The notes below the pieces were generated by a model that saw only the letters and a list, made by a program, of their open reading frames with translations, ran no database searches and was not told the DNA's origin. From positions 7,512,974 to 7,576,973 of the forward strand of contig NC_135259.1 in the NCBI RefSeq assembly GCF_964204865.1: DNA of 64,000 nucleotides, in the 5' to 3' direction. This DNA is from Styela clava (lineage: Eukaryota; Chordata; Ascidiacea; Stolidobranchia; Styelidae). The position numbers and the translations under genes were made by a program. Shown one piece after another: positions 1 through 64,000 of the stretch; the stretch's first letter is position 1; the number at the start of each line of letters is the position of its first letter.

Positions 1-1555
1 CACTTACCAATCCGTACATTCTGGCCTGCAACGCAATAAGTGGATAAAGCGTTCATAAAAAGAATGTGCTATTTCAGTGTCGAGTTATAGATTGAACCAT
101 GCCAGAGAATTTCAATCATGTCAGAGAACACGCGTAGAGAGTACAGAACAATTAACAATATGCGTGTACGCCATTTTTGCGAGAGAGACATTTTTCCTGT
201 CGAAAGTTCACGATCTGCAGGCGGATCTTCGACGTTGTCATCTTGAAACGGAATGGAAAAGTTGATTATAAACTAAAATGAAGTCAATTGCATCAATGGA
301 AGAACATTATACATTTTTTCAGATTTATATCTTACGTTGGCTTTATTTTATTTGATTATTTTTTAGCTTTATCTATGTATTTTTAATTTTGTTTGTTTAA
401 ACTATTGTTTGTTTGTTTTTTCAACGTTAGAAGATTTGAAAATATATATAACTAGTTTGAAAAATATCGCATTTAATTAGGTTAGTTAATAGCCATAATA
501 TTTGAGTCCTGTATCGTACAAATTATAAAACTGATCAAGTTTATATGTATTCGTTTTATACCAAGATCACGTTATAAATCTCTCATATTTTGAATTTAAA
601 TTTTGATTTGGATTGTCACATTTGAGGAAGAAATATAACAGTTCAAAACTTGTGTAATATAACGCTCCAATAAAATTTGTCGTGTTCGAATCACTTTTTA
701 TCTGTTCTGTTTTTATAAAACAAAAATTTGTTTTAAATTTTTATATTAAATTGATAGCACGTAATATTTTACTCACAATTTTCTGTAAGTCATTCAAAAT
801 AAAACTTGCATTTTTTGTTTCTGAAAAAAAAATCAGAAGATTTGCTAAAAATTGATTTGATAAAGAAATGTTTTGAGTAAGTTATTTTTCTACCTCTACA
901 TTAGGTTTGTTAAGTTAAAAATGTAATATTAATACAGTGAGTCGTGGATGATAATAAATTATGGTGAAAGATTTTGTGGAATTTATGTTCTTCATTTACT
1001 ACGTGCGTTGAATAGTTTATTTCAAAAGAAAGTACAGAAGGGTGCACGTTAACTTTTTCATATAAATTTCGTTTCAAAAAATTTCATCCTTCATCTAATC
1101 AGATGCGAAGCAAATTTAATTTTTTATTCAAAGACTAAAAACTTCATCTGCGCAATACAAGACGTAACACAGTAAAAAACATTTGCTATTAGAAATTCAA
1201 CACGACACAATTCAAATGAAAGCAACAAAATATCATCTATATATATATATATATACAAACATATCATCTATTAGGCTGACATTTTTCTATAATAATCTGC
1301 TCCCCTATTAGGCGTAAATATTACAAGTTCCATTGAGCGTTTTGACTAAAGATATGTGAAGATGTTATGAAATGAAAAGATGTTGTTTGATGGTTTGTGG
1401 ATCATATTTCTACATTATCTTTTAGGGGATATTCTGCCTTCCAAAACTCGGTCCCATTTAGTTGTTTGAGATAATAGGTATTGGATTGATTGCCACTCCC
1501 CTATTAGAAAAGTTTCACATATTGTGCCCAAGGCTAACTACCTTATACTATAATT
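1..1555. other. AT-rich gene-free stretch
   Basis: No gene can be supported here. A 62-codon open frame at 77-265 has no recognisable motif, and I do not accept it as a gene. A short AT dinucleotide run lies near 1236-1255. The string ctcccctattag occurs twice, near 1301 and 1495, which hints at a decayed repeat. Confidence 0.5.
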
Positions 1556-1823
1556 ACTTATCGATCTTAAGATCGGTAAGTATGTTAATAGGTATTTGTC
1601 TGTTAGTCTGTTTGTTTGTTAGATGAACGCGATATCTCACGAAGGCTAGATTTGAATCTGCTCCAAATTTTGCATGTGCATTCATCATATCTCGAACCAG
1701 AAGCCTATTGATTTTGGATGAATTATGTCATATAATTAGCGAGTTATTAATTAATTAGTAGTGATGAGACACGCGGTGTCACTATAGAGTCATGAATCGA
1801 AATCGCAGTTTCGATCGATAAGT
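1556..1823. mobile_element. short TIR element (MITE-like)
   Basis: A 268-bp stretch begins with acttatcgatc and ends with its exact reverse complement gatcgataagt, giving 11-bp perfect terminal inverted repeats. A second palindrome, gatcttaagatc, sits just inside the left end. There is no coding capacity. The TIRs are seen directly; calling it a MITE-type non-autonomous element is an inference, and no clear target-site duplication was found. Confidence 0.5.
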
Positions 1824-2622
1824 CTTCGGTCTCCGACCAATATTCTCGTTTGTGAACTTGGTGTCTTGCAAATCAGTCTTCATTTGAGCTAAGTTTTCAT
1901 TTCTTTCGACTTTTTTCCTAGTGAATTTACTTTACGAACTTCAATGTGATGTTATTAGATGTTCACTACAATATTCGTTTGGTTTTATGAATAGGAATCG
2001 ACAGATGCCGAAGATGGTAGTTCAATTTGATTTTCGCTAGACGGAAATCGAGAGCCATCGTCTGTTACATTGAAGAAGCTAGCTAGCTTCCTTGATGACG
2101 TAGTTTTCATCCTCCGAATATTCCCTACAATCTGGACTTGCATTTCGATTCCATAATTTAGCTATTGAAGCTTTTCAACACCTAAGGTAGTGAGCTTAAG
2201 TTGGCTCGAGAATCAGTCTCTAATGCGAGTGCTTGCAGCATAGGTTACTTATACTAAATCAACGCGAGTTTGTACAACACCAAATTCACTGCATTATCCT
2301 GTGAACATCAGTAACACGCATGTATCCTGTTCAAAGGACCAAGTGCGTTACGCATTGTCGGTATTCTGCTGTAACGGTGTCTCTTTCAAGTGGTACTTAT
2401 AACGTGCCCAGATCATAACGCGTTCTGCCTAATTTATGACGTGTTGAAGAGCATAGTTTATGCCCGGATAAAAGCTTTATAGATTGAATCCAACGAAAGA
2501 CAAACAAGCATGGATATTATAACATAGACGAATTATTATTATTCATATTGCAATAGATCAACAGTTCAATTGACTTCATCTCTCGACAGTCGGCTGAATT
2601 ATTGATGCATATTTGAAGTAAA
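1824..2622. other. upstream region of the four-TM gene
   Basis: No coding region is supported. This interval lies directly upstream of the first coding exon of the four-TM gene at 2623, so it probably contains that gene's 5' UTR and promoter. I could not identify a convincing TATA box. Confidence 0.4.
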
Positions 2623-5600
2623 ATGAAAGCTGAAGATAGATTGCCTATCAATTTCCGTCGGGTCAGTTCGAGAACGAATAACAGAAGATGTAGCGAGTTG
2701 CGAGCAATGGCTGCTAACAAGAATCGGGATTTTCGTAGCCAAAGCCCAACTGATGATACACCGACAACAAGGTTAGTAAAATCATTATGAAGTTTTAAAA
2801 TGGAACATTCACAAGTTTGCATGAACATGTTGATTATCTTTATTATCTTATTCTTTGCCTGTACCTATATCTTACATCCCCAATATGCTATGTGTAGGGT
2901 AACTGTAGGGTAAGAGAACAAGACACAAGTACGAATGAAATCTTTGTGGTAGAGCAGAGGAGATCAATTTCAATTTATTCCAAAAGGTCATGGGGATGTT
3001 CTACACAGCAACTAGTACTACAAAAGCTTCATTCCGCACATATTACTAAATGCGTGCAAATTTATCATTGATCTCTTTGAGCTATAAACACTTGCTAAAA
3101 ATACATGCTGCTTTTCATTTTTTCACGAATTCACGAAATATGTTTGATCACTTTTATTCCACATGCGTTCCCCTGGATGACCAAAAACTGCAGATTTTAA
3201 AGTCACGAGTTATGACTGAATGAATAGATTTGGGTATGAAATGCAAATCTCTTACTTTTCTCAATTCCTTACCTTTACGCAGCACACGACATCTATCATT
3301 ACAAAAATTGGAAAACAGATGTAGTGCTTCGCATACTGAAAGAAGACGCTACAAGTATTCACCGCTCTGTTGTGTTGAGAAATGGAAATATCATCAGAAA
3401 TCTATCAGAAAATGCGTTAAAGTATTTTTAATCATAATTGCGATATTTCAAATGGTGAGTGTGACCATAACTTTCTCATTTCAAAACGGTAATCAGTTGT
3501 GAGTTGTTATAATGACTTGGTTAACAAGAGCTCAAGTCTATACAGTTTTAATGTAATTTTTCCGTCACAATTTCCCTTCATCAATTTGAACTGAAAATTA
3601 CGAAGTTTATCGGGATGCGGGCATTCCAAACTATTGTAGTCTCGGTCCTAGATAAAAAATAAAAAAAACCTTACGTAACTCAGGTGTATATTAAGGACTC
3701 ACGAACAGAGTCAACAAACGAGTACTTTGGATTTGTCATGACAAGACTACAACTAAATGTTCATATGTTCTTTGCCTGCATTATCTCCGTTTCTTTGCTG
3801 TAACAGACAATGCTAAATAAAGCGTTAGCGTATGCCTAACCTATAGGCTATGTTTCAATAATTCATATTGAATATATATACCATCTATTATACTTTACCA
3901 TGTGATCAAAAATTCCATTTTGCAAACTACAAACATTGTTTTGTTAATAAGTCAGTGACGTTTCCAGCTCTTCAACATACTAGCCACATTAAGTAAACAT
4001 TAAAATTTTTATGACTTCAGGTATGCGGAATGATTTTTGCAGCAATTCATGTAGTTCTCTCATTCTCATCTGATCAAGTAACCAATGAATTACAAAATCC
4101 TTTGCCTATTTACTTATCAGCGGCGATGGTGGCATTATCAGGATTATGTGACATGGTACTCTCAAGAATAAAAACACCCTACATGGTGAGTGATATACTT
4201 TGCATTTTTGTTGATGTGGGAGCATGTACACGATAACAAATGTAGTAATCACTGAATTTTATCGGGTATTTTATCAAATTCAGACAATGTATCTGGAGGT
4301 GTATGACACGTCGGAATTCCTGAAATTTGTGCAAAGTGTTTCAAGAATAATCAAATTTGTATTAGTTACCTCTAAGTTCAGTTGGGGAACCAATTTTCCA
4401 TTGAAATTCCTTTTAAGATATTATTTGTTTAAAATAAAAGTGAACGTAGTATACAAGTAAAATTTTCTGTCTGACTTATGGTAAAATATATTGCAATTTT
4501 ACTTGTAACAACGTAAATATTCTACCATATCTCTTCGTTCTAGATTCTAACTGGAATATTCTTTAGCATCAGTTCTTGCGTCATCACGTTGGCTGGGTTA
4601 CTTTCATCCGCAACAGTCTCTCTGCCCAAGTTTTCATCGTTTGTGAAGTTTCAATTTGACTCAAAATTGCAAACGTGTACAGCTTACACACGGTGGGATA
4701 AACAACTCAACGGGACTTTCACAGGCATGTTGAAACTAAACTATGGGTTAGCAGAATAATTTTTTTCCAGTAATGGGGAATGAGACTGGGAGTGTATTAG
4801 GCAAAATTGATATTTCTTTACAGCAGGTACAATGCTGAAATTCTATTTCTTGCCGTATAAACGCACCATCATATAGATTTCAATTGTTTACATACATTTA
4901 CCTAGATGCTCCATTCAAATATTCCATTACATATTTTATTATTATTTCATACTAAATTTATATATATTGAGGAAAATTCTTCGTAAACTTTCTTTTATTA
5001 TGCTTTAGCTTATGATAGTAGAAATCGTTAAATTGAGAAAGAAATTAACAACCACCGATTTCGATCAACACAAAGGAAAATGGCCGATAAAGTAAATGAT
5101 AAATTATTTTACATTCAGGGGGAATAACATATAACAAGATTTCGGGATGCTCTCTAATTGAATCCACACTTCCTCCCATCACAGTAACGCTAGTTATATT
5201 TTACGCCATTGCATGTTTCACATCATTTGTGGCTTGTTTCTTGCTGACAATATTGCTGTGTGTTCCAGACAACAACAAAAAATTGAATCGAATGGAAAGT
5301 AAGGTAAATCATAGGAAGTTTATGTAAAAATACTAACTTTTCATTCTATATACATTTGTATCATGTTAAATTATATTGTAACTAGGAATCAAGTTATGTC
5401 AACTACGATCTTGAGCTAGATAATATTTGTGACGTTGAATCTTGGAGAGATGAGTCACATGTGAAATCACGTGATATTCGCCGTGATCAGAACGAAGGAT
5501 ACCTCCCCGGAGTGACGATACCTCATTATACTCTACCGTACATGTATGTAGAGCATTTATTTACAAGATTCACTTTCACATGTGCATTACTATGTTACTC

Positions 5601-6830
5601 GTTACTCATAATTCACTAAATGCAGAATTCCATTGTCCGAAAATGAGTTTTTAAGAAGAACAGCAAGTTGCACCACACGTGATGATATCAGATTGGAATT
5701 GACCACGCCCCAAACGTTCTCAACTAATACCGTATGTGGATGCAGTAGCGGAACAGTTGTGAGTTCAGTGGTCTCAACAAAGTAAGTACGGAATTTATGA
5801 AGAGTATTAAAGTAAAACTATTTTATTATCATGATTCCAATTGTTATTATATCAAAGAAATTATCCATATAAATCACATACTGACAAGAGATAACCTATA
5901 TATAGATAGATAGTAGATAGTAGGTTTCCATAAGGATTTTATTTATATACAGAAAGTTGATATAGGTCTAGGCCCTAGGGCCTAAACGCTTCATTACTGA
6001 TTTTAGTCTACCGTGCTCAAAATATAAATTACAGTTATTCTAAAGCAACAAGTGCAACAGTTGGAAGACACAAACAATATAGAAGACCTATGCTACCACT
6101 TGAGTTCGGAGGTATTCCACTTTCAAAGCCCAAAGAAGATGAAGGTTACTAAATATAAGACGGTTGCTCGCCATTGCTTTCCACGTTTGGCTTTTTGCAA
6201 ATAATGCCGAATCTAAATTAGATGTAGTTTTCATTTCCTGGCAATATTAAATATATATATACGTGATCGATATATCTTTGATCATTTTTCCTAATTAAAG
6301 TCAGTTTATGTAAGCTTACCACACACTATATTGTTAATTAATCAGCTGATTCTGTCTTCAAAAGTACGCCATGTGCTTTTTTCAACTCCAACTAAACCCT
6401 GGCATAATGATTTATTTACCTACTACAACATGAAATATTTATCATACACTGTTGGATCATTTCAAAATTGAACCACCAAATATTTTTCACAGAGCGACTG
6501 GCAGGTAATGATAGAGATGACAGACTTCCGCAGCATAATATGCAAAGTTCAGAAACACAGCATTTTCAGACAAAGCCATTAACATACGAACCAGAGAGAC
6601 AGAAGAATACTATTGGAAAAGTGGAGGACATCAGAAGATTTCAAGACAAAAGAGGCAAAACAGTTTCTTTCAATCGTGACGAAGAGAGTTACTCCCCTCC
6701 GCCATACTCTGAATTGCCTGACTACGAAAGCCGAGCACAAGCCAATGTTAGGGTATTAACTGGATCAATTTTACCAGAAACTCCTAGCATGGCTTGCGGC
6801 TCTCATTACGCAGGAGAAACTATTCTTTGA
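2623..6830 (+). CDS. four-TM protein, MS4A/FAM189 (ENTREP)-like, with PPxY tail
   Basis: Nine exons join in frame: 2623-2771, 3283-3454, 4021-4185, 4544-4724, 5119-5303, 5386-5543, 5626-5781, 6035-6144 and 6493-6830. They give about 537 aa. A basic N-terminal tail is followed by TM1 (KVFLIIIAIFQM continuing into VCGMIFAAIHVVL), TM2 (LSAAMVALSGLCDM), TM3 (ILTGIFFSISSCVITLAG), a short loop with two cysteines, and TM4 (VIFYAIACFTSFVACFLL). A long cytoplasmic tail ends with SPPPYSELPDYE, a PPxY motif of the kind bound by WW domains of NEDD4-family ubiquitin ligases. Four TMs plus a PPxY tail match the FAM189/ENTREP architecture, and the TM region also recalls MS4A. Its role as an endosomal or membrane adaptor is inferred from the family. 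Exon 4 appears to end at a GC donor. A poly(A) signal AATAAA lies at 7036-7041. The start is the first ATG of exon 1. Confidence 0.72.
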
Positions 6831-7920
6831 GTTCAATATTTATATACTCCTGCCAATGCCGTCTTTCCATATTCGAACCGCCATAGCAGAGTCATGATAT
6901 TATCTGGAAATTGGAAGAAACCCACATAGACTAGACTTCTTCATTATTCATTAGTGTTTGTAGTTCGCAAGCAACACATTATTGTTTTTTCTCTGTTGTA
7001 AAATTGTGCTAAAGAGATAATTTTTGGAATCGTGGAATAAAAGAAAATTCACTTGCAATACTGTTGCATTATCGTGTTACGCCCGCAGTGGTTCTCAAAC
7101 TTTTTTTTGCTTACTTTTTTAGGGTATATGTAATGACGTTTTCTGTCATATGATATTCAATTCATGACAACTACGAGAATTTAACATGCCTTTCTATTTT
7201 AATTTATTGTGTTAAAGGTATCTTGCGGTTGCGTCGACTTACTAAAACAAAATAAAAGCATTATTAATGTAAAATACCACGCCAATCGCGGGCATGATAA
7301 TAGCCTATTTGATAAACTGCCCGATTATATTGCGATCTTGCAAAATATTTATTACCGTATCCCAGAAAGTACAATTTAATTTAGAACAATAAAATGTATA
7401 TGAAGGACATCATTATTATATCTCAATTGTGATAAATTTGAGCTGCGCTTGCACCAACAAAATAAAAGCATTCTACTCAGAAAAAAACACGCCAATCCGC
7501 AGACACAAAAATGCGCGATAAAGTGTCCGATTATATCTTGTTTTGATTCGTATTTTTGCGAATTCGACATATCTGAACTGTTTTTCAACACTCACTCCGC
7601 TCAATCGCAATGTAGCCACTAAGATTATCACCGTAAAAAGAATTTCAACGTTTGCGATAAAATGTCAAAATTTATTTCAAAAAATGTAATGGAATATGCT
7701 TCGCATTTATCATGTTATATATATATCATCATAATTCCGAAAAAGGTCGCGTCAGCTCCAGTTAGATTAACTAAGCGCGCAAGTCAACGTGGTGGAGAGT
7801 GTAACGCCTTATTCACAAATACATTATATCATAACAATTCAATCCGATTACAAAGTAACAATCACCCTTAGACAAGGCAAATGCAGTAATATCATCCCAT
7901 AACTAATAGTCAATATCACA
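6831..7920. other. 3' UTR and repeat debris; hAT terminus near 7085
   Basis: The 3' UTR of the four-TM gene runs to the AATAAA at 7036. At about 7085 a typical hAT tip (cagtggttctcaaac) begins, but I found no matching opposite end, so only a decayed fragment is claimed. The open frames at 7376-7591 and 7662-7871 have no recognisable domain and are not called. Confidence 0.4.
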
Positions 7921-8205
7921 GCTTTTTCAAGATATAATTTTTAATATTGCAACTAAACTAAAGCTCCCTTGAAGACATAATGACACTTAATTTATCTGAT
8001 TTACAACTAATTTTTGGAAACATAACTGAAAACTGGCTAATAAAACGTAAAGTAACGAAAACAGGGCATTGTTTACATTCAATATCTGTCTGAGCAAAAG
8101 AAGTGTCTGAGCGACCCCCACTTTTCAATTGTTACTTCATTATTAATTCTTTCTGATTGGCCATTGTTACCAAATTAAACAATGAGTCGATGCTTGCGGG
8201 AACAT
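7921..8205 (+). repeat. direct repeat flanking transposase, copy 1
   Basis: This segment is a diverged direct copy of 11129-11415. Shared strings include aactaaactaaagct, agacataatgac, ctgattggccattgttac (ctgattgatcattgttac in the partner) and aaacaatga near the end. The two copies lie in the same orientation either side of the broken DDE transposase. Confidence 0.6.
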
Positions 8206-8736
8206 CGGTCGCGTGGGAGTGATCGCCTGTTCCTCGACCAAGAGTGGCTAGAACTTCATCGGCCTAGGTGTCGTCTTTTCGTTACCTGGTTTGCGTCCTT
8301 TCTGTATTTTAGTGTAAATCATTAAAAATACGAGCAAGTTGCACTAGAAAAAGAAATAGACCATTCCATGTTTAAAATTTTTGACGATTGTTTTAAAAGT
8401 GTTTCGGAGAGTTGGTGCTTTTAAACCGGTTTACCTGTTCAAACCCATCATTTTTATAAACACGTTCAACCACATGCCGCTTACAGGTAGGGGTGGCTTA
8501 CCCACTTTGCGGACACGACCTATTTGCGGTCATCAACTTCATCGATTTAATTAATGCCGAAAAAATTAGTCACGACCGAATAACCGACCGAAGAAAAAAA
8601 CGGACTATTTTCCATGTTGCCAACTACCCATCGTCCCTTTGGGATAGCTTGAAAATCTGTAGAAATATGATAGATAAAAACATGAAAATTGGGAGGTGAG
8701 TGGAGTTGTGTTTTTTTTAACCATCTTCAAAATTTC

Positions 8737-10341
8737 GCGCCAGCGGTAACATCCTTCCACCCTATATACTTTTCCCCGGCAAGCGTATGAATCCGTCTCA
8801 TGCACTGGATTTTCCCGATGGCAGCAGATGTCATGTAACTGATAAAGGCTGGATGACTAAAGATTCATTCTATGACTGGATGGAACAACTCAACAAAAGG
8901 GGCCGTCGTATTTCTTCTTGATGGTCACACGTCCCACAAAGATTTTCGCACAAGCACGTTAGCCCGAGAAAATAATATCATTCTCTACTGTTTGCCTGCC
9001 CACACTACACATATTCTGCAGCCACTGGACAAAGGATTTTATGGAAATTGGAGTCGCTGTTGTGATTCTTTTTTTGGAAAAGAGCAGTGTGTGGTTGATA
9101 AGTACACGTTTGGTCGAGTTTTTACCCAGGCGTACTTACGAACCTCACGCTTGGATGTGATAGTAAATTCATTCAAATCATGTGGCGTCTGGCCTCCAAA
9201 TATTGGAGATGTGGATTTGGAAAAAGCATTACCGTCCACCATATTTGTTGACGATGAACCATCAATGTCAAAATCCCCAAAGCCCTCGGCCCACGCTAAT
9301 TCTCAACAACAGATATGGGAAGCGAATGGCTCTGAGATTACTGACGTAGAACCTGTCTTCGATAATCTCGACGTGGCCCCAATGTCGCTTGCTGACCCAA
9401 AGTTTATTGAAGGTGGAAATATAGAATTCCCGACTAAAAGCATGTTGGCGTCGAATGAACTAGATCATGATGTGTCGTACTTGGATTTACTTTTATTTGA
9501 CGACGAACAGCCTGAAGACGCACTTATCACTTTGAATATGTCTGATATATTGGATGACCAGCCATCTACATCTCGATCACCCGATCCTGGTTGTAATACA
9601 TCAGATGTTGTTGAGCTAAACCTAAATGATCAGAGTACAAGTGCTTTAGCATCCCCGGCTTCCAAAATGTACGAGAGTCTCCAATTGATTCTAAGTGCAG
9701 GAGAGCTTTAGAGGCGTTGGAAAGGGATATGAATAGAGATGAAAAGACACTGTTTGAAAAGAAGTTAGAGTGTGGAGACATAGAAGGCAGTGGGGTATAT
9801 ATCGCATGGAGACACCTAAAGTTGGAGACTTTGAAAGAAATAGAAAAAGAGAAATAAGAAGTTTTTGTGTTGATACGGATTCGACAAATTTGGCTAGAAA
9901 AGAGTTGTTTAAAATACCAGAAAAGAAAAGGCCCGTGAAAAATTACAAAAATATGCCACTATATAATTTGTCATCTGATCGAGCTGTAACGGAGTTGAAA
10001 GATTCAATCGAGAAAAAAAGGCTAGCTGAGGAACAAAAAAGGAAAAGGGCAGACAGAAAAGAGATAGGCAAAATTCAAAGATCAGAAACACATGAGATTA
10101 GAAAAAGTCAAACCTCTGAAAAGGAGACGAAATTTGTCTATAAAACAAAAAGAAAAACAAGGAACATTGCAATGTATGTAAGGTGCAGTTCAATGGTGGG
10201 CCTGATGAACCACGCTGGATTGCGTGCGATCAGTGCGATAAGTGGTTCCATCTGCACTGCACAGAGCTGAATCCGCATTTAAGCGCATCAGCAGTAGAGG
10301 GACTTCGTTGGTTTTGCTGCAAATGTATTTCTGCCATATAG
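8737..10341 (+). pseudogene. pogo/Tigger-like DDE transposase with C-terminal PHD finger, broken
   Basis: Transposase pieces occur in order but in several frames. At about 8737-8890 comes ASGNILPPYILFPGK and TKDSFYDWMEQL. From 8872 a 279-codon open frame has VVFLLDGHTSHKDF, HTTHILQPLDKG and a GVWP motif, covering the later part of the pfam DDE_1 catalytic fold. A lysine- and glutamate-rich linker follows at 9690-10150 in two further frames. At 10166-10341 a PHD finger ends in TAG: CNVCKVQF, IACDQCDKWFHLHC and WFCCKC supply the Cys4-His-Cys3 ligands. The N-terminal HTH and the first catalytic aspartate region are missing. At least three frame breaks (near 8890, 9700 and 10150) make it inactive. 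DDE plus PHD is an arrangement seen in invertebrate pogo/jerky-like elements. Ends and target duplication were not resolved. Confidence 0.75.
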
Positions 10342-11128
10342 AATATTTTACTGCGACTATGCGAGTGATAAAAACTTCTTGTTGGAATTGATTGTGTGTC
10401 TTATATTCTCTAAGCATTTTATCTACCAGTACACAAAAATATGGTCATAGTTTAAATCAAAACATAGTCTTTAAAAATTGCCAGTGATGTACGAAATACG
10501 CAAAAGGGTAATGTTTCTAACATATAAGGCAGAAACTTGAAAATATCACATATAACATTTGATGAGAAGTGAACACAATGGCAATTTTGTTGAAAATATC
10601 AGGTAAAAATCGCTGTTTGCGTCGAAAGCAACAAAGTCATTTAGTAAAATTTTATTGTTTCAAGGACGGTTGAGGTTATGCTATTTTATTGTTTTGATGC
10701 CACTATTGAAGGCTAAATCGCGGCACGTATATTCAAAAACATATGGGTTGTCGAAATAACCGTGTTGTTAAAATATATGACGGTCAAAAATGCAATTAAA
10801 AGTTCAATTTTTCCACGCATGACTGCGTATGTTGTAGTCTCGACGCAGCCGAAACGATGTTTAAGGCTCGAAATCCGTGGTCGCACGCTGGTCGTTCGGT
10901 CGCAATTTCGTCTTCTGATTGTCGTACTTTGGTGGTTTGTATAGCTTTAACCCCTGGTCGTAAAAAGTTAATTCGAGTTGTAGCGTGTACAATAAATGCC
11001 AATGGACATACAGTGAAAAAATTACCGGGTTAGAAATATTGGTTTTTATTTTATAGCGGTTTGAATGAAATCGTACGCAAACTGGCTGCACCACCCCTGA
11101 TAGCTACTTTCACCTTGGTCTATCGCAC
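10342..11128. other. gene-free, transposon-derived
   Basis: No coding region is supported after the PHD stop codon. The short open frames on both strands between 10762 and 11094 overlap each other and show no motif. This stretch is probably the 3' non-coding part of the transposase element or neighbouring debris. Confidence 0.35.
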
Positions 11129-11415
11129 CTTTCCGGGACTAATTTTTGAATATTGGAACTAAACTAAAGCTGCTCGTAAGACATAATGACAATCGAGTTA
11201 TTTGATTTTACTCAAATACAACTGAAACGAACAAATAACACGCGAACCACGAAAACGATGCAATGCTTACACACATGCTTAAACAGCTTGTTTGAGTGAG
11301 AGGAGTGCCTGAGCGGCTGCACAAATTGTGATTGTTACGTCATTGTTTACTAATTGCTGATTGATCATTGTTACGGAAATAAACAATGAAATCGATGCTC
11401 GGGGAAACATCCATC
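11129..11415 (+). repeat. direct repeat flanking transposase, copy 2
   Basis: This is the diverged direct copy of 7921-8205. It shares the aactaaactaaagct and agacataatgac cores, an attgttac tract and the aaacaatga end. By eye roughly two thirds of positions agree. It could be an internal part of a larger element or an independent repeat family. Confidence 0.6.
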
Positions 11416-11693
11416 ACTACTTGAGCCAGTCAATGTTTAGTCATGTATGTCCAGTACATACTGCATACGTTTCTATTAATTCACAAGTATTTCATTGTAA
11501 CTGCCCAAATGTTTCACTGTAACTGTCTAGCGGCTAATTTTAGACTATTCAAATAATTATACAAGAACAAGACGTATATTACAATATTTATTATTTATTC
11601 CAATTGGTTAGTAGATTGAATTTTTTTCTCATGAAATGCAGTTTCCGGTCAGATTTCCGTTTCCCGCGATATTCTGCGTGAATTGTTGCCATA

Positions 11694-13001
11694 CTACGAT
11701 CTAGGAATAAACATTCATAGGTGCAGAAAATGTTCACCAATAAAATATACTAATTAATATTATTATAGAATAAACGGTTATTACAGAATATTTAGCCGCA
11801 TAGCCTGTGTTGATAGCAATATTACCAATGTAGCAACTCAAATGTAGAAACTCTTTCGGCATACAGCCTTACCAATGCTGTGGCGACAGAACTATGATTT
11901 TCTTGCTACAACTCTGTTTAGAATCTAAAACTACAAGTTTTAAAGTAGTTCGAAAATTGAAAGACTCAATTAAATTGAATACATCTATATCTACAAGAAA
12001 AAAATGATATTAAGAAAATTCATATTTTGCCTCAGTTAATCAAGCCTTAACCCAGTATTAAAACTATACGGGTGTTTCCTTAGTATCTAATTAAATTTCA
12101 ATTTACTCACATAGTTTTTCTGCAAATACCAGGCTTCTGAAAATACCACGGATCATACAATGGCATTATCTTCCCATCTTCCGTTGTGATGGTCTCAGGT
12201 TTTTCCTTGTGGCACTTCATGTGGCTATCGCAAGCACCTTGTAAGTTCCATAATCCACCACAAAGTTCACCTTCTTGTTTGGCACAAACGTCGCAACATC
12301 TGATAAAGTTTAAGTGAAAGATCAGTTTCTAAATAACTATTAAAATGAAACTTTACATGTTATTTCTAATAAATATTTTCCACAAACTAGTTTTACTAAA
12401 TTCTATCCTTATAGCTCTTTCCAAACTTTTAAGCTCGCGACCCCTTCCAATATATTAAAATTTTCCGCGACCCCTGTTGAGTCAGCATTTTTATGCAAGA
12501 GCGCCACTTTTTGGCTTTTCCGATCAAAGTCGGCATTAGCAGATGCACCGATTCTTTGATCCTATGTATTTTCTCGAAATCGTGAGATTTATGTTCTGAC
12601 TAGTTTCAATAATTGTGTTCCCAATCAAGTCTGAAAAAGTACAATAGATGTGAAATTGGTTTACTCTTTGCGGCCCCTAAAATTCGCACGCAGCCCTGTG
12701 GTGTCGCGACCCCCAGTTAGGGAAGCCTTGATAAGTATGATAAGGAATTCTATTGTATTTTGTGAAAAGATTATTTCAAGACAAATTTGCGTTTGAATAA
12801 CAAATTTAGTTGAACACATCTTCAAATAAAATGAATGATTATAAAAGACACATATGCAATTAGCAACCTGCAGTTATCTTTTATGATCGATCCCATACAT
12901 TCGGTTAGCTTCTTGCACTTTTTCTGTTTGCAACGTCCACAGGATGAAGCGTTACATGCGTGCATTATGCCAGCACAGATGAGTAATATCTTGATGAGCA
13001 T
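11694..13001 (-). CDS. secreted single IGFBP-domain (SIBD-like) protein, gene E
   Basis: Three exons on the minus strand, 13001-12868, 12299-12111 and 11700-11694, join in phase 2/2 to give 109 aa. A signal peptide ([18 protein letters not shown]) is followed by [26 protein letters not shown] and CDSHMKC, with a final GICRKT. The spacing, including CxCCxxCxxxxGxxCGG, matches the N-terminal IB domain of insulin-like growth factor binding proteins, here as a stand-alone secreted domain. The last exon supplies only Ile-Ser and a TAG stop, exactly as in genes A and B. Exon 2 is 189 nt, identical in length to gene A. A minus-strand AATAAA lies at 11592-11587. Related single-domain proteins are known in arthropods (SIBD-1) with proposed immune roles. 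The ligand here is unknown. Confidence 0.78.
12412..12730. mobile_element. degenerate hAT-like MITE in intron 1 of gene E
   Basis: The left end tagctctttccaaactttt followed by gctcgcgacccc, and the right end gtcgcgacccccagttaggg, form diverged inverted termini of the familiar hAT type rich in gcgacccc. No intact 8-bp target duplication is visible. It lies in the intron between exons 1 and 2 of the minus-strand IGFBP-like gene. Confidence 0.5.
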
Positions 13002-13555
13002 TTCAGATGATAATGACAGCAAACTCCAATATTTAGAGCTGTGAATAATTTCCAATGCCCTGAAATATAAATTCATTTTATGGTAGATCGCCGAAGATAG
13101 CTTTGGGATTACCAGGTTTTATCGTAAGTAAAGAGGAGGCCTGTTCAACGGAGATCGAGACCCCATCCATCCCTATGCCTAACTTATGAATACCACCAGG
13201 CAAGTACCGCGTAAAAACGTTCTAGTTGGCACAAGTAATCGATAGATATCACAATATTGAAAATTTAGTGTGTTCCACCACTCATTCTAACGCGGTTATA
13301 TCTATAAATTCTCGTCAAAATTTCAGTATAATTGTCACAATCCCTAAAAGACCAAAAGCTATCACTATACCGGACAAAAAAGACATAAGGACGCTGTGAA
13401 AGTTACAGCAGCTATGACAGTTAAGTGATTACGGTAGTTAATGCGGTATATTTTGACGTTGCAATTGTGACAATTATAGCGAAACATAATATGGCTACGA
13501 TTGGTATTATGGTTATCACTTTATTTACAAATTCCCATAGGCAATCGAATCTAAT

Positions 13556-13734
13556 CAGTGGTGGGATTCAAATTTTTTGTCAGCAGGTTTCATCACACAA
13601 ATGTCATATTTTTCAGCCGGTTCTGTTACGAAAAGTCATGTTATTTTCAGTAATGCTAACCGGATCGCTGATCTCATAAAATTCCGTGAGACGATTCTAT
13701 ATAACCGGTGCGAACCGACTGAATCCCACTATTG
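13556..13734 (+). mobile_element. hAT-like MITE, copy 1
   Basis: The left terminus cagtggtgggattcaaattt and a decayed right terminus (gaatcccactattg) enclose 179 bp that is an inverted homologue of the element at 49384-49551. Shared strings include cagccggttctgtta, taatgctaaccgg and ctcataaaatt. The flanking 8-mers aatctaat and ggtcttat agree at five of eight positions, consistent with an old target duplication. Confidence 0.7.
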
Positions 13735-16700
13735 GGTCTTATATATATATCACACTGGCCTTTCTTCCGAAGTGGCTTGCCACGGAATAATAATTTTAAA
13801 AGAATGTCTTATAACAACTTCACACAACACACTCTTGTGAGTTTTTCAAACTACGTAAGGAACGGTCGTAATTTTCGAATAATATTTCTGTGGAATTATT
13901 TTAAAAAAATTCAGGTAAATCTGATTATGTAAATAGTAAAATCCTAAACAAAATCGAATACCATCAAATTCACCAAAATTCCCCTTTTAGCCACTCAACT
14001 CTGATGTCTCAGAAGCCAATGGCAATTGTATCTTCAATATATAACATTTAAGCGCGCGATATAGAGTCAGTCTTACTCAATATACAGAAAGAGGTGACAA
14101 CTTTTGTACATTTTATTTGTCCATATCCCGTAGCTTCTACGGCCCATGTAGCTAAAATGGCTAAATTAAGAGGATATGTTTGTGCCACTCATATAAATTT
14201 TGTACTTACTTGCCAAGAATTACTCGCATTTGCAAACTCGTAAAATTTTCAAAATATGTGTGTGCAGTGAACTATGTGCATCCAAATTTGGGCCTGTCTT
14301 TTGCACAGGGTAAATCATGTGTCCATACTTGAACGAAAATACTCATTGGTTTGACCCCCAAAATACTTTAATTTTATAAAACTAAATACTTTAATAAAAG
14401 ATATATATAAAACGCAATTTTAATAAAAGCAAATTGAATTTTAATAAAAACATTATTGAAATTTGCTGAAATGAAGCTATGTCAGTATTTTTCCTGTCAT
14501 TCTAGCAAACCACCCAGTCGATTTCCATAATTTTACGAAGAAATACTACAACTGCATATGACATTTTAGCTCAAATTTAAAAGAATTTAGGACGATGTAT
14601 GTGAAACATTTTGCGAACGTTTGATTCAAAAGCCACGGCGAGCAAATTCCGAAAACCTTCAGCATAGAAATGGATTTCATTAGCAGGCATTGTATTAATT
14701 CAAAATTTAAACACCAACCTCCTATTATACTTTGTTTGAACTCAAGCATACATATCAGACTTCTTTCAAACTTCTTATTATAATTCATTGGTTTGATCTT
14801 AGTTTTTCCGCGTTACTGATCCTAGAAAGCAACTACTTGAATGCAAAACGATCAAATTCAGATCCTATACTGCTTTCGGCCCTGCCTTGGTTCTAAAAAC
14901 ATGTTCCCCCAAAAATCTTCAATTTTATCAAACTTAAGTATATCCCCATTTTCAGACTGATGGAAATTAGCTGAAGTTGTTCCCGCTTTAAAACAACTTA
15001 TAAACACAGTCATTGCTGGCCCCATATTGAATCACATTGACTTCTAACTGTCAAACAATATGATTTTATCATGATCAATTTTAGGATAGTTATAACTGAA
15101 AATTGAATCGTAGTGGTGGAGGTTAGTTAATTGCTTTTGATATTTCATAATGTTTAACTTGGGTTTGCTGAATACGTATGCGAATTTGATGATCTGTATC
15201 ATCTACGACTCGATTAACTTTTAAACATTTAAAATATGCTCTAATGTACACTTTATTTTATTTTACAGTTCCTCAGTATTTACAATTAGAAGATATTTTT
15301 AAAGAAACACAATACATTGTTGCAAAATGTGAAGAAAAATACAAAGACACTTGACAGAAAACTTGGTATTGATTGAAATGAGGAATGTGTCACGATTTCT
15401 GGGCAGTAAAATATTGGTAGTGTTAGGCCGTAGAAACACGTCAACGATGATTTACAAAATTTTCAAGAAATTGTAAAAGCGCAATATAATAAGCATTACC
15501 AATCCGACATATGGACAAATTCGAAGTTTGCCATGCATTGGTCCTTTTAAAACTTTGTCGCCAGTTTGCTCGACAACTAACCGCGAATTGTCATCGGAAA
15601 TGGCACAAGCGGATTGTAGAATAAACTGGAAAATGTCGAAAAGTTTTATATTTCTACATGTCATGTTGTAGTAGTTTGAAAATCAATGGTCAATAGCAGT
15701 AGTGGTTGTCAACCTTTTATGCGTGGTAACGGTAACACATAACTAGCCGACAGTAAAATATTAAAATTGATAGATCAAGAATTTGTTGTTACGTTTAAAT
15801 ATTCGACAGCGAAGATCTAAGTGAACACTAACAAATGGGGTTCTTCTCGATGGGGTAAAAATTTCAACCCCATCAATCGTGAAAAGAGGCCGAGAAATTG
15901 AAATTGAGTTACGAGATGTCTTGCTTCTGTAATTGGTTTTGTGATTATTCCATTGGGTGATCGCCGACGCTAATTTAGATGCTGCTATTGATGATTTCAC
16001 AATATTTTACCATAATAGTTTTAAACTTTAGGACTCGTAATCCAACATGATTCATAACATCAAACACTAAGTCAAAAAAAGATAAATTATATCGAATTAA
16101 CTCGGAAAGAAAGCTGACAACCTGAATCAGTTCTCCAATTTGGAAATAGAAGGTTGCGATAGAAGTAACTATGACATATCAAATAAAAACAGGAGACACA
16201 TGGCAAAATAGAACTCAACAACAAAATAACAACGCAAATTAAACTGCAATTTAATCCCATAGTCAAACTTTCGTTGAATGTTGTACACTTCTCTGAAAGA
16301 CAGATTCTGATTGCAAGTGTTTTTATTGAACCACGGCCGCAATCCCTGGTTTCATCGTGCAAATGTTTTCGAAATTTAGATGACGACATAATAACGAAAA
16401 TAATTACATAACGAAAAAAATTTACATTTGGTCAAACTGAATAATATAAACTAAATAATATTGAGTTAATATAGAAACATTCAAAGCAAACTTTCATCTA
16501 TTTAGAATTGGAAAGAATTCTACATTTTGTTCGGCAAAATGAGATTTCATCGATTAATTGCTGAACATTTTCAACTTTCCCTGATATCTATAATGAAATT
16601 ACTGACAAATATCAAATATTAGTATGTTGCTTTGTATTTTCAAACGATAGAGAGTAGTTGTCCACAAAAGTCGAAATTCAATAACATTTGAACTTTACTC

Positions 16701-17384
16701 CTCAAATTTTGAACAGTATCCTAACAAGAAAAATTTCGGTGCTCCAGAAGTATGTGTACCAAAATGGAGATAACTGATTTTGTTCGCCTACTTTACATCA
16801 AGTTGGGTAGAAGGACGGCAACCTATGGACATATTCACTTGGCTAACACAGTCAGTACCTAAACTCGTAATACTATAGAACTAAAATGAGGAAATCCAAA
16901 AAAAATATGGCCTAACCCTAACCTGGTACACATACTACTGAAGTAACAAAATTTCAATACCAAAACTGTGTCGCTAAATATTGCATGTTCGAAGATTAAA
17001 ATTGTCAATTTCACTTTTTATTTGTAGCCTATGTTACAAGGTTGTCCGAGTTTTTAAATCTATTTAGAAGTGCTCTTTCGCCAAGATGCATCATTATACT
17101 TGTTCAGTTTTCAAGTTGTTTTCCATTTTTGTCAATTTTCTTTTGTGGGGTTTCGTCTGCATGTTCGTGTTCTAAAGCACAATGATACGTCGAATAATGA
17201 ACATTTAGGTAAAGTAAATATATTTATTATCATCATTTTACAATACATCAAACTGTAATAAATGAAGCTAGGGTTAAACATTGGTATGAAGTAATTTGGG
17301 AAATAGCAAGAATAAATTGCCATGTTTAACAATGAAGCGATACTCAAATATATGCTCCAGAAGATCTAACGCAGCACCGGTGGC
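13735..17384. other. gene-free region with scattered repeats
   Basis: I see no supportable gene here. A 100-codon minus-strand open frame at 16087-16389 contains a hydrophobic, cysteine-rich segment but no family motif or splice context. A hAT-like tip (agtggttgtcaaccttt) lies near 15700 without a partner. A copy of a dispersed repeat lies at 16739-16935 and is listed separately. A minus-strand AATAAA at 17228-17223 may serve the GPCR gene that ends at 17385. Confidence 0.4.
16739..16935 (-). repeat. dispersed repeat R, copy 1 (inverted)
   Basis: This segment is the reverse-strand homologue of the copies at 31882-32046 and 57925-58082. The shared core reads gtgttagccaagtgaatat on the minus strand, followed by related ccgtcctt, aacttgatgt and tctggagc blocks. 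It is non-coding and of unknown class. Confidence 0.65.
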
Positions 17385-20300
17385 CTATTCGTCTTTCCCT
17401 AAAGTCTCCCCAGAAAATAAAAATATTTCGAAACATAGTTTATAACTGTGAAACCGGTAATTTCAAAAATCATTTACGATTCCTTACTTCGGGTTATTAC
17501 AAATTTTGCATACTTACTTGCATGAACCCTTTTTCTGAACCAAGCCAAAATATATTTGATAGGTGTGGGAAGAGCGTAATACAACATAGGATTTATCATA
17601 CTGTTGATTGGTATGATCATCAGCCCAACAGGAAGATAAGCGTCGTTTGGTATATCTATGCCTTCATGGAAAAATAAATGATTAAAACATTATTCATAAT
17701 GTTCTTGCGGATAAATAATTTGTAATATATATTACAATTGTCATTGCAATCATCAAAGTAAATTTAAGGCTATGCCTCGCTTTGAAAACTTTATACATAA
17801 CTTAATTTATTTTTCTATTCATACGTATAACCATAATTTTTATATAAATGGGTAATGCTATTAAGCTATATTTCCTCACAGTACATGGCCACAATTGAGT
17901 TTTCTCGACATATAATTACCAGCAACTTGTAGAAATCCCATGATACAAATTGGCATCCAACACAACAAATCTGTTATGATGATCACGGTAACTTTTTTCT
18001 GCATGGATTTTGCCCTTTTCTTTAACTGTTGGTTGGTCAATGCTTTATTTTCTCGAGTTGAATTCCTGTCGGTAAAATAAAAATTTTACACTTTTTTTAT
18101 CCGATGAACACACTTTGGAAACCCCGTAACCAATTTGTTGTTCTTACTTATATATCACAAAATATCCGACTGAAATCACAAAAAAGGCCAAGAAATTGAT
18201 GATGAGAAGGATTAGTGAATAACCCCATGCCATATCCTTTATTGGATTCGGAAATAGTGTCGGGAGACAAACGGTATGAGTTGAGTAATATCCAAACTTT
18301 CGGTCAATATTGAATTTAGGATTTAGTCTTTTGAGCATAGTTTCCAATGCTGACCATGAGTCACTTAATCTGTTAAAAAAACGAAAAGTTAAACATAATA
18401 TTTCTAAATGCCTATATCAGTTAAAAAATTGTCTTACTTCAATGTATCATTATTTTCAGTTTGTATTGTTGAAATCCATTGATTTATTCCCCTTATTTCG
18501 TTTTTGTTGATTATTGAAAAAAATGGATTTTGACTCAACCTGAAATTGTAAATTATTTGTCATTGTCAGAAAATATTGGCACAACATCAGTAGATCGCCT
18601 TCTGTAACCCTTGGTCGACATTGATTTGGATCTCAGTAAGAACAATTTTGTAGAATACCGACTAAGTAGCCTAAGTTTGAAAAACCCTTTTTTACATGGT
18701 AATTTACAAAAAAGTTAAGATTCTTAATGAATGCTAATTCTTGTCAAGTCTATTATAGAATAACAGTAACAACGATAAAAATTCAAACAAAGAGCTTATC
18801 ATGGTGGTCAAAAACTGTACACTTTCATTAGAAACTGATGTTCCGACGGAAAAAAAAAATCTACATTTAAGAAATGCCGACCCATAAGGAAATGACAAAC
18901 AAATAATTCTATTAATAGACTAATAGAGTAACAAATAGATATTACATATATGACAGAGAACATTTCATATTTGTTCTTACAATATTTAACAGAAAATTTT
19001 GTCATACCATACATTGTCCACAAAGTAGTCTTGAGTAACTGGCAACAACGGAATCACGGCAATTGCAATAGCAAGAGTCCATGACAATACGATAATATGA
19101 CGAATTGTTCTGAGTCTAACTTCAACAAATGGTCTGAAATATATATTCATATAAACGCACAGCAATAATATAATCAATTTTACTCTGTCATTCACCTCAG
19201 AAGAGTATACACTCTAAATCCTGTAATGATCGTCAGAGTAAAAACTGAAGACTCTGTTCCAATCATAAGCAAAGCTCCAATAGCAGAACAGGTAATTCCA
19301 CTTCTCCATTCTGCATCTTCTTTGCAGTACTCACCCTGCATTGTTACACTCTTTACGCATATGGTCATTGTGTATACCTGAGTAAAATCATATGTTTTAA
19401 AAATGTTCAAATATTTAACTAAAATATTCAAGTTGATCTACCCCAACGAGAAAATCAGACGCTGACAGATTCCAAATCAAGATTTTGTTGATCATAGCAT
19501 TCTTTTTATCTTTCTTCATCTTGAATAACTTGATTATAGAGAAAATAATCACGAACGCATTTCCTGCCAATGTGACGGTACCTGACAAAAAAGTATTTAA
19601 TAACTGGCAAAGTTATGTTAAACGATAGATTGATATATATATAGGGTTCCATTATCTTTGAACCTATGTACATTTGCACTCAGGTCAATTGCATCTAAAT
19701 ATTTTTGCATCCACGGACATTTGCACCCATGAACAATTATATCAATACATTTGCACCCGCAGATTTTTGCACCCACATACAGATTGCACCTATGAACATT
19801 TGCTCTCATGGACATTCGCACCCATGAATATTTGCACTCATGAACATTTCCACCCACGTGCATTTGCACCCACGTACATTTTCGCCCAAAGACATTTGCA
19901 CCCATGAACTTTCGCACCCACGGACATTTGAACAAATGTACATTTGCACCCACGGACATATGCACCCGGTACATTTGCACCCGCGTACATTTTCACCCAG
20001 GTACTTTTACACACGCGTACATTTGCACAAGCGTACATTTGCACCCAGGTACTTTTACACACGCTTACATTTGCACCCACGTACTTTTTTACCCGCGTAC
20101 ATTTACATCCGCTTACAATTGCACCCATGAACATTTGCACCCACGGATATTCGTGACTGGAAAAGAGGTTATATTGCCATTTGCGCCGAAATAGTGACAT
20201 CCTAATGTTATAAATAGTAATGAAGACGAACTCACTGCAAACCCGATTAATTTTGATTTTTCTCTTATCTATTTTCTTTCTTGAATCACCTATCTCTTGT

Positions 20301-23300
20301 TTTGTACAATTGATTTAACACTGACTTGATTAATTTATGTACAACCAGTTTCCTTCCCCATCGTCTGCTAACCACCGCACATTCGACTACGTTTGCGTTA
20401 TTTCATCGAAAAAAAAAATGACCGATGAAACTAGGAAAGGATTGTAACTCGCAAGGACAGTGAAAACGTAGCGACCCTCATCAAGGATAAGAACTACTTA
20501 GAACTGGTAATCCGTCTTCATTTCGAATATATATTTATAGTTGGTAATTAAAGTTTGTCTGAAACATGGTTATTCGCGATCATGACTATTGGTGCGTTTA
20601 ACATGTTTGAGGGTGCAAATGTATGCGGATGCAAATGTACTGACGCCTATATATAGATGCATTCTTGAGGAAGTTTATAAATTATTTCAGACAAAACATT
20701 GGGCAAGTTGTATTCACACCTATTTATTATCTTATTCTAGACATTCATGAAAATATTTATTTATCTTCCATATTTTACAGGCCTTAACTTAACACTATGT
20801 ATGACAAAGAATGTCGACGTACAGTTCAGAATCGATTCTAATTGAAGAGTACGGTCGACAGATAATAAATTGATGCAAAACGTCGCAGGAATTTGCAATG
20901 TTCTCAGCTTATATTTGAAAATAGCTATTTTGCAAATGCAAATTCACAAATCGGACATGATTGATAACTTACTTTGGCTGATTGCCCCAGATAGTTCGAA
21001 CTGAAATACTTTTGAACTGATTCATGTATGTGCGGAACCACGCTTCGTTCGATAGACATTACAAAGATTATTACGTTTTAAAAATAATTCTGCGTTTTAA
21101 ATAATTCTAGGCTTTACAATATACATACATTAAGTAATTAAGAAATAACCTGTATGGTTTGGTTCGTACAATTAGGTTTTATATATATAATATACACTAA
21201 CTTGTCACCAATACAATGGCAAGCACTAACGTATTCTTGATCATTGAATTTGTGTCTGAAAATGCACTGACAATGCATTCAGGAAGACATTCGTCACTAC
21301 CACTTTTACAATCTTGACTCCCGTCACATATCTGTAAAAATTTATATATTGGTAAAGCAATACTATTTTAGTTGTCACGTCTCTATCAGTATGTGAAGAT
21401 CAAAACAACTTGGGCATAACGCCAAATGTATATAACTCTATCGGGATCAAGCGATCCGACACCTATATTCCTTACTAAAATACCGTTAACGATTTCGATT
21501 TCAAATGAATTACGAATCAACGAATGTCAGGACATTTAGGATATTACAGAATAATCGTTTCTGCATCCAACGTTTGCCCTTTTACTAAGTTTGGGTTTAT
21601 TGTCTGCTTGGTCAAATCCCATACTGCAAGAAATTGTGTCGTGTCAAAATATTTTTTCATTTACTACCAATTCGAGGAACTCTTCCTCCCTAGCTATTTA
21701 TTGTTTTAATGGCCTGATACATTTTATCTGCTGGAATCGCGAACTGGAAAATAAATATATATAATAGTGCGCTGATGGATGGTTAGTAACTTTGTCAATT
21801 ACAAGTTATTAACCATCCATCAGCGCACTAATATATATATTGCTTTTATAGTTGAGAGAATATTCAAAAGGAATAATATTGTTGCTACTCCCACAGTTTG
21901 GGAACACATGTTTTCTCTAAAATTCCTGCAAATTCCTGTTTTGAAAATATTTCATTTAGATTTCAGAGCTAATCTGAGGTATGTAAAAAGCATACCTCAG
22001 TTTGTAATATAATATTTAGGAGTCAAAATGCAATCAAACTTCATTTTTAGAGATGAATTTAACATCTCCTGTGTCATTGCAGTAAAAGTGAGTTGTTTCA
22101 GTGCAGTTCATTTCATCGCTAGAATCTTCACAGTCCTGTAATAGCCAACATATCAAAATAAAAGCATTTCGTTTTTCCAATAAATATTTTTGATAACATT
22201 ATTCGGAATTGTAAGTACCACATGTTATAGGTGTAAGTTGTGCAATCTATTACAGTTAATGTCAGAAGCTCGGAATATGGAAGCGATCCAACTCTATAAC
22301 CTCGTGTTTTTTCGTGCGAATCAAGAATTAAAATCCCGTTTGAGCAATCACTAACGAAGGCACTCACTACTGATTGGTTCGCGCATAAAAAACACTGATG
22401 TACCCGATTGGTACTGATCGTTCTATTCGCGGGAGTGTAGGTTACATCACAATGGGTCCAAGTTTCACTACTCCGTGTACTTGATACTTGGTAAATTTAT
22501 TGCTCAGAATGAGAGATCAAACAATAGATTTTGATGTTAAGCAATTCGTATCTCTGTTTTCAACCCAAACCTAATTGTGAATTTGAAATGGTCGACAACG
22601 AGACGTCTCAGAGCGATGCTAACTATAGATTTAAGCTACGCGACGGACAAAACGATTTGGTGGATAAGGACTCAGATATCGACGTAATTTGTTAGCAAAA
22701 AAATTTTCCATCCCAAGGTTGAAAGTGTAATTATCGTCTTTGAGACTTGATGATGTTTTTAAAGTAGCCGATAAAACAAAACAAAATATTTGCAATTATC
22801 GTATTATTAACACAAACATAAATTAGTCTCACATACTTTATGAAGGTTGCAGACTTTGTGGTCAGGTACGTTTATTGGGTTATTCCCTTCGCAATTAAAT
22901 CTTTGAAAATAAAAAAAATAAAATGTGAAAACTTTTTTTTATCAAAGAGAGTTTCGTGGACGGAAGAATGACAAGTTGAAATCAATCTACTTGTTCTGAT
23001 CTCATTAATCAGTGTGAGAAGTATACATCTCACAAAACTTTTATTATTATTAATACTATTTTTATTCATTAATAGTCGTTTTATTATTATTTTTGATATG
23101 ATTTTAGGTCTTCCAATTCGAAACTCCCGTATCTATATTCAATTTGTGGTATATTATAGTTTGCTAAGTACATCAGACCATCTCAGGTGGAAAACTAGGC
23201 TTAATTACTAGGTGCTAGGTTCACTTCACACGCTCGATATTTAATTTTATTTTAAACTTAATTTGATGTTACTAATAAGCAGAACTTGTGAAATGAAAAA

Positions 23301-26300
23301 CAAAACGTTGCCGCGAGTACATTGATGAGATTGGTCCTCGCATGAAACGCCATATGATGCGGAAATAGTTATTAATTCTTCAATACATATAAGTTTGTGA
23401 CATACGCCAGAAAGCAATTTAGAAATACTTTACCTTCGTGGACATTTGATTTCTTCTTCTCCTCCTTCGCAATCAGCTATTCCGTCACATATCTTCCAGG
23501 CTGGAATGCTCGTTTTGCTTGAACAGTGATAATCCCCTCGAATTAAAAAGTGTTTGCAAAATTCGGGTATCATCTGGCAACCCCAACATTCCTCGTGGTA
23601 AGCCTGACTGCATTCTATGATTCCATCGCACTTTGTTGCAATTGGACCTGAAAGGTTTTAATTATAGAATTTGTGTCAGTATGTACAAACAACAAAAATG
23701 TTGAGAAATATAAATGACCATCAGAGATAATGAAAGTTTGACAGGTTTGTTTGCAAAGAAAGTTCACAAACATTCGAGAATTTTTCAATGGTAAATTACA
23801 CAAATATTTTCATTGTTTCCTGGTCAAATGACAAAAGGCGTAATTTTCTCTATCTAGAATATCTATCATTATCTACTGTTTTTATTATCACATCAACAAT
23901 TTTCTTTCCGATAAATTTGCTATATTTCTCAAATTAAGAATTGGGCTATTTTAATGATGAACTGAATTTTTTAGCAGCAAGATATAGTACAGATGTTAAC
24001 AAAAATATGTATTTTTTTGGAATCGAACAGACCGATTTAGAAGCTAAATCCCATAAACAACAAAAAATAAAGAACTAAAGTAGAGACTATTGATAGACTT
24101 GAAAATATGCTCGTGAACTGAGCCTCACGGTTGATATAAAACAAATATAAATTTTTAATGATGAGCTTATTCAGTGAATATTTTGAGGCAACACGTGATT
24201 GACAAATTGTAATTATTGTACATCTTATTGAATTAAACAAAAACTATCTGATACATTTTTCGCTCCCAATTGGTTTGAAATATTAATTGAGACTTAAGTT
24301 GTATATTGTAATTGTTGTTTCATTCCATATTAATTACTATAATCTTCAATGATTATATATATTCTATAAAATTGTAAAACATACGGTTGGGGTTTAGTGA
24401 TTCACAAGGGAAGTTACATTTGTCTGCTGTCCGATCCCACGAGTCATCTGTGTAATGATAACATATGGCAATTAAAATGTCCTATATTCACAACCTCTAA
24501 GGTCATGAAATTAGCCTTAGTGCTGTAAGACCGAGATTTGAATTATTGTAAAATATTTGAAAGAGTGAGAAATCCAAATCTATTGCAAAATATCTGATAA
24601 ACTATGATAGACCAAATAATAGAAAACAAATATAAATATTTTCGACAGTATTTCTGAAGTAAATTTTGCATAAAAATATTAATAGATATGATAAAATTCG
24701 CGTTACCCGGACAACTTGTTTCTGGACAAAATTTTTCGTCAATTGCTCCCATGCAGTCTTGTCTGAAATATAATTATGGTAAATTTTATTCAAATTGAAT
24801 ATACAAATAGATATTTTAGAAGGGTAAAAGGGGAATGTTAGCGTACAGCCTGTTAAAACATTCCATAAATTATGGTCGTTTTAGGTGTAGATTGAGCTCA
24901 AAATCAATTTCAAATAAAAAGTTAGATTTGTATTGAAGCAACTTACCGAGGTCTTCATATTCTAACTCCTATTCCATACTTTCAAAATATGCTGTGACCT
25001 ACTTACATTTTATCGCATACTTTTGTACTATTGTTTGCCTCCGTGGCATTACATGAGAAGTACGGTGTCCCATCTTGTTGCCCTTTATTCAAAAGCAAAA
25101 TTCTTAGTCTTTTTCTAGGATAAATTGTTTCCAAAAATCAAGTAATCGCAGAAAGAAATCTCACCCCAAACAACGTGTTTGCAGATGTCTATGACACCTT
25201 TTCGTTTGCATAAACATTCGTCTGATAAATCTGGACAGTCTATGATACCGTCACACAGTTTTCCGTAAGGAATTATTTCTTTAGATGTGAAACAGCGAAA
25301 GCACTCTTCTTCATGAAAGACTGCGAGTTATTATATTATTTTGTTAGTTGCTTAATTTTGAACAATCCTTTTAATTGGTGATAATTAAATTAAATTAAAT
25401 TAATTAATTAAATTAAATTAATTAAATTCAACAAATTTAGAAAATGAGGTTAGCCGTTTAAATGATATTTTCGTTAGAAACTTTTACACTCTTCTGAATC
25501 AGTTAAACAGTTAAACATTTTTGATATTCCTTTGATATTTTAGCAAAATACTTCAAGTTTCAGAAACAGTAAGAGACTGTGCCACTTTTTATCCAATTCT
25601 CCAATTCAACTCCAATTGTAATACAATAAGAATTAATATAGGTAAAATCGACATAATATTAACGAAAATCGTTTTTTTAACAATACCGTTGAGATATGTG
25701 ACAAGATAATATTTATATTTTATTCTTTGTATCTTTTTTTATATTTTAAAAATGAAAGTAACTAAATGAAATACCAGTAAATCCATTTGAGAAAACATTC
25801 CGTTCATTTTTTGTTCTACAAGACTTCACTTATTAAATTATATGTGTATATCTGTTCTGATTGTTTGTATTTTATTTTACTTTTATTTACAAATGAACTT
25901 ACTTCTATTTAGTATGGGTTCATTTCCATCGCAAAAGCATTCATCAACTCCTGTAATAACGAAAATAAAGGGGAAATAGAAACATATACTGAAATATTGC
26001 ATCATTACAAACTTTTTAAAACGACAAAAAACCAAAAAAACTCTTGATATTTTTGAATTTTGGAAACGCTTCCTAGTTTTGCCAAAGAATGCCACCGAGT
26101 TGACTACAAGTCATATAGTTTTGGAAATAATCTAAAACATCAGTTTGTGAGAAATTGAGATAATATCAAAATTATACTGCCAACAATATTTGTTGGGCGA
26201 AAGATAAATACCCAACATAGAGGTTGTTGCTACTTTTGATCTAATAAAGTAAGTTGCTAATCATCTTATATATTACAGCTTTTACTGCTATTTTCTAAGA

Positions 26301-29300
26301 ACTAAGTCAAGTTTAAGAAATGCTTGTATAATAGTCAAACATATTCCAGGATCTAAATGCTATCATCCAATAAACATGCTCGAATTGAAAATAATACATG
26401 TTAAATGATTTAATCATTCTGAATAAAACCAATGTATGGTAATCGTAAATAAACGAAAAACTCTAATAAACAAAATTCTGATACTAAAGCATGAGTTTAT
26501 ACAACAACAGTTTCTCAGTTTATTCAAAAACAAATTTAAATAATGAATTACCTCCCGAACAATGTGAATACGAATCACATATAAATTCCGCCGGTAGTGG
26601 ACACTTTCGATTCATTCGTTGAGCGTCCATACCAGAACATAGCATATCTCCCTCTTGTCGTTTTCGATCAAAGTTAGGCTCGGAAGGATATGGGCTATTT
26701 TCCCTAAAACATGGAAGCATTGATCAAATATGTGGACTCTAGTGTAGTACGTTGTTTCCGGTACCCCGCTTGGTAAAACAATTTGGAGACGGTTATTCGT
26801 GGTGGAATAAAAACTGTTCCACTTCAATATAAATCAAACAGTTGAATTAGAGGTGAAATATCGTATCCCAGAGATCTAGGAAGTAATTTGAAATTGAATG
26901 AAAGTTATAGAAGAAGTGTAAATTTTAGGTCGATAGGTTCATTAGTTGAGATAATACGATTTATAAAAACAACCGTAACAGAATCAACCAACCCCAACAG
27001 CAACAAGAATTTACCCAAGTGAACAATTTGTCAACTTTGAGTCGAACAAAATGATTGTAAACAATTGGATGCAATGAGAGTAGAATATGGAAGCATCATA
27101 TTACAATCGTATTTATTAGACAGTTGACCAAGATGCAAAAGTATCGACACAATGTTTTGAATATACAACAATAAATATAAGTTTATGAGTAAAACGGTTG
27201 TTCATGGAATACTAAGTGGCAAACCCCGATTGGGATCTCATGCTTTCTTACAAATGTGAGCAAGATAACATAATTGTAGACTATTGTGAGGCATCAAATT
27301 TCTGCTCTTAATTATTTTACACACGCATTGCTATACTTGCGTAATATGATGAGTCTAAGACCCACATGATTGGTTGTACAAAATTATACGATATTTCCAT
27401 AATTAGTAATTTACTCACGTACAAAGACCCCCTTGAGTGCAAAAGTTAATCTTTTGGCAATAAATAAATGGATATTGGCAAAGTGTTTCATCGCTTCGAC
27501 AAAATGGATCTGAAACACAAATCAGATAACGGACTTATTTTAGCGAAGGCAGTAATAACTTCACAGAGTGGCCGAGAACAATATTCACAAAAAAGCCATA
27601 CTGCATATTGCATCATCAATCATTATATCACACTCTTTTTAATAATTTTTGCTCTTCATTTAAATTCAATTCATCATTTTTTTTTCGTACTCGAAATTTT
27701 ATGATTGGTTCTTTGTTTTATCCTACTGGGAGTGGAGATTAAAAATTATAATGTATATATATGAAAAGCATAAGTGGTATATTTACCACATCTGTTTTAA
27801 ATTATTGCTGAATTAATCTTTCTATTTTTTGCTGTATAAATAATGGCAAAGGAAAGTAAAAAAAATGCACCTGAGAGTTGTTGAGTTATATATTTTTGTA
27901 AATTAAAGTTATATGAATAATGCTTGGAACAAATAGTTTAACAAAAACTTGAAAAATCCGATGATATCACCAAAGTAGCACCGAATAATGTGATATCTAA
28001 CATTGGCAAAAAAACTTTAATGATAAATGATTATTTATTAAAAAATTTATGAATTAATACTAGAGTCAGTCTGCAAAAAAATTTGTTTTTAAATTGGACT
28101 GCTTGGGTTTCACAGACTCGTCTTTGTCACGGGAAAACCGACAAATTTTTTTACTAGATACTAGGTAGATGTTTGTTGTTTTCACCTGCTTTGCAAAGGG
28201 AGGAGGCTTTATGAGCTTGACTTTTGGGAAGATAGCAGAATCTATGTGTGACGGATCGGCATAAATGTCCAGTTTTGTTGCTGTCCAGGAACCGCCGTAA
28301 GTCTTTGTCGCTGTTGTCCCTAGACACAAGACATTTAATAGCGCTTGGTATTAATGTGAATTATGAACTCATATAATGAGAAGACGTATCAACAGCTCTA
28401 TGAATATAAACAAACATTTTTATATAAAGTTATGGAAATTGTATTTTCAACTGACATGCAATGGCGGGTGATGTGGATATAGGTATCGCAATACGATTCA
28501 CGTGGTACACACCCTGATCCGTCTGTACATTTGAATTCGTCGTTGTAACATTCAGCATCTACAAATAAATGTGTAAAAGTTGAATTTATATCAACGAAAA
28601 AGTTATTATTATTGTTTAATGGTGTTTATGACTGGCGATGTTTTATGCACCTGGAATATGATATGCTGCTTCTAACGCTTCTACCCGTTGCGAGGACGTA
28701 TTTATGACAAAATATATAATTCCGGGGTTTGTTATAAAATGTTGGGGGCTTTTTTCTTCAAAATACCATATTTGCAAATACAGAATAACATTTAATGTTC
28801 ATTCTCGAGTACAAAACAGGTTATATTTTGTTAGGAGTGGCGCCAAATCTGCCTAAAATTAAGGATGAAACACTTTATATTTTTTGAATAAACAAATTAC
28901 TTCTACCTTTTAAACAAACTGCTGATTGCAAGTGTTTGAGATTTTCAGGTAACATACAAACAAACCCGTCTCTGCGACAAGGAATTCCAGATTGGTCAAG
29001 ACTCAAGTTGCGTCGTATCTCATCAATGCCATCTCTATGGAAAAAGAATAGCGTTGAATATTATTGTGATACAAAGTAGATCAATGGATCGTTTTGCTAA
29101 ATTCTTGTTGTTGTTTTTGTTGTTAGTACTCTTCTTGGTATTTCTCAATCCTCATATAGTTTGGAGACCTGATTAATTTTATTTTTTCGCTGTGACTCAA
29201 AGAGTGTAAGATCTTTTTTATGACATTTTTCGGCGTAAAATAACTTTAGTGTCCATGTGTCATTGCAGTAAGGTGAAGGGGAGAAGCTTGCATACCGGTA

Positions 29301-30629
29301 TTCGGCCCATTATTACCGGTATTCAAATTGACCAATTGTTAACGTTTAAAATAATAAAATAGATATGAACAATCTTGTTATGGGGTTACTATGTTCATAC
29401 TAATGATTCATGATGAACTAATTGCAGTGACATTTGAAGAATTTCTTGCTATGTTTAACGAACATTTGTTACGATTGAAATGTACTTGTACAGTGATGTA
29501 GAAAAAATGAAACCACCAATATATTATACAAACTAACTTACTCGCAGTCAATTTCTCCATCGCAAAAAGAAGAAATAGGAAGCTTGAGGGTTCCGCAATC
29601 AAATTCTAAATTATAAATATGAAAATAAAAGCAGGGTTTTTACGCTCAAAATAAGCCCCAAAAGTTGGTATACAATTTTTCACTGAGAATAGATGCAAGT
29701 AATATACGTACTGAAACAAGAGTTACCAACACGAATATTGTGCATTTTATTAATCAAATTGAACTTTTTTTGAATAGGGTATTGAAAATATATAAAATAA
29801 AATGCTATCAACCGTCAGAGATTTTATGTTTTGCATCCTTCTTCTGTTGGAAACCGTTTAAGGCGGTAGGTTAAGAAGACAATATCAAGCCTATCAAATT
29901 AACGTTTCAGTCATAAGTGGCATTGTTATGTTATTGTCATTTATATTCTAACCGTTGATATTTCGAGCCGAAATAAGAAATTCAAATAGAATTTGAAGAA
30001 TAAAAAGCAGTGTCAGCATGTAAGATTCATCTGTACAAAACTCGTTTGCTAAACTTCATTTAAAGTTACCAATTCACTGAAACGGCCAAAATAATATATT
30101 TCCAACACATCGTAATAAACATCGTAATAAATCTAATTGATTAAATTACATCAATGATAATATATGGAGTAATATATGTACAAAATGACATTAAATCAAT
30201 TTATGTTTTGTTTCAAATTCTTTTTCTACATTTATTTCGGATTTATAATTCCAAAACAACGAGTTCCGTATGATGACATTTCATCATTAAAATGCACGAA
30301 GTTGCAGTGCTGAGCTCGGCCAATCTAACTGATTAGGGAAGACTTTTTTTTTCAAAAAATACAGGTTTCCCAAACTTTTTTGATTCTTAAGTGCCTAATC
30401 ATATTCGAAAAAATAGAAGCACGATATTATGAGTGACAATAGAACATGCAAGCAAATATTTGACAATTAATATTCTATAAAATAGGTTGAATTTAGACTG
30501 AAAGTGATGCAGAATTTCAGCAATATTATATTAACACTGACCTGCGTTTATTTGAATCATGCATAGAAGTATAGCAAATGGGATTGTCCATTGTTCAGCT
30601 CCGTATCCCTTAATGTTTGAATCTTTCAT
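17385..30629 (-). CDS. LDLa-module GPCR, GRL101/LGR-type 7TM, without LRRs
   Basis: Twenty-four exons join in frame to 889 aa. They are 30629-30542, 29605-29542, 29034-28907, 28558-28456, 28319-28186, 27509-27419, 26703-26552, 25950-25903, 25320-25165, 25082-25007, 24762-24707, 24447-24385, 23647-23434, 22900-22837, 22135-22040, 21331-21202, 21008-20973, 19581-19442, 19377-19196, 19133-18991, 18349-18148, 18065-17920, 17661-17518 and 17398-17385. The first encodes a signal or hydrophobic leader (WTIPFAILLCMIQINA). About a dozen degenerate LDLa modules follow, such as CDGEIDCEDGIDE, CDGIIDCPDLSDEC and CDGSQDCKSGSDEC. Next is a rhodopsin-family 7TM domain of LGR/relaxin-receptor type: LAGNAFVIIFSI (TM1), NLSASDFLVG (TM2), TESSVFTLTIITGFR (TM3), TVIIITDLLCWMPI (TM6), NPMLYY (TM7). 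No leucine-rich repeats were found. GFR replaces the usual E/DRx. It probably signals through a G protein at the plasma membrane; the ligand is unknown. The last two 3' junctions are least certain. Confidence 0.82.
19668..20160. repeat. 18-bp minisatellite in GPCR intron
   Basis: About 27 imperfect units of roughly acatttgcacccacggac run head to tail. Because 18 is a multiple of three, long open frames appear on both strands (for example 19618-19980 and 19840-20130) with repetitive peptides. These frames are artefacts of the repeat and not genes. It lies in the intron between the exon at 20973-21008 and the TM1/TM2 exon at 19442-19581. Confidence 0.9.
21765..21830. repeat. 28-bp-arm inverted repeat (hairpin) in GPCR intron
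   Basis: The left arm, tagtgcgctgatggatggtt plus agtaactt, is mirrored by aagttatt plus aaccatccatcagcgcacta, with a 10-nt spacer. Only one mismatch was seen, and AT-rich tracts extend the pairing outward. It lies in the intron between the exons at 22040-22135 and 21202-21331. It could be a foldback element remnant or a structured RNA; no function is shown. Confidence 0.8.
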
Positions 30630-31881
30630 TTTATAGAAAGTATTGAACAGAATTATGTATTTCTAATAAATGTCGGTTTTATCTGATATTTGCAAATACT
30701 AATATATTTTTATTTAAAAAATACTATGTATATATATATATATAATTATTAATCTTTGTTTGTACATTGATCTTTTATCACTCTATAATTTTATTGTTTA
30801 TTGCGTATTTCAATAACCTAATAATTCGAATCTAGTGATTACTGATTGTTTTTGTAAACTGATATATTCAAAATTAAATTCAAATAATTTTAACTTTTAA
30901 AAGTAGACGTTTGCTTCTGTGACATTTTTCTTCACTATTAGTTAAGCGAAGGCTAAAATCCTGTAGTGTAAATGAAGCTAATAAACGTAACCTTTGAACA
31001 TTTTTTTTATTTTTTTATCAAACTTATCCGAATTTTATTGTGTATTGTAAGTAATACGCTAATAAACAAACTGCTCTGCACGAACAAATATACGCGAGGT
31101 GCTTTTCTGGCAACACATGCAAATTTACTATATATATATATATATATACTAGAGTTTGATATTCACAGGAATAAAAATCTCGTTATTATCAATTTTCTAT
31201 TTGTGTAACAAACAACCATTCTAAATACATGTTCCTCCTTCACCTCTACTCATCTTATTCTTTTCAAGATTGTTACGATGATGATAAATTCTCAACTAGA
31301 CTATGCATGTTGCGGGTTCCTTCCATTCATATCTGTATCTAGTGGTAGAAATTCAAATCGAAAGTGGATATAACAATGCACGCAATTCCCGTGTTAATAA
31401 GACAGTTGAAATGACGGAAATAATGATACAAAATTGAGCAAAATATGTTATACGTATCTGTTAAGTATCTAATAATTTGACATATTTTCGCTATAGTGTT
31501 TTTGAGACATTATTTCACGACGAGATTTTGGCAAAAGTATAATGCCATTACTAAGTAAACATAACAAACTGGTACGTTCACTTTCTTATAAAGTTTATAA
31601 GAAAGTGAATAAAACAAAAATTTAGTGCATGCACTCTCGTTACACACAACAAAACAAATATGTATAACCCTAACCTGGTACAAACGCTGCGGAAGTACCG
31701 CAAAATAATTATATCTTTGATAGACGTTGCCGTTTCGGCAAAAAATCGGAACTTTGAAGAAACGTTTCAAAACATTAGACCGGTTCGGAAAACAACTTGT
31801 TCTTGGTTTTATTGATTGCATGACGTTTATTTTAAGTTAAAGTGTTTCTCGTATATTTGAGTAGAATATTTATATAATTTG
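30630..31881. other. upstream region of the GPCR gene
   Basis: No gene is supported. The stretch contains AT dinucleotide runs near 30727-30743 and 31127-31148 and a 33-nt palindrome at 31577-31609. The tract cctaacctggtaca near 31670 also occurs near 16918. The promoter of the minus-strand GPCR gene should lie near its low-coordinate end. Confidence 0.4.
31577..31609. repeat. perfect palindrome with 16-bp arms
   Basis: The arm ttcactttcttataaa is followed by a single g and then the exact reverse complement tttataagaaagtgaa. There is no coding context. It could be a cruciform-forming site, a foldback remnant or a palindromic junction. Confidence 0.85.
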
Positions 31882-32046
31882 GTACTCCCGTAGTGTGTTT
31901 ACCAGAAGGTTAGGGATAGGTCAAATTTTATTCCGATTTTCCCTATTTTAGTTTATCACGAATTCGGGGACTGTCAGTGTTAGCAAAGTGAATATACTCC
32001 TACCCATAGGTTTCAGTTCCTTTACCTAACGTGATGTAGCGTCGCA
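31882..32046 (+). repeat. dispersed repeat R, copy 2
   Basis: This is a plus-strand copy of the repeat also seen at 16739-16935 and 57925-58082. The core gtgttagcaaagtgaatat is followed by a caggtttcagttccttt-like block. It ends close to the hAT element that starts at 32058, so its 3' part may have been cut off by that insertion. Confidence 0.6.
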
Positions 32047-32057
32047 TTTGTCTAGTG

Positions 32058-33041
32058 CAAGTATCACCAGCCTTTTCGAAGCCGAGGGCTACTTTCTGGT
32101 TACAGATTGAGCCGCGGGCTACCAATTCAATGTACACTTCTAAAAAATCGCGGCTGTGTGGCCATCGTTAGTGTGCTAAGCGTTAGGTTCACAGGTTAGA
32201 ATTCTATGTGAGGATAGTTATGTGCGAGAGGATTGCTGGACCCCTTACCGCAGTTGGGATGGCTTCCTTCGCCATTAAGTTCATGCTTACGAAAACAAAT
32301 ACTTAGCTAATCCCATACCCGACATGAAATGGTAACCGGACGAGAGGCCCTGGTTCGCTATATGATTAAGCCGTCTTATGGTCTATCTTCTCCCCCGGGA
32401 TAAATATGTAAATCCCATCCTATTCTGAGTTTATGTCAAAAATGTTGATTCACAAAGATAGGTTGAACGAAACAATGGTCTCGTAAAATAGTATTGCTGT
32501 ATGATTTGAATCGCGAGCTGTTCTGCCCGTACTGCGCTGACCAGTGGATAGTGAGTGGGTAGATTTCGTGACAAGACGTGAAATACATTTTCGCTTTGCC
32601 GTCGCTACAATCGCCCCAAAAAATGAGACACGTGCAGGCAGTTATCATGGTGGTAAAAATATATCCACCCCCATTCATTATGAAAATGGTGGGTTTTTCA
32701 TCGTTTTTCTGCCATTTTTCTTTGGAATCAATAATTATATTATTGCTGCTCCACAAAACAACGGACAAGAAAAAGCGCGGGTTCGTGGTAAGTTATATCA
32801 GTGTGATGTCATAATTGGAAGAGTGATAATTGACCCGTCACATTACTGAAGTCAAATAAAAATCAGGTTGATGGCTACAATATTTAATATAGTGCCATAC
32901 AAGAATAACAGGACAATATTTAACTGATGTAGCTTACTCATAAGCCCCGTTATTAAGCTTAGTTTGGAACAGACCTCCGGGAGACTCATATGGTCTTTAA
33001 GGGCGACTTGGTGCCCGCGGGCTACGCGTTGGTGACCCCTG
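32058..33041. mobile_element. non-autonomous hAT element with perfect 8-bp TSD
   Basis: The 984-bp element starts caagtatcaccagcc and ends with ggtgacccctg, whose reverse complement begins caggggtcacc. Subterminal gagggctac and gcgggctac tracts mirror each other. The flanking 8-mers at 32050-32057 and 33042-33049 are identical (gtctagtg), the length typical of hAT transposition. No transposase frame is present. Open frames at 32436-32849 on both strands have no known domain. A SINE-like segment lies inside at about 32165-32410. Confidence 0.85.
32165..32410 (+). repeat. SINE-like or dispersed repeat, copy inside hAT
   Basis: This segment shares ordered blocks with 38700-38935: tccca, ccgacatgaaatggtaaccg (ccgacatgatatggtgaccg there), gacgagag, and atgattaagc then cttatgg. 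The 5' part has a weakly tRNA-like look, but I could not confirm A and B boxes. Assignment to the SINE class is tentative. Confidence 0.45.
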
Positions 33042-33049
33042 GTCTAGTG

Positions 33050-36000
33050 AGTAGCCTAATTCAGTCATAAAAAATGTGTAAAAATGTATCACCCATACCC
33101 GGCAAACTATCCCAGTCCACACGTGAAAAATAAACGTAGTTTTGGTTTGCAGGTAATCTTTAATCTTTTTATAGTGGGTGACCACCAATGTTGTCACAAA
33201 GAGGGTATAAAAATAAAGCATTTTGATCTGCACATGACGTTGCGGTTTTTAATAAAAAAATGTTAGAAATTAACAAATTGAAGTGAGTGATTGTTTAAAT
33301 GTGTAATTTGGCGTAAACGTAGAAAGTACTATGACCTATAAAATGAGTGTGAAGCTAGTTTAGCAACCACGAATTTCTGAGATCAATCAAGCCCTTTGCA
33401 ACGATAAAATAAAACGGCATTCGCACGTGAAACTGCCGACATCTCTCAAGCCTCTTGAATTCTTCTAGTTCCTTCATTCGTTTTGGTTTCTTCTAGCTTT
33501 GCTCAAATTTCATCCACGACACCTGAAATAAAAATGAAGACATATTATTCATGATTTGAAGTCTCAGAATATTTTAAATGGAGATGATATGCATATTTTT
33601 ATAAGTTTCTAAAAGAAGATTCTATAATTACAACATTATAATCAAGACAATATTAACAGTCGTTTCATTGTATACCGGTACCGTCCGCAGCTGACCATCA
33701 GATATCAACTTACGCGAAAAAGAAACCCCAACAAGGAAAGCTATTTCTTAATTTTGATAACGAAATGGCACACAAATAAGTGAATCCCATGGAAGTCACA
33801 AAAACTATTGAAATAAATAAAAACAATAGCCTTCTAACGAAAAATTTAATCTTTAAACACTGTAAATTGCAAATAGTCAAGTACTTAAAGTAGAAAATAT
33901 TTATTTCGAGTCGACCGTACTCTCCCTCAATTGGAACTGTATGTAGACATTTATCATAAACAGTGTTGGTATGCCTGTAAAATATTGAAAATGAATAAAT
34001 AATTCCAGTAGCAAAGTAGGCCTACGTACGGCTATAGCATGGTCCAATACATTCGATAGCACTGCGGACTTAAATTGCTGGGTTTGCTTACAGTCTTACA
34101 TAGTATCGCCCTGAATTTTATTTAACTATTTGTAATAATTTCCAACATGACTCCTGCAATGAGGTTACTCCCTATTGCGATGAAGCGTCACTTATTTTGT
34201 TTATGTTCTTTATCGTTATTTCAAAATTTAGAAGCATTACGGTTTGGCCCGTTCAGCGAAAATTGGCAGCAGATAAGACAACACTTTTTTAATTGGATGA
34301 AATACATAATTCTGTGGCTACGATTCTTTGACATAAACGTGGGTCTGGCTCTAACATATTTTGCCATATAAAATTATGAGCGCGATTTGGTGCTTAAAAT
34401 GACGAAAGTTGGAACGAAGCAATACAGTTTTTTCCCCAATATTGGGCGGTAAAATAAAAATAAAAACATTTTTTATTGCTAATAATTGATCAGGTCTTAT
34501 TTGCCGGAAAAATACGAATCGTGTCTATATAAAATTTTAAGGGTATAATTCATAGAAAATTCCATTTGACATGGTCACGACAAAGCTGAGCTTATACTCA
34601 ATATAAATAAAATATAAACTTGTCGCAGATTTACCGGAAAAATAATAAATGTTATTTATTAAAGAAATGCAATTAGAAAAGACAAATCAACTTTAAATTG
34701 CATTCAGCAAAATAAATAACATTGATTTCCTTGGTCTATAATTGCAATATATTGTACCTCATTATGTGAATGTAAATTGAAATTTCAACAGATTTTGACC
34801 ACTTATTATGGGTTAGACTTGCTATACTTTCATCTGGTTCAGTGATGCATAACCGTATAATTGACAATGTCGCATTTCTTTTGATTAAATAATGGACTAC
34901 CAGTGTTTTAGAAAGCTGAAAATAAATTTATATGAGATGATGAAACGTAGGTAAATTTTATCTTATTTTGATTAGAATGATATATTCTTGTGCGAAATAT
35001 GTCATTATCAGTGGAACGGTGAGGCTTTGCTCATACTATACAATGTTAGTTCATTTTCAAGCAGGTTCCCATAAAATTACATATATTTTTTTTATTTAAA
35101 ACGATGTGTTAGTGTATTATATATTCTCTCATTTTGTATTCTTCAAGTCTCTCTTCTCTTCTCGTTTATTTTCTCCTAAAAATATAACTCAATTTTCAAA
35201 TTTAAAAAAATACTTTACGAGCAAATTTCGTCATATAATTTAATAAAATCCAAATTCTATTTTTGTGAAAGTTTTCCCAAAATACACAAAACTTCAGAGA
35301 AATTAGACAAGTAAAATTTATTCGCCAAGATTCAAATATCAGAGATTACTACAGAAATTGCTTCTCAGAGATTTTTTTTTTCTAAAAATATTTAATAAAA
35401 CTCTACAGTTACAGGTATGTGTAATACCGTTGGTAATTCTTGCCTTGTTTACAATAACTTCTCCGTTCAACCCAGACGCCAGAGACATAACATCAGCTTA
35501 ATCACGGTTCTATGTGAAGTATATAATTTTCTTCTCTTCATCTTATTCGGTATCTTTATATGATCCGAACCTAAGCTGAAGAAGGCTGCAAGGAAACTAA
35601 AGAGGGAAACGTTGTGCCGACCTAACCCAAGCTAAGCTTAAAGGAGGCTTGATTGTGCTCTTACGGCCTTAGCTTAGGTAAGATCATTATGAGGGCGCGA
35701 CTGAGATGTGCTTCAGTTGGAGAATGCATATTCATTTCACTGACTTGTAACTTATATGTACCATGGTTGAAGATTGCCTTTGTCGCTAGAAGGTTATTAC
35801 TTTTTATTTATTTCAAAAATGTCTGTGGTCCAATTGGGATTCGTTTTTCACACTAAAGTTTTGCATGCTTACGTCATTATGTAAAAATTGCGCACCGTGT
35901 GGTGGCTCTGTGGTTGCACCTCAGTGATCTGGCGGCCAGTCGAGGTCGGAAAGACTATACCGGTAGCGTACTGTAAAAGATTTGATATCGGTGTTACTTC

Positions 36001-36053
36001 ATTTTGGCTTTCGTGTTCATATATTTGACCATAGCTTTTTGTTTGTATTGCAG
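33050..36053. other. gene-free stretch before lectin exon
   Basis: No coding exon can be supported. I looked for an upstream partner of the lectin exon at 36054, which should carry a GWY..G.YYK-type segment ending in phase 2, and did not find one. A tRNA-like or SINE-like stretch (gtggctctgtggttgcacct) lies near 35902-35960. Confidence 0.4.
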
Positions 36054-36312
36054 AGAATTACTCTCAATAATAAAGCCAGGTAAATATGATACCTGGGTTG
36101 GTCTAGATGACTTTGGTCACGATGGAATATTTATTAGGGCTGATGATTGTATACAATTAACCAAAGAAAATAGTGAATGGAACACAGGAGAACGCAATGG
36201 CTATGGACTGGATGAAGATTGCGTTCATTTTTACGTCGCTGACAATTCGAAGAAGTTGAATAATATGAAATGTAGTATACCAATGAAATACCTTTGCGAG
36301 AAGAGAATTTGA
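36054..36312 (+). CDS. C-type lectin-like 3' terminal exon (partial gene)
   Basis: After an acceptor (tttgtattgcag) the exon opens in phase 2 and encodes ELLSIIKPGKYDTWVGLDDF, then GIFIRADDC, DEDCVHFY and a final YLCEKRI before TGA. This is the second half of a C-type lectin-like domain: WVGL, a region corresponding to W-x-D-G, the D/NCVH strand, and the closing C...YLCE cysteine. Asp-Glu-Asp before CVH resembles calcium-coordinating positions, but an EPN or QPD triplet is not visible, so sugar binding is uncertain. The 5' exon with the first half of the domain was not found upstream. It has the same exon phase and layout as the opposed lectin at 37612-38590. A hAT element begins 54 nt past the stop. 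Confidence 0.72.
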
Positions 36313-36366
36313 AAAAGGTTTCGACCATCGTTGTGAAGGCGGAGTCGAAATTTTAAATATCTGTAC

Positions 36367-37157
36367 CAGGGATGACCAAAACCGAATATTTTACTACTTC
36401 GAATACAATCTGAAAAAATATTTTTGAATATGAAACATCGAACACATTCATCGAATAAACTTATTATTTTTATCTGAAATTACAGAACCAAACGATTTCA
36501 AATTTTAACAATAAAGAAAGAAGTCACAAGAAGTGTATTCATTTTATTTTTATTATTTTTTTCAATTTTTCCGGAGTTATATGGAAACTGATATTTGACG
36601 TTTTGTTTTAATTAAAATGGGATGTTCTATTTTAATTCATAAAATGTGTAATTCCTATATAAAGAAACATTGGATATTGACAGATATATCACAAATTATA
36701 AATTTCATTTGATTCAAATTCATATATTAATATGCTTCTATAATAATTCATAACATGTGTAATTCATGTTAACATTTTCTAACGATATTATCTTTGTTAA
36801 GATTAAAACCGTTGAATTTTGGTGACCTGGCAATGAGTACTCCAACAAACATTCGTACTCTAGGTTTTATTCAACTTCAAAAAAAACTTATGTCTAAATC
36901 GGTATTCCAACGTCTTTTTTTAAAGGTCGCAATTTAAATAAATTTCAACTGAATAACTAAGCTTTTATTATTCAAAGTAACCCGAATTTTTTTTTAAAGA
37001 AGTGTTTTAATGACAAGTAATACAATTTTAACAATTGATAGTTTGGATTTTTTAAATAGACTTGAAAAAATATAAATTTTTTATGTAGTTGTAAAAAAAT
37101 TTCACAACTATCTCCAAGAGAGCCCGTCATGCGCACAAAATGGATTGGTCATCCCTG
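36367..37157. mobile_element. hAT-like non-autonomous element
   Basis: The left terminus cagggatgaccaaaaccg and the right terminus gattggtcatccctg are inverted copies over about 13 bp and enclose roughly 790 bp of AT-rich non-coding sequence. The flanking 8-mers match poorly, so the target duplication has decayed or the ends are slightly different. It lies just downstream of the plus-strand lectin exon and holds the first AATAAA (36510-36515) available to it. Confidence 0.65.
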
Positions 37158-37611
37158 GTCCAAATAATATAGCAATAACGATAAAGTCGATTCGATCACT
37201 TCACCACGCAGATGAAATGCGCATGAGATGCGCTAATATAGCAGTGATTCAGAGAAAACTATTGGGTAATTTGATCTCGCCCGCCTTAATTTGGACGATC
37301 ATATTTTTGAAGCATATTGTTAGCTAGTTATGTTTGAGATGGGGCGCGAAACTTGACAAATTCTTAAAATGGGGCGCAGCTTAAAAAGAGTGTGAACTAC
37401 TGTAAGAGAATAATATCAAATACCTAAACCTGTCAACAGTTTCAGTACCAAGCTGATACAGATTACCACATTATTGTTTGTGATGAATCAGAACAGAAAA
37501 AAGTTTTTTGACACTTCAATTTTTATTTGTAAATAAAAGTGCCCGCTAGTTCTTTTTTTAACAGTTGTGTGCAACCAATCACGAGATTTATAACAACAGA
37601 ATCAATTATTT

Positions 37612-38590
37612 TCAAGCCCCTGCTTCGCATATATACACAATCTCGCAACAATGTACACAATCTTTATCACCTCCCGAATTACTTGGCTGTTCTGCATTGT
37701 TATTTTCAATTGAAACTTTGCCATCAGCCCGGATGAATTTACCTTCATGCTTGCTTAAACCAACCCAAGTGTGCTCGTTGCCAGCTGTGATCAATGACAT
37801 TAATTCGCTGCAACAAAAATAACAACAAATTTACATAGTTCAATTGATTATTTCGGCTATTTCATCTTTCATACGCATATACGGATCCACTGGCGCAGAG
37901 ATATAAAGCAAGCTGAAGTAGATATTTTTGGCGTGATCCAAACTAATAGTAGCATAATAATCTAACATCCTACTTTTGCCACTTGGTACAACACCAGAAT
38001 CAACGTAAATGTAAGTAATGAGGTGTTTGATTTTATTCACAAGATAGCTGTTAGTTAGGGAATTGTAACTTCATTGACATAGATCATGCAACGCAAAGAG
38101 ATTAGAATTACTCTCACCTGATTGAACTATATTAAATTTGTTTCGCGGGCAGCACAGCATTGAATATTGGCACCTCACCGCGGGTCGCACAATTTGTTTT
38201 TGTGGGCCACATTTTGCCTGTGGGACACCTATGATTTAGTCGAAAGTTTTGGCCACTAGGGCACGGCACTCACCATAAATCGTATCTCCCATAAATCTAA
38301 CGAAAAAAAATGAATTTGAAAATAACCTTTGGCTCCAGAAAATACCGATTCACTTGCGCAAAGACATAGAGCAGGGAAACCTAAATAGACTCTCGTAACC
38401 CCAATTAATAATTAGAAAATATTCAACTTTGAATACGTCGATCACCTGAGAAAGGTAGGGTTTCTAAAGCCCGCAGATGCCAGATCCGCTCCTTGATTCT
38501 GGCAGTTAGATTTTGCTGTTGCGTAATTGACTCGATCATTGAATAATTTGTAGTAAAAGCCGTTGCTTGATTGGTACCAGCCTTTGAATT
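37612..38590 (-). CDS. C-type lectin-like gene, internally deleted
   Basis: Two exons, 38590-38446 and 37807-37612, join in phase 2. The first encodes FKGWYQSSNGFYYKLF, NYATAKSNCQNQGADL and NPTFL, the start of a C-type lectin domain (WY..G.YYK, A...C...GA.LAS). The second gives SELMSLITAGNEHTWVGL, FIRADGK, GGDKDCVH and YICEAGA, then stop. The long strand that normally lies between CVH and YICE, holding the W.D..C part, is missing: CVH is followed directly by CCEIVYICE, so about 15-20 residues have been lost. No signal-peptide exon was identified upstream (phase 1 entry), so the gene is 5' incomplete. A working secreted lectin is possible but doubtful. Confidence 0.68.
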
Positions 38591-38699
38591 CTGTTTAAAA
38601 GACGAATAAGAACCATAATATGTAGATGTTTCTTTTATTGATATTATTTGTCTTAGCGATGGGTGCAACGTGCTAAGAGAAGGAACACGTCGTTGCATC

Positions 38700-38935
38700 A
38701 CTAAATCATATTCCGTGGGGACGATTCATTGCGAAAGAGTGCGGGGCCATTTGGCATTGTTTGGTGGCTTACGCACCGGTACGACTTCCTCCTACAAGAC
38801 CATGTATCAAAAACGAATAACTTGTTGACTATTCCCACATCCGACATGATATGGTGACCGGACGAGAAGTAGTAGATCCACAGCTGATGATTGAGCTGTA
38901 TCATGGCTTTCCTCTCGCTCGAGATAGACAAGAAA
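38700..38935 (+). repeat. SINE-like or dispersed repeat, second copy
   Basis: It shares the ccgacatgatatggtgaccg and gacgagaa tracts and a gattgagctgtatcatgg block with 32165-32410, in the same orientation. No open frame is claimed. Confidence 0.45.
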
Positions 38936-38949
38936 ACCATACACTATTC

Positions 38950-39315
38950 TAGAGGTAAGATCGGGGCCAAAAATTTCATCCCGGCCCGATCCAGGCCCGT
39001 GAGTATTAAACCCGACTCAGCCCGAGCCCGACTAATTAACTGGATTTGCAATGCCCGAGCCCGAAGAAAACCCAAAATTTCATATTTTATTTAGGAGTTT
39101 TTTGAATTGTCGTTGCAAGAGTTTAGTTCAGTATGTGTCGTGTTGATGAGTATCCACACATAGTTTTAGTATATATTTTTATTAAACATGTACTTTTTAA
39201 AAAAAAATTTAATGATAGAGAAGCCCGGCCCGACCCGAACGTGATGATTGACATTTCAGGCCCGACCCGGCCCGATTTTCGGGTTGCGTGGGCTCGTGCT
39301 CAGGTCTTAGCTCTA
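38950..39315. mobile_element. hAT-like MITE with cccg-rich subterminal repeats
   Basis: The left end tagaggtaagatc and right end ggtcttagctcta are inverted copies with two mismatches. Inside both ends are runs of gcccga units, in opposite orientation at the two ends, a common feature of hAT-type elements. The flanking 8-mers do not match well. The interior is AT-rich and non-coding. Confidence 0.6.
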
Positions 39316-39491
39316 CGAATATCCTATTTTCATCATTTTTAATAATTACTTAGATACAATATTAAATAATTAGTTACGCGAAGGCTAATGATTAATGAAG
39401 TCATTATTCAAAAATCACCGTCTTCCCTAAAAACGGAATTTCCGGTTTTGCAATGTTAGTGCCATAAGAAGCCATCGTCGACATCGCAGAT

Positions 39492-39493
<2 letters not shown>

Positions 39494-39523
<30 letters not shown>

Positions 39524-39525
39524 AG
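39494..39525 (-). repeat. (TATC)n tail of the retrotransposon
   Basis: About eight gata units on the plus strand directly abut the 3' UTR of the minus-strand LINE. Their position at the 3' end of the element and next to the candidate target duplication identifies them as its terminal repeat tail. Confidence 0.75.
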
Positions 39526-39859
39526 TTTATTCATCATCCAGTCATTAGCCAATAAATCAAACACAAACAACAACATACGATAGGTAAAAGAAGAATAAAT
39601 CGACTAACAACGGAATTGATAGGAGGTTGGAAGGACCATACGGTCACTAAATCGAAACAACTCTCCTGGCATAAAAAAGGTTGACAGATTACATTTTATA
39701 TTATACCAATTATAAAACATTTTAACTTGTTGTAACTAACAATTGAGCAACAAGAGTAATGTGACACATATTGAGACGAATTTAAAATAGAAGCGGCAAG
39801 AAAAAGCGTTTAGTTTTATATCACACAAAATAAAAACGTACAAGTAGAAAAGTTATGAA

Positions 39860-42775
39860 TCAGTACTTATTCAGAAAAGACTGGAAATACTTCTTGGAAA
39901 AAACATTAAAACTGGGAATTTCCTTTAGGTTTTCGTTAATATCGTTCCAAATTCTCACACCCTGGTACTTTATGGAATTTTGGGCCCGCGAGGATGAAAA
40001 TCGTGGTACAAATAATCCTCCCTTTTGAGATGAACGAGTACCATATGTATGTGCATTTTTTGTTGTAACAAAATATTGTTGTATTACGCGAGGGGCAGTG
40101 CTATTTACCGCTTGATACATGAGCCTTCCCATTTCATAAAAATATAGATCTTTTATTTTAAGAATACCAAGGATTTTGTAATAACTACTCAAATTTGCCC
40201 AGCGTGGCACCCCGCAGATGGCTCGTATTGCTTTATTTTGGATTAGCTGTAATTTGTTAAGACTGGTTTTGTCACAACAACCCCAAGTTACGATACCATA
40301 CAGAATACAAGAATGAAATAATGAATAGTAAATGATTTTTAAAGCATGCAATGTCAAATAGTGTCTAAGTTTGAACATAATCCCAGTCACTCTTGATAAC
40401 TTGCTATATAGATATTCAGTATGAGCATGCCATTTAAATTTGTTGTCAATAATTATCCCAAGATATTTCATGCATGACACTTCAATTAACATTTTATCAC
40501 CAAAAGATACATGGAAAGCTTTACTTATATTTTTTTGGTGAGAAAGCATATAGGTCGATTTAGAATAATTTACAGTCAATTTATTTGCTCTCATCCAGGC
40601 ATCCACTTTGCTTATTTCATTATTTATGAGAATTTGAAGAATATGAGGGCAGTGGTGGCTTTTAGCAATACATGTGTCATCAGCAAACATTCTGGTGTCA
40701 CTATTGGTAGCATTATTTAAATCATTAACATAGATTATAAAAAGTAAAGGCCCCAAAATTGAGCCCTGTGGAACTCCGCAAGATATTGGGAGATATTGTG
40801 AAGTTGTGGAATCTAATTTGACATATTGACTTCGCTGCCACAGGTAGCTAGTCAGTAATTTACCAGCAACACCACGAATACCATACATGGACAGTTTGGT
40901 TAGCAAAATAGAATGATTTACAGTATCGAAAGCTTTCGATAAGTCAAGAAAAACATTACAATTAATTTTATTGTTCTCTAAGTCATCCATAGCAGATGTC
41001 ATGATATCAAGCACGGCATGGGTGGTACTACAGCCCTCACGGAAACCAAATTGATAGTCACTTATAACATTGTGCTTGTCAAAAAATAGTTTTAAGCGTG
41101 TGTAAATCAAACGTTCAAAAATTTTGGAAATAGAGGAGAGTATAGAAATGGGACGATAATTTGACAAAACTTTACGATCTCCAGCTTTGTGGAGTGGTGT
41201 TACTCTGGCAATTTTAAAAATTGATGGAAAAATACCATTTTTTATACACAAAGAAAACAGACTTGCTAAGTAGGGAGATATAATATCAGCTGTAAACTTA
41301 ATGAATTTTGGTGGAATATTATCAGGCCCAATAGCCTTGTTTATATTAATTTTGGTTAGTTCAGCTAATAGTTCATTTTCACTCACTGGTTCCAGATAAA
41401 CGGTACTTTTGACCTGCCTTTGCACATAGTGTTTGAAAACATCAGAATTCGGAAGCTTGGACGAAAGAGAATTTCCAATAGACACAAAATAGTTGTTGAA
41501 ACAATTGGTTATTTCCAATGGATTTTTAACAATGGAACCATTTCCATTTAGAATTTCTTCAGGGAAAGATAAATTCCTTTTGGGCGAGATTAAGGACTTT
41601 ATTGTCTTCCAAGTTTCCTTTGAATTAGATTTGCTTTCTTTAAATTTGTTTGTATAATATACTCGCTTTGCTTCTTCAATAGAACGCTGAACAGTTTTGG
41701 CATATTTCTTATAGTGAGCTTTTTGGTCCAATGAACCAGAGATGAAGTGAGACTTGTACAAAGAATTCCTGTGATTGATTGATTTGAGTAGATTATGACT
41801 GAGCCATGGTTTTGACAGCAGTGTCATCTGCTTACGACTCAACTTGCGAATTGGTGCATGTTTGTCAATTAAGCGTTTGAACGTATCTATAAATTCTGCA
41901 CTAAGTTGTTCAAGCTGTGATGGAGTTGAGTTTTCATCTGGCAGTATGGAAAAGTTGTCGAAGACTTCACTTCTGAAGTTATCCAAATTAAAATTTTTCA
42001 TACAATGTTTTCTAGGTCTTTTTGAATTTTTATCAAGAGTGTTCATTTTGCTCAGACAAAATACAGGGAAATGGTCGGAAATATCGCTCAATAATATTCC
42101 TGATTCAAGATTGGCATTAAGACAATTTGTGTAAATATGATCAATTAGGGTCGATGAAGTGTCTGTCACTCTAGTTGGTTGGCAAATTAATTGAAACGAG
42201 AAATTTGATTGAAGCATGTTCACATAATCAAGAATATTCTTGCTATTTGACTGCAGCAAATTGATATTCATATCTCCCAAAATATAATAATGACAGTTTT
42301 TTCGATTTAGCGAACACAACATTTCATCCATGAATTCCAAGAACTTCACGTTATCTTGTCTAGGATGCCTGTACACTGACCCTAGTATTACAGATTTGTT
42401 TGATTGTTTTTGTTCCAATTCCAGCCAAATACTTTCATAATCCAAGCTTTCTTGACCTGGGAAGTTCAAAATATTATATTTCTTATTTTCAAGGATATAG
42501 AATCCCACACCACCAGCATTGGTCCTGGAATTAATATTCACAAAATTGTAGTGTGGAAGCTGAATGTTCAAAGTAGAATGGTCGGTGAGCTTTGTCTCAG
42601 TTATAGCAATTGCAGTTGGAAGATGATTGAATTGACATAACAAACTCTGAAGTGAGTCAACATTCTTCTGCAAAGATCTGACATTCATATGTATTAAGAA
42701 AAACCGCTTTGATGTTAAGATACTGTTAACATCTTCAACTGTCATATATTCAGATACATTTCTATTCGGATACAC
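39860..42775 (-). CDS. retrotransposon ORF2: endonuclease-reverse transcriptase
   Basis: The frame is 971 aa and uninterrupted. Residues about 24-240 are an apurinic-type endonuclease (MNVRSLQKN at 30, ITETKL at 58, GDMN at 167, SDISDHFPVF at 230). The reverse transcriptase spans about 470-760, with NYRPISILSSISKIFERL at 539, FGFREGCSTTHA at 576, the catalytic FLDLSKAFDTVNH at 609, CGVPQGSILGPLLF at 666 and FADDT at 697. A C-terminal region with SSYYKILGILKIKDLYFYE follows, typical of jockey/CR1 proteins. No RNase H was seen. It carries out target-primed reverse transcription. All catalytic landmarks are present, so activity is possible. The start is the first Met of the frame; spacing to ORF1 is 204 nt. 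Confidence 0.93.
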   Translation of the reverse strand: MYPNRNVSEYMTVEDVNSILTSKRFFLIHMNVRSLQKNVDSLQSLLCQFNHLPTAIAITETKLTDHSTLNIQLPHYNFVNINSRTNAGGVGFYILENKKYNILNFPGQESLDYESIWLELEQKQSNKSVILGSVYRHPRQDNVKFLEFMDEMLCSLNRKNCHYYILGDMNINLLQSNSKNILDYVNMLQSNFSFQLICQPTRVTDTSSTLIDHIYTNCLNANLESGILLSDISDHFPVFCLSKMNTLDKNSKRPRKHCMKNFNLDNFRSEVFDNFSILPDENSTPSQLEQLSAEFIDTFKRLIDKHAPIRKLSRKQMTLLSKPWLSHNLLKSINHRNSLYKSHFISGSLDQKAHYKKYAKTVQRSIEEAKRVYYTNKFKESKSNSKETWKTIKSLISPKRNLSFPEEILNGNGSIVKNPLEITNCFNNYFVSIGNSLSSKLPNSDVFKHYVQRQVKSTVYLEPVSENELLAELTKININKAIGPDNIPPKFIKFTADIISPYLASLFSLCIKNGIFPSIFKIARVTPLHKAGDRKVLSNYRPISILSSISKIFERLIYTRLKLFFDKHNVISDYQFGFREGCSTTHAVLDIMTSAMDDLENNKINCNVFLDLSKAFDTVNHSILLTKLSMYGIRGVAGKLLTSYLWQRSQYVKLDSTTSQYLPISCGVPQGSILGPLLFIIYVNDLNNATNSDTRMFADDTCIAKSHHCPHILQILINNEISKVDAWMRANKLTVNYSKSTYMLSHQKNISKAFHVSFGDKMLIEVSCMKYLGIIIDNKFKWHAHTEYLYSKLSRVTGIMFKLRHYLTLHALKIIYYSLFHSCILYGIVTWGCCDKTSLNKLQLIQNKAIRAICGVPRWANLSSYYKILGILKIKDLYFYEMGRLMYQAVNSTAPRVIQQYFVTTKNAHTYGTRSSQKGGLFVPRFSSSRAQNSIKYQGVRIWNDINENLKEIPSFNVFSKKYFQSFLNKY

Positions 42776-42979
42776 ATTATTTGGTTCATCAGATAAATAT
42801 GATGATAGTGAATCCTTAGTTAGAACACAGTTGAAAGCCTTTCAAGACATGTCCATTTATCCACCAAAGTGAACAAGAATATAAAAGCAGCAAGGTAATG
42901 GTGTATATTTCCCAAAAAGAAAATCTGAACTTGATAACTTTTGCTTTTCTGTTGAAACATATACAATGCATATGCAATT

Positions 42980-43876
42980 TTAACAAATCTTTAGAAGACT
43001 TTTCTGATTCATCACTTTAAGAACTCTTGCCTTAGGAGTTTTGCGTACCAATATATCACCATTATTTGTCCATATAAACTTGTAGCCATTGGATTTTACC
43101 AGGCTTTTTGCTTCTTTGAATAGAGCTCTCCTTTGTTTTGTTAGATTTTCTCGAATAGATAAGTACCAAGCATCTCCTGCATTATTCTTAAATTGCTTCT
43201 GTATATTTTTTCGGCCGCTGAAAATTTTGTCACGAAGATTCACATCAAAAAACTTGACCATGATAATTGGGGGATAAATTGACTTGTCAGAAATTTTCAA
43301 TCTATAAGAATTTTCAATGGATGATGGCTTTATTTCTACACCAGCCATTTTAGCGACATCCTTCACAATCACCATAGTGTTTTCATTCTGCATAACAGGA
43401 TAGCCATGTATTTCAAGGAGATTTCTCCTGTTTGACTGATCCATCTCATCTATTGTTTGTCTGTATTGTTGTTCATTCTTTTGAAATTCAGATATATTTT
43501 GCTTCAGAAGATTTATATCAGACTGGCAGTCATCCATTAGCTTTTGCAGTTTATTTATCTTACATTCCTGTTCTTTGAATTCATTCATTACATATTCTTG
43601 TGAGGAAATGATATCTGTTAGGATGACTTTGGTCTGTGAATCCTGAGACTTTGTGACTTGTTCAACATCCATCAATTTTCTACAGTTGATTTCTACCAAT
43701 GCTTTGATTTCATTTTTCAGCATCTGCATAATGTCCTTCTTCAGGCCTTCAACTAATGAGGAAAATTGTGGAGTACTACACCAACTGTCCCCGAAAGTTT
43801 TTTCAAAAACTGATGTTGTTGATTCAGATCGCTGAGCAAAACAAATGTTGTCTTCACTTTTAGCCACATTCATCAT
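42980..43876 (-). CDS. retrotransposon ORF1: coiled coil plus FP-like nucleic-acid binding domain
   Basis: The frame is 298 aa and begins MMNVAKSEDNICFA. The middle (about residues 60-150) is rich in charged and glutamine residues with heptad spacing (EFKEQECKINKLQKLMDD), which predicts a coiled coil for oligomerisation. The C-terminal third has VKFFDVNLRDKIF, YLSIRENLTKQRRALFKEA and FIWTNNGDILVRK, the pattern of the FP25K-type C-terminal domain common in ORF1 of CR1/L2-like elements. Its presumed role is binding element RNA as a ribonucleoprotein. No CCHC zinc knuckle is visible. It lies upstream of ORF2 on the same strand, so a shared transcript is expected. Confidence 0.88.
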   Translation of the reverse strand: MMNVAKSEDNICFAQRSESTTSVFEKTFGDSWCSTPQFSSLVEGLKKDIMQMLKNEIKALVEINCRKLMDVEQVTKSQDSQTKVILTDIISSQEYVMNEFKEQECKINKLQKLMDDCQSDINLLKQNISEFQKNEQQYRQTIDEMDQSNRRNLLEIHGYPVMQNENTMVIVKDVAKMAGVEIKPSSIENSYRLKISDKSIYPPIIMVKFFDVNLRDKIFSGRKNIQKQFKNNAGDAWYLSIRENLTKQRRALFKEAKSLVKSNGYKFIWTNNGDILVRKTPKARVLKVMNQKSLLKIC

Positions 43877-43965
43877 GAAGTCAATTACAACAAAATAGTA
43901 TATAAATTATTTCAATAGTAACCTTAATCAAACCTTAATCAAATAGCGAAATTAATAGCAGATTA

Positions 43966-45600
43966 CACACAGGAATGGTGAAATTTCTGATATTTGAACT
44001 TTTATACGCCATACGCTTATCATTTGTGATAGTAAATTATATAACATTTTCACGATTCAATTTCTTAATAAAATATATTGAGAACAGGCTCTAAATGATA
44101 TTAATTTAAAATGAGATAAATAGTCCACATTTTGCTTCGACACTTTTTCTCAGTTGTTCCAGAACATCTATAAATAAAAGTGAAAGTTTGAGTTAGTAAA
44201 ATTTGAGATTGTTTATTTTTTATTGTCAAGTCACAATGTGATTAAGTCACATTGTGTTTATTAGTGAGGGAATCAGAAATCACCCAAAAAATCACAAGAC
44301 ATAATTTTTAGGAAGCAAAGAGAATGTTTGTGGGTTATTGGGTTTGGATTTGCAGTGATAATGAAACACTTTTGGCACCAAGATCGAAGAAAACTTATAA
44401 AACTTGATGCAAACGCGAGTTAAGTCAAACGTTTATTGGTCACGATCAAACAGTGTGTAAACAAGAGAGCTACGCCCAAATATATGGACACGTCTGTTCG
44501 CAGTACAGTACGGTTTACCGTACCGTCGATCACCGTAAGGAAAAAAATCTTAGCAAAGTACCGTAAGGACTTCGTTACGAACCATCGACGTTCGATGGCA
44601 CGTTATCAAAAAGAAGAGGAGTGTCGGCTATGCGTCCGCAGAACATTCAGTGACGTCATAGCAAACAAAAACAAATCTCACAGAGCGAACAGAAATATTT
44701 GGAATAAATAAAAGTAAAAGCCTTCTGGAGAAACATTTCATCTTTAACCAGTAAAAATTTCGAATCAATCGGTCCAGCTATGAAAGAAAAAAGCGGTTTT
44801 TTAGATTTTCCATCAGATGTCCAAAAAGTGTCAAAGAACAACAACAAAAAGACCAACATAATATTGAACGATCGTTATGTCCACTACGTGTCCAATAAAC
44901 ACACGTTTTCAAGTAAGGCAAACTATAATTTGGAAACCCCTAAAATGCTGTTTGTATGGAGGCATGTGAGCTGTCGCGTTCTGCTAATTGTAATTGACAA
45001 ACAATGTGAACATCGAAAATTACCTGGGTATTTACAAATAAAATTGGTTGGGTATTGAAACGCGTCTCGCAGCAAAATTTTAATGTGATTATGACATCAC
45101 AATTGTATTTTAACTTTTTTGCAATGTATTCAAATTATTTGGAAAGTTCAACAAAAAAGATGGACCTTGTCGTGCGGATAACATTTGTTGTCGTGGCGTC
45201 GAAGGTCTTGAGAACAATTGCACTGCAGGACAAATGGTAAAAACTGGTTGCGGAAATTTAGTAAGAATTCTAGATGATGGACCAGGTACATCCGGGAAAC
45301 GACTGAAAGAAATCCGTGTGGTGGCGCTTTTTTTTAAATCAGTTAATTTATAAGTAATGCAATCGGCCCAAATGAGCTCAGGAAAAAATTGAAAATCAAT
45401 GAAATAAAAGTTATATATCATAATATATCCACCTTCAATTAATTACTAGAATTCAGAAGGCATACTGTGAGTGTGATTGAAACTCGATCTTAAATAGAGC
45501 TTGACACGCCGGACTTTTGCACAAAATTTGAAACTGAGGTATATCTAGTCAAATTTGTTCCATCATCAAATTATTACGTTGTTCTTGATGGCTAGCACCA
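43966..45600. other. mostly gene-free; one candidate cysteine-rich exon
   Basis: No gene is supported with confidence. The open frames at 44436-44711 and 44780-45058 show no motif. A short cysteine-rich open stretch at about 45149-45262 is flanked by a possible acceptor and a gtaaga donor and is listed as a finding only. Confidence 0.35.
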
Positions 45601-45639
45601 GCTGATGGACATACCTAATCTCTTCTAGAATTCCCTAAA

Positions 45640-47020
45640 GCTCAGTTCTTCGGCCTACATTGTTCCTAATATTCATCAATGATATTCCATATGATCTCAT
45701 TTGCAATTTACCTAATTCAGCTGACGACACAACATTTTACATGAAGTCTCGACCCGGTGTCCGATAAACAATGCCGTTTGGATCTTGCTAATCGCAGGAA
45801 ACAGACTTGTCACGGGGTTCCGAATAAGAGGCGCAGTGGCTGGCAACTATTATATTGAGAAGAAAAGTCTTGTCGTCAAATCAATATATCAATTCTGATG
45901 TATCTCCAATTCCAATTTCGGGAAATCCTAGAGTCTAGGACAGGGTCGTCCAACCCGTGGCCCGCGGGGCACATGTGGCCCACCGAAGGTCCCCGAGTGA
46001 TCCGCGCGGTTTTATTCGAATCACGATGCCTTTCACAAATCTGGGCCATTATTGAAATCTCTAATAAAAAAAAATATTCTTGGTCATTCAATCGCTTGAG
46101 AAGTACCACCCAGCTATTGGAAGCTTATTTCTTATTTATGTCCCTTTGTGAGCGTTACTGCTGGAGAAAGATGCCTTGTATTTCAATTTTTTTTCTGTGA
46201 AGCTAGAAAAGGTAGTTTTTATGACCTTAATATTTGATAGCAGTTATTTGTACGAGCAAGTTGTTTTGTGGATGAACCATGTCAAATCCCCCGCGAGATC
46301 ACTTATTTTTTAATAGTCATATGAAAAATTCGGTATGCATGGCTGCATCGACTATCGCACCGAATATGGACAAACTTACTGAATGAAAGCGGTGTCATAC
46401 TTGAAATTAAAGTATCTATGTGTGGTAAAAACTTTTGACTTAACTGTATCTTTGTATTTTTATTGTTTTTATAATTTTGGTGTGATTATTTTTTTTTTTT
46501 TTTCATTAATCAGTAGTCGGTGTAGTGAAAGCTAGAACATAACAACCGTGTCAAGTGGCCCGCTCAATCTTCGTAAACTAAATGTGTCCCTTTGGCCAAA
46601 AAGGTTGGACAACCCTGGTCTAGAACCTAGGCAAATAATCTAAGTTCGGCTGGTTGGTCTCACCATATCAAAAGAATTGACTTGGAATGAATATAAAACG
46701 TCAGTGGCTCGAAACGCGTCAATGAAATTTGGATCTCTTGGCCGTGCACGCCGATATTAGTCCCGTGGAAGCATACTGCACTTGAAATCACCAATACGTC
46801 CATGCATTGAGTATTGCTGTCATAATATGGCTTGTGTACCGTTTTAAAGTTTTAAACCTTCTAGAGTAGACCGAATTCAAAAAAGAACTGCGCCCGAACT
46901 ACAAACTCCTAACCACCAAAGAAAAGCTACTTTGCTGTGCTTATTTACAGATATCATGATGTGAACTGGCAGAACTTGTTTCCTCAAAGAAGTTTCCACT
47001 CGTCAAACTCGGTTGAGTAA
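45640..47020 (+). pseudogene. decayed non-LTR reverse transcriptase, split by a hAT element
   Basis: Before the insertion, LRPTLFLIFINDIPYDLICN and ADDTTFY (GAC GAC at 45723-45728) correspond to the LGPxLFLxFINDLP and YADD motifs. After it come LTWNEYKTSVARNASMKFG, GSLGRARRY, IRPCIEYCCHNMACVP and RIQKRTA, the characteristic region C-terminal to RT in jockey/CR1-like proteins. Stops and frame changes occur throughout, so it is dead. It belongs to a different lineage from the intact LINE next door, whose equivalent segments differ. Confidence 0.78.
45941..46617. mobile_element. hAT element inserted into the RT pseudogene
   Basis: The left terminus cagggtcgtccaaccc and right terminus ggttggacaaccctg are inverted repeats with one or two mismatches. 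Next to the left end is the ggcccgcgggg tract familiar from hAT elements. The flanking 8-mers gtctagga and gtctagaa agree at seven of eight positions. The length is 677 bp with no transposase. Confidence 0.85.
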
Positions 47021-47508
47021 ACAAGATAGCAAAAATTTTCATTTTCGCCTAATATTTATTCAATTCATCAATCAAACGAGATTATTTTAATTTGATCTTT
47101 GCTATCATTTTTATATGAAATGATTGAAGAAAATTGACCGTGATGAGATTATTCATAATTATACATATGTTAGTTTGAATCAATAGTGTATATCTGAGAA
47201 ATATAATTTCTCATTACCAATAATTGATTTATATTACTTCGTTCGCCACATTTGTATGATTAAATTGACAACTAAAGCCTGTATCATAAGTTACAACAAA
47301 TACCAATCGAAAAATAATTTCGAGGGACATACAATTCTGTGAAAATTTGTAGCATAATTTCATTATATTTCCAAGACTTATTGTGACAAGACTCTAAATT
47401 GAATAGAAATGTTCACGGACATCGTGGAAATGGATATAATAAAAGTCGTAGTGTTGGGAAGAAAGTAATTCTAATAAATATTATGATATTGCTTTGAAAA
47501 TCTCTCTC

Positions 47509-47516
47509 TATATAAT
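47509..47516 (+). promoter_or_regulatory. candidate TATA box, gene A
   Basis: The string tctatataatcctt, 369 nt before the gene A start codon, is conserved in the same relative place before gene B (51364-51371). A conserved TATA-like motif in otherwise diverging flanks is consistent with a core promoter; the distance implies a long 5' UTR. Confidence 0.5.
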
Positions 47517-47877
47517 CCTTTGTTCAAGCAGAAAATTTAATCATTACAGAAGCTGTAGTTTAGTGCTGCAGACCGTGTAGCGATTTGAACATCACGACAT
47601 CTAAATTTTCTACTAGCGATCCTTACGGTTTTTGTAATTCGAAAACGAAAACAGGCAAAATAAGTGTTCATGTTCATTAAAAAATTGAAAATAAATTTTG
47701 TTATCCAGAAAGACATGCGAAATTTTTGCGTAACATATTGCTTTTGCTAAATTTGTCATAAGATCGAGGATAAAACTTTCGAGATAATCGATAATTCAAT
47801 TTCATCCTTTGAAATTATTTGGTTTTGAATATATTTTGATACTTTTATAGAATATTATGTCCAAACTAGATCGAACC

Positions 47878-48811
47878 ATGAATTGGAAAATACTGTTTGC
47901 TTTGTGCAGCTTTGTAGCATCCACAGGAGCATTGACTTGCCCTGAATGTGGCAGTTTCCCCTGTCCACAGGTATTATGCCAGAAAGGAAGTTCATTGGCA
48001 AAAGGTGTATGTGGGTGAGTATTTGAGAATTTCAGTAGTGATTGTTTGGTTTTTTCAAGCGTTTTTTTTTTTAAGCGTACGATGTGTACGACTAAGTTAT
48101 ACTGGAATCAGGATAGTCCCACACATGACATCTATCAGTACGCTTTATTTGTACGTTGCCGCACATTAAAAAAGCCAATGAGACTTCAAACTTGATCGTG
48201 TTTCTGGCATATATTCGTTTGGTGGCGATCTTTCACAAAATCATGACAGATCTGGAAAGCTATGTAATAACCTATAAAATTACCGCATTAATATCTAAAA
48301 TTGCTTTTTTTTAAATTTTTATATGAATTACAGTTGCTGCGATGTATGTTCGAAGCAAGAGGGCGATTCATGTGGCGGGCTATGGAACCTTGACGGAACT
48401 TGTGATTCTGAAAAAAATCTGGAATGCTACTATGAGCAACCTAAACCGATACATCTGAACAATGGAGAGGTTATTCACATTAGAGTGGACAAACAGAGAC
48501 CAGGAATTTGCAGAAAAACCATGTGAGTTTTTTTCCATTCAACTTTTATTCAATAATGACATATTGACATATTTTGTCATCTTTGATTCTCCCTGTGTCA
48601 ATATATTAAAAATAAAATTGTGTTTGTAGTAGAGAATTAGTAGTAAAGTAAAAGGTTTGGAACCCAATAATATGGAAATTACAAATAAATTAAAAACAAT
48701 TGTCAATTTAGCCTCTGATACGATTTGAAGAAAAGATAAACAATATTATTAATATGTTTTACGACATACTTAACCTGCTCAATAATATATATTCACATCT
48801 CTAGATCGTAA
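47878..48811 (+). CDS. secreted single IGFBP-domain (SIBD-like) protein, gene A
   Basis: Exons 47878-48014, 48334-48522 and 48805-48811 join in phase 2/2 to give 110 aa. The signal peptide [18 protein letters not shown] precedes [38 protein letters not shown] and GICRKT, ending Ile-Ser-stop. The GCGCCxxCxxxxGxxCGG-like block is the hallmark of the IGFBP N-terminal IB domain; no thyroglobulin domain follows, so this is a stand-alone secreted domain. An in-frame ATG 21 nt upstream (47857) is not conserved in gene B, where it reads ACG, so I prefer 47878. AATAAA lies at 48913-48918. It is the best-preserved member of the tandem set. Ligand and function are unknown; an immune or growth-factor-binding role is inference. 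Confidence 0.85.
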
Positions 48812-48912
48812 GGTATGGAAAAGTTTCTGGACGACATTTGGTTTCAAGATAATAGAACGAGAATCTATGGAATATCAAAAATTTGAAACCGATAAGAAAG
48901 ATTATTCTGTCC

Positions 48913-48918
48913 AATAAA
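48913..48918 (+). terminator. poly(A) signal, gene A
   Basis: AATAAA lies about 100 nt after the stop codon of gene A. The equivalent signal in gene B is at 53060-53065 and in gene C at 57383-57388. Confidence 0.6.
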
Positions 48919-49383
48919 TTCCATAAAAGTGGCTCTGTTTTGTTTTTTCAATTTGGGCTTAGAAAGCGAAAAGTAGAAAATGTAAGGAAGCACTAATGTG
49001 GGCATTTATCTCAATGTAGTGTGATTGGGAGAGAAAAACATTTTTATGAAATGAATTTTATAAATTTATATGCAAAAAAAAATGATAAACGTTCAAGAAG
49101 ACACGTTTCGCCGTTTAAAATTGCAATAAGACGCCATATATATATAACACTGCGGCTACATGGAGCAAAGTAATTTTGTGTCTATACTGTCATGCGACTG
49201 GCGACTTGATTTAAATGCACATAACATCAAAGCAATTGTTTTCTAAAGCGATTTGTGACCAGTTTTAATTTGGATTTAATATTACAATTACAAGAGTATG
49301 TTAAAAGATATAGTGGTACCTAACAGCTGCAATCTAGTGGTGTATAGCGATTTTGACAATTATGACAGTTATTGCGTCATAGC

Positions 49384-49551
49384 CAGTGGTGGAATTCAGC
49401 CGGTTCGCACCAGTTCTATAGAACCATCTCACGAAATTTTATGAGATCAGCGAACCGGTTAGCATTACTGGAAAACGTGACTTTTTGTAACAGAACCGGC
49501 TGAAAAATATGTGATGGAACCGGCTGACAAAAAATTTGAATCCCACCACTG
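49384..49551 (-). mobile_element. hAT-like MITE, copy 2, perfect 8-bp TSD
   Basis: The 168-bp element starts cagtggtggaattcagccgg and ends aatcccaccactg. It is the inverted homologue of 13556-13734. The 8-mers gtcatagc at 49376-49383 and 49552-49559 are identical. The paralogous site in the second duplication unit (53518-53525) holds gtcatagc once, with no insertion. Confidence 0.93.
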
Positions 49552-51363
49552 GTCATAGCATATTCAAACTTTCATACAAATTTAAATCTTCTGAAAAAGT
49601 TTCCAACAAACTGATATATCTCACATATTTGCGTTTGTTTAAGAATATGAAAACAATAAAGCGAGCAATGCTAAAATATCGGACATGGATGGCAAATAAC
49701 TTACGCCAATGCCGGTATACCTTACGGTAGCGACTCATACCAAAATGTGTCGGAACACCGACGTAATTCATCAGGCGTGGCGGGATACAAAACGGTGTTC
49801 CTATGAATAAGAATAATACAGCAAAATTTTGAATGAAACAATAGATCTCATCGGATTCAGGGAAATATGAGTACAAATAAAAATGATAGCGTTTTAAATT
49901 CAACCACGGGAACCTTCAAAGCAATTGGTTCTAAAGAGAAAAGATTTTTTTCCACAACAACAACAAAAAGAAGAATTCTAATTATAATAACAAAAACATA
50001 TTAACAAAACGTACTGTAGATCCATCTCATGTCTAACAAAATGAAATTGTAGCACTGGCCTAAGTTAGTATCGCTATATAAAAGCGAATTCACAGTTGAA
50101 GTAAAAAAAATTTATAAACTATTTTTGCCTCGCAATATCAGATAAATTGTACAGATTTAGAATTTTGTTTTCGATGATTTGTACAGATTAATAAATTTGG
50201 AACTGACATTTGTTCACCCCAAGATGATAATGTATGCACTCAAATGTAGGCCAGAAAGTCATGTGATGCATTCTTCCTCCATACATCACCAAACTCATTG
50301 ACAGGTTTAACATCTCATATAAATTGAATTTATGTAAAATAAAATAACTCCATAGCATGTTGAAACAAAAATAGTTAATGTATTCAAAATTTTGGGATTT
50401 CAAATATTTTGTAATAAAACACTTACCTCACATTATAAGTTATTGTTTAAAAGCTAGCATACTAGTCAAAAAAAAAAAAAAATTAAATGAAAGTGCAAAG
50501 AACCATTTTTAAAAAATTTCATTGCTTACAATAAAGATAACTCAACATATTAATCACATGTACACCTAAGTTCATAAAAATACTCAAATGCAGTATATAT
50601 TTTGCTATGACCATATTTTCATAATTATTAACCCTTTCAGTGGTCTATTGGGTTAACATGTAACAAACTACTTGTCTTTCCGCTATGAAATTTTTTGTGT
50701 ATATAAAAAAGTATGCAATTAATTCTTAATCGTGTTTCATAGTTATAACCAACAACTATTTTGATCAACTACTACAATTCTATAGCTGAATAAAAGTATT
50801 TCAACAATCATTTTCAGAGTTTGTTCTGTAGCTATCGTTTTTATACAACAGATGCTTTAAGAGATTTTACCTATATTGTATGAAATGTATCATAGAATTA
50901 TTTGAATGGGTAACTTCCGAAATTACATTTTGCATCTGGAAGACTACAATTTACTGGTAAGTTCAGCTCAACTGCTCTTAGTAGCATAAATCAAGACTGA
51001 ATTTAAAATATATATAATAAAAATTTTGTCACCATTTGTATAGACCAGTCATTTGTATTGACCCCTAAAATCTGTATTATGAGTTGCAAGAATCAACCGA
51101 AAAAAAAATAAATGTGATTGAACGGGACATATATTTCTGTGAAATTTTGTAGCATAATCACTTGGGTTTTAAATGAAAGAATTATCTTTTAATTGGTGGT
51201 TATACTCTTAATAATATTTTAAATTTTATATATTTCCAAGACTTATTCTGGCAAAACTCTAAATTGAATAGAAATGTTTACGGACATCGTTGAAATAAAA
51301 GCCATAGTGTTGGAAAGAAAGTAATTCTAATATAAATTATAATATGGCTTAGGAAATCTCACT

Positions 51364-51371
51364 CTATATAA
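51364..51371 (+). promoter_or_regulatory. candidate TATA box, gene B
   Basis: The string ctatataatccttcgttcaag sits about 390 nt before the gene B ATG and matches the gene A promoter string apart from one base, in an otherwise diverging upstream region. Confidence 0.5.
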
Positions 51372-51753
51372 TCCTTCGTTCAAGCATTTAGTTTTTAATT
51401 GTCACAAAAGCTGTAGTTTAATACTACAGACCGTGTAGAGATTTAAACATCATGACTTCTAAATTTTCTACTAGCAATCCCTAAGATTTGTGTGATTCGA
51501 AAAAGAAAACAGGCAAAATAAATATCAAGTTAATTATAAAATTGGGAAGTAGCACAATATTTCATAGTTACCCAGAAAAGAGGAATGAAATCCAAAATAT
51601 TTGCGTAACTTATTGATTTTGCCAAATTTGTTATATTATTGAGAATAAAAGTTTTGAGGTGATCGATATTTCAATTTCATCATTTGAATTTATTTTGGTT
51701 TAGAGTATATTCTGATACTTTTATAGAATATTACGTCCAAACGATATCGAAAC

Positions 51754-52956
51754 ATGAATTGGAAAATACTGTTAGCTTTGTGTAGTTTTGTAGCATCCAC
51801 AAGAGCATTGACTTGCGAGAGTTGCGACACGTTCATCTGTCCAGAGGTATCATGTCCAGATAGCTCATTGGTAAAGGGTGTATGTGGGTGAGTATTTGAA
51901 AAATTCTCTACTTATTGTTTGATTTTTGCTCTGTAATACACTTCAAGCGCACGATGAGTACAACCAAGTTATAAGTAAACTAGGATAACTCTACAGGTGG
52001 CATCTATCAGTACAAATCATGTGTACTTCACATACAAAAGCGAAGCCGATAAAGTTTCAAAATCAACGGTGTTTTTAATATACATTCATATGGTGGCTCT
52101 ATCTATTACACAATTACGATGGAATGTGAAAACCAATAATTTATAGATGTATCATTTTGTTATAAAAGCGTTTTTTTCCTCGTGAATATATTGGTTATAT
52201 TGCTTATATAAGTATTTGAAGATGTCAGAATATTATGGTTTACTTTGAAGCAACTTCGCTATTAATCAATATGCTCTCTAATAATGCAAACATTCTAGAA
52301 GGTTATTGATATTATTTATCATTTAATTTTACAAAACTTACAAACAATTCCTCTAAATTTAAATGGACATCAATAACTAGATGCTTATTTGTTTTATCGT
52401 TACAAAAGTTTTGTTTTATAAATAAATACAGTTGCTGCAATGTAATGTTCGAAGCAAGAAGGCCAGTCATGCGGCGGAATATGGCACCACGGCGGAAAAT
52501 GTGATCCCGAAAAAAAACTGGAATGCTACCAGCCTAAAACATTACCGTTAGTTCAGGCTAATGGTATTGTTCTTCATGTGTTTTTGGACAGACAGAAACC
52601 AGGAGTTTGCAGAAAAACCATGTGAGTATATCCTCATTAAATTCGAGAGATAGTAAGATTTTGTCATTTTAAATTGGTGAATGATGTGTCAAAAAATTGC
52701 GATCAATAGTTATTGTACTAGAGTAAAAAATTCAGTAAGTTTCAAATAAATTAAAACAAATATAGACTAAGCCGTTGATACAATTTGACAAAATAAATGA
52801 TTTTTAGAAAATAAAAAAATCTAAATTTATATGTTGAATTTTGGTAATGCGATATAAATTGTATGACCTTAGAAGAGACAAATAATATCATTAATATGTT
52901 TTACGACATTCTTAACGTAATCGTTAACCTTATCTATTCACATTTCTAGATCGTAA
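51754..52956 (+). pseudogene. single IGFBP-domain (SIBD-like) protein, gene B, one-base frameshift
   Basis: Exons 51754-51887, 52432-52621 and 52950-52956 align with gene A. Exon 1 encodes [18 protein letters not shown] and CESCDTFIC through VKGVCG. Exon 2 is 190 nt, where the gene A and gene E exons are 189 nt. An extra A at about 52444-52445 (gcaatgtaatgttcg against gcgatgtatgttcg) shifts the frame just after CCNV, and a TGA follows within about 20 codons. Beyond the shift, the original frame is still open and cysteine-complete (QEGQSCGG, CDPEKKLEC, GVCRKT), and splice sites, Ile-Ser-TAA end and AATAAA (53060) are intact. It is either a very young pseudogene, a segregating null allele or a sequence error. 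Confidence 0.8.
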
Positions 52957-54508
52957 GGTTCGTGGAAGAGTTTCTGGACGACATTTGGTTTCAAGATAAT
53001 AGGATTCGAATCTATGGATAATCAAGAATTTGAAACCGATTAGAATGATTATTCTGCGTAATAAATAAGATTCGATGATCGGTTTCTCTTGTTTTTTAAA
53101 TTTGACCTGAGGGAAAGAAAAGTAGAAAATTTTAGGGAGCGAACATATGGGTAATTATCGAGATCGAGAGTGATTGAAAGAGAAGAGCAGTATTTTAACG
53201 CTTTTCCATCGCTTCATTTACGGTGTTTTATAAAACGAATTGTAAATATTTAAACGCAAAAATTTCTAAACGTTCGACGTGTTTTGTTGGCTTTTGTAAT
53301 CAGTAAACTATCACAACCACCATAAGGGTTTTTGCCAGGTATAGCGGCTATTGCGTCGATGCTGCTTTTGAGGGTTAGATTATAGTCGTAGGACGTAGAT
53401 GGACGTAAGGTCGTTATTGAATTAATACTGCTTCTGGAAGACATAGCGCCACCGAAAGGTTGAGACCTAGTTAGATATGACGGCGTTAACTATTATGGAG
53501 ACTGTGGTAGTTATTGCGTCATAGCTTATTCAAAGTTTCATTAAAATTAAACCAAGCCGCTATATCTCACATATTTTTATTTGTTTGAAAATTCCAAAAC
53601 GAAGCGAAATTCTCTCACAGACCTAAATTGGTGTCGTCACCTAAAATCGGATTCGCATCTGGGATAAAAAAAAATCATAAACGACTTGTGCATATTTTGT
53701 CTATAATACCATATGATTTGTATAGCCTTCTATTAGAATATTGTTAATGGATTTGAAACTGTTATTTGTTTACCCAAAGATATGTGATATATTATAAAGT
53801 AGCGATAACTTACTGATTTGTATGAACTCAAATGTAGGCCAAATAGGCCGTAGGCCGAACTCACTGACAAGTTTAACCTCTCTAAAAAATTGGTATTATA
53901 TAAAACAAAATACCCAGAATGCTGAAACATAATAGTTACCGTATTGAAAGTTTCTGGAAGAATAAAAGTTGTTGTGTTTTCGTGGCATCTCATAAAATTT
54001 CTCAAAACGATTTCCTTACTAATACGATGAAAAATAAGAACTGTTGACGATATTTGACAAAAAATTAATTTACTTGAAGGCGATGTCTGTGAATCACTAT
54101 TCTTCTGCACCTACCTAATGCAAAAAGTCTGTAGGTTGAATAAAAACATTTCAAAAGAAATACTGTTTTTTTCAGTTCGCATAGTTCAAAACAAATCGTC
54201 TGTAGAAGTCCTATTTTTTTTTATATGAGATGTTGCTCGGTATTATATTAGTGGTTACATTTTAAAATGAACTTTTAAATCTAGAAAATTTATTGCTAGG
54301 TTCGACTTTCCCTGATCATCTCAGCATCTGGTCGTTGTTTTTAATTTTATATCCTTCATATGTTAGCTTGAATCAGGCATTAATTTCCATTTTTAAAAAG
54401 TATTCATATTATTTTGTTTTTAATATTTCAATGACTAAATTTATGAATAACACAATACCAAATCTCTAAAATAAATTCTATAGAAAGTTTATGAACATCT
54501 TGTAAATC

Positions 54509-57283
54509 ATGGACTGGAAAACAGTGTTAGTTTTGTGCAGTATTGTAGCATCTACAAAAGCCTTCAGTTGCTGGGAATGCAGCGAGTACATCTGTCCAGA
54601 CGTATTATGCGAAGGATCATTGGTGAAAGGGGTATGTGGGTAAGTACTCAAAATGTTCGAATTTGTTTTTTGCTTTGTAATACAGTTTATGTTTTAAGCG
54701 TATGGGGAATTAAAATAATTATATTTAATTTCTGAATCATATTGGACAAGACATTTACCCATCAGTGTTTAGGTACTACCGTCCTCATACATACACAAAT
54801 AACACAAATATAAAATTGATACAATCTATCCCCAATGTAGATATATATATATATTATTAGGATTTCTGAATGAAAACTAAAGTAGGCTTTCCAACAGAAA
54901 TATTTCGCCAATATACCCAAGTTTTATAGGTTGCCCGAAGAGACCAAAGCTAATGCTTCCTTCAATATTAAACTAATCATTTTTTAGAATATATTAGATA
55001 ATTTGGATACTATGCACAAAAACCTATATCGTAATAATAATTAAACAATCTTTTTAGCGAGTCAGTTATATTTATCGAAAAATATATAGAAAATAATTTC
55101 AGTTCGTGTTGAACTTTTGCTCTGTGTAGAACAGAGGTTTTGAAACTTTTTGAGCCGCGCCTCCCTTTAAAAATTTTTACAAACTTTGCGCCCCCCCCCC
55201 CTTTTTAATATGAAAAAATGCTTTTGTGATGGGCAGGTTACATTTTATTAAGATGGCGCCATAAGAATGTTGGTCTCATAGCGTCATTGCTCAAATTGTT
55301 TAGGCATAAAACGCATCGGAGTACAACTTCGCCCTTCACTTTCGTATGTATAAAGCCATACTCAAATAGTGGTCATTATACAATCTCTTGTTTCCACTCA
55401 GTTTGCAATAACTGATAAAGTCAAACTAAGTTTTAAGTAAAACTAAACACGCAATAAACGTATGCTTTTTGGTTTTTAATGTATTTTCTGCCTAAACGTT
55501 AAAATAAGACACGTAAAATTTTATTCAATTGTTTACTGAGCAATGCAAAAATCACATACTGTGTGTATAAAATATATAGACTTCTTGGCTTGCCTAACGT
55601 CTCCAAAATCCACTACCAATACCTTTGGACAACCACCAGGTACAAAAATACAGTTTATAAAATGGAGAAGTGCAAATGAATTAAGTACATTTTCAGCATA
55701 AAGAAAAGCAGTTCGATTTTTAATAGTTATTATGCATGTTGTAGTTTCCCCGGCCCTTGACCGCTGCAAAATAAAGTCGCTAATGACGTTTGCGATTGCA
55801 TTTTGAATAAATCTCGATTGCTTTCGTCAGTGACGTGTTATTTGAGACGTGAAAATCTTTATTTCGGTGTTTATTCTTCCTAAATCAGAAATTTTCCACA
55901 CCTGTAGTGTTCTAAAACTACCGACTTGAAATAAATTTTACTCTGTGGTGTTTTATCGCAGACTTAGGAATTACTCTAACGGTGATATCTCAAAATTAAT
56001 CGAGTGGCAGCATTGCGATGGAGCGGAATAAGAGTTGCAGGGACAGCTCATATTGCTGTAATTTGCGAAAATACCAGTCAAAATAAAATGTAATCGGGCA
56101 CTTTGCCACACATTTTTATGTTCGCGAATTGCTGCGGTATTTTGGAGTAGTGGTGCTTTTATTTTTTCGACGCAATCGCAGATTTAATTTATCGCAAAAT
56201 AAATGAATAAATCAACCATTTTAAATACGTATATTGGTCATTGATTAAATATTTTTATCAACAGAAAAATCCTCACATATCCTTTGAAAAAGTCGGCTCT
56301 TTTGAGTGGCGTACTCTCACCACTGACTCAAGAGCGGGGGTTTCGAGTCGATGAATATGTATTTTTCAAATATCAATATACTTTATATGTATTTTCATTG
56401 TAATAAATTAAATATACTTTCTGGGATTTTATACCAGATCTTTCTAACGACGATGACGAATTTGCATGAGCGCAATATATATATATATCAAAACTAAGTA
56501 TAATGGGGCAGTTGATCACACAATATTATGTCCGCGGATTAGCGTGGTATTTAAGATTAAATTAAAATGGAGAGACATTTTGAATTCTTCTAGTTGTCAT
56601 AAATTGAATATCACAATATATATTTTTTCGCGAAAAGCCGGTATTTTTAATGAACACGGAGATCATTTCAGGAGCCGTTACAAGAAAATTTCCGATTCCA
56701 TCTTGTGACCTCTCGCGTCCCCCAGTTTAAGAACCACTGGTGTGGTATCTTGAAGATAACCAAATGGCTGCCCAACCAAACTATTTTTTATAATTAGTTG
56801 CTGCAATGTGTGTTCTAAACAAGAAGGAGAGGAATGCGGTGGATTAGGGAACCATGCCGGAACTTGCGAAAAAGATCTTGAATGCAAAAGTGAGAAACTT
56901 AAGCCTGTAATACTACAAGATGGACGCATCCTGTATCCTCCTGTTGACATTCAAACTGCAGGAACTTGCAGAAAACAAAAGTAAATTTATTTTTATTTGC
57001 CTTCGAATATTAACAGTTTGTCATTTTGAGTTGATACCTAGAATTTTTTTTAACATTTTGGCCAAAATTGAGTTGGCAAACAGAATATTAAGAAAAACTA
57101 TAGAAAAGTTTAGGATATGAAAAGATATTCTCTAGATTCTTTAGCGGCAAAAATTTAATCTTACTAAGTATGATTCTATATGTTCAAGTTGTAAGAGTAT
57201 GAAATGAACTAAAATTAGATAAATGATATATATTATAAATTTGTCTTAGTAATATCTTTCCTATTTTCATTTCTAGAAAGTAA
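54509..57283 (+). CDS. secreted single IGFBP-domain (SIBD-like) protein, gene C
   Basis: Exons 54509-54639, 56798-56980 and 57277-57283 join in phase 2/2 to give 106 aa. The signal peptide MDWKTVLVLCSIVASTKA precedes CWECSEYIC, VCGCCNVCSKQEGEECGG, GTCEKDLEC and GTCRKQKK before TAA. Cysteine spacing agrees with genes A, B and E. The domain tail is shorter than in gene A and the last residues differ (Lys-Lys for Ile-Ser). Intron 1 is 2.2 kb, enlarged by a hAT element at 55132-56739 that ends about 60 nt before the exon 2 acceptor. AATAAA lies at 57383-57388. It is a third tandem member in the same orientation as A and B, more diverged. Confidence 0.83.
55132..56739. mobile_element. large non-autonomous hAT element in intron 1 of gene C
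   Basis: The left end cagaggttttgaaactttt with gagccgcgcc, and the right end agtttaagaaccactg, are inverted termini of the common hAT type. The flanking 8-mers gtgtagaa and gtgtggta share six of eight bases. The 1.6-kb interior has no transposase. Short open frames in it (for example 55533-55769 and 56466-56708) show no domain. Confidence 0.78.
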
Positions 57284-57924
57284 GTTGTGGAAGAGCTTCT
57301 GAAAGACACTCGGTTTCAAGAGAATAAGTTGTGGAATTATGGAACATTAAGAATTCGAAACAGATACCGAAAAATTTTGTTTAATAAATTTGTTGTCTTG
57401 AAGCAAATTCTTGTTTTTTGATTTAATTGAATTAGGAAAAGCGCAATTATATGTTTAGCAAAACAGCGCTAAATTTTATTGTAATCTGCATCACTAATAG
57501 TGGAATCGGGATCCATTATCTTTGTTTTACTTTCATTTTACAAATGGAAAATAGTACCACCTCAACACAAGAATTGATTGATACTGTAAAACATGGATTT
57601 AGGTTTCAAAATATATATTTCGATTTATTGCTAGTACAAATTTTATATAACTCTCAGGTGACATTAATTAATAAATAATGGAAATATCTATAAGAAATCA
57701 GCATTTACCAATTAATACACGGATGGCCACCATTTATTGACAATTTACTTAGGTCTCGAACAGAATCATCCTTTGATTAGTTATGTTGAATTCAAGAAGG
57801 ATCCTTCAACTTATTTGGGATGACGGTCATGTGACATGTAGATTGAACGCATCTGAACAAAAACAATTCAACTTTGATAATAAGTATAATTGAGTGAATT
57901 CTTACTTTAAGCGCACAAGATCAA

Positions 57925-58082
57925 ATTTTCCTTATTTTAGTTCTATTACTGTTCGGGACTGTCTGTGTTAGCCAAGTGAATATAACCCCTGCCCATGTTT
58001 TCCGTTCCTTTACACAACTTGGTGTTCAGTAGGCAAACAAAATTAGTTAGCCTCATATTGGTACACTTACTTCTGGAGCGCC
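57925..58082 (+). repeat. dispersed repeat R, copy 3
   Basis: This is the plus-strand copy with core gtgttagccaagtgaatata, a cgttcctttacacaacttgg block and a cttctggagcgcc end. It aligns across its length with the reverse complement of 16739-16935. Confidence 0.65.
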
Positions 58083-58249
58083 GAGAAATATGAGATCCAT
58101 ATTCTGGGAACCCATACCAAATGAAAAATATACATGGCTTAAATTTATTGCCAAACCACGACACATAAATTATTAGGGATTTTATTAGGTTCGAAAGAGT
58201 AACTTGACATATTTAGGATTTGGAATTATTATGCAAGCATAAAGTGTTC

Positions 58250-58530
58250 TTCTTCGTCGAAAATTGCTGGCAAAGTACATTTTCAATTGCAAAGCAAATA
58301 TTAATAAAAAGGACGCAACCTTTCATATGTGAACGTATTCGCTTGTATTTTATAAATATTCGCGTAAACACAATTGAGTTTATCCATTCTCAGCTATTTT
58401 TCGTCGAATACAACTGCCAAAGTATATTTTCAACAGCTTATTGGTTGCTATTCTTCGACGAATAGTACTGCCAAAGTTTATTTGTAATAGCAAAACGAAT
58501 ATTATTGTATAGGTCGAGACCTTTCATGCA
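58250..58530 (+). repeat. three degenerate tandem units
   Basis: The unit ttcgtcgaaaattgctggca / ttcgtcgaatacaactgcca / ttcgacgaatagtactgcca is followed each time by aagt and a ttt-rich tract. Copies start near 58254, 58400 and 58455. The first and third continue into similar gcaaa and acctttcat blocks. The origin is unknown. Confidence 0.55.
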
Positions 58531-59079
58531 GGTTTCCTCTCAACTCGTAACCACGTGAAATACACTGGCATTTTTCGTACTTTACGAAGTAGAATTAAAA
58601 AGGCATATATATTACTTTATATATTATTTCATTCGTATTTTAATGCGTCAGTGGCAATCATATCAGGTTCTAGACCAGGATATAAGCGTCTTCCATGTAT
58701 AACCAAAGAAAGCAGGGGCTGAAGGGGTTAAAGGAAGTCTCCTCAATTGTGAAAAATTAACCTAGCCCACAGGTTACGACTCTCGCTTATAATACGTTTA
58801 CGTATGATTCGCATGCAATTCATATTAAGATATCCTAATCCACCCCGGAAACTAAGAAAACAAGAAACACAGTAACTTCAGTTTGCCATTGTGTATTTTT
58901 AATTTGATCAATGCATTTTTTCTACATTCTTTTTCTTCAATTGTTTCTGAAGGTATGCTACACGTACCCAACGGCAATGATATTGAAAATATCTTCTTGT
59001 TCTTTGCTGAAAAAAAAAATCATTTTTTATATAGCGAATATATAATACGCTTACAAACAGGCTGTAAAAATTCAGAACT

Positions 59080-59082
<3 letters not shown>

Positions 59083-59117
<35 letters not shown>
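59083..59117. repeat. AT dinucleotide microsatellite
   Basis: A run of about 17 at units. Open frames that cross it on both strands (58883-59132) are not genes. Confidence 0.9.
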
Positions 59118-59124
<7 letters not shown>

Positions 59125-59366
59125 AAAGTCACTTTTTATCCGTGTATTTCAAAACGGATTGATTGCACTTTAGCATCACAAAAAAGTTTATTAACGGTAC
59201 TCCGTGGTAAAAATAATTATCACCATCTATATGGTATTTAAACAATTCAACTAAATCGTGGGACACTTTGAACATTTAATATGGGCTGAGTCAACAAAAA
59301 GATGTCCATAATGCTTGCCAGAACTGTAAAATTTGTAGTGTTTTTGTAGAAGTAGTGGTATTCAAC

Positions 59367-59910
59367 TTACGATGTTATGCAGGTTCCAGGGTAGGATGGA
59401 TCAAGCATCTCATCAATGACTTCTCCGTCGGGCAGTATAAAGTAAGACGCATAATTGCAGACCAGGACTTTATCGGGATCACAATTACCGAAATCATTAT
59501 ATTCTCCTCCACACATCTCGCCTTTTTGGCTTGTACATCGTTGGCAGCACCTATGAAATGTTTGAACAAAACAATTGCGTGATTATAAATTTTGTGAAAT
59601 AGTGTGTGTCGTGAGATCATGCTTTACACTAACTTAGTGTAAAATACTGTAGAAGTGCAGCTCAAATGTTCTTTACAAATCAAGAGCCGAAAGTTCGTTG
59701 TTATGCGAGTCGTTATTCCACGCAGAATCTCTACAAAAATACCATGCAGCAATTCTTTCGTACTCATAGTACTTACCCACAAGTATCTAGTTCTGTGGAC
59801 CCTTCACAAGGAGGAGCTTCGCATTCCTCGAGGTTGCAAGGTCCGCAAGAATACCCATTTGTCACGTAAAGGCAGGCACAGAAAATAACTAATGTTGAAA
59901 TTGAATTCAT
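59367..59910 (-). CDS. secreted single IGFBP-domain (SIBD-like) protein, gene D
   Basis: Exons 59910-59777 and 59550-59367 join in phase 2 to give 105 aa. The signal peptide MNSISTLVIFCACLYVTNG precedes CGPCNLEEC, LDTCGCCQRCTSQKGEMCGG, NCDPDKVLVC and PGTCITS. The frame reaches TAA inside a gtaagt string, so the coding sequence either ends there or is spliced at that donor into a third exon, as the other members are. The ancestral Ser codon and stop (TCG TAA) are reproduced exactly at this point, which favours termination in exon 2. It is opposed to genes A-C. A hAT-like MITE begins 38 bp upstream of the ATG. A minus-strand AATAAA lies at 59192-59187. Confidence 0.78.
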
Positions 59911-59947
59911 GGCTTAACTAGTCTTTACGAAAAAATATGGGTTTACT

Positions 59948-60365
59948 CAGTGATGAGCTGAAAAAATCGTAACAACCGGAACGCACCTAATTCGTGAAAA
60001 TGTAATATATTTACAACACGGCGCTCACATGAATTTTTGTATGTCCTAATATAGAGCCGAAGAACTGCAATGAAATATGAAAAAATTATCGGAAATATGT
60101 CTGTGTAGAATTACAAGAATATTCATAGCACTTCAATACAAATTTTATTATTAAAAATGTATGGGACGAATTGTATGGGAAGTATTTGTCTGCGGTGATG
60201 TAAAATAAATTATGACAAAACAAAACGTAAGGTAATAACTAAGTTCACCAGAGAAACTAGACTTTCTGTGGCATAATTTTATTTCAACAGCAGGAACGCA
60301 AACGCAATGAAATGTCCAACAACCGGAACTCAGTTCCGGTGCGTTCCGGCTACAGCTCACCACTG
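59948..60365. mobile_element. hAT-like MITE upstream of gene D
   Basis: The left end cagtgatgagctg, followed by a ccggaacgcacc tract, is mirrored by a right end ggtgcgttccgg, then cagctcaccactg. The flanks ggtttact and gcatttact share tttact with a one-base offset, consistent with a damaged 8-bp target duplication. The internal accggaactcagttccggt is itself palindromic. There is no coding capacity. Confidence 0.72.
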
Positions 60366-63300
60366 GCATTTACTAATATATATATATACCATTTTGCTTG
60401 ATGACTATGAAGCAATTATCACATTTTGGCAATAATGGCGAAATAAATGTGTTAAATTGTGGAAAAATTAGCCCACGCAGTTGCTCATTGCAGCTAAAAA
60501 TGTGACTCAATCACAGAACCTGTTATTCATAAGTGACTCCAAGACATAATGTGGAAGTGTTTCCAATTGGTTTTCCAAGACCAATTATTATCAATTAAAA
60601 AAGGAAATATTATGATGTACTTTTTTTCTCTGCCTCAAAACACGCATAGTCTTGACCTAGCCTACTTTATTCAAATTTCTCATTGTTAGGATATCCGAAT
60701 TTCATGAAATGCATAAAATAAGACTATTAAAAATGTATCGCACGACGCTAGCGTAAAGTCCGCGAGACAGATCAATCAAATGAATAACTCACGTGCCCAG
60801 TTACCAATCGAATTCAAGGAAATGGAAACAATTATAATAAATTTCAATGGGACTGTGTCGGTTGCTTCTTAATCTAAGCGAAGAGAGGGGGTACTTCTTA
60901 ACTAAGCCGGAGCTTTGAAAACGAGAATGTAAACATATGTTAGAAATCACTGTATTTAACGTGAAGTCCACTCAAATTGCCACAGTTGCGTATGTTAATT
61001 TCAAATTATTTTAGACTGTGCGGAATTTCTCCAACTTAAATTTTTATTTTAGATGCATTATCCAAAGTTGACTAATTCAATTTCAATAGGTTAATTAATT
61101 CAAAGGTTTTCAGTGTACATGAGAATATTGTATTAGTATAAAACGGGCAAATTCGGATTATAAATTACGAACGGGATTTTTTCTATGACACAATACTACA
61201 ATAACATTTGCAGTCTTCAGTGAATGAAAACACATGATTGATAATCACTTAAAAAACCATTGGTCGAATAATTGCCCATACCTAAACAACGTATTACTCC
61301 AACGACCTACCTTTTTACCGTTTTATGGTACTGTATCGAGATGCACAGATAAAGTTTAGGAATAGAAAATTTTTAATATATATTCTAGTATAGTTTTTAC
61401 ATTTAAACTAAATTCGAGTCTCTAGAACTGGGATTTACTAAACTTTCAGTTCTTCGGTACCCCGTAAATTAAGGAATATCTGCTTTCGACCGCGATCGAC
61501 TAAAATCTTCAAAATAGCTCGCGATCGAGTGATCGGTAATAAGGTCATAAACAAAAATAAATGGGTACTGAATATGCAGATAAAATCGCCTCAAACTTCG
61601 TTGTAATTTTGATTATGCAACTGTACCCGGAGTTAATGTTTCATCATTATTTAAAATTTATTCAAATCATACAATTTATATATATATATATAAACCTGCC
61701 TAATTTTTAGCCGCGACTCTCGAATAAAATTCATCACACTACTCTTGGAGTGAGACAATATCTTTCGCATACTGCAGAAGTTATTTTAGGATCGTTTGTT
61801 AGCCAAGACACGCGATATTCGGCACAGCCATTTTTAAACCTTGGCAGCGGCGAAACTTACATGTGGTAATATGCTCTATCGGACTTGCCCAGACTCAAAT
61901 ACTGTATGTGTGTATTTCGTTTTGCGCATGAGCGGTACTATATTCGTTGTTTCAAAACACACTGCATGCTCTGCATAAAACTGGTTCAAGGCAATATTCG
62001 GGGTAGAATATTAAATTCACCCAACATCAGACGCGATTGACTGTTTGAGACGCGGTCGACGTGTTGACCACCTCTGCCTTTAGTTTAGACAATTTATATT
62101 TTCTCCTGTAGGCCTACCTAAATATTCTCATACTTTTTAGCTGTTTACTTTTTTCTGATGCTTAACTTATTTTTTATAACTTGGCAACCCCTATCATCCT
62201 TTCTAAAGCTACGTGATTATTCCTACTCAAAGCACGCAAAGTTATTCATACCAATGTAAGCCGGTTTAAAACAAGCACTAAAATCAAACTATGTGGGCTA
62301 TAGCAATTGAATAAGTCCAGCAGTCCGAGATAGTGTGATGGGTGAGCTAGAAACAAACTCAAATGTTTGTTATAAACAGTAAAACATGACACTATTATTA
62401 CACATCAAATTTGACGTATAATGGCAGACATTTTCAGAGAGTAAATCTAGGTAGGAAAAGGTGGGACACGTTTGGAAATGGGGCACAGTGGAAAATCAGC
62501 TCTCACACTCGTACTATATCCGGAATCACGTGTGCCGTTCGATGTTTGAATCCGCCCTTAGATGAGGTACAACGTCCCCGCAAACAGACAAAGGCCGTGC
62601 AAAGCGCTGTAAATAGGGCTGGGCATTTTCGAATACCTGATTTCAGAATCGAATATTTTTTTCGAATCTAATCTCGAATACTTGGGAAATATAAAATTGT
62701 ATGAAACGTTCTTATTGTATTAGGTCCTCCAGACACATAAATTACTGAAAACATAGAATACATCACTCAGGCAGATTGCTGAGCGTTCACACACAATAAA
62801 AAAACGCGTTTTCGTCAATACCTCACTACAGAAAAAAGTCATATGTCAGAATTGCGTTGAAAAAGTATGTCTTCAAAGAAAAAAATTGAGAAATTTACCT
62901 CGATCATTGGCGGAAAATAAAAACAAGATGGCGGCGATTCCCCACTTTCCCTTAAGTGAAAGGTAATTCAAACTAGTTCGTGAGCATGCGAGAGCATGCA
63001 TTGATTCTTGAATGATAAAATAAATTATCTGAATCTGAAATGATAATGCAATGCACCGTATGCAGGGTATTCTTTCCGCAAAGGTTTCTGCTTAATGACA
63101 GAGTAGTTATACCAAGTAGCACTAGAATAATATGAATACGAAAAGATTGTGCGAGGGAAATTACACAAGCTTGTGCATGTAAAGTTAGTATGAAATATGG
63201 CAGTAATTGAGTAGACTTTCAGTTTATTATTCGGCTGACGTGACAGTGCTAGTATATGCTTCTTGGTAGGCTACATATGCAAGTATCACTGGCAGACGCT

Positions 63301-64000
63301 AGGATTTGTGAGTTCGGTCAGGATTGCTCAAATACCGATGTGAGTGCTCGGGACAACTTTTTAGTTGTTTATGTTTATAAAATCCGTCAAAAACTACACG
63401 TAAATACTAGACCTAAGCTGCTTTCCCAAGTTTCGAAATATAGCAAAACGAAGACGTAGTCCATTACCACTCAAGTGTAACAAAGCAGCCGTTAGCTCAT
63501 ATGCTTCGTGAATATTTGAATATGGCTCCCTTGTTTTTGATCATTTTCTTCTCAACTTTTACAATTACCATATGAATTAGCAAAACCAAAAGTTTGTCTG
63601 AAAACGGAACATCTTTTAATAGTATCAGCTGCCCGATTCCTATTCAAGAGTTTATCTTTTTGTTTTTCTTATACATTTTTTGTATGATAAATAAAAAATA
63701 TTTTGAGCCATCAACTATTTTCTTGACTTTTACATATAAAAACTAAAACTACAAGAGCATTAAATGTCATTGGATTTCAGTCGGTAAGTTAGTCGTTGAT
63801 TTTAGCGGTTAATTTTTTGCTGTTGTGAATCATAACAACTCACTAGCGTCATCGTGTGGTTATTTGGGGCATTACCAAACCAGCCAAATACAGAGTTCTG
63901 CAGTTCAGTTTGACCATATTTACGGTTTGGCTGTCTGGTTATTGTAGTTACCGCCTTACCGGTATTCTAGTTCTACTCCTCCGTAAAGAGAGAGAGAGGG
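60366..64000. other. gene-free distal stretch
   Basis: I see no supportable gene. An AT run lies at about 61677-61691. A sequence beginning gggctgggcattttcgaat near 62617, followed by repeated tcgaat motifs, resembles a hAT terminus, but no matching right end was located. The open frames at 62411-62671 and 63256-63459 have no recognisable motif. Confidence 0.45.

Follow-up and report, generated by a model that had tools for sequence, protein, structure and literature searches.

A predicted Styela clava receptor with tandem LDLa modules, a relaxin-receptor-like transmembrane core and no leucine-rich repeats

The gene described here lies in a 64,000-nucleotide stretch of Styela clava DNA (the window) and probably encodes a class A LDLRR-GPCR, in which a likely signal peptide is followed by 12 LDLa-like modules, a short LGR hinge remnant and a seven-transmembrane (7TM) domain of the type C LGR kind, and which has no leucine-rich repeats (LRRs). 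The architecture is present in the DNA, the reading frame is conserved, and many related copies occur in the Styela clava genome. The spliced model runs on the minus strand from 30629 to 17385 and consists of 24 exons with a total length of 2739 nt, which is divisible by three. The introns of this LDLa receptor gene are all GT-AG (23/23) and their phases are consistent. The exon number, phase and divisibility given in the initial annotation thus held, and its length of 889 aa has to be replaced by 912 aa, or by 922 aa should exon 23 be read through as far as a stop that ends at 17474. The donors had a mean score of 4.83 out of 6, above the 3.38 of background GT within the gene, and the acceptors exceeded the background AG (9.9 vs 7.3 pyrimidines of 15); the donor of exon 15 was weak (GTTTGA). 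The signal peptide was recognized by eye as a hydrophobic stretch and lies below the hydropathy cut-off of 1.6. Scans of the 64-kb window for tRNAs and Rfam families gave no match. The features are as follows.

30542..30629, minus strand: exon 1, ATG and likely signal peptide (MKDSNIKGYGAEQWTIPFAILLCMIQINA), donor GTCAGT; 97.7% identity in paralogue L048
29542..29605, minus strand: exon 2, first part of LDLa module 1, lacking cysteines 1 and 3
28907..29034, minus strand: exon 3, end of module 1 and module 2; similar to exon 5 (z 7.3)
28456..28558, minus strand: exon 4, end of module 2 and most of module 3, cysteine 3 retained
28186..28319, minus strand: exon 5, end of module 3 and module 4
27419..27509, minus strand: exon 6, modules 4-5
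26552..26703, minus strand: exon 7, end of module 5 and module 6
25903..25950, minus strand: exon 8, end of module 6
25165..25320, minus strand: exon 9, module 7 with full calcium ligands and start of module 8
25007..25082, minus strand: exon 10, middle of module 8
24707..24762, minus strand: exon 11, end of module 8
24385..24447, minus strand: exon 12, linker and start of module 9
23434..23647, minus strand: exon 13, modules 9-10; the exon most diverged from paralogue L032
22837..22900, minus strand: exon 14, first half of module 11, four-cysteine type
22040..22135, minus strand: exon 15, end of module 11 and start of module 12; AG/GT and frame retained in L032
21202..21331, minus strand: exon 16, last part of module 12, the hinge-like SAFSDTNSMI and TM1, first half
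19657..20145, plus strand: 16-base minisatellite housed in intron 16
19442..19581, minus strand: exon 17, second half of TM1 and start of TM2
19196..19377, minus strand: exon 18, end of TM2, ECL1 and TM3 with F3.49-R3.50
19008..19133, minus strand: exon 19, ICL2, TM4 and start of ECL2
18438..18539, minus strand: exon 20, ECL2 insert; AG/GT and open frame in 5/6 paralogues, broken in L047
18148..18369, minus strand: exon 21, remainder of ECL2 insert, ECL2 cysteine and TM5
17920..18065, minus strand: exon 22, ICL3 and TM6 (TDLLCWMP)
17518..17661, minus strand: exon 23, TM7 (NPMLY) and C-terminal tail; read-through stop at 17474
17385..17398, minus strand: exon 24, RKDE and stop; one of two possible ends, dispensable if exon 23 reads through

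The spliced protein matched Pfam Ldl_recept_a at 2.3e-15, with seven stretches at E up to 1, and 12 LDLa-like modules were parsed on it by eye. The acidic core motif occurred ten times, whereas 2000 shuffles averaged 0.35 and never exceeded 4, in agreement with the dozen or so modules proposed earlier. By inspection of the sequence, all four D/D/D/E calcium ligands are found in four of the 12 modules (M1, M7, M8 and M12), M6, M10 and M11 are short of one residue, and at least two ligands are lost or altered in M2-M5 and M9; the earlier remark that many modules lack calcium ligands was correct. The third LDLa cysteine, likewise read from the sequence, is absent in 9/12 modules. Modules 2-5 are strongly degenerate and may not fold as LDLa. 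Structure prediction for exon 13 gave no usable fold (pLDDT 38). Exons 3-8 were also considered as a triplicated two-exon unit, which was rejected in the internal-repeat test: only exon 3 against exon 5 was convincing, and similarity was weak in the comparisons of exons 7-8 and of exon 4 with exon 6.

No LRR was matched by Pfam in the spliced 912-aa protein, in line with the absence of LRRs claimed in the initial annotation. The last LDLa module was also correctly described as running into TM1: a single exon (exon 16, 21331-21202) spans from the last part of module 12 into the beginning of TM1, and therefore there is no room for LRRs between them. The number of LRR-like strings, in intron 16 as in the whole gene, did not leave the span covered by 60 Markov controls (for the long pattern in the gene, 4 as compared to a control mean of 1.55 and a maximum of 6). 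Pfam found no LRR on the unspliced minus strand in intron 16 and 21202-30629 (three frames each), nor in unspliced 16800-19580 (three frames) and 30630-35300 (two of three frames), but these scans are weak because the 7TM exons escaped them too.

The 7TM region of the spliced protein matched Pfam 7tm_1 at 9.4e-19, and its best solved relative was RXFP1 (1.1e-24). The class A marks D2.50, R3.50, the TM3 and ECL2 cysteines, P6.50, TDxxCWxP and NPxxY are retained. The hydropathy cut-off flagged TM1, 3, 4, 5 and 6 only, and TM2 and TM7 rest on homology. TM3 had been read as ending in GFR instead of the E/DRx motif. In HMMER alignments to RXFP1 and LHCGR, F-R-V stands opposite E-K-Y and E-R-W, so that the loss of the acid at 3.49 was upheld, but the register was one residue out and R3.50 is kept. 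Position 3.49 was non-acidic in all 12 LDLa-only sequences compared. As the LRR-type receptor L042 carries T at this position, a non-acidic 3.49 is not special to LDLa-only receptors.

The TM4 proline and the ECL2 cysteine are separated by 81 residues in this receptor and by 81-94 in 12/12 LDLa-only sequences, in comparison to 17 in L042 and about 16 in RXFP1; the distance was not measurable in LHCGR, and the comparison comprises the 12 sequences, L042 and RXFP1. In all 12 the loop was 64-77 residues longer than in L042, the LRR-type control. The insert is encoded by exon 20 and the beginning of exon 21. Homology of the hinge to RXFP1 and TSHR was tested with the relative L034 and found there.

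Exons 1-23 could all be placed (23/23) in a paralogue (L032+L048) with zero stops, and AG/GT was retained at every inner exon border of these exons. Ldl_recept_a (E up to 0.01) and 7tm_1 were found together in nine of 11 LDLa-only open frames, three of them, L038, L040 and L041, falling short of the cut-off set by Pfam itself; 7tm_1 alone was matched in L031 and L037. None of these 11 frames (0/11) had an LRR match inside the frame, and LRRs were plainly detected in L042 (C9:16118601-16120900; LRR_8 7.5e-19). A 7TM tree was built from the 12 LDLa-only sequences, L042, RXFP1 and LHCGR. It set the 12 apart from the other three with support of 97/97 when the ECL2 insert was removed and of 93/95 when it was kept. 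The Pfam and RXFP1 matches, the relatives and the tree together support the type-C-LGR-like 7TM with LDLa and without LRRs that had been proposed. In one of six paralogues, L047, exon 20 shows a stop and its acceptor reads GG. Twenty stretches picked from 7tm_1 matches as paralogues were rejected on comparison; among the 28 loci compared, the only weak matches were L001 and L006 (from 7tm_1 matches) and L025.

Against L032, 25 of 214 sites were changed in exon 13, and introns 1-13 had 184 changes in 6000 sites. The contrast gave p 4.4e-7, the lowest value among seven exons tested, with site numbers that are approximate. The cysteines of exon 13 were constant in 7/7 copies. The dN/dS of exon 13 was above 1 in 21/21 pairs of these seven copies, the pairs being non-independent and none significant, and a codon model gave only 2.2 against omega = 1. 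In a duplicate that is 99.8% identical, 6 of 214 sites differed in exon 13, against 3 of 396 in the introns beside it (p 0.053). These data fall short of proving positive selection on exon 13. The 7TM is under purifying selection, with pairwise dN/dS of 0.32-0.69 in five pairs, zero nonsynonymous and two synonymous changes in the sixth, and twice the lnL difference from omega = 1 amounting to 17.6. The ectodomain was near neutral against L032 (dN/dS 0.93). Synonymous divergence from L032 was lower in the 7TM (2 of 227 sites) than in the ectodomain (15.2 of 319; p 0.011), and gene conversion therefore probably contributes to the contrast between the two.

We consider it possible, if doubtful, that the loss of LRRs was paired with the 64-77 extra residues of ECL2, and that capture moved from the LRRs to the LDLa array, read by this built-in loop; diversified under selection in many copies, the array would form a chemosensory- or immune-type repertoire on a hormone-receptor core. 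Apart from this, the main reading of the gene as an LDLRR-GPCR has five steps of its own, given in order of falling confidence. First, the predicted receptor would be produced and reach the cell surface. Second, the LDLa array would be the ligand-catching part, with modules 1, 7, 8 and 10-12 presumably calcium-competent and folded, and 2-5 altered. Third, in RXFP1 the LRRs capture the hormone and the LDLa module, a tethered activator, contacts the exoloops, so that the membrane-proximal modules, the hinge remnant and the enlarged ECL2 may here do both jobs at once. Fourth, the loss of the acid at 3.49 could loosen the inactive state, and basal or easily triggered signalling would be expected. 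Fifth, the ligand may differ among paralogues, which would explain the change of exon 13 on unchanged cysteines. The altered ligand capture suggested in the initial annotation fits the missing LRRs, the changed LDLa modules, the enlarged ECL2 and the diverging exon 13, but the ligand itself is only putative.

An unlikely alternative is that this is a GRL101-type (type C2) receptor for an insulin/IGF-like peptide, which lost its LRRs secondarily and kept the ancestral ligand class via the LDLa array. According to the accessible part of PMC8286064, the LDLa modules of GRL101 were proposed as a possible contact for the basic tails of IGF. The module number equals the twelve reported for Lymnaea GRL101, and five IGFBP-like exons within the same window are suggestive only. 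However, the hormone core is held by LRRs in RXFP-type receptors, and these are absent here; numerous copies with a diverging exon 13 are also ill suited to one conserved hormone. Decay or loss of signalling, by which this copy would now be a decoy or a pseudogene on its way out, seems quite improbable. The degenerate modules 2-5, the near-neutral ectodomain, the weak exon 15 donor, the recent age of the copies and the broken exon 20 of L047 would agree with decay, but the frame is open across 23-24 exons, the splice borders are retained in the paralogue, the 7TM is under purifying selection, R3.50, D2.50, TDxxCWxP and NPxxY are kept, and the exon 13 cysteines have not changed in any of the seven copies. 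A gene-model artefact, in which adjacent genes for an LDLa protein and a GPCR were fused or LRR exons overlooked, is very improbable, for although the model comes from DNA alone and the unspliced Pfam scans missed even the 7TM exons, the last part of module 12 is joined to the first half of TM1 within exon 16 alone, LRR-like strings do not exceed the 60 Markov controls, and nine relatives have LDLa and 7TM in a single open frame.

A receptor with LDLa modules and a type-C-LGR-like 7TM raises the question of how signalling works in a relaxin/LGR-type receptor that has lost the hormone-binding LRRs. The Ciona LRR-less LDLa receptors were left without a ligand in the part of PMC2396169 that was available, and a literature search found no later report of one. 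The ECL2 insert and acid-free 3.49 in 12/12 sequences compared, together with a diverging LDLa exon on constant cysteines, make the ligand question testable.

Among known systems, L042 has the 7TM family and a non-acidic 3.49 (T) in common with this receptor, and differs in its LRRs, its short ECL2 and an open frame without LDLa. RXFP1 and RXFP2 (type C1 LGRs) are alike in 7TM sequence, in having LDLa and in the hinge element before TM1 (seen via L034), but they have one LDLa module plus LRRs, within the one or two modules of the type C1 class, instead of many modules without LRRs, and RXFP1 has E-K at 3.49-3.50 in place of F-R and about 16 residues between the TM4 proline and the ECL2 cysteine in place of 81. 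Their LDLa module is a tethered activator, according to the accessible parts of PMC4561518 and PMC4837482. GRL101 and other type C2 LGRs, from Lymnaea and further bilaterians, likewise combine many LDLa modules with an LGR-type 7TM, but carry LRRs between LDLa and TM1, six in Lymnaea GRL101 according to the available text of PMC8286064. The closest counterpart is found in Ciona, where the accessible text of Kamesh et al. 2008 (PMC2396169) describes 14 LDLRR-GPCRs with 1-10 LDLa repeats placed directly on an INSL3/relaxin-receptor-like 7TM without LRRs. The newly seen receptor lineage proposed in the initial annotation must be given up because this architecture had already been described in these 14 genes. 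A relaxin-receptor-like TM region, tandem N-terminal LDLa modules and the absence of LRRs are all found here, and the family has undergone a lineage-specific expansion in both animals. In contrast, 12 LDLa-like modules are present here, and 9/12 lack cysteine 3, whereas most Ciona repeats were called classical. ECL2 length and DRY are not discussed in the available part of that text, with which the comparison was made; an ECL2 longer by 64-77 residues and a non-acidic 3.49, both in 12/12, go beyond it. As predicted from its sequence, the Styela clava receptor is a further member of the LDLRR-GPCR architecture already described in Ciona.

The receptor gene was rebuilt exon by exon on the minus strand (30629 to 17385), which gave 24 exons and 2739 nt encoding 912 amino acids. 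All 23 introns are GT-AG and their phases are consistent throughout, confirming the twenty-four exons in consistent phase of the initial annotation, although its length of 889 amino acids was slightly off. Read-through of exon 23 to a stop ending at 17474 gives an alternative 3' end with 23 exons and 922 amino acids. Splice donors and acceptors scored above background GT and AG within the gene, and the G+C content was 39.2% in exons versus 30.5% in introns. Intron 16 carries a 16-base minisatellite of about 31 copies (window 19657-20145). Pfam matches in the protein were 7tm_1 (9.4e-19) and LDLa (2.3e-15), the latter in seven stretches at E up to 1. A domain search of the assembled protein for leucine-rich repeats (LRRs), suggested as a check in the initial annotation, was run with Pfam and found none.

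Exon 16 contains the end of the membrane-nearest LDLa-like module (M12), followed by a short hinge segment and the first half of TM1. The last LDLa exon thus runs straight into the TM1 approach, as had been proposed, and therefore nothing can be spliced in between without replacing exon 16. A scan for strings resembling LRRs gave counts inside the range of 60 Markov controls, both for intron 16 and for the gene as a whole. As relatives we chose open frames of the same genome running from LDLa-like sequence into 7TM; the 12 ORFs read comprised 11 LDLa-only ORFs and one LRR-type LGR, L042, which served as a control. Ldl_recept_a and 7tm_1 were both found (Pfam, E up to 0.01) in nine of the 11 LDLa-only ORFs (L029, L030, L034, L035, L036, L038, L039, L040, L041), with the LDLa matches of L038, L040 and L041 falling under the curated cut-off. 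L031 and L037 gave 7tm_1 only, and their LDLa-like ends are readable by eye. An LRR match (Pfam, E up to 0.01) was found in none of the 11, the scope being the open frames themselves and not exons upstream, while L042 gave LRR_8 at 7.5e-19 with LDLa absent from its open frame. The relatives are better evidence for the lack of LRRs than the string scan of the gene itself.

Twelve LDLa-like modules (M1-M12) were parsed by eye, in agreement with the dozen or so degenerate modules first noted, and the acidic core motif occurred 10 times as compared to a mean of 0.35 and a maximum of 4 in 2000 shuffles. As read from the sequence, cysteine 3 is gone from 9 of the 12 modules and retained in M3, M5 and M6. 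M1, M11 and M12 are also without cysteine 1, leaving C2, C4, C5 and C6. Since LDLa disulfides pair as C1-C3, C2-C5 and C4-C6, loss of C1 and C3 would delete one disulfide and spare both of those holding the calcium lobe together. Four-cysteine modules similar to M11 were also found in L029 and L030, so this form does not stem from decay of a single copy. In several one-frame relatives the membrane-proximal module lacks C4, which is present in the window gene. The full set of four side-chain calcium ligands was found in M1, M7, M8 and M12, and exon 3 was similar to exon 5 (z 7.3 against 300 shuffles).

The closest solved relative of the 7TM domain was RXFP1 (1.1e-24), followed by LHCGR (1.1e-19). 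In these alignments F-R-V of the window receptor faces E-K-Y and E-R-W, respectively, and thus the usual arginine is kept at 3.50 and the loss is confined to the acid at 3.49; the TM3 'GFR' initially read in place of E/DRx was one residue out in register. In one alignment, all 12 LDLa-only sequences (window receptor and 11 ORFs) have F, Y, I, L or V at 3.49 and retain R3.50. L042 reads T-R at these positions, so the missing acid is not special to LDLa-only receptors. The stretch between the TM4 proline and the ECL2 cysteine spans 81-94 residues in the 12 LDLa-only sequences as compared to 17 for L042 and about 16 for RXFP1, a comparison made without LHCGR and counting six unprinted RXFP1 residues as X. 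Part of the ECL2 insert is encoded by exon 20, which is intact with AG/GT in five of six paralogues read and broken in L047 (one stop, GG acceptor). The LGR hinge end seems to be retained though the LRRs are gone, as the pre-TM1 stretch PLSSPEEMI of L034 aligns with the RXFP1 and TSHR hinge; SAFSDTNSMI of the window receptor occupies the same columns.

Searching the genome (376.6 Mb, 379 contigs; window C13:7512974-7576973) with the 7TM gave at least 149 matches in about 60 places grouped by eye, some of them partial and at least one an LRR-type receptor. The LDLa-only ORFs lie on C1, C14, C19, C4, C9 and C8, several being clustered on C19 near 11.0 Mb, and receptor copies are also clustered at C13:15.53-15.88 Mb. 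These relatives have LDLa-like sequence and 7TM in one open frame, whereas in the window gene the same region is spread across many exons. A tree of 15 sequences, with long branches, an arbitrary root and GRL101 and Ciona sequences not included, set the 12 LDLa-only receptors apart from L042, RXFP1 and LHCGR at 93/95; the split was 97/97 after removal of the ECL2 insert and 97/98 without LHCGR. A tight cluster of many separate 7tm_1 exon matches at C2:9676001-9746000 (L009-L015) failed to match the window receptor (E up to 0.05) and is probably another multi-exon GPCR expansion.

Near-identical 7TM exons (L043, C13:7604581-7606800; 2048 of 2052 aligned bases) lie 74 kb from the gene, outside the window, and reflect recent duplication or an assembly effect; 6 of the 214 sites of exon 13 differ in this copy (L049). 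In the paralogue L032+L048 all 23 exons were placeable, with zero stops and AG/GT at each inner border. Compared to this paralogue, nonsynonymous changes numbered 57.8 in 1304 ectodomain sites and 3 in 817 7TM sites (p 1.4e-9). Synonymous changes also differed (15.2/319 and 2/227, p 0.011), so the 3' part has likely undergone gene conversion. The ectodomain as a whole is near neutral (dN/dS 0.93). Exon 13 differs at 25/214 sites and introns 1-13 at 184/6000 from L032. Among seven copies of exon 13 the cysteines are invariant and the loops variable; dN/dS was above 1 in 21 of 21 pairs, significantly in none, and a codon model did not reject omega = 1 (2.2). For the 7TM omega = 1 was rejected (17.6); pairwise dN/dS values ranged from 0.32 to 0.69 in five pairs, and the sixth pair had no nonsynonymous changes.

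Other features of the window are:
8857-10338, plus strand, ORF for a DDE_1 transposase, then an open stretch with a PHD finger (Pfam)
12110-12298, minus strand, small cysteine-rich IGFBP-like exon, one of five copies (Pfam for four of them, tblastn)
35986-36309, plus strand, C-type lectin exon (Pfam Lectin_C 3.3e-7)
37615-37830, minus strand, open stretch resembling a C-type lectin exon (by eye)
39863-43906, minus strand, non-LTR-type retroelement (reverse transcriptase ORF, RVT_1 2.4e-35; upstream ORF with a Baculo_FP_2nd match)
48335-48523, plus strand, IGFBP-like exon
52446-52622, plus strand, IGFBP-like exon
56799-56981, plus strand, IGFBP-like exon
59370-59549, minus strand, IGFBP-like exon

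The IGFBP-like exons flank the receptor gene, some with possible signal-peptide exons upstream; the four copies scanned matched Pfam IGFBP at 2.6e-5 to 0.026, all under the curated cut-off.

According to PMC4561518 and PMC4837482, RXFP1 and RXFP2 bind the hormone by their LRRs, and their LDLa module is proposed to act as a tethered ligand that touches the exoloops and activates the 7TM. In a receptor devoid of LRRs, the simplest mechanism would be that the LDLa array itself catches the ligand and also passes the signal on via the enlarged ECL2 and what remains of the hinge. On general grounds for class A receptors, a looser inactive state is predicted for the window receptor from its loss of the acid at 3.49.

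The initial annotation took the architecture to point to a receptor lineage with altered ligand capture. LDLa on 7TM without LRRs has already been described in Ciona (PMC2396169). The terms 'ECL2', 'DRY' and 'hinge' are absent from that paper, and 'extracellular loop' appears in its reference list only. It was the only recognised paper on LDLa-type Ciona receptors among the matches listed in loop- and DRY-aimed searches of open-licence PMC, where titles and abstract beginnings brought up neither an enlarged ECL2 nor a lost 3.49 acid in this class. Urochordates have lost RXFP/LGR3-type receptors according to PMC11863921; this is in keeping with a tunicate lineage having LDLa-type receptors of its own but is no test of it. 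Pending comparison with Ciona sequences, the ECL2 and 3.49 features may mark a variant of a receptor kind that is already known.
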